Shown in pieces: positions 1 to 41,738 of a stretch of 41,738 nt of DNA. The DNA lies in assembly GCA_903891095.1 (NCBI GenBank), contig CAITDI010000047.1, forward strand, positions 1-41,738, given 5' to 3'. A program made the position numbers and the translations under genes. Each line of letters begins with the position of its first letter. Position 1 is the stretch's first letter. The DNA is from an uncultured bacterium (GTDB lineage Bacteria > Planctomycetota > Phycisphaerae > Phycisphaerales > SM1A02). Under the pieces are notes generated by a model, which saw nothing but the letters and a program-made list of their open reading frames with translations, had not been told where the DNA came from and made no database searches.

Positions 1-331
1 AGCGCGCGCGCTCCATCGGCTGCGCGATCACGGACTTCCGCAGCGCGTCCTCGGCGGTCGCGCGGGCGCGCTCGCGGCGATCGACGGCGGCGGAATCCTG
101 CGCCGGCGTCGGAGTCGGCGCGGGTGCCGGCGCGACGGTCGTGGATGGCGCGGGCGTCCCTGGTTGAGTACTTGGTTGAGTACTTGGTTGAGTACTTGGT
201 TGAGTGCTCGGTTGAGTACTCGGTTGATTGCTCGGCTGCGTCGGAGGCGCGTCCTGCGCGAGCGCAACGGCCGACGTCAGCGTCGCCGCAAGCACCCGCA
301 CGGCCGAAAGGCACTGGAATTTCGCGCGCAT
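1..331 (-). CDS. secreted Pro/Ser/Thr/Gln-repeat protein, N-terminal part (runs off left edge)
   Basis: The minus-strand frame is open from an ATG at 329-331 to the window edge (110 codons) and has no stop. The translation begins MRAKFQCLSAVRVLAATLTS, then a short hydrophobic stretch ending AVALAQ, which reads as a Sec signal peptide with likely cleavage near ALAQ-D. Next comes a low-complexity segment of six 4-residue units (SNQP/STQP), a Pro/Thr/Ala-rich linker, and then charged helical sequence (VDRRERARATAEDALRK). A TACACT hexamer ends 6 nt before the ATG, matching the leaderless pattern seen elsewhere here, which supports this start. The function is not recognisable from the N-terminus; the linker suggests an exported protein with a spacer before its main domain. 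Confidence 0.75.
   Translation of the reverse strand, partial: MRAKFQCLSAVRVLAATLTSAVALAQDAPPTQPSNQPSTQPSTQPSTQPSTQPSTQPGTPAPSTTVAPAPAPTPTPAQDSAAVDRRERARATAEDALRKSVIAQPMERAR
162..233 (-). repeat. 12-bp tandem repeat, six units, in frame within the secreted protein
   Basis: Unit GGTTGAGTACTT on the plus strand: three identical copies (162-197) followed by three degenerate ones (198-233). A 12-bp period keeps the minus frame and encodes STQP on repeat, so copy number can change without a frameshift. It is a coding microsatellite, not a CRISPR. Confidence 0.9.
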
Positions 332-337
332 CGTGGG

Positions 338-343
338 AGTGTA
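338..343 (-). promoter_or_regulatory. -10 box of leaderless promoter for the secreted repeat protein
   Basis: Minus-strand TACACT, with 6 nt between it and the ATG at 331. It lies back to back with the divergent EVE-gene box at 362-367, so both promoters share a 42-bp gap. No convincing -35 is visible. Confidence 0.5.
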
Positions 344-361
344 AATCGGCACTTGACGCGA

Positions 362-367
362 TACGCT
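362..367 (+). promoter_or_regulatory. -10 box of leaderless promoter for the EVE-domain gene
   Basis: TACGCT followed by 6 nt and then ATG at 374, which would put the transcript start at or next to the A of the ATG. There is no Shine-Dalgarno sequence. Confidence 0.5.
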
Positions 368-373
368 TCGGAA

Positions 374-874
374 ATGCCCGGATTCTGGCTCCTCAAGTGC
401 GAACCCGACGTCTACTCGATCCACGACCTCGCCCGCGATGGGCGCACGGGCTGGGATGGGGTGCGCAACTACCAGGTGCGGAACTTCATGCGCGACGCGA
501 TGAAGGCCGGCGACCTCGGCATCTTCTACCACTCGAACGCGGAGCCTTCGGGCGCTGCGGGCGTGCTCGAGATCGCCAAGCCCGCGCTCGCCGACCCGAG
601 CCAGTTCGACCGGAAGAGCGAGTACCACGACCCGAAGTCGACGCCCGCCGAGCCGACCTGGCTGATGTGCGAGGTCAAGTTCGTCGAGGCTTTCCCTGCG
701 GTGATCTCGCTGGAAGCGCTGCGCGCCGAGCCCGCGCTGGCGGAGATGCTGATCCTCCGCCGCGGCAACCGGCTGTCGATCACGCCGCTCACCGAGGCGG
801 AATTCAAGGCGATCCGAGCGCTCGGCCGCGGCGGAAAGTCCGCAAAGCCCGCGTTGCAGCGGTCGAAGTCGTGA
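374..874 (+). CDS. EVE domain-containing protein
   Basis: 166 aa. The N-terminus MPGFWLLKCEPDVYSIHDL followed by WDGVRNYQVRNFMRDAMKAGD and FYHSNAEP is the classic EVE-domain signature (thymocyte nuclear protein 1-like). The later KSEYHDPKSTP and a W-L-M-C-EV strand also fit. EVE domains form a PUA-like fold and are thought to bind modified bases in nucleic acid; the target of this single-domain bacterial class is not established. Length is typical of stand-alone EVE proteins. The ATG at 374 starts exactly at the conserved N-terminus and sits 6 nt after a TACGCT box; a longer in-frame extension exists upstream but has no family similarity. A short basic tail (ALQRSKS) ends the protein. Confidence 0.9.
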   Translation: MPGFWLLKCEPDVYSIHDLARDGRTGWDGVRNYQVRNFMRDAMKAGDLGIFYHSNAEPSGAAGVLEIAKPALADPSQFDRKSEYHDPKSTPAEPTWLMCEVKFVEAFPAVISLEALRAEPALAEMLILRRGNRLSITPLTEAEFKAIRALGRGGKSAKPALQRSKS

Positions 875-1046
875 GGGCGGGGTAAGATCACCGCGCTCTG
901 AAACCCGCGGTTCACCTCGCGGAAGCACGAAGCCCGCCTGCGTGTTGCAGTCGGAAGACTCGCCGCGCAGACGCAGAAGTCAGCCGGCGCCTGGGACAAA
1001 AACTCAGGCAGATGAACATCAGGGATCAGAACAGAAGGAACAAGAC

Positions 1047-1625
1047 ATGAACGGGATCGCAATCGTCCTGGTCGGTGCATGCGGTGGGCTTCTCCTCCTC
1101 GGCGTGATCCTCGCGCTGTGGGCGATCGGCGTCTACAACTCGCTGGCTGCCGGCCGCGTCGGCGTGCAGGGCGCGTGGTCGAACATCGACGTGCAGCTCA
1201 AGCGGCGCCACGACCTGATCCCGAACCTCGTCGAGACCGTCAAGGGCTACGCGAAGCACGAGCGCGAGACGCTCGAGGCCGTGATCGCCGCGCGCGCGCG
1301 CGCCGTCAGCGCAGGCCCGATCGACGAGAAGATCGCCGCCGAGGGCGGACTCACCCGCGCGCTCGGTCGCCTCATGGCGGTCGCCGAGGCGTATCCCGAT
1401 CTCAAGGCGAACACGAACTTCCTCCAGCTGCAGGGCGAGCTCACGTCGACGGAGAACGTCATCAGCGGCTCGCGCTCGGGCTACAACGCGACGGCGGGCG
1501 GCTACAACCAGCGGCTCGTCGTGTTCCCGGCGAACATCGTCGCGGGCATGTTCGGCTTCAAGGCGATGCCGTTCTTCGAGCTCGACGACGCGTCGGAGCG
1601 CGTGGCGCCGCAGGTCAAGTTCTGA
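1047..1625 (+). CDS. lemA: LemA family membrane protein
   Basis: 192 aa. The N-terminal hydrophobic helix (about residues 4-28) leads into VYNSLAAGRVGVQGAWSNIDVQLKRRHDLIPNLVETVKGYAKHE, the LemA hallmark in which the helix pack begins with a conserved YN and RR.DLIPNLV. The C-terminal YNATAGGYNQRLVVFPANIVAGMFGFKAMPFFE is also conserved. LemA proteins are anchored by one segment with a helical bundle outside the membrane; their role is poorly defined. The start is fixed by AGAAGGAA about 8 nt upstream. A TAAGAT hexamer at 883-888 could be the -10, giving a leader of roughly 150 nt. A 12-codon frame at 1012-1050 ends in an ATGA overlap with this start. Confidence 0.92.
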   Translation: MNGIAIVLVGACGGLLLLGVILALWAIGVYNSLAAGRVGVQGAWSNIDVQLKRRHDLIPNLVETVKGYAKHERETLEAVIAARARAVSAGPIDEKIAAEGGLTRALGRLMAVAEAYPDLKANTNFLQLQGELTSTENVISGSRSGYNATAGGYNQRLVVFPANIVAGMFGFKAMPFFELDDASERVAPQVKF

Positions 1626-1658
1626 CGTCGCGTCGCGCGTTGACGCGCGCGGAGCGGC

Positions 1659-1664
1659 TATCCT
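1659..1664 (+). promoter_or_regulatory. -10 box of leaderless promoter for ruvB
   Basis: TATCCT followed by 6 nt (GCGCGA) and ATG at 1671. No Shine-Dalgarno sequence is present. Confidence 0.5.
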
Positions 1665-1670
1665 GCGCGA

Positions 1671-2708
1671 ATGGCGAAGGAGCGCATCGTTGAGGCATCG
1701 GCGCAGGTCCGCGAGGCGGAGAGCGACGTCGACACGCAGACCGTCGAGATCCGTCCGCGCACGCTGCGCGAGTACGTCGGCCAGAGCGATCTGGTCGAGC
1801 GTCTGTCGATCGCGCTCGAGGCCGCGAAGATCCGCTCGGAGCCGATGGAGCACGTGCTGCTGCACGGCCCGCCGGGCCTTGGCAAGACGACGATCGCGCA
1901 CGTGATCGCCGCCGAAATGGGCACGCGCGCGCATGTCACGAGCGGCCCCGCGCTGACCAAGGCCGGCGACCTCGTCGGCACGCTGACCAAGATGGAGCAG
2001 GGCGACGTGCTCTTCATCGACGAGATCCACCGGCTTCCGGCGGCGGTCGAGGAGTTCATCTATCCCGCGATGGAGGACCGGCGCATCGACTTCACGCTCG
2101 ACAGCGGCATGCACGCGCGCGTGGTCACGATCGCGCTCAAGCCGTTCACGCTGATCGGCGCGACGACGCGTGCAGGCCTGCTCACGCAGGCGCTGCGCAG
2201 CCGCTTCGGCATCGCGCATCACCTTGAGTTCTACGCGCACGACGACCTCGTGAGCATCCTGCGCCGCGCCGCGCGCATTCTCGCGATGCACGACATCGCG
2301 CCCGAGGCGTTCGATGCGATCGCTGCGCGCAGTCGCGGCACGCCGCGCATCGCGCTGCGGCTCTTGCGCCGCGTGCGCGATTTCGCCGAGGTGCGCACGA
2401 ATGGCCGCGCGGACCGCGCGGCGGTCGACAGCGCGCTGGCGCTCGAAGGCGTCGACGCGCGCGGCCTCGACGAACTCGACCGCAAGTACATGAAGGCGAT
2501 CGCGTCGATCTACGGCGGCGGTCCCGTCGGCCTCGAGGCGATCGCCGCGACGCTCGGCGAGGATTCGGAGACGCTGGAGGATCTCGTCGAGCCGTTTCTG
2601 CTGCAGATCGGCTTTCTCGCGCGCACGCGCCAGGGCCGCCGGCTGACCAAGCAGGGCGCGGATGCGATCGGATTCGTGCTGCCGCAGTCGGCGCAGCTGT
2701 TCGAGTGA
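1671..2708 (+). CDS. ruvB: Holliday junction branch migration DNA helicase RuvB
   Basis: 345 aa, a normal RuvB length. RuvB is the hexameric AAA+ motor that drives Holliday-junction branch migration with RuvA before RuvC cleavage. Visible motifs: RPRTLREYVGQ at 28-38, Walker A GPPGLGKTT at 66-74, Walker B FIDEIHR at 115-121, sensor I GATTRAG at 163-169, LRSRFG at 175-180 near the arginine finger, and YGGGPVGLEAIAATLGED in the C-terminal winged helix. The first 25 residues are acidic and variable, as usual. Neither ruvA nor ruvC is next to it, so it sits outside the ruvABC cluster common elsewhere. Its stop codon lies in a perfect palindrome shared with the converging gene. Confidence 0.97.
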   Translation: MAKERIVEASAQVREAESDVDTQTVEIRPRTLREYVGQSDLVERLSIALEAAKIRSEPMEHVLLHGPPGLGKTTIAHVIAAEMGTRAHVTSGPALTKAGDLVGTLTKMEQGDVLFIDEIHRLPAAVEEFIYPAMEDRRIDFTLDSGMHARVVTIALKPFTLIGATTRAGLLTQALRSRFGIAHHLEFYAHDDLVSILRRAARILAMHDIAPEAFDAIAARSRGTPRIALRLLRRVRDFAEVRTNGRADRAAVDSALALEGVDARGLDELDRKYMKAIASIYGGGPVGLEAIAATLGEDSETLEDLVEPFLLQIGFLARTRQGRRLTKQGADAIGFVLPQSAQLFE

Positions 2709-2721
2709 CGCGCGTCACTCG
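2702..2721. terminator. 20-bp perfect palindrome covering both stop codons of convergent genes
   Basis: CGAGTGACGCGCGTCACTCG is exactly self-complementary and contains the ruvB TGA (2706-2708) and, on the other strand, the TGA of the Alg13-like gene (2715-2717). It has no U tract, so a bidirectional 3'-end hairpin is only a suggestion; the palindrome itself is certain. Confidence 0.45.
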
Positions 2722-3191
2722 GCGATGAAGCCGCGCAACGCGGCGATGAGCGCGTCGTCCGCGTACGGCGCGATGCGCGCGCCGCCCGCGAGTTCGGCGG
2801 CGCGATCGAGCAGCGGCCCGATCTCGCGCTCGTCCCAGGCGACGAACACGCCGGCGCGCTTCTCAAAGCGCTTGGCCGTCGCGAACTGATGGTCGTTGCG
2901 CGTCTCGTGCAGCCTGGCGCTGCGCGGAACGATCACGATCGGCTTGCCGCGCGACATGCACTCGATGATCGAGCCCGTGCCCGCGTGCGCGACGACGATC
3001 GACGCCTCGTCGTACTTGCGCTTGATTTCCCTGGCGTCGAGCAGCGCCGAGCGCTCGAAGCCCGCGAGATCGACCTTGGTCGCGCCGGTCTGGAAGTAGA
3101 TGTCGCCGCGGCCGCGCGCGCGCGCCCATGCGGCGACGGCCGCGGTCATGCGGTCGAACTCCAGCTGCGAGCCGACGGTGACGAAGATCAA
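2715..3191 (-). CDS. glycosyltransferase, Alg13/PssE-like catalytic subunit
   Basis: 158 aa from a TTG start. MIFVTVGSQLEFDRM is the N-terminal nucleotide-sugar fold strand of glycosyltransferase family 28 C-terminal domains, and VVAHAGTGSIIECMSRGKPIVIVPR is the UDP-GlcNAc-binding loop (the HAG.G motif). Such short proteins act as the catalytic half of two-part transferases, with an Alg14-like membrane partner, adding a sugar to a lipid-linked intermediate at the inner membrane. TTG is chosen because it starts exactly at the conserved strand, has GGGAGG upstream, and overlaps the previous stop as TTGA, implying translational coupling with the Alg14-like gene. The acceptor sugar cannot be told. 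Confidence 0.85.
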   Translation of the reverse strand: MIFVTVGSQLEFDRMTAAVAAWARARGRGDIYFQTGATKVDLAGFERSALLDAREIKRKYDEASIVVAHAGTGSIIECMSRGKPIVIVPRSARLHETRNDHQFATAKRFEKRAGVFVAWDEREIGPLLDRAAELAGGARIAPYADDALIAALRGFIAE

Positions 3192-3688
3192 ACGACGCCT
3201 CCCGCGAAGTACGCGGTGCCCTTCGCGCGCGCGCGCGGATCGGCGGGCAGAGGCGGCCCGAGCTCGGGCCATTGCGTGAGCGTGAGCGTCGCGATGCGCG
3301 AGGCCTTCTGGCCGGACATCGAGAGTTCGTCGGCGTTGGCGATCGAATCGACCCACACCGTGCGCGCGCCGACGAAGCGTGCGAGCGAGATCGCGAAGTA
3401 GCCGGGCGCCGCGCCCGTCGACACGACGACATCGGGCCGCGTGCGCAGCACGACCCACGCGACGCAGAGCGCGCTCCATGCGAGTCGCAGCTTGTTCCAG
3501 CGGTTCGCATCGGGCACGAGTTCGAAGCGGTCGGGCGCGACTTCCGCGCGCATCTCGCTGCGCACCGAGCACCAGATGCACTCGGCGTCGCGGAACGCGG
3601 GCGCGAGCCGGCGCAGTTCGGTCCAGTGTCCGCCTGAGGAACTGACGGCGAGCACGCGCTTGCGCCGCGGCGTACCGCGGTTGCTCAC
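3188..3688 (-). CDS. glycosyltransferase, Alg14/PssD-like membrane-anchoring subunit
   Basis: 166 aa from a GTG start. The sequence VLAVSSSGGHWTELRRLAPAF is the Alg14-type N-terminus, followed by a hydrophobic helix (LAWSALCVAWVVLRTRPDVVVSTG) and APGYFAISLARFVGARTVWVDSIANADELSMSGQ, which resembles the family's GxxVxxPF-like region. Alg14-like proteins recruit the Alg13-like subunit to the membrane to form a working UDP-GlcNAc transferase. The GTG at 3688 overlaps the lptD stop as GTGA, and the 3' end overlaps the Alg13-like start as TTGA, so the three genes are one translationally coupled operon. Confidence 0.85.
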   Translation of the reverse strand: MSNRGTPRRKRVLAVSSSGGHWTELRRLAPAFRDAECIWCSVRSEMRAEVAPDRFELVPDANRWNKLRLAWSALCVAWVVLRTRPDVVVSTGAAPGYFAISLARFVGARTVWVDSIANADELSMSGQKASRIATLTLTQWPELGPPLPADPRARAKGTAYFAGGVV

Positions 3689-6600
3689 GGCGTGGACCCC
3701 GCATTTGAGCCCGCATTTGAACCCATGGTCGGGTTGTACGCGCCGAACGTGTTCGCGCCCGTGCGCGCGCCCGCGGGAATCGACAGCGAGATGCCGACGA
3801 ACGTGCGATCCTCGATCAGGTCGTAGCCCGCGTTTCCGTGCATGTCGAAGTCGGGGAACGTGCGCGTGAGCGAGCCCGAGACCGCGCGCATCTCGCCGGC
3901 CTGCAGGTCGTACTGCGGGCTGAACGCGAGGAGATAGCGCTTGCCAACGCGGTAGAGCACGCCGGCCTGCATGAGCTCGGTCGATGTCGGCGCGAGGTAG
4001 CGGTACTCGAGGTACGTGCTGACCACGGGGTTGTGGCGCATCTCGAGGCCGATCGACGCGCGTGCGAGGTTCGGCATGACCGAGCCGTCGTCGGTCACGA
4101 AGTCGCGGTCTTCGAAGAGGTAGTTCGCCGTGCCGCCGAGCGTGAGCGAATCGGAGAGCTGCCAGCTCGAGTTGCCGTACGCGTGGCTGCCCCACTGCGA
4201 AAGCTCGGGGCGGAACGAGTAGAACGCGGGAATCGGCGACTGCGACCAGCGCAGGCTCGAGAACGGATTCGCCTGATCCACCGGCTGCGGCGTGAAGTTG
4301 TCGTCGCTCTGGTTGAGCACGAGACCCATGTCGAGCTTGAGCCAGTCGACGGACTGCCACGCGCCCGTGCCGCCGCGCTGTGTCTGGAAAGTCTGCTTGA
4401 CGCCGAGATTCGCGGCGGTTCCCGCCGAGGTGCCTTCGAAGTCCTGGTCGTACACGGGCAGCGCGCCGGGATCGAGCGAATCCCAGCCGTACCACAGCGT
4501 TCCGTACGGCTCGACGATGTGCCGCATGCGGTTGAGGTCGAAGAGCCTGCTCTGCACGTCGTTGTCGACGCGCACGAAGCGCATCGAGCTGCGCACGCCG
4601 CCGTTGGCCTGAAGGCGCATGCTGTCGACGTCGGCGGTGTACTGCGTGAGCTCGTTCATCGCGTAGCCCGTGGCCTCGCCCGCGACGAACGGCGTGACGG
4701 TGACCCAGTCGTTCGCCACCGGAATCGCAAGTTCCTGCCGCGAGTCGAAGCGCGCGACGGAGTTGTCGGAGTAGCCCGCGGAGTCGTACGCCTGATCGAT
4801 CGGCGACTGCGCGCCGATGACGCCGCCCCACGCGCCGGTCGGAACGCCGAGCTGCGCTGGAGTGCCCGTCGTCGGGCGAAGGCGCATCAGGCTGGCGGAC
4901 CAGTTCTGCGACCAGGTGAGCCCCTCGAACGGCATGTCGCCGAATCGGCGGTACGCGAACTCCGGAAGCTTGTCGACCGTGTAGCCGCGGCTCGCGAGCA
5001 GATACGAGTTCGAGATGAAGTCGTTCAGGTCGTGCTTCATCAGCAGCGAGAGCGAACTGTTCGCGCTCGTGCGCTCGAGCGCGATGCTCGACTCGTACTC
5101 GCGGCGGTTGTCGAAGTCGCGCTCGCGCCACGCGGAGACGAGTGTCTCGTCGGAGATGTAAGAGAACTGCGTTTTCACCGTGGTCGTCGAGCTGAGCGCC
5201 GACTGCCACTCGCTGTCGATGATGCCGCGCGCGCCCGAGTCGATCGGCACGAGCTCGCCGGAACTCGTGCGGTCGTTGCCGCCGGTGTCGTAGAGGCCGT
5301 ACAGCTCGAGCTTGCCCTTGCTGAGCGAGTCGTTGAGCTTGAAGGTCGTGCCGACGGCCGCGCCACGCTCGCTGAAACCGTCGACTTGCAGCGTGGAATC
5401 CGCGCCTTCGATCGGCGCCATGCCGGTGAGCGCCGCAAGATCCCACGTGCTGCCGAACTCGACGCCGCGGTCCTCGTCGTAGCCTGTCTCGAGCGAGCGC
5501 ACGGGGAGACGCTCGACGCGGCCTTCGTAGCCAGGAAGCGGGAAGATGCGGTTTCCGCCCGCTTCGAACGCAGCATCCTGCGCATCGACGTAGACGCCGC
5601 CGCCTTCGATGTCGGGCTGCTTGGTGACCGTCACGCGATCGACGCCGATCGCGAGGTGCGGCGTGAAGAACTCGCTGGTCGACACGGTCGCGCGCTCGGC
5701 GGTCCACTCGTCGGCGGCGACCTGACGGAGCTCTGCTGCGCGCACGTAGATCGGGAGATCGCGGCGCTTGCGGTCGTAGGTGCGGAGAACGGCATCGACG
5801 ATCGACGCGCGGTTGGTCTTGAGGTCGTAGTAGACCTGTGCGCCGCGGAGGGCGTACTCGCCGTCGCTCGCCTGGACGGCGCCTTCGAGGTAGATGCCCT
5901 CGACGGACGATGCGTCGAGCGATCGTCCGCCGGATTGGAGCGTCGCAAGCGCGTCGTGCTTGAGGAAGATCACGCTGCGTTCCGCGGACAGCAGAAGCGT
6001 GCGGTCGGCGGCTGCGGACGGCGCGCGGTACTCGATCTCGACGGAGCCCTGGATGCAGATGCGGTCGGCCTTTTGGTCGGCGACGATCGAGTCTGCGCTG
6101 AAGGAGACGGTTCCGGAAGGCTCGAAGATGGAGGTGGAGCGGCCGGCGAGTTCGGGGATGGTGATCGAATCGGGGAGGGCGACTTGGTTCGCAGCCGCGG
6201 CGAGGCTCCCTCCGGGGACAGGCATGACATCGGCAGGCTTGGTGATGGCGTCGATCGTGGCGCGCGGCTTCGCCCGCTGGGTGCCGGAGGCGATCGACGC
6301 AGTCAGGCCGCGGAGGTAACGGGACAGGCGTGTCTCACCAGCGGCGAGGAACTTTCGGCGCGCGGCTTGCGCGGCCGTGTCGTCGCCGACGGTTCCGGCG
6401 GTCGATGGCGCTTGTGCCTGGGCAGGCGAGTTGCGCTCGGTGACGGTGAGCGAAAGTTCAGTGGTGCCGCGGATTGTGGCGGTGACCAGCAGGTCCTTGC
6501 CGCTCGCACCGAGACCTGCGCGGCGGGTTGGCTCGTCGGCGCGATCGAACCAGACGGCCATCTGCGTGACAGCGGAGCCCTCGTAAGGAAGTCGGTTGAT

Positions 6601-6963
6601 CCAGACAGAGGCGCGCTTGGAGCTGAAGGTGTAGCCGCCGAGCGCGACGCGCACGTCGCCCTCGAGGAGCAGGCGCTGTGTGTCGTCGGACTTCCAGACC
6701 CATCCGCGCGTTGCGCCGATCTTGCAGTCGCCCGCGATCGGCTGGGTCGGGAGCACGAAGCCGCCGAGGGTCGTGCCGTCGATGGTGCGACTGGTGGTGC
6801 TTGGCTTCGCGGTTGCCGGCCCAGCCACGGACTGGACTGCATCGGCGGGTGCGGTTGCGGAGGCTTCGGTCTGCGCCGGTGCGTGCTGGGTCGCGGCGAT
6901 CGCTGAGGCGATCGATGCTGCGACGAGGCAGTTCAGGTTGCGCGGGGCAGAAGGGGACGGCAC
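3685..6963 (-). CDS. lptD: LPS-assembly protein LptD-like outer-membrane protein
   Basis: 1092 aa from the GTG at 6963. The N-terminal half has OstA/LptA-like beta-jellyroll segments (LLLEGDVRVALGGYTFSSKRA; IQGSVEIEYRAP; LEGAVQASDGEYALRGAQVYYD). The C-terminal half has alternating amphipathic strands, SSLSLLMKHDLNDF, VEPYGTLWYGWDS, and a final barrel region (LEYRYLAPTSTELMQAGVLYRVG). LptD inserts lipopolysaccharide into the outer membrane with LptE, so its presence argues for an outer membrane. An ATG at 6984 would add seven residues, but it lies inside a dispersed repeat; the GTG sits 6 nt after TATCCT, matching the leaderless promoters of neighbouring genes, so I prefer it. The extreme C-terminus carries a 12-bp duplication encoding SNAG twice. 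Confidence 0.82.
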   Translation of the reverse strand: MPSPSAPRNLNCLVAASIASAIAATQHAPAQTEASATAPADAVQSVAGPATAKPSTTSRTIDGTTLGGFVLPTQPIAGDCKIGATRGWVWKSDDTQRLLLEGDVRVALGGYTFSSKRASVWINRLPYEGSAVTQMAVWFDRADEPTRRAGLGASGKDLLVTATIRGTTELSLTVTERNSPAQAQAPSTAGTVGDDTAAQAARRKFLAAGETRLSRYLRGLTASIASGTQRAKPRATIDAITKPADVMPVPGGSLAAAANQVALPDSITIPELAGRSTSIFEPSGTVSFSADSIVADQKADRICIQGSVEIEYRAPSAAADRTLLLSAERSVIFLKHDALATLQSGGRSLDASSVEGIYLEGAVQASDGEYALRGAQVYYDLKTNRASIVDAVLRTYDRKRRDLPIYVRAAELRQVAADEWTAERATVSTSEFFTPHLAIGVDRVTVTKQPDIEGGGVYVDAQDAAFEAGGNRIFPLPGYEGRVERLPVRSLETGYDEDRGVEFGSTWDLAALTGMAPIEGADSTLQVDGFSERGAAVGTTFKLNDSLSKGKLELYGLYDTGGNDRTSSGELVPIDSGARGIIDSEWQSALSSTTTVKTQFSYISDETLVSAWRERDFDNRREYESSIALERTSANSSLSLLMKHDLNDFISNSYLLASRGYTVDKLPEFAYRRFGDMPFEGLTWSQNWSASLMRLRPTTGTPAQLGVPTGAWGGVIGAQSPIDQAYDSAGYSDNSVARFDSRQELAIPVANDWVTVTPFVAGEATGYAMNELTQYTADVDSMRLQANGGVRSSMRFVRVDNDVQSRLFDLNRMRHIVEPYGTLWYGWDSLDPGALPVYDQDFEGTSAGTAANLGVKQTFQTQRGGTGAWQSVDWLKLDMGLVLNQSDDNFTPQPVDQANPFSSLRWSQSPIPAFYSFRPELSQWGSHAYGNSSWQLSDSLTLGGTANYLFEDRDFVTDDGSVMPNLARASIGLEMRHNPVVSTYLEYRYLAPTSTELMQAGVLYRVGKRYLLAFSPQYDLQAGEMRAVSGSLTRTFPDFDMHGNAGYDLIEDRTFVGISLSIPAGARTGANTFGAYNPTMGSNAGSNAGSTP

Positions 6964-6969
6964 TGCGGG

Positions 6970-6975
6970 AGGATA
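6970..6975 (-). promoter_or_regulatory. -10 box of leaderless promoter for lptD
   Basis: Minus-strand TATCCT, 6 nt before the GTG at 6963. With it the repeat pair at 6981-7020 becomes fully intergenic. Confidence 0.5.
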
Positions 6976-6980
6976 GTCGA

Positions 6981-7020
6981 ACATGCCTGTCCCTTCAGAC
7001 GCGTCAGGGGACAGGCATGT
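6981..7020. repeat. inverted pair of the GGACAGGCATG dispersed repeat
   Basis: ACATGCCTGTCCC (6981-6993) and GGGACAGGCATGT (7008-7020) are perfect 13-bp inverted repeats around a 14-nt loop whose centre, GACGCGTC, is itself palindromic. The pair fills the gap between the 5' end of lptD and the 3' end of the prenyltransferase gene. Confidence 0.9.
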
Positions 7021-7044
7021 GCTCGGAGATCGGTTGACCGCCCC

Positions 7045-8016
7045 TCACGATCGCCAGGACACCGGCTCCGACAACTGCGGGCCCGTCTCACGCAGAATCG
7101 CGACGGTCACGAAGATCGCGGTCGCGATGCCAGCGATCCACCCTGCCTCGATCGGCAATCCCGCAGCAAGGAGCCAGGCGGCGGCGACGAGGCTCTTCCA
7201 CAGGCTTCCGTAGCGAAGCAGTTTGTCGCTGACATTGGGGCCTCGAAGGCGCCGGAGCTTCCATGCGCCGAAAGCGGCACAAAGCAGGACGGTGGCGGCG
7301 GGGGCCGCGAGGAGCCTGGCATCGGGCCACTGGGGAAGCAGTGCGCCTTGGTTGCGCTCCGTCGCCAGCACGAAGAGAACCGCGGTCCAGAACACCCAGC
7401 CAGCCGCGCCGATAGCGGTTGACCCTCGCGTCAACTTAGGACGCTTTTCGCCCAGGACGTACGCAAGTGCTCCGAGGCCCATCGTTTGGCTCATCGCGAG
7501 CCAGATGGGAAGCAGGGCCCGTGTCTCAATGCAAGGGACAGACATGGACAGAGCCGTCGCAAGGCCGGCGAGCACTATTCCAAGCGCAGGGACATGCTTG
7601 GCGAAGGCGTCGTAGATGAGGATTGCGACCGCAAGTGCGATCGCGCATGCCATTGCAGCCGACCCAAACGGGATCGTGCCGAGGAATCCGAGGCAGAGCG
7701 CCACTGCGGCCAACTGTGCCGCCCGATGCGGCCGAAGGTCGCCAGCGGGCAGGGGCCGATCTGGCGCGAACGCACGGTCGTGTTTGGCGTCGAGGAAATC
7801 GTTGAGGGCGGCGCCGAAGGCAAGGAAGCCAACCGCGATGAGGGCCCCGGCGACCAAGACCTCCCACAGCGGAAGCGTCGAAGCAGCGGAATCGGCAAGG
7901 TCGGTGTCGTTGCGGACCAGGAGAATCGCAAGCCAGACGTTCGCGACCGCGCCGAAAGCCACGGGGAGGCGGGAAACCTCGACGGCGGCAAGAACTCTGC
8001 GAACGATGCGGCGCAT
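7045..8016 (-). CDS. UbiA family prenyltransferase
   Basis: 323 aa integral membrane protein with about eight or nine hydrophobic helices. The first Asp-rich motif, NDFLDAKHD at residues 72-80, followed by RPLPAG, binds the prenyl diphosphate through magnesium. The second, YDAFAKH with hydrophobic flanks, matches the YDxxxK region of the superfamily. UbiA enzymes move a polyprenyl chain onto an aromatic or sugar-like acceptor in quinone, heme or lipid synthesis. The acceptor cannot be deduced here, and no quinone genes lie next to it. The start at 8016 is the first Met before the helical core; an upstream Met at 8100 would read through repeat sequence. A TACGAT box lies 8 nt upstream. Confidence 0.85.
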   Translation of the reverse strand: MRRIVRRVLAAVEVSRLPVAFGAVANVWLAILLVRNDTDLADSAASTLPLWEVLVAGALIAVGFLAFGAALNDFLDAKHDRAFAPDRPLPAGDLRPHRAAQLAAVALCLGFLGTIPFGSAAMACAIALAVAILIYDAFAKHVPALGIVLAGLATALSMSVPCIETRALLPIWLAMSQTMGLGALAYVLGEKRPKLTRGSTAIGAAGWVFWTAVLFVLATERNQGALLPQWPDARLLAAPAATVLLCAAFGAWKLRRLRGPNVSDKLLRYGSLWKSLVAAAWLLAAGLPIEAGWIAGIATAIFVTVAILRETGPQLSEPVSWRS

Positions 8017-8024
8017 GGGCGGAG

Positions 8025-8030
8025 ATCGTA
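8025..8030 (-). promoter_or_regulatory. candidate -10 box for the UbiA-type gene
   Basis: Minus-strand TACGAT with 8 nt to the ATG at 8016, slightly off the 6/9-nt spacing of the other leaderless candidates. Confidence 0.35.
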
Positions 8031-8063
8031 CGGGGATCGGGGCTGGCTGCACGCCTGATCGCA

Positions 8064-8078
8064 CATGCCTGTCCCTTC
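8064..8078 (-). repeat. dispersed repeat GGACAGGCATG (exact copy, extended)
   Basis: Minus strand GAAGGGACAGGCATG, in the 112-bp gap between the divergent UbiA-type gene and ribH. The same 15-mer recurs exactly at 21796-21810, and its complement opens the pair at 6982-6996. Confidence 0.9.
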
Positions 8079-8113
8079 TCGTGGCGGCGCAAACCCTCAC
8101 CCCGCTTCCTCAC

Positions 8114-8119
8114 TACGAT
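8114..8119 (+). promoter_or_regulatory. -10 box of near-leaderless promoter for ribH
   Basis: TACGAT followed by 9 nt and ATG at 8129; no Shine-Dalgarno sequence. Confidence 0.45.
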
Positions 8120-8128
8120 GTCCGCCCC

Positions 8129-8620
8129 ATGCAAACAGCAGTTCCATTGACCGCCAGCGCCCGCGGGCTCCGGGTCGGCATCGCCACCAGCCGCTACCAC
8201 ACCGAAGTGACCGGTCGGCTGCAGCAAGGCGCCGTCAAGGCATTTCTGGCCGCTGGGGGCGTCGACTCCGACCTCCTGCTCGTCGATGCTCCCGGCTCCT
8301 TCGAGCTCGTGGCAATCGCCCAGGCCCTCGCGTCCCGCGCGGACCTCGACGCAGTGGTCTGCATCGGATGCGTCCTGACCGGCGAGACCACGCACGACCA
8401 GTACATCTGCCAAGCCGTTGCCAACGGTCTGGGCGCGATCAACGCCACGCTCGGCAAGCCCGTTGCGTTTGGCGTGCTGACCTGCCAGAACCTCGAGCAG
8501 GCGGCCGCCCGAGCTGGCGGCGCCAAGGGCAACAAGGGCGAGGAAGCCATGAACGCCGCGATCATCGCCGCGCAGGCCGTGGCTCGCGTGCAGAAGCTTC
8601 CGCTCGGGAGGCCGGCATGA
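8129..8620 (+). CDS. ribH: 6,7-dimethyl-8-ribityllumazine synthase
   Basis: 163 aa, typical length. The enzyme condenses 5-amino-6-ribitylaminouracil with dihydroxybutanone phosphate to lumazine, the last step before riboflavin. Motifs: VGIATSRYHTEVTGRL at the N-terminus (RYH where RFN/RFY is usual), VDAPGSFELV at 52-61, GCVLTGETTHDQYI at 80-93 with His89 as the likely catalytic histidine, and GVLTCQNLEQAAARAGGAKGNKG at the C-terminus, which holds the phosphate-binding and 'N-K-G' loop. Its stop overlaps the nusB start (ATGA), the widespread ribH-nusB pairing. Confidence 0.96.
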   Translation: MQTAVPLTASARGLRVGIATSRYHTEVTGRLQQGAVKAFLAAGGVDSDLLLVDAPGSFELVAIAQALASRADLDAVVCIGCVLTGETTHDQYICQAVANGLGAINATLGKPVAFGVLTCQNLEQAAARAGGAKGNKGEEAMNAAIIAAQAVARVQKLPLGRPA

Positions 8621-9141
8621 GTGGCGAAGACCTCGAATCCCGCCGCGTCGGCCGTGTTCGACCCGCGCGCCGGTTCGCGCTGCTTGCGCTCTACCAGTTC
8701 GACTCTGGCCTCGCAGGTGACCTCGATGCCGTGCGCGAGTCGCTTGAAAGCGCGGCGGAGATCGACGAGTTCGGTGAGATGCCTGACCACAGCACCGCCG
8801 CCGCGCGCGTCGCCGCACGCGATGCCGATGCTGCTGCGGAACGCGCGAAGGCGATCGAGGACGGCATTGGATTCGCTTCGCTCGTATGGGAGTACCGCAA
8901 GGACGCCGATGCCGCGGTGAAGCCCTACACCGCCGAATGGCCCGTGCACCGCCAGCCTGTCGTCGACCGGAATGCGCTGAGGCTCGGCTGGTATGCGTTC
9001 ACGCACGCAGGTGATCCGGTCGCGATCGCGATCGACGAGGCCGTCGAGCTCGCGAAGACGTTTTCCACCGAGAAATCAGGCGCTTTCGTGAACGCTGTCC
9101 TCGACCGCGTTGCGAAGTCCGGCATGGCGGGATCCGCCTGA
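8617..9141 (+). CDS. nusB: transcription antitermination factor NusB
   Basis: 174 aa. Signature NusB pieces are RRFALLALYQFDSG near residues 18-31, and the C-terminal VDRNALRLGWYAFTH followed by VAIAIDEAVELAKTFSTEKSGAFVNAVLDRVAK, the conserved 'D.ekS..FVNgvLd' core. NusB with NusE binds boxA RNA and helps processive rRNA transcription. It is about 30 residues longer than average because of an Ala/Asp-rich middle insert (AAARVAARDADAAAERAK). The ATG overlaps the ribH stop as ATGA, and the TGA shares a base with the ftsY start (TGATG), so the three genes should be translated in a coupled way. Confidence 0.93.
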   Translation: MSGEDLESRRVGRVRPARRFALLALYQFDSGLAGDLDAVRESLESAAEIDEFGEMPDHSTAAARVAARDADAAAERAKAIEDGIGFASLVWEYRKDADAAVKPYTAEWPVHRQPVVDRNALRLGWYAFTHAGDPVAIAIDEAVELAKTFSTEKSGAFVNAVLDRVAKSGMAGSA

Positions 9142-10076
9142 TGGGTCTGTTCCGCTCCGCGCTCGACGCGATCAAGAAGGGCCTGCAGAAGACCGCCGAG
9201 GCGATCGGCGGACAACTTCGCTCCCTGCTGCTCGGACGCACGCTGAGCGAGGAACTGATCGATCAGATCGAGTCGCGCCTGATTGCCGCCGATGTCGGCG
9301 TGAAGGCCGCGCGCGAGCTGGTCGACGGTCTGCGGAAGGAGTTCCGCTCAGGAACGCTTTCACGTGGCGAGGATGCGCTCGAGTACCTGAAGAAGAGCCT
9401 CAAGGCGCGCTGGCCGAGCATGGAAACGTCGGGCGCTCGCGCGATCGCCGTCGCGCCGCAGAAGCCGACGGTCGTGCTCGTCGTCGGCGTCAACGGCGTC
9501 GGCAAGACCACGAGCGTTGCCAAGATCGCGCGCAGCCTGAAGGACGAGGGCCGCACCGTGCTGCTGGCCGCCGCCGACACGTTTCGCGCGGGCGCTGTCG
9601 CGCAGCTGACCGTGTGGTCGGAGCGGCTCGGCATCGAGATCGTCAAGGGCAAGGCTGGGGCGGATCCCGCGGCGGTTGCGTTCGACGCGGCGGATGCGGC
9701 GATCGCGCGCGGAGTCGATGTGCTGCTCGTCGATACCGCGGGGCGCTTGCACACGCAGGACAACCTGATGCGCGAGCTCACGAAGATCCGCAACGTGCTC
9801 GCGAAGAAGATTCCCGGCGCGCCGCACGAGGTTCTGCTGGTGCTTGACGCGACCAGCGGGCAGAACGCAGTGCAGCAGGCGAAGTTCTTCGGCGCGGCTG
9901 CGGGCGTCACGGGGATTTTCCTCGCGAAGCTCGACGGAACGGCGCGCGGCGGCATCGTGGTCGCGATCCGCGAGGAGCTCAATGTTCCGGTCAAGTTGAT
10001 CGGCGTCGGCGAGCGGCCTGAGGACGTCCAGCCCTTCGATCCGGACCGCTTTGTCGAGGCGATGTTCTCGGAGTGA
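9141..10076 (+). CDS. ftsY: signal recognition particle receptor FtsY
   Basis: 311 aa. This is the NG-domain core of FtsY with almost no acidic A domain, starting MGLFRSALDAIKKGLQKTAE, an amphipathic membrane-targeting helix. GTPase motifs: G1 GVNGVGKTTS at 116-125, DTFRAGAVAQL at 146-156, G3 DTAGRLHTQDNLM at 198-210, G4 AKLDGTARGG at 262-271, and the closing GVGERPEDVQPFD. FtsY docks ribosome-SRP complexes at the inner membrane and exchanges paired GTP hydrolysis with Ffh. It is the third gene of the overlapping ribH-nusB-ftsY unit. AKLDGTA rather than TKLDGTA is a common G4 variant. Confidence 0.97.
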   Translation: MGLFRSALDAIKKGLQKTAEAIGGQLRSLLLGRTLSEELIDQIESRLIAADVGVKAARELVDGLRKEFRSGTLSRGEDALEYLKKSLKARWPSMETSGARAIAVAPQKPTVVLVVGVNGVGKTTSVAKIARSLKDEGRTVLLAAADTFRAGAVAQLTVWSERLGIEIVKGKAGADPAAVAFDAADAAIARGVDVLLVDTAGRLHTQDNLMRELTKIRNVLAKKIPGAPHEVLLVLDATSGQNAVQQAKFFGAAAGVTGIFLAKLDGTARGGIVVAIREELNVPVKLIGVGERPEDVQPFDPDRFVEAMFSE

Positions 10077-10179
10077 GTGGGTTTCGGGGCAATCTGCGCG
10101 GAAAAACCGGCAGCGGCGGCTAACATCGGCGCCTCGTTGCGCCATGTCGGCGAACGAGGAACCATCGAGAGCTCAGCTC

Positions 10180-10848
10180 ATGGGCACGCATTCGGTCCAT
10201 ACCACACGATTCGGCAGAGTTCGGCGCGGCTTTACGATCGTCGAGATGCTTGCCGTGATCGGCGTGATCGGCGTCCTGATGTCGATCATCGTGCCGTCCA
10301 TCGCCAACGTGCGGCGCGAGGCGCTCTCCGTTTCTTGCCAGGCGAACCTTCGGCAGCTGCACGCGGCCATCGATGTCTACTCGACCATGCAGCGTGGATT
10401 GCTGCCGATGTGCGACTTCCTGCCTGCGGCGACGCCGAATGGGCCGGTGGGCGGACTGGTGGACGTGCTGGGCAAGACCGTTGAACGCGACTGCAAATGC
10501 TGGTTCTGCGCGGCGGATGACGATGTCGACGGATCGCTCGCGGCGGGAACGAGCTACATGTACATGCCCGGGTTGCTGCGCTACGCGCCACAGGTGCAGA
10601 TCCAGGTCGGCGCGCTGATGATGGCCTCGGCCGGCAGCGGGCTGACGGATCGTCAGCGCGAGCGTCAGCGGCGCGATGCGGAGGCGAAGCTCGTCGGCGT
10701 GCTGTATGCACGGAGCCCGCGCACGTTCGCGGTGCTTTACGACAGCCAGGACAGGCATCGCATCGGCTCGCGCAATCCGCGCAACGCGGTCTACATCGAC
10801 GGAAGCGTCAGCGTGATGCGCGATGCAGAGGAGACGGCTGAACCGTGA
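10180..10848 (+). CDS. type II/IV pseudopilin-like protein with prepilin leader
   Basis: 222 aa from the ATG at 10180. Residues 15-40, beginning RRGFTIVEMLAVIGVI, form a class-III prepilin signal: cleavage between Gly17 and Phe18, Glu at position +5, then one hydrophobic helix. The following VRREALSVSCQANLRQLHAAIDVYSTMQRG resembles the DUF1559/GspG-like planctomycete pseudopilins. The later DGSLAAGTSYMYMPGLLRYAP and YIDGSVSVM match the 'H...NV...DGSV' style ending of that group. Such proteins are cut by PilD-type peptidase and assembled or membrane-held. GAGAG at 10167-10171 supports this start; an in-frame ATG at 10144 is the alternative. The next gene follows after 16 nt. Confidence 0.78.
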   Translation: MGTHSVHTTRFGRVRRGFTIVEMLAVIGVIGVLMSIIVPSIANVRREALSVSCQANLRQLHAAIDVYSTMQRGLLPMCDFLPAATPNGPVGGLVDVLGKTVERDCKCWFCAADDDVDGSLAAGTSYMYMPGLLRYAPQVQIQVGALMMASAGSGLTDRQRERQRRDAEAKLVGVLYARSPRTFAVLYDSQDRHRIGSRNPRNAVYIDGSVSVMRDAEETAEP

Positions 10849-10864
10849 GCAGCGGGGCGAATGC

Positions 10865-11608
10865 ATGAGCTTCATCCAATCCATCACCGACGCAAGGGAC
10901 AGGCTTGACACCGCGATCAGCGACTCATGGGAGCATCGCCGGCGCGAGTTGGGCATGGCGATGGGCGGGGTCCTTCTGGCCGCGCTGCTGGGTGCTGGTG
11001 TGTATTGGTGGGTCGAGATCCGATTCCGTCCGCCGCCATCGATCTTCGACTCGCCTGTCGACGACGTGCTGGGCTACTTCGCGTTGGACGACTTCTCCAA
11101 GCTGCCTATCGACGAGCGCATTCGCTTCCTGCGCGAGCTCGCGGACCGGTTCCGCAAGGGCGACCAGCAGGAAAGCGCGCTGATGGCCTCGTTTTTGGCT
11201 GGGCTGTCGGGCCCGGCCCGCGAGCAGGCGACGCAGAACGCCCGCTTGCTGGCAAAGGACATACTTGCGCAGGGTGCTGACGAGTACTTGAAGCTCCCAG
11301 AGAAGGATCGCGGCAAGTACATCGATGATTGGATGGTCAAGTGGATGAAGACCGGCGAGCGCATCGCCACGGGAAAGGACGGAGAGAAGTCCGACGAGCA
11401 GCGACTGGCCGACATGCGGGCTCAAGGAGAGCGCGGGCGTCAGCGAGCGGGTTCCACGCCGTCGAACGAGATGCCGAGCTTGACCGAGGATGGCGCGGTC
11501 CGGTTCCTCGATTTCTGGGGCAGCGACGTCGAGAAGGCATCGAGCCCCAGGGAGCAGGGACAGATTGTTCGGTTCCTAGGCGATGTGCGGAAGCGTTTTG
11601 GGGGTTGA
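10865..11608 (+). CDS. single-pass membrane protein of unknown function
   Basis: 247 aa; family not recognised. A short cytoplasmic N-terminus (about 30 residues, DARDRLDTAISDSWEHRRRE) precedes one transmembrane helix (MAMGGVLLAALLGAGVYWWVE, near residues 32-52). The rest is a charged, helix-rich domain with FALDDFSKLPIDERIRFLRELADRFRKGD and a Gly/Arg-rich stretch before FLDFWGSDVEKASSPREQGQIVRFLGDVRKRF. It directly follows the pseudopilin-like gene and is probably co-transcribed, so a role beside that pseudopilin is possible but not shown. The ATG at 10865 starts after a GGGGCGA stretch; an in-frame ATG at 10823, inside the pseudopilin gene, is less likely. Confidence 0.7.
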   Translation: MSFIQSITDARDRLDTAISDSWEHRRRELGMAMGGVLLAALLGAGVYWWVEIRFRPPPSIFDSPVDDVLGYFALDDFSKLPIDERIRFLRELADRFRKGDQQESALMASFLAGLSGPAREQATQNARLLAKDILAQGADEYLKLPEKDRGKYIDDWMVKWMKTGERIATGKDGEKSDEQRLADMRAQGERGRQRAGSTPSNEMPSLTEDGAVRFLDFWGSDVEKASSPREQGQIVRFLGDVRKRFGG

Positions 11609-11636
11609 TGCGCGGGTGCGATGCACGATGCATCGA

Positions 11637-11653
11637 GGACAGGCATGTCTGTC
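11637..11653 (+). repeat. dispersed repeat GGACAGGCATG, downstream flank of the RAYT-like gene
   Basis: Exact GGACAGGCATG at 11637-11647. It extends into GACAGGCATGTCTGTC (11638-11653), a 16-bp palindrome with one G-T wobble. It lies in the 242-bp gap between the membrane protein and the 3' end of the RAYT-like gene and points toward that gene. Nothing else recognisable is in the gap (11609-11850). Confidence 0.85.
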
Positions 11654-11850
11654 GTTCACGGATGCAAACACCTGCGAACAGCACAGACAGCGCGCAGCCG
11701 GTCGATGCGCTGAGATTCCACATTCGCCGTTGTGAGTGTTGATCGGTGGCGTGGAATGAGCGATGGGTGTGGCGCTGTGCGCGCTGCGACGGCGCACGGG
11801 ATCGTGGTCGGACCGTGCCGAGTCGATTCCCAGCTGCGATATGCGTCGCT

Positions 11851-13020
11851 CTAGCGCAGCGTACGAAGCGGGATCGCCACCAGCCGGGGCTTGCCTCTAC
11901 GCAGTGCCTCGCGTGCGATTGAAACTGGGCTGCCGTAGCAAGATCCGCGTGGAACCATCGCGTCGTCGTCCGGTTCAGCCGTGCTGAACTCATGGTGGAA
12001 CGCCGTTCCGATGCCGGCTTGCGCATCGCGCCACCATGAAGACAGCCGCGCCGCAGCGGCTGACGCAAGAGCGCTCGCTGTGCCCAGCGCCACACGTGCT
12101 TGACTGATTGCGCGCCCAACAGCTACTGGCTGGATTGCCGGGATACGGCCGGGCTTTCCGTTGCGGGCGACCCGACCGACACTATCCACCCGGTCGACGT
12201 AATCCACGAGTGACCTGCGTGCCGTGAGATAGCGTGGCAGCGGAAGTGGCGGACGCTGGTGGTGGGTCTGCAAATCTAGGTAGGGGCACGCGCTGAAGGG
12301 CATCGCTGGCGTCCACCTGACACTCTGCAACACAGCGATAGCGTTTTCATTGCCATTCGCTTCTCTGATGCTCGCGTCGCGTGCCGCCTGGCAGAGTCGA
12401 TCCCATTGCGTGCGGGCCGAGGTCCAGACGCTGCCGGGAACAGACTCGGCGGCACATGCTCGGACCTCATTCAGCTCGATGTAAGTCGACACCTCAAGCA
12501 GTGCTCGTTCGTCGAGAACTCGAGGTGACTTGTAGCGTCCCTCCCAGAAGTGCCCGGTCACTCCATCCTCGCGGTTCCACAACCTTGCGCAGGGCTCCTT
12601 GAGCAGCCGATGGAAGAAGCCGAGGCTGCTGAGGTCTCTTCGGGCATCTCGAATCCTCGCTGGGCTAGCGAGCAGGGCGTTGATGTCTTCAAGAGTCGGT
12701 TCCGACTGCGCCGGGCCTGATGAACGGGTTCTCCCTCGTCGATTGGGAAGCAGGCTCAGGCGGCGAAATGCCACTTCGCGATCGGACCAGTCCCGGACCA
12801 CGTCTGGCCGGATGCCGAGCAGCAGGTGCAGGTGATTCTCCATGACGGCGAACGAGATCACGTCCACCGCGGCAAACCGTGTGAGGAACTCAAGGCGTGC
12901 GACGACCCACGCGCGGCGCGCAGGATCGGCGATGAGAGCTTCCCTGCGCACGCAACGCGATATGCAGTGATAGACGCCGGGGCTTTCGGCGTCGACGATG
13001 TCGGATCGACGAGTGGTCAC
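11851..13020 (-). CDS. REP-associated tyrosine transposase (RAYT/Y1 IS200-like) protein
   Basis: 389 aa from a GTG start. VYHCISRCVRREALI at the N-terminus and DVISFAVMENHLHLLL at 53-68 carry the HUH metal-binding pair His63-Leu-His65. GHFWEGRYKSPRVLDERALLEVSTYIELNEVRA follows, with Tyr180 in the place of the catalytic tyrosine (YI..N.VRA). These are the hallmarks of the TnpA_REP/RAYT branch of Y1 transposases, which nick single-stranded REP repeats and are usually single-copy domesticated genes. Length exceeds the usual 150-300 aa because of a C-terminal extension (residues about 230-389) that is Arg/Ala-rich. The start is supported by TAGGTT 6 nt upstream. Inward-facing copies of the GGACAGGCATG repeat sit on both sides. 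Confidence 0.88.
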   Translation of the reverse strand: MTTRRSDIVDAESPGVYHCISRCVRREALIADPARRAWVVARLEFLTRFAAVDVISFAVMENHLHLLLGIRPDVVRDWSDREVAFRRLSLLPNRRGRTRSSGPAQSEPTLEDINALLASPARIRDARRDLSSLGFFHRLLKEPCARLWNREDGVTGHFWEGRYKSPRVLDERALLEVSTYIELNEVRACAAESVPGSVWTSARTQWDRLCQAARDASIREANGNENAIAVLQSVRWTPAMPFSACPYLDLQTHHQRPPLPLPRYLTARRSLVDYVDRVDSVGRVARNGKPGRIPAIQPVAVGRAISQARVALGTASALASAAAARLSSWWRDAQAGIGTAFHHEFSTAEPDDDAMVPRGSCYGSPVSIAREALRRGKPRLVAIPLRTLR

Positions 13021-13026
13021 CGCTTG

Positions 13027-13032
13027 AACCTA
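13027..13032 (-). promoter_or_regulatory. -10 box of leaderless promoter for the RAYT-like gene
   Basis: Minus-strand TAGGTT, 6 nt before the GTG at 13020. Confidence 0.45.
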
Positions 13033-13125
13033 CACGGCTCAGGAGCTCGCCCTTGAAATCACGCACTTTTTCGGACAATCGCCATTGTTTTTCGGCCGGT
13101 GTGGCGGCTCGCGGTTCGTTCTTGC

Positions 13126-13140
13126 GATGCCTGTCCCTTC
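13126..13140 (-). repeat. dispersed repeat (one mismatch), upstream flank of the RAYT-like gene
   Basis: Minus strand GAAGGGACAGGCATC, differing from the consensus only in the last base. It lies 106 bp upstream of the RAYT-like start and faces into the gene, so it is inverted relative to the copy at 11637. It sits 9 bp beyond the 3' end of the helicase gene. Confidence 0.85.
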
Positions 13141-13148
13141 GCCGGGTT

Positions 13149-15677
13149 CTAGCGCCATTCATGCCGCGGATATCTCCGCTTGAGTTCATTCCGCATCTCG
13201 GGATAGAGCACGCGCCAGAAATTCGCAAGGTCTTGCGTGACTTGCAGCGGACGGTAGTTCGGCCCGAGGATCTCCACGACCAGCGGAACGCGCCCGCCCG
13301 CGACCTTCGGTGTCTCATCGAGACCGTAGAAGTCTTGGATCTTCGCGCGGCCTCGTGGCGGAGCGCCGATCGCGTACTCGATCTTCATCCTGAAACCGCG
13401 CGGCATTGCGATGGCCGCTGGCGCCATCTTCTCGACGAACTGGATGTCGTCCCACGAAAGCGCGCTGCGAATGGCGTCAATCGCGGCCTTCGCCTCGACT
13501 TCGCGCGCGCGAACGCAGCCAGATGCGAGTTCGGTACGGATGACGTCGAGATCCTCGTCGGAGTATGTGAGGAGATTGCGTTCGGGAAACCACCCCGCGA
13601 CGCACCGAACACGCGTGATCCATGGTTCGCAGTGCTCATCCCATCCGTCGAGCTTTATCTCGGCCGACTTGATTCGTGCGACGAGTTCGCGCTCCACCGC
13701 AGGCGATGGTTTTGCGACACGCGCCTTGCGGGCCACCACGATGTCGAGGAATAGTTCCTCCTCCAGTGTCTCGACGGCACGCGTGTCCTTGTTCCACGCC
13801 GCCGTAATCCTTCGGTCGAACGCCTGCGGAAGTGCCTGCTCGACGGCTTCGCGTGATACCGGGTGCGCGACCGGGATCGTGACGAGGCGGTCGTGGTCGG
13901 GACCAGATTCGCGCACCTCGAGCGCAACGATGAGCCCCGGATCGTGCACCAGCGACTCCTTGGCGAGTTCGACCTTGCGGCGGCCTGCGAGTGCGCAGTG
14001 CAATCGCTCCCGTTCGAGCTTGAACGCGATGCGGTCGATGAAGCCGGCGATGAGGGCTTGATCGAGCGCGGCGTTGGACGTGTCGTTGCCTGTCCCTTTG
14101 ACGCTGCGGGCGAGCTGGTCCGCCACCAGGATCGCCTCGCGAATCGCAAGTCGGTCTGCCTCGCGCGGAAGGGATCGATTCTCCGCGGCCTCGACGAGCT
14201 TCTCACGCACCAGCGCGTCGCTCCGGGGATCGTCTCTCTCGAGCAGTGCCAGGAGCGCAAGCGGGGGCACCCCCTCGCAAGGGTCGCGATCAGAAAGTGC
14301 AGCGGCGATGCGTGCCACACGGCCGGCGCAGCCTAGCCGTGCCCCTTCAACGAGCGCGCGGGCCAGCCGCGGATGCGCAGGAACGCGCGCCATCGCGCGA
14401 CCGATCTCGGTCAGGCCCTTCGAGGGTGCCGCGGGGTCGATTGCGCCGAGCGTCGCGAGGGTCTTCGTCGCTTCGCCCATCCGTGTCGCGTCGGGCGGAT
14501 CGAGCCAGGGAAAGCGCGCGAAGTCGTCGATGCCCAGCGACATGGTCTCGAGCATCGCGCTCGCGAGGTCGATGCGGGCGACTTCGGCCATGGTGTGAGA
14601 GTCCCGCCGCTCATGCTCCGCGATGCTCCACAGCCGGATCGCACGACCGGGAGCGGTGCGGCCTGCGCGGCCCGCGCGCTGTTCGGCGCTCGCCTTCGAG
14701 ATCGGCTCGACGCGCAGCGTGTCGAGTCCACGGAGCGGGTCGTACCGATGGACACGCGCGAGGCCGGAGTCGATCACGGTGCGGACGCCGTCGATCGTGA
14801 GGCTTGTCTCGGCGACGTTGGTCGAAACGATGATGCGTCGGCGTTTCGTGGGATCTACTGCGGAAACGGCGCGGTCCTGCTCTTCCGGCGGCAGCGAGCC
14901 GTGCAGCGGGAGGACCTCGGCGTTCATGCCTGTCCTCGCAAGTGCGATCTTGGCCCGCTCGCATGTCCGCGCAATCTCATACCCACCCGCCATGAACACC
15001 AGAATGTGCCCGGGATCGTCCGTCCGCCCCGCGGCGAAGCTCTCCAGCACGCGCTCGATCGCTGCGCCCGCGAGATCCCACGGCGTTTCCCGCGAAGGCT
15101 TGGCGAGATGCTCGATGGCCACCGGAAATGACCTGCCCTCCGCGACGACAGTCTTGCAGTCCAGGAAGCCCTCAAGCCGCTGCGCCTCCAGCGTCGCGCT
15201 GGTCACGATCAACCTGAGGTCCCTGCGATGCCTGTCCTGTATGAGCTTGACGAGGCCGAGCGCCACATCCACCGCCACCGACCGCTCATGGAACTCATCG
15301 AGGATCACCGCGCCGATGCGCGCCAACGTCGGATCGCGCTGCATCTGCCGCACGAAGAGTCCGTCCGTCACGAACCGCACGCGCGTGCGCTCCGAAACCC
15401 GGCGGTCATGCCGCGTCTCGTAGCCCACGAGTCCGCCGACCTCCCCGCCCAGTTCTTTCGCCACGCGCGTCGCCAGCATGCGCGCCGCAAGCCTGCGCGG
15501 CTCGAGCACGACGATGTCGCCCTTCACCGCGTCCAGATCGAGCAGCATCTTCGGCAGCTGCGTGCTCTTTCCCGAACCGGTCGCTGCGACAACGACCAGC
15601 CGATTCGCCGCGGTCAGCGCATCGCGGATCTCCCCGCGCGCGCGCTGGATCGGAAGCTCTTCCGGCGTGCGCGCCAT
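13149..15677 (-). CDS. hrpB: ATP-dependent helicase, HrpB family
   Basis: 842 aa, a normal HrpB size. DEAH/RHA superfamily 2 motifs: Walker A ATGSGKST at 32-39, motif Ib LEPRRLAARMLATRVA from 58, motif II DEFH at 127-130 (the HrpB DEFHER form), SAT at 160-162, VSTNVAETSLTIDGV near 284-298, and QRAGRAGR at 333-340. The C-terminal region after 350 contains the winged-helix and HrpB-specific parts. The family is annotated as an RNA or DNA helicase without a settled substrate. The ATG at 15677 shares a base with the stop of the LOG-family gene (TGATG), so the two are coupled. The gene contains one exact and one single-mismatch copy of the dispersed repeat. Confidence 0.93.
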   Translation of the reverse strand: MARTPEELPIQRARGEIRDALTAANRLVVVAATGSGKSTQLPKMLLDLDAVKGDIVVLEPRRLAARMLATRVAKELGGEVGGLVGYETRHDRRVSERTRVRFVTDGLFVRQMQRDPTLARIGAVILDEFHERSVAVDVALGLVKLIQDRHRRDLRLIVTSATLEAQRLEGFLDCKTVVAEGRSFPVAIEHLAKPSRETPWDLAGAAIERVLESFAAGRTDDPGHILVFMAGGYEIARTCERAKIALARTGMNAEVLPLHGSLPPEEQDRAVSAVDPTKRRRIIVSTNVAETSLTIDGVRTVIDSGLARVHRYDPLRGLDTLRVEPISKASAEQRAGRAGRTAPGRAIRLWSIAEHERRDSHTMAEVARIDLASAMLETMSLGIDDFARFPWLDPPDATRMGEATKTLATLGAIDPAAPSKGLTEIGRAMARVPAHPRLARALVEGARLGCAGRVARIAAALSDRDPCEGVPPLALLALLERDDPRSDALVREKLVEAAENRSLPREADRLAIREAILVADQLARSVKGTGNDTSNAALDQALIAGFIDRIAFKLERERLHCALAGRRKVELAKESLVHDPGLIVALEVRESGPDHDRLVTIPVAHPVSREAVEQALPQAFDRRITAAWNKDTRAVETLEEELFLDIVVARKARVAKPSPAVERELVARIKSAEIKLDGWDEHCEPWITRVRCVAGWFPERNLLTYSDEDLDVIRTELASGCVRAREVEAKAAIDAIRSALSWDDIQFVEKMAPAAIAMPRGFRMKIEYAIGAPPRGRAKIQDFYGLDETPKVAGGRVPLVVEILGPNYRPLQVTQDLANFWRVLYPEMRNELKRRYPRHEWR
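14925..14935 (-). repeat. dispersed repeat GGACAGGCATG inside the helicase gene
   Basis: Exact copy on the coding strand, read as codons AGG-ACA-GGC-ATG (RTGM). A single-mismatch copy at 15227-15237 in the same gene is read in another frame (QDRH). Confidence 0.8.
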
Positions 15678-16456
15678 CAGATCGCGCTCTCGTGCCACGA
15701 ATCGCCGCTGCGCCGACGGTGCCGCATTCCGCCGCGCGTTCCGTCGCCGGACACGCGTTCCTCCTCGTCGGTCGCGAAGCGCGGAAGCTCCGGCGCGACG
15801 ACGCGCTGGCCGATGTGCGATTCCCACACGATCTTCACGGCTTCGTCCACGCTGTCGGTGATCGAGAAGATGTCGAAGTCGCCCGGGCTCACCGTCGCGT
15901 ATTCATCGCGCAGCGTCGTCTTCATCCACGCAACGAGCGGAGCCCAGAACTTCGTGCCCACGAGCACGACGGGAAACGGCACGATCTTCAGCGTCTGGAT
16001 CAGCGTGAGCGCCTCGAAGAGCTCGTCCATCGTGCCGAATCCGCCGGGGAAGATGATGAATCCGCGCGCGTACTTCACGAACATCACCTTGCGCACGAAG
16101 AAGTAGCGGAACTCGATGTCGACCGTCTGGTACGGATTCGGCCGCTGCTCCATCGGCAGCACGATGTTGAGGCCGATGCTTGTTCCGCCGGCTTCCTTCG
16201 CGCCCTTGTTCGCGGCTTCCATCACGCCCGGGCCGCCGCCGGTGATCACGGCGAATCCCTTTTCCGCGAGCATGCGGCCGCACGTCTCGGCCTGCTGGTA
16301 CGAAGGATGCTCGGGCTTCAGTCGCGCGGATCCGAACACCGCGACGCCCGGCGCGCATCGCGACATCGTCTCCACTCCGTCGACGAACTCGCTCAGGATG
16401 CGGAGTGCGCGCCAACTTTCGAGCGCGAGCGACTGCTTTCGGTCGGAGGTGTCCAT
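15677..16456 (-). CDS. LOG family protein (TIGR00730-type Rossmann fold)
   Basis: 259 aa. GVAVFGSARLKPEH at 37-50, GGGPGVMEAANKGAKEAGG at 73-91 and FPGGFGTMDELFEALT at 136-151 are the LOG/TIGR00730 signature; the GGGxGxM and PGGxGTxxE loops bind nucleotide. Family members are cytokinin-activating phosphoribohydrolases that release a nucleobase from a nucleoside 5'-monophosphate. Many bacterial homologues are annotated only as lysine decarboxylase-like; that name should not be used. The start at 16456 is preferred to an in-frame ATG at 16519 because TACCTT lies 6 nt upstream. A basic C-terminal tail (GGMRHRRRSGDSWHES) is unusual. It heads a two-gene unit with hrpB. Confidence 0.92.
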   Translation of the reverse strand: MDTSDRKQSLALESWRALRILSEFVDGVETMSRCAPGVAVFGSARLKPEHPSYQQAETCGRMLAEKGFAVITGGGPGVMEAANKGAKEAGGTSIGLNIVLPMEQRPNPYQTVDIEFRYFFVRKVMFVKYARGFIIFPGGFGTMDELFEALTLIQTLKIVPFPVVLVGTKFWAPLVAWMKTTLRDEYATVSPGDFDIFSITDSVDEAVKIVWESHIGQRVVAPELPRFATDEEERVSGDGTRGGMRHRRRSGDSWHESAI

Positions 16457-16462
16457 CGAGGA

Positions 16463-16468
16463 AAGGTA
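16463..16468 (-). promoter_or_regulatory. -10 box of leaderless promoter for the LOG-hrpB unit
   Basis: Minus-strand TACCTT, 6 nt before the ATG at 16456. Confidence 0.5.
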
Positions 16469-16552
16469 CACGGACGCGCATTCGGGTGTTTGCGGACCAT
16501 GCAGGTCGAATGCGCGCAACTGCCTGTTTTCACGGCAATTAGCGCATGAAAT

Positions 16553-16581
16553 TTGATCCGCATCGGTGGTTTCGCTATCCT
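16553..16581 (+). promoter_or_regulatory. -35/-10 promoter of folC, near-leaderless
   Basis: TTGATC (16553-16558), a 17-nt spacer, then TATCCT (16576-16581), 9 nt before the ATG at 16591. This is one of only three promoters here with a convincing -35. It supports 16591 over an in-frame ATG at 16546, which lies upstream of the -35. Confidence 0.55.
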
Positions 16582-16590
16582 GTCCGATCT

Positions 16591-18543
16591 ATGGCAAAGG
16601 ACACCTCCGCGCGCCGTCAAGAGCGCAGCGTTCCCGATTCGGGCAGCACCAAGTCAACGAAGAAGTCCACGAAGACGTCAACGCAGGCGCGCGTCGTCGC
16701 GTCGGCATCGACGCCGTCGCGGCTTCCCAAGCTTCCGCTGAAGCCCGCTGTGAACGCTGATTCCAAGCCATCTGCGGCAAAGCCCGAGCCGAAGGCCGGG
16801 CCCAAGGCGGATCCCAAGACCTCGCCCTCCGCAAAGGCGCCTGCGAACTCGAAGGCGTCGCCGAAGCCAGCTGCCCCGGTGCCCGCCAAGACCCCCACGA
16901 ATTCCCCCGCGAAGCCCCTCACGAAGGCCGAAGCCAAGCTTGCCGCCGAGACTCCCGCAGTCGTCGAGAAGCGCGCGCCAGGCGTGCGTTCCGAAGCCAC
17001 GCTCAAGGCCATCGCCGCCGCGTCGCCGCGCCAGAACACGCCGCAGCCGCCCGTGCGCCAGCTCGGCCTGCGCGCCACGCGTCCCGAGGAGGTCGCCAAC
17101 GTGCGTCCGCTCGAGATGAAGTCCGGCCGCACGTCCGAAGGCAAGCCGCCGAAGGGCTCCGCCGACATCAACGGCTACAGCGCCGCGGTTCGCTATCTGC
17201 TCGAGCGCACGGACTTCGAGCGCATGCGTGCGGTCAAGTACAACGAGACCACGTTCAAGCTCGACCGCATGCACGCGCTCCTCGCCAAGCTCGGCAATCC
17301 GCACGAGCAGATCCGCACCGTGCACGTCGCCGGCACCAACGGCAAGGGCTCGACCGTCCAGATGATCGCGTCGATGCTGCAGGGCTGCGGCTACACCGTC
17401 GGCGTCTACACGAGCCCGCACCTCGTCGAGCTGCGCGAGCGCATCGTCATCAACGGCCAGGCCATCGACAAGGCGATCTTCGCCGAGACGATGAAGCAGG
17501 TCGCGAAGGCCGCGGAGAAGGCCGGCGTCGAGCCGACGTTCTTCGAGGCGATCACCGCGGTGTGCTTCAAGCACTTCGCGGAGCAGGCCGTCGACATCGC
17601 CATCGTCGAGGTCGGCCTCGGCGGGCGCCTCGACTCGACCAACGTCATCCGTCCCGAGGCGTGCGTCATCACCTCGATCGACTACGACCACACCAAGCTC
17701 CTCGGCAACACGCTCGAGGAAATCGCGCGCGAGAAGGCGGGCATCTTCAAGAAGGACGTGCCCGCGTTCATCTTCGAGAGCGAGCCGTCGGTGCAGCAGG
17801 CGATCGTCGAGGTCGCCGAGAAGGCCGGCGCGCAGCTGCGCATCGTGAACAAGGACATCGACTATTCGGCGCGTTTCTGCGTGACCGAGGACCTCGGGCC
17901 GCACACGCGCGTGTGCCTGTACACCAAGAACTCGCGGCTCGAGCACCTGCCCGTTCCGCTGCCGGGCGAGCACCAGGCGTCGAACTGCGGCCTCGCGCTC
18001 GCGGTCGTCGATCACCTCAAGACGGTCGGCTTCGACTGCCCCGAGGACAAGATCACCGCTGGTCTCGCGGCGACGAAGGTGCCCGGCCGCATGCAGCTCG
18101 TGTGGGATCGCCCGCGCGTGCTCGTCGACGGCGCGCACAATCCCGCGGCGGTCGGCGCGCTCATGCGCTGCGTCGGCGCGCATGTCCCGTACGACTCGAT
18201 GATCTGCGTCTTCGGCTGCTGCAGCGACAAGGACGTGCCTGGCCTCATCGACAAGGTGAATCTCGGCGCGGACAAGGTGATCTTCACGCGCGCCGCGGGC
18301 AATCCGCGCGCGGCCGATCCCGAGGACCTGCAGAAGCTCTTCCACGAGCGCTCGGGCAAGATGAGCCAGGTGGCGAAGTCGCTGCCCGAGGCGCTCGAGA
18401 TGGCCACGCGCGCCGTCAGCCGCGAGGACCTCGTGTGCGTGACCGGCTCGTTCTACCTCGTGGGCGAGACGCTCAAGCACCTGCAGCACTTCGACCGCTC
18501 GAAGGGCGGCAAGATCCCCGCGCAGGTCCCCGACCGGGATTGA
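16591..18543 (+). CDS. folC: folylpolyglutamate/dihydrofolate synthase with long basic N-terminal tail
   Basis: 650 aa, about 200 longer than a standard FolC. Residues about 1-192 are low-complexity and rich in Lys, Ala, Pro, Ser and Thr (for example KSTKKSTKTST and PKAGPKADPK), with no fold evident. The catalytic part starts near NGYSAAVRYLLERTDFERM. It has the P-loop VAGTNGKGST at 246-255, YTSPHLVELRERI at 273-285, DIAIVEVGLGGRLDSTN, SIDYDHTKLLGNTLEEIAREKAGIFK and VDGAHNPAA, all conserved in FolC/Mur ligases. The enzyme adds glutamate to dihydropteroate and folates in the cytoplasm. A strong hairpin terminator follows. The tail resembles histone H1-like bacterial sequence; PPDK at 32663 has a similar one. 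Confidence 0.93.
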   Translation: MAKDTSARRQERSVPDSGSTKSTKKSTKTSTQARVVASASTPSRLPKLPLKPAVNADSKPSAAKPEPKAGPKADPKTSPSAKAPANSKASPKPAAPVPAKTPTNSPAKPLTKAEAKLAAETPAVVEKRAPGVRSEATLKAIAAASPRQNTPQPPVRQLGLRATRPEEVANVRPLEMKSGRTSEGKPPKGSADINGYSAAVRYLLERTDFERMRAVKYNETTFKLDRMHALLAKLGNPHEQIRTVHVAGTNGKGSTVQMIASMLQGCGYTVGVYTSPHLVELRERIVINGQAIDKAIFAETMKQVAKAAEKAGVEPTFFEAITAVCFKHFAEQAVDIAIVEVGLGGRLDSTNVIRPEACVITSIDYDHTKLLGNTLEEIAREKAGIFKKDVPAFIFESEPSVQQAIVEVAEKAGAQLRIVNKDIDYSARFCVTEDLGPHTRVCLYTKNSRLEHLPVPLPGEHQASNCGLALAVVDHLKTVGFDCPEDKITAGLAATKVPGRMQLVWDRPRVLVDGAHNPAAVGALMRCVGAHVPYDSMICVFGCCSDKDVPGLIDKVNLGADKVIFTRAAGNPRAADPEDLQKLFHERSGKMSQVAKSLPEALEMATRAVSREDLVCVTGSFYLVGETLKHLQHFDRSKGGKIPAQVPDRD

Positions 18544-18575
18544 ACGCGGGCTCCGCAGGACAACATCGAAAGCAC

Positions 18576-18607
18576 GGCGCCGCGGCTCATGCCGCGGCGC
18601 CTTCTTT
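18576..18607 (+). terminator. rho-independent terminator after folC
   Basis: Perfect 11-bp stem GGCGCCGCGGC / GCCGCGGCGCC (18576-18586, 18591-18601) with a TCAT loop, then TTCTTT. Confidence 0.85.
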
Positions 18608-18619
18608 ATCAGCGCGGCT

Positions 18620-18625
18620 TACAAT
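18620..18625 (+). promoter_or_regulatory. -10 box of near-leaderless promoter for leuS
   Basis: TACAAT with 9 nt to the ATG at 18635, directly after the folC terminator. There is no Shine-Dalgarno sequence. Confidence 0.5.
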
Positions 18626-18634
18626 CGCCCGCCT

Positions 18635-21541
<2,907 letters not shown>

Positions 21542-21593
21542 GGGGCGCTTTGGAGGGTGGGCGTCGGGAGTGCCGTCCGTGGAAGACCATCGA

Positions 21594-21806
21594 GGACAGG
21601 CATGCACCGACGGGCACATGGCGCGCTTCCCAGCTCGTCCGCCGTGGCATGGCTGTCCTGTTTGCAGTGAGAGAGGACAGGCATGTGCAGTCCGAGGCCA
21701 GGTTCCTCCCTGCCTCGAATCCCGAACCCCGAACCCCGGACTGCGAACCCCGGACTGCGAACCCCGGGCCGCGCCGTACCGCGTACCCCCTGTGACATGC
21801 CTGTCC
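21594..21806. repeat. cluster of four dispersed-repeat copies in the leuS-lipoprotein gap
   Basis: Exact copies at 21594-21604 (+), 21675-21685 (+) and 21796-21806 (-), plus a single-mismatch copy at 21648-21658 (-): four within 213 bp. The gap 21542-21840 has no gene; besides these it holds a heptamer tandem array and the promoter of the next gene. Confidence 0.9.
21721..21762. repeat. 7/14-bp tandem array
   Basis: CCCGAAC twice (21721-21734) followed by CCCGGACTGCGAAC twice (21735-21762) and a partial unit. It lies between the second and third exact repeat copies; its role is unknown. Confidence 0.85.
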
Positions 21807-21825
21807 CTTCTGTGCGCGTGCGAGA

Positions 21826-21831
21826 TACGCT
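21826..21831 (+). promoter_or_regulatory. -10 box of near-leaderless promoter for the lipoprotein gene
   Basis: TACGCT followed by 9 nt and GTG at 21841. A dispersed-repeat copy ends 20 bp upstream of it. Confidence 0.45.
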
Positions 21832-21840
21832 GCCGCGACC

Positions 21841-24282
21841 GTGCGAGCCTCTCCAGCATCGCTCCTGCTACGACTGCTCGCTTTCATCGCAGCGTCTGTC
21901 GTGCTCACCGCGTGCGGCGGCAGCCAGAGCGAACTGGACCGTCTCGCCACACCGCTGCGCTTCGGCGAGCTGCGTGAGACAGCGTCATGGACCCCCGACT
22001 TCGACCCGCAGTGGTGGAAACCGATCGACGCGGCCTACGCCGAGTACGACCGCAGCATCGACGACGCACTGCTCGCACGGTGGGACGAGTTCGCCTCTGA
22101 CGTCGCCGAGGAGCGCATTCGCGGTCAGACGCCCGATCTGCGCCGCGCCCGCAAGCTTGTCGCCACGCACCGCGAGATCGATCGCGCGCTTGCTGGGCGT
22201 GAAGCGGCCTTCCTGAGCGCGCTCAGTCACGCGCTTCCGAGCGAAGCCGACGGATATGTCGAGCTCGTCGCTGCGCGCATGGCGTTTCATCGTGCGTCCT
22301 CGATGCTGCGCGAGCCGGGGCAGCGACTGCCGGGCCCGCTCGAGGTGATGCAGCTCGTCGGACGCAGCGCGCTGTCCGCGGCGCAGGTGGCCGAAGCGAC
22401 CGCGGAGTACCGCCGTCTCGCCACGACTGCGGAATCCATCATCCGCACGCGCATCCAGAAGTACGTCGAACTCTGCGGTGACCTCGAGTCCATCGAGGCC
22501 GCGCGCAACGATGTCGACGACAACGCGCGCAAGACCTCCGACGCCGCGCGCGAGAGTCGCGTCAAGCAATGGGACGGCGACGCCGCGCGCGGGCTCGAGC
22601 AGCTGCGCCTCGCGCTCCTGCGCGAGGGCCGGCAGTTCGCGCTCGCGATCGCGGATGCGCAGCGCCAGTCCGACTTCCTCGAGGAGCTCGATGCATCGCT
22701 CCACGACGGCATGCGCAGCGCGCCCGGAATGCGCGCGTTCTGCCGCATTGCGCGCATCGCGATCGCGCGCGCGCACCCCGATGATGCCGCGGTGCTCGCG
22801 GACTTCGACCGCACCGTCGAGCAGGAACTCGATCGCCAGCGCGCACTGCGCGCCACGCTCTCGTCCGGCTCGAGGGATTCGCGCCAAGCCGCCTACGAGG
22901 CGCTGCAGCACGTCGGCGATCCGATCGGCGCGATCGTCGACAAGCAGCTCAAGGACCGCGGCGGCGTGTGGCGCGTGCTCGAGCGCACGGCTGATGTGCG
23001 CGCGGGCGTCCAGAGCGCAGAATCCGCCGCCGACGCAGCACTCGCGCCGCAGGAGCCGCCCCCGCAAGAGCCCGAGCAGTTCATCGTCCCGGGCCGCGAT
23101 CGCAACCTGCAGATCCTGCTCGGTTGCGCGCTGGAACCGCAGGCGTTCCGCGCACTTTCCGAGCGCCTCCAGCTCACCGCCGACGCCGAGCGCGAGATGA
23201 AGGCGCTCTACGACCGCGAGTCGACGGAGCTTGAGGCCGTAGGAAGGGAAGTCAGCCACGCGGTAGGCGATGACTTCCAGTCACTCGGCAAGCAGACCGG
23301 GGCAGCGTCGCCTGCGGCGATGATCAACGGTTTCATGGCGCGTCTGGCGGGTCACATCGGCCGCATGAATTCCGCCGACCGCGGCGCAAACGAACGCCTG
23401 CTTGCCGAGGCCGCGCGGCTCGCCGGCACCGACGCAGACGATGCGCGCATCGAGATCACGCGCCTCGAGCTTCAGCTTCTGAGCGACATCGGCGCCTCGC
23501 GCAATGCGCACGACGCGGAACCGCTGGTCGGCGTGCTCGACGCCGCGATCGCCAATCCCTTCGAACTCGTGCGCGCCGTCGCGAGCAGCGAGTCCGAGCG
23601 TGCAGCCGCGGAGGCGGTCGTCATGTCGCACGCCGACGAGCTGCGTGCAGCGCATCGTGCGATGCAGACCGCGATGCGGCGCAATCTCCGGGACTTCCTG
23701 ATCTTCGCCGTCGAGTCTTCGGGCTTGCGGCGCGCCGTAGCCCGCTGGCGGCCCGAACTCGCGGGAACTGCCGCGGCCGAGCTGCGCATCCAGATCGCAC
23801 GCGACCTGCGCGTGGCGCTCGGCGATGCGTTCGCCGACCGCTATGACGCGCGCTTCCGCGACACCGTCGCGAAGGGCTGCGAGCCCAGGCGCACTGCGGC
23901 GTTCGCGGCGCTCGATCGCTACGCGGCCGGCGCGGGAGTTCCCGAGGCCGATCGCCTCGCGAGCGCGGACATCCGCGCTGTGATCGCCGAACTCCTCGAT
24001 GGCGCCGACGACCGGCGCAACGCCGCACTGCGCCAATTCGTCGAGTGGCGCGCGCACTGGGTGCGCATCGGCGACTTCGGCTCGCCTGAATCATGGAACG
24101 AGCTCGAGCGCGTCTCGCCGGAGGGCTGGATCCTGCGCGCGCGCGCGGCCGACGCCGACGAGCGTGCGCTCGCGGCGTGCGAGGTGCTGCTCGATTTCGA
24201 CGGCGCGCCCGCCCAGGAACTTCGCGCGCTGCGCATGTTCCCCGTCGTCGCGCCGCGGCGCATGCGCCCCAACTTTGATTGA
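21841..24282 (+). CDS. large lipoprotein of unknown function
   Basis: 813 aa from a GTG start. The signal peptide RASPASLLLRLLAFIAASVV is followed by the lipobox LTAC with Cys25, so lipid attachment at the membrane is expected. The rest is almost all Ala/Arg/Glu/Asp-rich helix with coiled-coil-like stretches (for example TEYRRLATTAESIIRTRIQKYVELCGDLESIEAARNDVDD-type sequence near 190-235); a Pro/Gln-rich hinge (APQEPPPQEPEQ) lies near 400. No family is recognised. The start is supported by TACGCT 9 nt upstream and by the signal peptide. It is followed after 13 nt by the next gene, which has its own -10. Confidence 0.75.
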   Translation: MRASPASLLLRLLAFIAASVVLTACGGSQSELDRLATPLRFGELRETASWTPDFDPQWWKPIDAAYAEYDRSIDDALLARWDEFASDVAEERIRGQTPDLRRARKLVATHREIDRALAGREAAFLSALSHALPSEADGYVELVAARMAFHRASSMLREPGQRLPGPLEVMQLVGRSALSAAQVAEATAEYRRLATTAESIIRTRIQKYVELCGDLESIEAARNDVDDNARKTSDAARESRVKQWDGDAARGLEQLRLALLREGRQFALAIADAQRQSDFLEELDASLHDGMRSAPGMRAFCRIARIAIARAHPDDAAVLADFDRTVEQELDRQRALRATLSSGSRDSRQAAYEALQHVGDPIGAIVDKQLKDRGGVWRVLERTADVRAGVQSAESAADAALAPQEPPPQEPEQFIVPGRDRNLQILLGCALEPQAFRALSERLQLTADAEREMKALYDRESTELEAVGREVSHAVGDDFQSLGKQTGAASPAAMINGFMARLAGHIGRMNSADRGANERLLAEAARLAGTDADDARIEITRLELQLLSDIGASRNAHDAEPLVGVLDAAIANPFELVRAVASSESERAAAEAVVMSHADELRAAHRAMQTAMRRNLRDFLIFAVESSGLRRAVARWRPELAGTAAAELRIQIARDLRVALGDAFADRYDARFRDTVAKGCEPRRTAAFAALDRYAAGAGVPEADRLASADIRAVIAELLDGADDRRNAALRQFVEWRAHWVRIGDFGSPESWNELERVSPEGWILRARAADADERALAACEVLLDFDGAPAQELRALRMFPVVAPRRMRPNFD

Positions 24283-24283
24283 G

Positions 24284-24289
24284 TAAGAT
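24284..24289 (+). promoter_or_regulatory. -10 box of leaderless promoter at 24296
   Basis: TAAGAT with 6 nt to the ATG at 24296, wholly within the 13-nt gap after the lipoprotein gene. Confidence 0.5.
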
Positions 24290-24295
24290 CGCGGG

Positions 24296-25561
24296 ATGGC
24301 ACGCGAGCACATGCCCATCCAGATCGGTCTTCCCGACGAGCCTGCCTGGCAAGTCGCGGAACCCGCGCCGATCTCCTACATCGCCTTCATCGCCGGCGAC
24401 GAGACCCCTGACCCGGGAGAGGCGTTCATCGCGGCGGGACAGGCGTTCGGCGTCGCGCCGCAGGATGCGGAGCCGGTGCCGGTCGAGGACGACCGCGTGG
24501 CGTGGGCGTTCGGCTTCCGCGTGCCGCAGCGCGAGGCGCGCGTCATGGTGTGGTGCGAGCGTGCGATCGAAGGCGCGACGCCGCATGTGCCCGGAAGCGA
24601 CGGCGCGGCAAGCGACGCGAAGTGGGTCGTGTGGATCGAGACGATCCTCGAGGCCTCGCGGCCGCTCGACGACGCGGTCGCGCTCGCAGCAACCGTCGCG
24701 CGCGCGGGTGGCCAGCGCACGCTGCTCCTCTACGACCCCGCGCTCGGGGTCGCGTGGAAACCGCAGGATTTCCAGCAGATCTTCCTCGACGGATCGCTCG
24801 TCGACGAACGCCACCTCTACCGCGTCGAGCTCGTCGCGCGCGACCGAGCGAACGGCCCGTACTGGATCGCGACCGTCGGGCTCGCGCGCGCAGGCAAGCC
24901 CGAGCTCGAGATGCTCGAGGTTCCCGTCGCGCAGGTGCGCGCCGCGCTCGAGCTCGTCGATGCGCTTGCCGCGCGCTTCGTGAGCGAGGAGCTTCCGCAC
25001 GCGGGAGTGCCCTTCGAGGCCGGCCCTGGGCTCAAGATCGCGATCGTGCCTGCGCACGAGGTGATCGAGACGCTCGCGCCTGGCGCAGCGGGCCACGCGT
25101 CGGATCGCACGGGACTTCCGCCAGGACCGCGTGCCGCGATCTGCGCGGCGGGCAAGCGCGGATCGTTTCGCCAGGTGTGGGTCACGCCGACCGACGAGCT
25201 CGCGCGCCTCGCGCGCAACGAGACGGGACTGTTCCTCGCGCCGCGCGTGATCGTGGCGCGCGAGCGCATCGCGCGCGGCACGTGGCCGAAGTTTGTGCGC
25301 GCGCTCGCGGAGCACGGAGCGAACCCGACTGCAGTGTTTCTCGCGAAAGTCGCGCGTGCAGACGCCGACGGCGGCGCGCCCGAGCATCTCTGGCTCGCCG
25401 TTTCCCGCGCCGACGAGCGGGGCGGAAGCGGCATCCTCGCGCGCGACGGCGCGAATCCCGCGCCCGTCGACTTCGCGATCGCCGATGTCGGCGACTGGCG
25501 CGTCGTCGGCCTGAGCGCGGATCTCCGCGAGGTCGGTCCCGAGAGCGCGGAACTCCTCTAG
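24296..25561 (+). CDS. conserved hypothetical protein, cytoplasmic
   Basis: 421 aa with no signal peptide or membrane segment; family not recognised. It has an alpha/beta pattern: MPIQIGLPDEPAW near the N-terminus, a WAFGFRVPQREARVMVWCE strand near 75-95, KWVVWIETILEASRPLDDAVALAATVARAGGQRTLLLYDPAL, then DERHLYRVELVARDRANGPYWIATVGLARAGKPELEMLEVP. The C-terminal half repeats a similar strand plan (HLWLAVSRADERGGSGILARDGANPAPVDFAIADVGDW). The leaderless promoter argues that it is transcribed from its own start, though read-through from the lipoprotein gene is possible. Codon usage matches its neighbours. Confidence 0.7.
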   Translation: MAREHMPIQIGLPDEPAWQVAEPAPISYIAFIAGDETPDPGEAFIAAGQAFGVAPQDAEPVPVEDDRVAWAFGFRVPQREARVMVWCERAIEGATPHVPGSDGAASDAKWVVWIETILEASRPLDDAVALAATVARAGGQRTLLLYDPALGVAWKPQDFQQIFLDGSLVDERHLYRVELVARDRANGPYWIATVGLARAGKPELEMLEVPVAQVRAALELVDALAARFVSEELPHAGVPFEAGPGLKIAIVPAHEVIETLAPGAAGHASDRTGLPPGPRAAICAAGKRGSFRQVWVTPTDELARLARNETGLFLAPRVIVARERIARGTWPKFVRALAEHGANPTAVFLAKVARADADGGAPEHLWLAVSRADERGGSGILARDGANPAPVDFAIADVGDWRVVGLSADLREVGPESAELL

Positions 25562-25611
25562 AAATCGCGCCCGCCGGCTCGCGTCGACTCGCCTCGCCAT
25601 CGCATGCGTGC

Positions 25612-25617
25612 CACAAT
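25612..25617 (+). promoter_or_regulatory. -10-like box upstream of the DUF58 gene
   Basis: CACAAT, 6 nt before the GTG at 25624. The first base departs from TANNNT, so it is a weaker case. Confidence 0.3.
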
Positions 25618-25623
25618 GCCGCA

Positions 25624-26826
25624 GTGCTCGGCAACCTGCCCACTCCGAAGCGCCGTACCAGGCTCGTCTCGACGGGCGTGGTCTACATCCTCGTGATCGT
25701 CGCGGTCGGGCTCGCCGCCGCGGGCCGGCCGAACAACCTCCTCGTGTGGGTCTTCAGCTTCCTGCTCGCGGCGCTGCTGATCTCGGGCATCGTGTCGGGA
25801 TGGATGATGATGCCCGTGCGCGCGATGCGCATCGAGCCGCGCCGCGGCCGCGTGGGCGAGCCGCTGCTCGTCCGCTACGAGATCGTGAACACGTCGCGGT
25901 TCATCCCCGCGTACGACATCCGCGTCGAGGAGCGCCTGCTCGGTCCGCGCACGCGCGCGTTCCGACGCGCGAATGCGCCGAAGCCGCTCCCGCTCGAGGC
26001 CGCGGGCTCCGCGTGGGTCATGCACGTCGGTCCGCGCGAGCGGCTGCATGGAGAGGCCGTGTTCCGCCCGACGCGGCGCGGTCCCGTGCGGCTCAACGAG
26101 TTCGAGGTGTCGACCACGTTCCCCTTCGGACTGATGCGGAAAGTGCTGCGTTTCACGCAGTCCGGCGAGGTGCTCATCCATCCCGAGATCCGCGTGCTCC
26201 GCGCGGATCTCCTCGCGAAGGTCGCATCGGGCGGATACGGCGGGCACAGGCTGTCTTCGGATGCAGGCGGCTTCGACGACTTCTTCGGCGTGCGCGAGTA
26301 TCGCCCGGGCGACAGCGTGCGCAGCATCGCGTGGAAGCGCCTCGCGGGCACCGGCACCCTCGCGACCATCGAACGCAGCCGCTCGGTGCCGCCGCGCATG
26401 CGCGTGCTGATCGACCTTCGCACGCCGACCGCGCAGCTGCGCACGGCGGACGGCGAGGACGCGCGCGCGCTCGAGGAGCGCGCGATCGTGCTCGCGGCGA
26501 GCTTCCTCGCGCTGTCCGACCGGCTGGGCTTCGAGTACGCGCTCAGCATCGCGGGATTCGACGTTCCGCCGGTGACCCTGCGAAAGGGCCACTTCCACCG
26601 CGAGAAACTGATGTCCGCGCTCGCCGCGATCGACCTCGACGCCGAGCGGTCGCGCACGAACGGACTCTCCGCGAGCGACGAGCGCTCGACGGTGATCGTC
26701 GTGCATCCCGACCGCGTCGACCTCGGCGTGGCGCCTGCGGATGCGTGGCACTTCACCTCGCGGCAGCTGGAATCGCTCGTCGACGCGCACGTCGCCCCGT
26801 CCGCTGCGGAGAACGCGCGCGCATGA
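25624..26826 (+). CDS. DUF58 domain-containing membrane protein
   Basis: 400 aa from a GTG start. Two N-terminal hydrophobic helices (VVYILVIVAVGLAAAG and LLVWVFSFLLAALLISGIVSG) precede a beta-rich segment and then FFGVREYRPGDSVRSIAWKRLAGTGTLATIE, the DUF58 hallmark (R.Y..GD..R.I.W...A..G.L). DUF58 proteins have a von Willebrand-like fold and are usually found with a MoxR AAA+ ATPase and a transglutaminase; the transglutaminase is the next gene, but no MoxR is in the window. The start was chosen because no in-frame ATG lies between the previous stop and the first helix. The stop overlaps the next start as ATGA. Confidence 0.88.
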   Translation: MLGNLPTPKRRTRLVSTGVVYILVIVAVGLAAAGRPNNLLVWVFSFLLAALLISGIVSGWMMMPVRAMRIEPRRGRVGEPLLVRYEIVNTSRFIPAYDIRVEERLLGPRTRAFRRANAPKPLPLEAAGSAWVMHVGPRERLHGEAVFRPTRRGPVRLNEFEVSTTFPFGLMRKVLRFTQSGEVLIHPEIRVLRADLLAKVASGGYGGHRLSSDAGGFDDFFGVREYRPGDSVRSIAWKRLAGTGTLATIERSRSVPPRMRVLIDLRTPTAQLRTADGEDARALEERAIVLAASFLALSDRLGFEYALSIAGFDVPPVTLRKGHFHREKLMSALAAIDLDAERSRTNGLSASDERSTVIVVHPDRVDLGVAPADAWHFTSRQLESLVDAHVAPSAAENARA

Positions 26827-29144
26827 ACCTGCTGCGTCACTACCGCTTCGCGAGCTTCATGATCGTGCTCATCGCGATCGCGGCGTTCGCCGTCGCGGAG
26901 CTCGACTTCACGACGCTCTTCGTGGGCGTCGTCGTGGCGATGCTCAGCTGGTACGTGACCGAAGGTCCGCGCGGACGCACGCTGCCGAACTGGGCTTCGA
27001 ACCTGCTGGTCCTCGCGCTGGTCTCGTACAGCGGCTTCAGCTTCGTGACCGACGGCGAGATCGGCGGCGCGATGGCGGCGCTCGGGCAGTTCCTCCTGTG
27101 GCTGCTGGTGATCAAGCTCTACGCGCGCCGCACCGCGAACGAGGACCGCCAGCGCTTCACGCTCGCGACGATGCTGATCCTCGTCGGCTGCCTCGAGAGC
27201 GTGCAGTTCGTGTTCGGCATCATGGTGTTCGCGTACGCGGCCGCGGCGGTGTGGACGGCGATGCTCTGGCGGATATCGCTCGGAGCCGAAGGAGCGCGCG
27301 CGGACCGCGCGAAGCAGGGTGGTTTCGCGCCGCCGATCGAGCTCGCCTACGGCCGGCGCGCGACGCCGCAGTTCCGCGGGATCGCGACGGCTTCGGTGCT
27401 GTCGATCTTCGCGGCGAGCGTGCTGGTGTTCTTCCTGTTCCCGCGTTTCTCCGAAGTGCGCCTCGGCGACACGGGCGGCGGATCGGGCGCGGTGACGGGC
27501 TTCAGCGACCAGATCGATCTGCGCGGCGGCGACCGCATCGTCGAGAGCCGGCGCGAGCTGTTCACGCTGCAATGCGTCGACATGTCGGGCGCGGCGTTTC
27601 GGTCGCCGCGGCCGCTGCTCCTGCGCGGTGCGGTGCTCGACACCTACGACGCCGAGGCGCAGCGCTGGACCGCGCGCAGGTCGGTGAGCGGCGCGCGCAC
27701 CTTGCGCACGCCGACCGACGGAAGGCTGACCGATCTCGCGCGCGGCAACGCGAGCGACGTGCGAACGCGATTTCTCGCGAAGATCCAGATGCGCGCGATG
27801 GCGTCCGACGTGATCTTCTCGATCTACGCGCCGGTCGCGATCGCCACGAGCGAGTCGCGCACGATCGCGATCGAGCCTTCGACGCTGCTCCTGCGCGATG
27901 TCTCGGTCGACCGCATCGGGCGCTCGTGGTCGTACGACCTCCTCGTGCAGCCCCAGCCGAACGCGGAGACGCTCGAGGACCTTGCGGGCGGGCCGCGCGG
28001 GTTCGGCGACAACGCGCGCGAGGCCGCGCGTTCCGCGGCGCGCACGCGCTTTCCCGTCGAGGCGGTGCGGCCGATCGCGGAGCGCATCTTCGCCGACGTC
28101 GCGCGCTCGTCGAACATCCCGCCCGAGCCCGCGGCCGATGCGGATCAGTCCGCGCGCTGGCTCCGCAACCGCGAGGTTGCGCGCGGCATCGCGAGCTGGA
28201 TGAAGGCGAACTTCACCTACACCACGGATCTCTCGGCGTTCGGACGCATTCCGGGCGAGGATCCGATCGTGAGCTTCCTCGAGCGATACCGCAGCGGGCA
28301 CTGCGAGTACTTCGCGAGCGGGCTGTGCGCGGTCCTTCGCAGTCTCGGCATCGAGTCGCGCATCGTGACCGGCTTCATGGCGATGGAGTACGACGAGCAG
28401 AGCGAGTCGTACGTCGTGCGCGAGGCCAACGCGCACGCGTGGGTCGAGGTGCGCACGAGCGAGCTCGGATGGACCGCGGTCGACCCGACGCCCGAGGAGA
28501 GCCTGTTCGAGATCCAGGAGCGCAACCGCTCGTTCGCCGACCGATTCCGCTGGATCTACGGCAACCTCGAGTTCCTGTGGAACTCGAGCGTGGTGACGTA
28601 CGACGCGTCGGCGCAGGCGACGATCGCGGACCGCCTGCAGACCGGCTGGCGCGCGACGATCAGCGAGCGCATCGAGTCGGTGCTTGCGCGGATGCGCGCG
28701 CTCGCGACCAGCCTGAGCCTCGGCAGCGCGGGCGGCGCGTGGTTCGCGGCGATCGGCATCGGCGTCAGCACGGCGGGCTTGGCCGCGCTGATCATCGTCG
28801 TGCGCAGGCGGCAGCTGCGGCGCACGCTGCATCTCGAGCATGTGCCTGCGCGCGAGCAGCATCGGCTGCAGCGCGAGGCGGCGTTCTACGTCGAGGCGCT
28901 GCGCGCGCTCGAGTCGGCAGGGGCGCGGAAGCCCGCGCATCTTTCGCCGCGTGCGTTCGCGGAGGCGCTTTCCGCGCGCAACGGCGAGGTCGGAGCCGCA
29001 TTTGCGGCGATTGCCGATGATTTCTATCGGGTCCGATACGGCGGAATCTCGCCGTCTCGCGATGAGGCGCGTTCCCATGTTTCGCGCGTTCTTGCGCTTC
29101 GTGCGTTGCTGCGGCACAACTCGGCGTCGATTCGGGTCGATTGA
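26823..29144 (+). CDS. DUF3488/transglutaminase-like membrane protein (TgpA-type)
   Basis: 773 aa. The N-terminal membrane part has about six helices (residues 8-220). A periplasmic region follows, then the transglutaminase core YRSGHCEYFASGLCAVLRSLGIESR, ANAHAWVEV and WTAVDPTPEE, giving a Cys494-His538-Asp554 triad at the expected spacing. A final helix (AAIGIGVSTAGLAALIIVV, near 644-662) precedes a cytoplasmic basic tail. TgpA-type proteins are inner-membrane proteins with an external transglutaminase-like domain; substrates are unknown for most. The ATG overlaps the DUF58 stop, so the two are coupled and probably form one complex. Confidence 0.9.
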   Translation: MNLLRHYRFASFMIVLIAIAAFAVAELDFTTLFVGVVVAMLSWYVTEGPRGRTLPNWASNLLVLALVSYSGFSFVTDGEIGGAMAALGQFLLWLLVIKLYARRTANEDRQRFTLATMLILVGCLESVQFVFGIMVFAYAAAAVWTAMLWRISLGAEGARADRAKQGGFAPPIELAYGRRATPQFRGIATASVLSIFAASVLVFFLFPRFSEVRLGDTGGGSGAVTGFSDQIDLRGGDRIVESRRELFTLQCVDMSGAAFRSPRPLLLRGAVLDTYDAEAQRWTARRSVSGARTLRTPTDGRLTDLARGNASDVRTRFLAKIQMRAMASDVIFSIYAPVAIATSESRTIAIEPSTLLLRDVSVDRIGRSWSYDLLVQPQPNAETLEDLAGGPRGFGDNAREAARSAARTRFPVEAVRPIAERIFADVARSSNIPPEPAADADQSARWLRNREVARGIASWMKANFTYTTDLSAFGRIPGEDPIVSFLERYRSGHCEYFASGLCAVLRSLGIESRIVTGFMAMEYDEQSESYVVREANAHAWVEVRTSELGWTAVDPTPEESLFEIQERNRSFADRFRWIYGNLEFLWNSSVVTYDASAQATIADRLQTGWRATISERIESVLARMRALATSLSLGSAGGAWFAAIGIGVSTAGLAALIIVVRRRQLRRTLHLEHVPAREQHRLQREAAFYVEALRALESAGARKPAHLSPRAFAEALSARNGEVGAAFAAIADDFYRVRYGGISPSRDEARSHVSRVLALRALLRHNSASIRVD

Positions 29145-29246
29145 ACTTCGTCCCGACTCGGGACGATTGTCCGTCGGGGCGGCAGCGAGTCGCCCACGAC
29201 CGTACGGAACCGATCTGGAAAAGGCGCGAGCGCGCCGGAGTTTCCG

Positions 29247-30107
29247 ATGCCAGCATCAAGATCACGAACCACCGAGTGGCGCCGTTCGCTTGAGCAGTTG
29301 CGTTCCCGTGAAGGAGCGATCGAGATCGCCGTCGCGCACGACCATCCCGGTGGCGACGAGGGCATCCTGAACGCGGCCGACCTCGTGTGGCGCGTCCGCG
29401 TGCTCGACCTTGCGACCGACGAGATCACCGTCGACCTGCCGTTTGCGCTTGGCCGCGCGATCGAGCTGCCGGTCGGCACCGAGATCGTCGGAGCGATCGC
29501 GATCGGTCAGAACCGCTGGATGTTCCGTTCGAAGGTGCTCGGCGCTTGGACGCCGAAGGCGCCGTTTCCGCGCACGCATCGCGGAATCCGCATCACGCTT
29601 CCCGATCACGTCGAGCGATGCCTTCGGCGCAGCATGCGCGTCGATGTCGCGTCGATCACGCTTCCGAAGGTCGAGATGTGGCCGCTCCTCGAGCCGAGGA
29701 CAGCCATGCCGGCCGAGCGCGCGAGCGAGCTGGCGTTCAAGGCGGCGATGGCGGGCGAGAGGCCCGCGCCGATGAGCGACGACATGCTTCCGACGGTGGG
29801 TCCGGGCTTCAAGGCCTCGCTGATCAACCTCGGTGGCGGCGGACTTGGCGTGCTGGTCGAGCCGAACGACTCGGCGGCGCTGTCGAGGCACCGGATGTTC
29901 TGGATCCGCTTCACGCTGGGTTCGATCATGCCTGTCCCCGTATGCGCCACGGCGCGGGTGGTCCACACCCACATGGACAGCTCGCACCGGATCTACGCGG
30001 GCATCTCGTTCGACTTCGACTTCAATCCCGCGCATCAGCGCGTGGTCGCCGATCAGATCGTCCAGGCGATCGGTCGATTGACCGGCGCGCAGCGCAAAGC
30101 TGCCTGA
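29247..30107 (+). CDS. PilZ-like domain protein
   Basis: 286 aa. The N-terminal half resembles a YcgR-type flanking beta domain (ITVDLPFALGRAIELPVGTEIVGAIAIGQNRWMFRSKVLG). The PilZ RxxxR motif is R127-R-S-M-R131 (CLRRSMRVDV). The second motif is NLGGGGLGV (from Asn194), where the family's D/NxSxxG has Gly for Ser, so cyclic-di-GMP binding is plausible but not certain. A GGAG about 7 nt before the ATG suits translation with a leader. An exact dispersed-repeat copy lies inside the gene and is read as MPVP at residues 228-231. The gene ends at a bidirectional hairpin. Confidence 0.75.
   Translation: MPASRSRTTEWRRSLEQLRSREGAIEIAVAHDHPGGDEGILNAADLVWRVRVLDLATDEITVDLPFALGRAIELPVGTEIVGAIAIGQNRWMFRSKVLGAWTPKAPFPRTHRGIRITLPDHVERCLRRSMRVDVASITLPKVEMWPLLEPRTAMPAERASELAFKAAMAGERPAPMSDDMLPTVGPGFKASLINLGGGGLGVLVEPNDSAALSRHRMFWIRFTLGSIMPVPVCATARVVHTHMDSSHRIYAGISFDFDFNPAHQRVVADQIVQAIGRLTGAQRKAA
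29927..29937 (-). repeat. dispersed repeat GGACAGGCATG inside the PilZ-like gene
   Basis: Exact copy antisense to the gene; a single-mismatch copy lies 229 bp upstream at 29698-29708. Translated as MPVP between two strands of the PilZ domain. Confidence 0.8.
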
Positions 30108-30109
30108 AA

Positions 30110-30120
30110 GGACAGGCATG
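30110..30120 (+). repeat. dispersed repeat GGACAGGCATG, just after the PilZ-like stop
   Basis: Exact copy beginning 3 bp after the PilZ-like gene stop and preceding the bidirectional hairpin. Confidence 0.85.
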
Positions 30121-30142
30121 CACATCGGCCGAAAAACAAAAC

Positions 30143-30187
30143 CACGCACTGGGCGCCTTTCCGCAGCGCCCAGTGCGTGATTGCTTT
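30143..30187. terminator. bidirectional rho-independent terminator between convergent genes
   Basis: A perfect 14-bp stem CACGCACTGGGCGC / GCGCCCAGTGCGTG (30143-30156, 30166-30179) with a 9-nt loop, an A-rich run before it (for the minus strand) and GATTGCTTT-like T enrichment after it. It sits between the PilZ-like gene (+) and the PTPG-tail protein (-). Confidence 0.8.
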
Positions 30188-30206
30188 GATCGAGAAGTTC
30201 CGTCTA

Positions 30207-30854
30207 TCAGCTGCGACGACGGCGGCCGGCGAGACCCGCGAGACCGAGGAGCGCGATCGCGCCCGGGGTCGGGACCGTCGTGTAGGCCAGGAAGTCGCCC
30301 GACGTCGACGGGTTGCCCCAGCCCGACGTCGCGAGGTCGCTGCGCGACAGGTGATCGACGCCAGGATCGTTGCCGCCGCCCGAAGTGGCGACGTCGAAGT
30401 AGATCGTCTGTCCCGCGCCGAGACCCATGGAGGCGAGCGACATCGTCCAAGTGACGGTGTTGCCGCTGACGGAGTTCGAGAAGGTCGTCTCGCTGCCCCA
30501 GTTCCAGGCGGAACCGGTCCAGCTCACGAACTGCGAGTTGTTCGAGGCCTGATCGACCCACGAACCGACGAAGTAGTCGATGTTGCTCGTGAGGTTCACC
30601 GGACGCGACCAAGCGTTCGAGCCAGTGCCCGAACCGGTCGTGTTGATGAACAGCATGTACTTGGTCCAATTCTGGAAGCCGCGCGTGGTCACGGAGATCG
30701 ACAGGTTGGTGCCGTCGTCGGAAACGTCAGCCCCCGTGATGTCGAGGTTGTCGAAACCGTTGTCGAAGAGGTCATTGACCGCGTCGGTGTAGATCGAGGC
30801 CGAAGCCATTGAGGCGATGGAGGCGACAGCGACCGCAGCAAGCAAGTTGCGCAT
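30207..30854 (-). CDS. exported protein with PEP-CTERM-like PTPG sorting tail
   Basis: 215 aa. Signal peptide MRNLLAAVAVASIASMASAS with likely cleavage after ASA. The mature part is Ser/Thr/Asn/Gly/Trp-rich and beta-like (FQNWTKYMLFINTTGSGTGSNAWSRPVNL). The C-terminus VPTPGAIALLGLAGLAGRRRRS is a PEP-CTERM-like signal: PTPG motif, hydrophobic helix and Arg cluster. In Phycisphaerae this tail type is common on secreted surface or matrix proteins; the sorting enzyme is not in the window. AGGA about 9 nt before the ATG gives a normal ribosome site, unlike the leaderless neighbours. Its function is unknown. Confidence 0.88.
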   Translation of the reverse strand: MRNLLAAVAVASIASMASASIYTDAVNDLFDNGFDNLDITGADVSDDGTNLSISVTTRGFQNWTKYMLFINTTGSGTGSNAWSRPVNLTSNIDYFVGSWVDQASNNSQFVSWTGSAWNWGSETTFSNSVSGNTVTWTMSLASMGLGAGQTIYFDVATSGGGNDPGVDHLSRSDLATSGWGNPSTSGDFLAYTTVPTPGAIALLGLAGLAGRRRRS

Positions 30855-30923
30855 GTTCGTGATTCCTAAATGTCTGTGGCTGCGATGGTTGGACTGCGCA
30901 GCCGTTGGGATAGGGACTGAAAA

Positions 30924-31053
30924 GGACAGGCATGCTCAACGGTGGGACCCGCCAAGCGACGTAATCATGGCACCGTTGTGACGATCCGCAAACGTAATTG
31001 CAACATTCTGGCTGAGATGCCCGCCGACACCACACGGCGACGGGACAGGCATG
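30924..31053 (+). repeat. two dispersed-repeat copies between the PTPG-tail gene and pabB
   Basis: Exact GGACAGGCATG at 30924-30934 and 31043-31053, same orientation, 119 bp apart, in the 223-bp gap 30855-31077. The gap should also hold the minus-strand promoter of the PTPG-tail gene, which I cannot place. Confidence 0.85.
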
Positions 31054-31077
31054 CGCAGCTTCAGGCCGCCGCCCTCG

Positions 31078-32466
31078 TTATCCGCGGCTCAGCCGCGCGA
31101 TCGCCCGCGCCTTCGCATGCGTCTCCGCAACCTCCGCCGCCGGCACGCTCTCGACCACGATCCCGCATCCCGCGTGGTACGCGACCTTCCGCAGTGCGCC
31201 CGCGCCCGTGCCCGCGGCTGCATCCGCACCATCGACCTGCGCCGTCCGGATCGCCACGCTCAGCGCAGCATGACCCGACCGCGCGATGAACCCGATCGCC
31301 CCGCAGTAGAACCCGCGAGCGCACGGCTCGAGCTCGTCGATGATCTGCATCGCCCGCACCTTCGGCGCGCCCGTCACCGAGCCCGGCGGGAACGTCGCCG
31401 CCAGCAGCTCGCGCCACGACAGGTCCTCGCGGAGCCGCGCCGACACCTCGGCCACCCCGTGATGCACCGTGCTGTGCGTCTCGAGCACGCGCGCCTGTGC
31501 GACGCGCACCGAGCCGATCTCCGCCACGCGCCCGAGGTCGTTGCGCATCAGGTCGACGATCATCGCGAGTTCCGCCGCGTCCTTGCCGCTGTCGACGAGT
31601 TCGCGCGCGTCGACATCCGACGGCCGCGTGCCCTTGATCGGCCGCGTGACGACCGAGCCGTCGGGCCGCACGCGCAGGAACAGCTCCGGGCTCATCGACA
31701 CCAGGCATCCGCCGCCAGGCAGGTCGATCGCCGCGCCGAACCACGCGCCGTTCCGCGAGATCGCCGCATGCGCGAAGCTCCGCAGATCGCCCGCGAAATC
31801 CGCAGAAAACCGCCGCGCGACGTTCGCCTGGAACGCGTCGCCCGCGCGGATGTACTCGACCACGCGCGCGACGTTTGCCGCGTACGCCGCGTCCGGCGCA
31901 TCGGGAACGAGCGGCGACAGGCTCCACGCGCGCGAAGCATGCGTTTCTGCCGCGGAAACCGCCGCAAGCGCCGGCGGCCGGCCGACCGCGTGCAGTTCGC
32001 CCGTCGCGTGATCGAGGCACCAGGCGTCCTCGCACCAGTGCAGCACGGCGTGCGGAGCGGTGGTCCCGCCATGACCCTCGTCATCGTGCCGTCGCGGCGC
32101 ACCGACGTGCGGCTCGAAGCACGCACCGAGCCCGTAGCCGAGCGCGACGACCCAGCCGCCGTCGAAGGGCGGCGTGCGCGCGCTGGAGTTCGTCGCCGCG
32201 ACCGCCGCGCCGCCGCGCGGCGTCCGCGCCAGCGCCGTGTCCAGCGCCGCGATCGCATCCTCAGCCGACAGCGACCCGTCGATCACCACCGTCTCGCGCG
32301 GCGCGGCGAACACGCTCCACGAGTTCTGCGCGCGCTCGCCGCCGCCGGAGACCAGCGCCGCGAGCGGCACCTCGCGCGGCCACCGCAGGAGCACCTCCGC
32401 GGCCTTCGCTGCGGAATCCGCGCCGTTGCTGGCGCTGCTGCTGGTTGTGACGGCGGTCGCGGGCAT
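31078..32466 (-). CDS. pabB: aminodeoxychorismate synthase component I (chorismate-binding)
   Basis: 462 aa. Chorismate-binding fold: YAANVARVVEYIRAGDAFQANVARRF near 194-220, SMSPELFLRV at 257-266, TRPIKGTRPSDVDA at 274-287, LIVDLMRNDLGRV-like AMIVDLMRNDLGRVAEIG, THSTVHHGVAEV, and FPPGSVTGAPKVRAMQII. The PIKGT motif (Lys279 region) distinguishes PabB from TrpE, where the Lys is usually Ala. The enzyme makes 4-amino-4-deoxychorismate for folate synthesis, using ammonia from the PabA glutaminase. folC lies 14 kb away, not linked. The start is supported by TACCAT 9 nt upstream. Confidence 0.92.
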   Translation of the reverse strand: MPATAVTTSSSASNGADSAAKAAEVLLRWPREVPLAALVSGGGERAQNSWSVFAAPRETVVIDGSLSAEDAIAALDTALARTPRGGAAVAATNSSARTPPFDGGWVVALGYGLGACFEPHVGAPRRHDDEGHGGTTAPHAVLHWCEDAWCLDHATGELHAVGRPPALAAVSAAETHASRAWSLSPLVPDAPDAAYAANVARVVEYIRAGDAFQANVARRFSADFAGDLRSFAHAAISRNGAWFGAAIDLPGGGCLVSMSPELFLRVRPDGSVVTRPIKGTRPSDVDARELVDSGKDAAELAMIVDLMRNDLGRVAEIGSVRVAQARVLETHSTVHHGVAEVSARLREDLSWRELLAATFPPGSVTGAPKVRAMQIIDELEPCARGFYCGAIGFIARSGHAALSVAIRTAQVDGADAAAGTGAGALRKVAYHAGCGIVVESVPAAEVAETHAKARAIARLSRG

Positions 32467-32475
32467 CGAGCGGCG

Positions 32476-32481
32476 ATGGTA
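32476..32481 (-). promoter_or_regulatory. -10 box of near-leaderless promoter for pabB
   Basis: Minus-strand TACCAT with 9 nt to the ATG at 32466. The plus-strand ppdK has a TACACT at 32597-32602, implying a leader of roughly 55 nt for that gene. Confidence 0.45.
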
Positions 32482-32662
32482 CGGGGGCGCGTCGCGGGAT
32501 CACAGTGAAACCCCTGGGAATTGCCTGCGGAAAACCCCGCGCAAAACCTCGCGTCACCCTCGCGTTCCGCGCGCCATCGCACCCTCGAACAACTTGTACA
32601 CTCCGCGATCCACCGCGGCCGGAAGACGCCGCGTACGCACACATCGAGAAAGCACACGAACC

Positions 32663-35434
<2,772 letters not shown>

Positions 35435-35479
35435 GCGGTCGCGGCTGCGGCCGCGACCTCTGGTGCTAGGACACTGATC

Positions 35480-35515
35480 AGCGCCCGCGGCGAAAGCCGC
35501 GGGCGCTGTCGTTTT
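35480..35515 (+). terminator. rho-independent terminator after ppdK
   Basis: Perfect 12-bp stem AGCGCCCGCGGC / GCCGCGGGCGCT (35480-35491, 35496-35507) with a GAAA tetraloop, then GTCGTTTT. Confidence 0.9.
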
Positions 35516-35518
35516 GCG

Positions 35519-35660
35519 CCAACCGTCACTGGGAAGGTGAGTGTGGTTGTCACGCAAACCGCCGCCGCGGAGCGGCGGGTGCCACTTCCTCGAGTCCGGA
35601 GGACGAGAGGTAGTGGTCGCCGTGCATCAGAGTTCACGCGGGCGCGCCGCGCAGCGGCGG
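35519..35660 (+). repeat. structured ~140-bp repeat, copy A
   Basis: The first of three direct copies. Core 35541-35660 is nearly identical to 41235-41354 and to the copy ending about 39886. It holds three hairpins: CCGCC...GGCGG around 35560-35579; an imperfect 35-nt hairpin starting CCACTTCCTCG with inner GTCC-GGA-GGAC (about 35582-35616); and CGCCGC-GCA-GCGGCG (about 35645-35659). It lies between the ppdK terminator and the ATPase operator. From 35661 to 35754 I see nothing else. Translated frames across the copies look alike but lack codon-type variation. Confidence 0.9.
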
Positions 35661-35754
35661 CCACCTCCGGCGATGCGAACGCGCCCGCGCGGCGCCCCGC
35701 GGGTTCGAGAACCCTCGCGATAGCCGCCTGCGCGGCCGAGGCGCTCGCCGCTTC

Positions 35755-35808
35755 TACAAATTACTCAGTGTGCTGATTGATTTTACTCAGTCTACTGAGT
35801 AATTTGTA
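35755..35808. promoter_or_regulatory. palindromic operator and leaderless promoter of the AAA/DUF4143 gene
   Basis: An AT-rich island. TTACTCAGT occurs at 35761-35769 and 35783-35791, and its inverse ACTGAGTAA at 35794-35802, so TTACTCAGT-CT-ACTGAGTAA is a near-perfect palindrome. TACAAATTACTCAGT (35755-35769) and ACTGAGTAATTTGTA (35794-35808) form a longer 15-bp inverted repeat. A promoter runs through it: -35 TTGATT (35777-35782), 17-nt spacer, -10 TAATTT (35800-35805), then 6 nt to the ATG at 35812. A protein on the palindrome would block the promoter. Confidence 0.7.
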
Positions 35809-35811
35809 AGC

Positions 35812-37008
35812 ATGCCCGAGATCATCCGCGCCGAGGCCGAGACGCTCCGCGACCGCCTGGTCGGGCCGCGCCGCCACATCCAGGTGGTCGTCGGCCCGCG
35901 GCAGGTGGGCAAGACGACGCTCGTTCGCTGGGCGCTTGGGGCGAGCGGCCTGCCGACGCACTACGCGACCGCCGATGATCCCGGGAGTCTTGCCGAGGGT
36001 TGGCTCCGGCAGCAATGGGAGCTCGGCCGGGCTAGGGCGGCGGCCAACCGCCGCAAGGGCGCCGTGCTCGCGATCGATGAGCTCCAGAAGCTGCCCAACT
36101 GGTCGGAGCAGGTGAAGCGCCTTTGGGACGAGGACGCGGCCGCGCGTTGCCCGCTGCGCGTGGTTGCGCTCGGGTCCTCGCCGCTGCTCCTCCAGAAGGG
36201 GCTCACCGAGAGCCTGGCGGGGCGTTTCGAGGCCATTCGCATCCCGCACTGGTCGTTCGACGAGATGCGGCGCGCGTTCAAGTTCGATCTCGACAGGTTC
36301 CTTGTGTTCGGCGGCTATCCCGGTGCCGCGTCGCTCGCACGCGACCAGGCGCGCTGGGCGGCCTACGTGCGCGAGTCGCTCGTCGACACCACCCTCAACC
36401 TCGATGTCCTGCAGCTCTCGCGCGTCGACAAGCCTGCGCTGTTGCGGCGGCTCTTCGAGCTCGCCTGCACGCATTCGGGGCAGCAGCTCTCGTATCAGAA
36501 GATGCTCGGCCAGCTTCAGGACGCCGGCAACACCGTCACGCTCGCGCACTACCTGCGGCTGCTCGAGGCGGCGGGCATGGTGCGCGGCATTGAGAAGTAC
36601 GCCGGCGACATGATCCGTCAGCGCGCGTCGAGCCCGAAGTTCCAGGTGCTGAACACGGCGCTCACTTCGGCGCTCGCGGGCGACGAGCCGCGCAAGCTCC
36701 TTGCGTCGCCCGACCTCAGGGGCCGGCTGGTCGAGAGCGCAGTGGGCGCGCACCTCGCGAACGCCGCTGCGACGGGGCGCTGCAGGCTCTTCTACTGGCG
36801 AGAGCGAAATCTCGAGGTCGACTTCGTGGTCGAGCGCGCGGGCAAGGTGCTCGCGATCGAGGTCAAGAGCGGTCGACGGCGCGATGGTCTGCCTGGCGTT
36901 GGAGCGTTTCTCAAGGCGTACCCGAAGGCGCGCACGCTGCTCGTCGGAGCGGACGGGGTGGCGGTCGAGGAATTCCTGCTGAAGCCGGTGGAGGCGTGGT
37001 TCGGATGA
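35812..37008 (+). CDS. AAA ATPase with DUF4143 / PD-(D/E)XK-like C-terminus
   Basis: 398 aa. N-terminal P-loop: Walker A GPRQVGKTT at 28-36 and Walker B VLAIDE at 85-90, followed by sensor-like VVALGSSPLLL. The middle has YLRLLEAAGMVRGIEKYAG, the winged-helix-like part of this group. The C-terminus has RLFYWRERNLEVDFVVERAGKVLAIEVKSG, with Asp337 and Glu350-V-Lys352 forming a PD-(D/E)XK-like site, the signature of DUF4143 (COG1373-type). Such ATPases are patchily distributed, often near mobile or stress loci, with unknown function. The leaderless promoter and palindrome upstream suggest self-regulation. It converges on the metalloprotease gene with a 19-nt gap. Confidence 0.88.
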   Translation: MPEIIRAEAETLRDRLVGPRRHIQVVVGPRQVGKTTLVRWALGASGLPTHYATADDPGSLAEGWLRQQWELGRARAAANRRKGAVLAIDELQKLPNWSEQVKRLWDEDAAARCPLRVVALGSSPLLLQKGLTESLAGRFEAIRIPHWSFDEMRRAFKFDLDRFLVFGGYPGAASLARDQARWAAYVRESLVDTTLNLDVLQLSRVDKPALLRRLFELACTHSGQQLSYQKMLGQLQDAGNTVTLAHYLRLLEAAGMVRGIEKYAGDMIRQRASSPKFQVLNTALTSALAGDEPRKLLASPDLRGRLVESAVGAHLANAAATGRCRLFYWRERNLEVDFVVERAGKVLAIEVKSGRRRDGLPGVGAFLKAYPKARTLLVGADGVAVEEFLLKPVEAWFG

Positions 37009-37027
37009 GTTCGTCCGCCTCGCTCGG

Positions 37028-39511
37028 TCATCCCCAGTTGCCGAGCAGCACCGCGAGGTCGGCGGCGCCGATCGTGCCGTCGCCGTCGAGGTCGCCCGTT
37101 CCGCCGAGACCCCAGCGCGAGAGCATGATCGCGAGGTCGGCTCCGTTCACGGCCGAGTCGCCGTTGAGGTCGCCCGGACGGCAGGTGCCGAGCTGCGCGA
37201 TGGACAGTTGGCCGCTCGCGCCGCTCGGGTTGTAGGCGAACAAGCCGACCGAGATGTAGTAGCGCTCGCCGCACGTTGCCGTGAAGGTGGTGGACGGTGC
37301 GCCCGGGGAGGTTCCCGTGTCAAGGCATTGCACGAACGGCGCTGCGCTGCAGGAGCCGGTCCGGATCGAGATCACCGCGCCGGAGCCGCTGGAAACGGTG
37401 CAGGGTCCGCTGGCGGTCGCGTCGTATGCGAACCACACGTCCTGCGGGACGCAGGGTGTGCCGGTGCTCGAGCCGGCGGTGTTCCATGCGTGCAGGCCCG
37501 GGCCGACCACGAGGGCCGTCGCGCACTCTTCGTTCGGATGGCAGGAGTACGGCTGGGTCAGCGTGACGGTCGCGATCCCGCCCGTCGCGGCAGCGCGGCC
37601 CGCGAGCTGGATGTAGTACACGCTGCCGAAGACGGGCGTGACGGTCAGCGTCGAAGTCGATCCCGCGCAGCCCGGGCTGTCGTCGTTGCATGCGACGGAG
37701 ACCAGTGACGAGCAGCTGCCGTCGGTGGACCGGTACACGCGCAGCACGGTGTTGAAGTCCGCCGCTCCGCAGGTCGAGACCGTGAACGGGCAGATCGTCG
37801 CCGCCTCGTACTTGAACCACACGTCGCGGTATGCCAGCGTGGCGCCGCATCCGCCGGTCGAGCCGGTTGCCTGCATGGTCGTTGCCGTGAGCGACGCGGT
37901 TCCGAAGTACGGCACAAGCTGCCAGGCGCCACTGCACTCGTCGTTGGAGGGGATGCACTCCGCCCGGGCCTCCTGGACGCACAGGCTGTCCCATGCGTTG
38001 TCGCAGCAGAACGCGTCGAAGCCGCAGACCGCCTGGCAGCACAGGATGTCGCTGCAGCCGGGCGTCGCGTGCGCGGCGAACGGATCTCCCGCGTTCGTTT
38101 CGCCGCATCTCGTGCAGTTGTAGATCGCGCGCAGGCGGCAGGCCTCGTCCCACGCGGTCTCGCAGCAGTACGAGTCCTCGACGCACACGAGCGCGCAGCA
38201 GGACGCGTTCGACGAGTACGGCGTGGTCGCGGCCTGCCATGGCGAGCCGGCGCGCTGGTCCCCGCAGCCCGAGACCTCGGTCTGGCTGCAGTCGATGCAG
38301 GTGTTGTGGGCGTTGAACCACGCGGTCAGCTCGCCGACAGACGGCGAGTTCGCGAAGGTGTTGGCACCCGTGATCCTGTCGTTCATCGTCGACGCGGGGT
38401 TCGCGCAGGTGCAGTGGTCGCAGAGCCAGTTGTGCCCCGTCTCGTGCGCGACGAGGTCGGTCTGCTTGGCGAACGCGCCTGCAACCACTGGCCAGCATGA
38501 ATTGAACGCCGTGCCGCCGGGGTTCGGGGCCGAGGTGTCGCCGAAGCACATCCAGCGGTAGGCCAACCCGATCAACACCCCGCCAGCGGAATGGGGCGTT
38601 GTGGGCCGGTTGTTGAAGAGGTGCACGAGATCGCGTTCGACCAGTGGGAAGTTGCCAGGTGCCCACAGGCTCGCGAGGAGGAAGTTGAGCTGGGGCGCGG
38701 TGAGGTTGCCGTACGGATCGGTCGCGGTGCTGGTGCGCACGACGATCGCCGTGAGCAGGTTGCGGATCCCCGCCTCGGTCTCGTACTGGTTGCTGGTGGT
38801 GTTGATGATCGACTCGACCTGCGCTGCGCAGGCAAGTACGCCGCCGCTCCCGAAGGACTGGAAGTAGGTCGAGTCGCAGTCGACCGCGACCTGCACATCG
38901 CACATGCCGTTGGTGCCGCCGGCGATGCCGCCCTCACTGCTGCCCGCGCCATGCGGAGCGTGATCGTCGTCGTCGTGGCCGCAGCGGCCCGCGCCAGGGA
39001 TCAGGTCCGAGGTGAGGTACGCGATGTGGGAAGGACCGCCCGCATCGGCCTGCGGCTCGATGCCGATCGCGATTCCGTCCGGCAGCTTGACGAGGCACTG
39101 CAGACGGCCGTCGCGGTACGAGCCGACCACGCGTGCGCCGGGAACGCCGTCGACCGTTCCACGCACCGTCGTGACCGGCGGGGGCGTCATCGCGACGAAC
39201 CGGCCCTTGGCGTCCTGGGAGAGGAGCTGGAAGCCCTCGGCGCGCACCGAGTGGACCCGCAGGTCGAGCGTGAATCCACCGAGTGGCGTCGCGACTTCGA
39301 CGTGCCGCAGCCCAAATCGATCAGGCTCTGCCTGGCGCAGCTCGAACACCGTCGCCGACTTCGCCGAGAGACGCTCGAGCGCGTCGGGCAGCGCGGGGGT
39401 GGATGGCGGAGTCGCCGCGGCCGACGCGATGGCCGCACCGAGTGCGAGGACGGTGATCGAATGGCGGATCCCGCGGTGGATCAAACGGGAAGGCATGGCG
39501 ACAGCGTGCAT
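37028..39511 (-). CDS. exported metzincin-like metalloprotease with Cys-rich repeats and dockerin tail
   Basis: 827 aa. A hydrophobic N-terminal segment (SITVLALGAAIASAAATPP) is a signal peptide. Zinc motif HETGHNWLCDH at 356-366 (HExxHxxxxxH), with ASTMND about 8 residues on as a Met-turn candidate, indicates an M12B/reprolysin-like peptidase. Then come two CC..VC..D.(F/Y)CC...WD..C repeats, CCALVCVEDSYCCETAWDEAC and CCQAVCGFDAFCCDNAWDSLC, typical of planctomycete exoproteins. Two beta domains with WFKYEA/WFAYDA follow. The C-terminus is a two-loop dockerin-like module (GDLNGDSAVNGADLAIMLSRWG, GDLDGDGTIGAADLAVLLGNWG). GAGGAG about 9 nt before the ATG supports the start. Confidence 0.9.
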   Translation of the reverse strand: MHAVAMPSRLIHRGIRHSITVLALGAAIASAAATPPSTPALPDALERLSAKSATVFELRQAEPDRFGLRHVEVATPLGGFTLDLRVHSVRAEGFQLLSQDAKGRFVAMTPPPVTTVRGTVDGVPGARVVGSYRDGRLQCLVKLPDGIAIGIEPQADAGGPSHIAYLTSDLIPGAGRCGHDDDDHAPHGAGSSEGGIAGGTNGMCDVQVAVDCDSTYFQSFGSGGVLACAAQVESIINTTSNQYETEAGIRNLLTAIVVRTSTATDPYGNLTAPQLNFLLASLWAPGNFPLVERDLVHLFNNRPTTPHSAGGVLIGLAYRWMCFGDTSAPNPGGTAFNSCWPVVAGAFAKQTDLVAHETGHNWLCDHCTCANPASTMNDRITGANTFANSPSVGELTAWFNAHNTCIDCSQTEVSGCGDQRAGSPWQAATTPYSSNASCCALVCVEDSYCCETAWDEACRLRAIYNCTRCGETNAGDPFAAHATPGCSDILCCQAVCGFDAFCCDNAWDSLCVQEARAECIPSNDECSGAWQLVPYFGTASLTATTMQATGSTGGCGATLAYRDVWFKYEAATICPFTVSTCGAADFNTVLRVYRSTDGSCSSLVSVACNDDSPGCAGSTSTLTVTPVFGSVYYIQLAGRAAATGGIATVTLTQPYSCHPNEECATALVVGPGLHAWNTAGSSTGTPCVPQDVWFAYDATASGPCTVSSGSGAVISIRTGSCSAAPFVQCLDTGTSPGAPSTTFTATCGERYYISVGLFAYNPSGASGQLSIAQLGTCRPGDLNGDSAVNGADLAIMLSRWGLGGTGDLDGDGTIGAADLAVLLGNWG

Positions 39512-39656
39512 CGGTGGCGGCTCCTCGTCGCAGCCCGATTGCGGCACCTTGTCGCCGAGACGTGGGCGACGGCAGCCGAAGGGCGGCGACGCGCAAAGTC
39601 CGCGCCGGCGGCAGGGATCTCTCAGTGGGAAACAGGAATTTCGCGGAGTGGCGGAT

Positions 39657-39886
39657 GTGTTCGCGCGCCGACCGTCCTCGAGACGCTGGGTGTGGTTCGC
39701 ACGCGAACCGCCGCCGCGGAGCGGCGGGTGTGTTCGCGCGCCGACCGTCCTCGAGACGCTGGGTGTGGTTCTCACGCAAACCGCCGCCGCGGAGCGGCGG
39801 GTGCCACTTCCTCGAGTCCGGAGGACGAGAGGTAGTGATCGCCGTGCATCAGGGTTCACGCGGGTGCGCCGCGTAGCGGCGGTCCG
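39657..39886 (+). repeat. structured ~140-bp repeat, copy B, with a tandem partial duplicate
   Basis: A 73-bp unit beginning GTGTTCGCGCGCCGACC is tandem at 39657-39729 and 39730-39802; the second copy continues into the full repeat core to about 39886. The unit's second half is the repeat's first hairpin. The full copy differs from copy A at only a few bases. The gap 39512-39656 upstream shows nothing else recognisable; 39887-40091 is plain sequence before the operator. Confidence 0.85.
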
Positions 39887-40091
39887 CGCGCACTTTCGAC
39901 AAACTTTCCGATCCACCCGTGTGAGCGTGATAGTTTCGCGTGCAACGCGTCCGGCGCACATCTCGGCCCATCCGCCGCGGGCATCCTCCGCGCTCAGTCG
40001 CGCGCTCCACGCCTCGAGATGTCCATTGCCGTTCCCGTCGGGGAGTCGGTCGGTCTCGGCCGTCCCGCCGCGCCGTTCGCGTGAACAAATA

Positions 40092-40121
40092 CTTGACATA
40101 TGTGTCAAGCAAAGCAATAGT
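40092..40121 (+). promoter_or_regulatory. promoter with overlapping inverted repeat for the nucleotidyltransferase/XRE pair
   Basis: CTTGACATATGTGTCAAG (40092-40109) is an inverted repeat, CTTGACA / TGTCAAG, around TATG. It contains the -35 TTGACA (40093-40098). After a 17-nt spacer comes AATAGT (40116-40121) as -10. Transcription would start near 40128, leaving a 32-nt leader with AGAGGAAAAAGGGGA before the ATG at 40160. The XRE protein is the likely binder. Confidence 0.65.
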
Positions 40122-40159
40122 GTCGAGTATGAGCACTCAAAGAGGAAAAAGGGGAATCG

Positions 40160-40714
40160 ATGCATCCACTGCCCGGCTTCACGCCCGACGGAGTCCTTCC
40201 GCCAGGCGAGTACACGATGACCCTGGACGAGCTCGAGGAGTCGATCCTCGTGCTCGGGCCGGGACAACCGTGGGACCATCCCGTCTGGGACGCGGCTTGG
40301 CGGCAGGTGCTCGTCAGGAACCTGCGGGTGATGGCTGGACAGCTCCATCAGGTCGGGATCCACGACATCTTCGTGGACGGATCGTTCGTCGAGGACAAGG
40401 ACCATCCGAACGACATCGACGGCTACTTCGTGTGCGATCCGTTTCGCTTTGCGTCGGGGCAGCTGGAGCAGGATCTCAACCGCATCGATCCCGCGAAGTG
40501 CTGGACGTGGGATCACCGAGCTCGAAGGCCGCATCGCGGCTATCCGAAGCGTCAGTTGCCCATGTGGCACGCATACCGCGTCGAGCTCTATCCGCACTAC
40601 TCAGGGCTTGTCGCGGGCGTGGATGCTCATGGCAACGAGCTGGAGTTTCCCGCCTGGTTCCGCCAGCGGCGGACCAACGGCGCGGCGAAGGGCATTGTCA
40701 GAATCGCCACGTGA
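40160..40714 (+). CDS. nucleotidyltransferase-like protein (DUF6932-type), likely toxin or effector of a pair
   Basis: 184 aa. GIHDIFVDGSFVEDKDHPNDIDGYFVCDP at 66-94 is a nucleotidyltransferase-fold active site: Gly74-Ser75 followed by Asp85-x-Asp87, the GS...DxD pattern of minimal nucleotidyltransferases. The rest (CWTWDHRARRPHRGYPKRQLPMWHAYRVELYPHY) resembles the DUF6932 family as I recall it; that name is from memory. A promoter with an inverted repeat precedes it and a Shine-Dalgarno sequence (AGGGGA) lies 6 nt before the ATG. The XRE gene follows after 16 nt. By analogy with other nucleotidyltransferase/antitoxin pairs it may be the toxin; this is inference. Confidence 0.75.
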   Translation: MHPLPGFTPDGVLPPGEYTMTLDELEESILVLGPGQPWDHPVWDAAWRQVLVRNLRVMAGQLHQVGIHDIFVDGSFVEDKDHPNDIDGYFVCDPFRFASGQLEQDLNRIDPAKCWTWDHRARRPHRGYPKRQLPMWHAYRVELYPHYSGLVAGVDAHGNELEFPAWFRQRRTNGAAKGIVRIAT

Positions 40715-40730
40715 CGAAGGAGCGCGCAGC

Positions 40731-41192
40731 ATGATCCGAAACGAATCCGAGTACCAGACGGCCGTTGCCCGCGTCGATGCGGAGCGCAAGCGATTCGCCG
40801 AGCACGCCAAGGCGTGGAAGAAGCAGGGCTTCACCGCGGCGCAGGTGGCGAAGCTCCGCGAGCCGCTGGAGTCGTTCCACATGCAGCTGGTCGAGGAAGT
40901 CCAGAGCTACGAGCGGCTCAAGCGCGCGCAGTTCGAAGAATTCGAGAACCTCGACGGGCTCGGCCAGGTGCTGATCGGCCTGCGGATCGCGCGCGGCATG
41001 ACGCAGCGCGAGCTCGCGCGGCGGATGGACGTGAGCGAGACGGCGGTGTCGCGCGACGAGCGCAACGAGTACCACGGGATCACGGTGGAGCGGGCGAGGA
41101 AGGTGCTCGACGCGCTCGGGGTGCGGCTGGTGACGCGGGTCGAGGTGGAGCCGATGGGGGTGGCGAGGAAGTCGCGGGGTAAGGCGCGGTAG
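40731..41192 (+). CDS. XRE-type HTH protein with N-terminal helical domain, likely antitoxin/repressor
   Basis: 153 aa. An N-terminal helical part MIRNESEYQTAVARVDAERKR leads to LREPLESFHMQLVEEVQSYERLK. The HTH follows at about 80-133: IGLRIARGMTQRELARRMDVSETAVSRDERNEYHGITVERARKVLDALG, with the XRE recognition helix around SETAVSRDE. A basic tail (ARKSRGKAR) ends it. GAAGGAG lies about 9 nt before the ATG. As the downstream partner of a nucleotidyltransferase-like gene with an inverted-repeat promoter, it most likely represses that promoter and may neutralise its partner. Confidence 0.88.
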   Translation: MIRNESEYQTAVARVDAERKRFAEHAKAWKKQGFTAAQVAKLREPLESFHMQLVEEVQSYERLKRAQFEEFENLDGLGQVLIGLRIARGMTQRELARRMDVSETAVSRDERNEYHGITVERARKVLDALGVRLVTRVEVEPMGVARKSRGKAR

Positions 41193-41213
41193 GGGGTTCG
41201 CGGAGTCGCGGAG

Positions 41214-41354
41214 CGACCGGCAATGAGACGTTGCGTGTGATTCTCACGCGAACCGCCGCCGCGGAGCGGCGGGTGCCACTTCCTCGAGTCCGGAGGACGA
41301 GAGGTAGTGGTCGCCGTGCGCTGGAGTTCACGCGGGTGCGCCGCGCAGCGGCGG
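41214..41354 (+). repeat. structured ~140-bp repeat, copy C
   Basis: Core 41235-41354 matches copies A and B, including all three hairpins. It starts about 20 bp after the XRE stop, so the two-gene module lies between copies B and C in direct orientation. Confidence 0.9.
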
Positions 41355-41622
41355 TGGGGAAAGGCACTTGCGCCGCTCGATGGGATCCGATGCAAGTGCG
41401 CAGAGTGCGGCCTGCACCCAGTGCGCTGTACGCGGATCCGCGTGTGCAAAGCCCGTGACGCCCGAACCGGAGCCGCCGCACGCGATTGCCCGCACATGCA
41501 GCGCAGTGCAGCACGAGCGGGTTTGGGCTGAAGTTTGACCAAACGCTTCCTGCTGGCCACGCTCGGCAGTAGATTTCACAATCCACCCCGCCCACTTGAA
41601 ATTGTACTCAAAGGAATTCTGC
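41355..41622. other. non-coding gap with palindromes
   Basis: GCACTTGC (41364-41371) and GCAAGTGC (41392-41399) form an 8-bp inverted repeat with a 20-nt loop. ACGCGGATCCGCGT (41430-41443) is a perfect 14-bp palindrome. A run of AT-richer sequence near 41560-41620 precedes the next gene. No complete gene or clear promoter can be placed here. Confidence 0.6.
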
Positions 41623-41738
41623 ATGAACGAGACGATTGACATCCGCGACCTACTCGTCGCGATCAGCCGCATGCCCGAAGACCGCCGCGTGAAGTCTGCT
41701 TCGGTCTGGTACGAGAGCCAGAAGGAGCATTGGATTGG
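41623..41738 (+). CDS. N-terminal fragment of an unknown gene (runs off right edge)
   Basis: 38 codons, beginning MNETIDIRDLLVAISRMPED and ending QKEHWIG at the window edge. AAAGGA about 7 nt before the ATG is a good ribosome site, and codon use looks coding. Family not recognised. It belongs with the accessory stretch by position. Confidence 0.6.
   Translation, partial: MNETIDIRDLLVAISRMPEDRRVKSASVWYESQKEHWI

Follow-up and report, generated by a model that had tools for sequence, protein, structure and literature searches.

The transposase gene of the window (the whole 41,738-nucleotide stretch of DNA analysed here) and the two short repeats, or boxes, that face it from either side probably form a TIRYT-type element, in which an HUH/Y1 transposase uses a short directional box as its recognition signal. 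Sequence comparison shows that boxes near such genes nearly all face the gene, in several phyla, that the core of the box goes with the clade of the protein, and that the box found in genome-wide excess is mostly one flanking a resident gene. Boxes also occur as solo copies, as tandem arrays and as REPIN-like inverted doublets, and in the two genomes counted they are concentrated near the genes. In related bacteria a change of enzyme tends to go with a change of word, and the gene has moved together with its words as a unit; the two therefore look like parts of one mobile system. The features of the window are collected in Table 1.

Table 1. Positions of the transposase gene, its cassette and the boxes in the window
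Feature	Position	Strand	Remarks
HUH/Y1 transposase gene	11851..13020	minus	389 aa, GTG start, TIRYT / TnpAY1 subclass 2.3-like
Cassette with both boxes, gene X stop to HrpB stop	11609..13148		
Downstream inward-facing box GGACAGGCATG	11637..11647	+	pattern search
Upstream inward-facing box GGGACAGGCATC	13126..13137	minus	pattern search
Doublet, two boxes pointing apart	6982..7019		6982-6992 minus, 7009-7019 plus
Dispersed box GGACAGGCATG	8064..8074	minus	genome pattern search
Dispersed box	21594..21604	+	genome pattern search
Dispersed box	21675..21685	+	genome pattern search
Dispersed box	21796..21806	minus	genome pattern search
Dispersed box	29927..29937	minus	genome pattern search
Dispersed box	30110..30120	+	genome pattern search
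Dispersed box	30924..30934	+	genome pattern search
Dispersed box	31043..31053	+	its ATG opens ORF 31051-32508
Box-like match within long ORF, may be chance	6216..6226	+	
Box-like match within HrpB, may be chance	14925..14935	minus	

The first-pass annotation had described a Y1-type protein with an HUH motif and a catalytic tyrosine, and the translation bears this out: it contains NHLH (H63, H65) and Y180, and none of the three residues varies in alignments of 24 and of 27 rows that include the window protein. The protein matched Pfam Y1_Tnp (4.3e-5, 24.1 bits, cut-off 23); the NCBIfam model REP_Tyr_transpos ('REP-associated tyrosine transposase') gave 1e-7, yet its 32 bits lie below the cut-off of 80, and NF033573 scored 11.9 bits against a cut-off of 55. 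A PHROGs search with the window protein returned no family. Searched against the PDB by sequence, the single protein had no match and a profile gave weak matches only, the best transposase at E 0.2. An AlphaFold2 model built from the 27-row alignment (mean pLDDT 85.5) had as its top PDB match 4er8, E. coli TnpA-REP bound to a REP hairpin (Z 12.0, rmsd 2.8, 158 aligned; Foldseek E 1.8e-3), while the IS200/IS605 transposases of IS608 and ISDra2 gave Z values of 8-9. Membership of the window protein in the TnpA-REP/RAYT superfamily is thus supported. The HuH-Tyr spacing is 115 residues (65 to 180), a WE motif is present (W159 E160), and the protein reads NHLH and YIELNE; relatives such as L034, L046 and L053 have Y[VA]DLNP. 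Near the N-terminus, residues 17-25 (YHCISRCVR) include H18, C19, S21, R22 and C23, invariant in 24 aligned rows and containing a conserved cysteine pair.

The two repeat copies reported earlier around the gene, GGACAGGCATG at 11637 on the plus strand and GGGACAGGCATC at 13126 on the minus strand, were both recovered, each facing the open reading frame. The same arrangement was observed around related genes. In the 500 bp on either side of 28 genes (the window gene and 27 relatives), GGACAGGC occurred 78 times inward and 6 times outward; 23 of the genes had at least one inward copy, 14 had them on both sides, and five (L035, L041, L045, L052 and L056) had no copy nearby. In a wider set of 80 of at least 544 related loci, five of which repeat loci of the 28-gene set, and which came from Planctomycetota, Gammaproteobacteria, Verrucomicrobia, Holophagae and others, 48 copies faced inward and 3 outward, 20 loci having an inward copy and two loci (L119 and L163) supplying 22 of the 48. 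When no motif was presupposed, the top inward-biased 8-mer in these 80 loci was GACACCCA (36 loci inward, 5 outward, both sides in 17), and GGACAGGC appeared in the same ranking with 19 loci inward and 2 outward. Octamers shared between flanks exceeded their control in the inward sense in 78 of 108 loci, with the reverse in 24. The pattern GGACA-nn-CA (searched as NNNCANNCA) gave locus counts of 104 inward vs 15 outward, which divide by nn as 36:7 for GG, 31:2 for CC, 10:2 for GC and 6:0 for CG.

The box is short and directional, approximately N6-GGACA-nn-CA-N2, with nn = GG in the window. In the base composition of 278 non-redundant copies, conservation around the core extends from about -6 to +3, and there is no GTAG/GTGG (GT[AG]G) foot. 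The best stem around the core of these copies scored 2.45 vs 2.26 +- 0.06 in shuffles, 2 of 500 shuffles being as high; since this excess is small and related copies can cause it, no hairpin is claimed for the box. A conserved stem with GGACAGGC as its loop looked perfect in L042 and L096 and was rejected because the excess over the 278 copies is small. The 16-bp near-palindrome noticed in the downstream copy does exist (11638-11653, 7 of 8 pairs), but it is peculiar to one of 35 copies: of the other 34, one forms 6 pairs and 33 form 2-5, so the near-palindrome does not characterise the repeat. The label 'REP' was consequently given up, as the box has no palindrome of its own (a weak stem at most) and no GTAG-type foot.

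Boxes also occur in larger arrangements. The shortest tandem units, of 16-18 bp, approximate the box itself (L096, L097 and L106), other arrays have units of 33-45 bp, and arrays reach 10 units. Inverted two-box doublets with a shared spacer were found in genome G031 in L070 (twice), L224 (twice) and L225, together with box-box palindromes in L226, L227 and beside the gene of L029/L232. On the fetched stretches, dispersed copies, compared by their outer bases, had as their nearest gene-flanking box one of the same genome in 102.6 of 176 cases, with 21.4 expected; by genome, the figures were 51.7/65 in G031, 37.4/59 in G008, 7/8 in G009 and a weak 6.5/44 in the window's own genome.

In the window, GGACAGGCAT with at most one mismatch occurred 24 times against a shuffle mean of 1.87, and none of 100 shuffles was as high. 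Its genome contains 35 copies of GGACAGGCATG and none of the reversed control, and 13 of the 35 lie on the window's 41.7-kb contig, which makes up 1.2% of the genome (binomial p 8e-17); in the relative G008, 45 of 95 box copies lie on the three contigs carrying its transposase genes. Array copies are not independent, and p values for this clustering therefore overstate the case. By a crude gene model on chosen stretches of the window's genome, 14 of 46 boxes fall outside ORFs, ORF coverage being 90%. GC bias and chance were ruled out as sources of the box excess by the shuffles and the reversed-pattern controls. The two other Y1 genes of this genome (on contigs C117 and C38) had no GGACANNCA within 400 bp, one of them having 20 bp of upstream sequence only. 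The Y1 gene on C117 (genome G000; L026 near 4912 and 5682) encodes about 205 aa and has on both sides palindromic repeats of about 60 bp around CAGTGCCTGGCACTG, which are far more REP-like than the window's box.

A few further observations concern the surroundings of the boxes. In several copies of GGACAGGCATG the ATG is, or resembles, the first codon of an ORF, which places the box immediately ahead of a possible start (6982-6992 and the last dispersed box of Table 1 in the window; L017 5478 and L025 5020 by eye). The sequence GGCCGAAAAACAA, at 13085-13097 and 30127-30139, follows a box in both places, about 31 and 9 bp past the core. The window also holds a 162-bp direct repeat in three copies (35499-41354; the others 87% and 82% like the first), which is unrelated to the box, and a tandem array of about 12-bp units at 144-239.

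The check proposed earlier, that the repeat should follow the gene in other genomes, was run, and repeat abundance tracks the gene, with one genome against. Twelve of 61 genomes had a match to the protein at E<=0.001, G047 and G059 barely so. Within the window's genus, GGGACAGGCA occurred in 18-92 copies in the six genomes with the gene and in 1-11 copies in ten without a match. In a family set of 181 genomes, 56 passed E<=0.001, many with a short and weak match; gene presence was set at E<1e-20, a line drawn after the list was seen, and 18 genomes qualified. At least 25 copies of RGGACAGGCA were found in 12 of these 18 vs 1 of the 163 without the gene (Fisher p 1.3e-13). The counter-example, G010, is a member of the same genus whose 78% complete genome yielded 47 copies but no gene; its copies may be orphan boxes, or the gene may lie on a missing contig. 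In two of the 18 the gene is a contig-edge fragment only (G201 with 37 copies and G159 with 4).

Six gene-bearing genomes had few RGGACAGGCA copies (G061, G114, G026, G111, G169 and G159), and the flanks were read in five of them. The inward words there were GGACACCCA in G169, GGCCATGCA or GGCCACGCA in G026, GGCCACGCA in G061, TGGACACACC and TGGCCAGACC in G114 and GGACACAC in G111. Genome-wide, G169 contains GGACACCCA 128 times vs 6 for the reversed control, with GGACAGGCA at 11 vs 17, and G061 contains GGCCAYGCAC 125 times vs 13; in G026 the latter stands at 85/39, a ratio no better than the 26/8 of the window's genome, where such a gene is absent. Of the six exceptions, two (G169 and G061) thus clearly carry another flanking box that is abundant genome-wide. 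With abundance following the gene and box type mostly following the resident gene, the repeat behaves as the cognate element of the protein, as had been proposed.

The general form of the box is GGACA-nn-CA, with nn depending on the protein clade. Genome-wide counts (matches/reversed control) of GGACACCCA and GGACAGGCA, respectively, were 4/15 and 160/6 in G031, 8/8 and 125/18 in G008, and 3/11 and 71/23 in the window's genome. G099, in which the genes found are CC-type only, had 91/5 for GGACACCCA, yet also 64/30 for GGACAGGCA; G036, with GG-type genes, was weak for both (GGACAGGCA 57/42, GGACACCCA 43/23); and G115, with one gene of each type, had 125 vs 37 and 47 vs 30 for the two boxes. The four Gammaproteobacteria gave 25/14 and 27/12 (G207), 25/32 and 17/14 (G210), 20/39 and 21/8 (G212), and 3/19 and 13/6 (G208), and in the counted Aeromonas, Colwellia and Shewanella genomes the box is scarcely or not in genome-wide excess. 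In a quickly built tree of 112 proteins, with stars on 36 of its 108 inner branches, the box label, with 'none' treated as a label, changed 43 times vs 68.9 in shuffles, none of 200 being as low, and there were at least 8 swaps between GG and CC. The GG[AC]CAnnCA label was lacking in 28 of 117 genes, some of which have AGACACCCA or AGCCACCCA. A search for specificity residues in independent tree pairs gave, among the pairs listed, 2 on supported branches and was uninformative. The natural variants along the tree (nn = GG, CC, GC or CG; C for A at position 3) are ready-made pairs for finding which residues read which base in these enzymes, which presumably cleave and rejoin single-stranded DNA.

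The genomic position of the gene was also compared. In the genus, gene X (10823-11608) has HrpB (13149-15827) as its convergent neighbour, and in four genomes (G000, G008, G009 and G014) the two are separated by the cassette, always in one orientation. The gap is 3-12 bp in G015, G005, G001 and G011, and about 0.2 kb without a transposase gene in G004; X is present in 15 genomes, and the other six had no HrpB match on the fetched stretch. A single origin of the cassette at this site was not rejected (p-AU 0.147). The claim of a single-copy, vertically inherited gene therefore survives in part: the gene is single-copy in the window's genome and the site is common to four genus genomes, so vertical inheritance may hold there. 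As a rule it is not supported, since a relative contains up to 8 matches and, elsewhere, whole cassettes that are much alike lie at different sites of one genome.

The evidence for moved cassettes comes from relatives outside the window's genus. In G034 (a Phycisphaeraceae MAG, by locus L115), the cassettes of L235 and L236 are 99.1% identical over 2,283 bp and those of L237 and L238 99.8% over 1,472 bp, both pairs lying in 7-kb stretches that are otherwise unmatched. The first pair has inward GGACACGCA arrays at both ends; the second has left-end repeats of another form and a right end without a clear box array. Eleven further pairs from named genomes were compared. Three copies in Colwellia sp. 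TT2012 (92.6-95.2%) and the cassettes of Aeromonas sp. RU39B (92.9%) are alike over 1.2-1.3 kb, and this similarity begins and ends within about 20 bp of the boxes, the left box being its exact limit in Aeromonas. Between two Planctomycetaceae copies (90.9%) only the left end is common, in two Shewanella pairs similarity stops inside the gene at its 3' end, and the other four pairs are too short or too divergent for a judgement. A mere assembly echo is disfavoured in these mostly draft assemblies because array lengths differ. Cassettes have thus been copied to new sites in relatives, with ends at or near boxes in most readable cases.

Mechanistically, Tyr180 would nick single-stranded DNA at or beside the box to give a 5'-phosphotyrosine, after which the enzyme would transfer the nicked DNA elsewhere. 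Being inverted, the boxes of the two ends are complementary within a single strand, and by annealing they could form the duplex that a REP provides alone; this would account for the retention of a non-palindromic box in inverted pairs. The same activity would yield solo and tandem boxes as non-autonomous products, with arrays enlarged by replication slippage, and the arrays could also be plain slippage. The box has two fixed CA steps (GGA-CA-nn-CA), which by analogy may bear on the cleavage site, a point that is suggestive and no more. More broadly, and tentatively, these genes may represent a widespread HUH/Y1 lineage with an evolvable target word, in which the needed structure forms between two annealed inverted boxes, so that autonomous cassettes, REPIN-like doublets and solo arrays would all rely on a single signal.

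Other explanations share part of this evidence. An ordinary inverted-repeat transposon, whose boxes would be plain terminal inverted repeats, with scattered copies left as dead insertion ends and slippage arrays and an enzyme that moves no lone boxes, would agree with cassette boundaries at or near boxes and with arrays of near-identical 16-45 bp units. We consider it unlikely, as the enzyme is of the HUH/Y1 type, REPIN-like doublets with a shared spacer occur at several places in G031, and in G008, G031 and G009, though weakly in the window's genome, solo boxes have outer bases like those of the flanking boxes there; visual inspection of the few cassette ends read revealed no target-site duplication. 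A canonical RAYT/REPtron, that is, a domesticated, vertically inherited transposase mobilising REP hairpins, shares with the present system its superfamily and fold, the inverse orientation of the flanking repeats, a locus common to four genomes and, in G031, inverted doublets like REPINs. The small stem excess of a box without a clear hairpin, the missing foot, the moved cassettes of relatives and the number of matches per genome all speak against it, and we regard it as quite improbable.

It could also be argued that the protein binds the box to control its own promoter, dispersed copies being a small regulon or decoys. The upstream inward boxes do lie 62-436 bp before the gene, and some boxes abut start codons, as at the ORF beginning at 31051. 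An operator would hardly account for the 33 of 78 inward boxes that lie downstream of the gene, for tandem arrays of up to 10 units or for cassettes that end at or near boxes, and this explanation appears very remote. The moved cassettes suggest a branch that is more than domesticated, a point of relevance to the origin of RAYTs from transposons.

The element is box-ended and TIRYT-like, its closest known kinds being TIRYTs/TIRtrons and TnpAY1 subclass 2.3. The available portion of Di Nocera et al. 2013 (PMC3733652) names TIRYTs/TIRtrons and gives their motif as GGGGWSAS; according to that portion, TIR families are moderately abundant without obvious correlation with genes, and occur in some genomes as singles, dimers and groups. 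As there, a RAYT-like gene is bounded here by inverted repeats unrelated to REPs, and the motif is fitted by GGGGACAG(GCA), seen in relatives, e.g. AATCGGGGACAGG; the window boxes, compared with the motif and not with published TIRs, match it at 7 of 8 positions each (AGGGACAG and GAGGACAG). Beyond what this portion describes, the motif is narrowed here to a core of 9 bases, with a dinucleotide that varies by clade; box and gene covary, and cassettes have moved within genomes.

In the accessible part of Quentin et al. 2018 (PMC6006769), 20 of 26 TIRYTs are placed in subclass 2.1, in which 2.3 is embedded, and no REP-like sequences are given for subclasses 2.1 and 2.3. The features of subclass 2.3 reported in that part recur here: a long protein with a long C-terminal part, several copies per genome, a WE motif, a HuH-Tyr distance of about 110 and a length near 325 (115 and 389 aa in the window), and Y[VA]DLNP in relatives of the window protein. 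In contrast, the motifs given there are NHYH and YVDLNP where the window protein has NHLH and YIELNE, and that part reports no REP-like repeats whereas inward GGACAGGC accompanies 23 of 28 genes here. In a literature search, mostly without subscription journals, none of the papers listed gave repeats for subclass 2.3, and a search for the box word returned, among the matches listed, titles on other subjects. Likely members of a subclass described in the accessible text as lacking REP-like repeats do, therefore, have repeats here, and since these are short directional boxes, hairpin searches would miss them.

TnpA-REP, according to the available text of PMC8266576, cuts single-stranded DNA at CT, and in one case also at CA, beside the REP with a 5'-phosphotyrosine, and the tetranucleotide foot of the REP takes part in site choice. 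The window protein resembles it in its modelled HUH/Y1 fold with a single Tyr (4er8) and in its predicted catalysis, and the boxes resemble REPs, as portrayed in the available parts of PMC8266576 and PMC6006769, in the inverse flanking repeats, the dispersed copies concentrated near the gene and the gene-linked repeat subfamilies; they differ in having no palindromic REP, no GTAG foot and, in relatives, moved cassettes. The IS200/IS605 transposases of IS608 and ISDra2 have the HUH/Y1 core in common, but use subterminal hairpins, where inverted directional boxes without a clear stem around the core are found here. The first-pass view of the protein as the RAYT of this repeat family was thus right as to superfamily and cognate repeat, but its precise kind is TIRYT/TIRtron, not REPtron. 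What is new over the TIRYT literature is a sharper, testable signal for a known kind.
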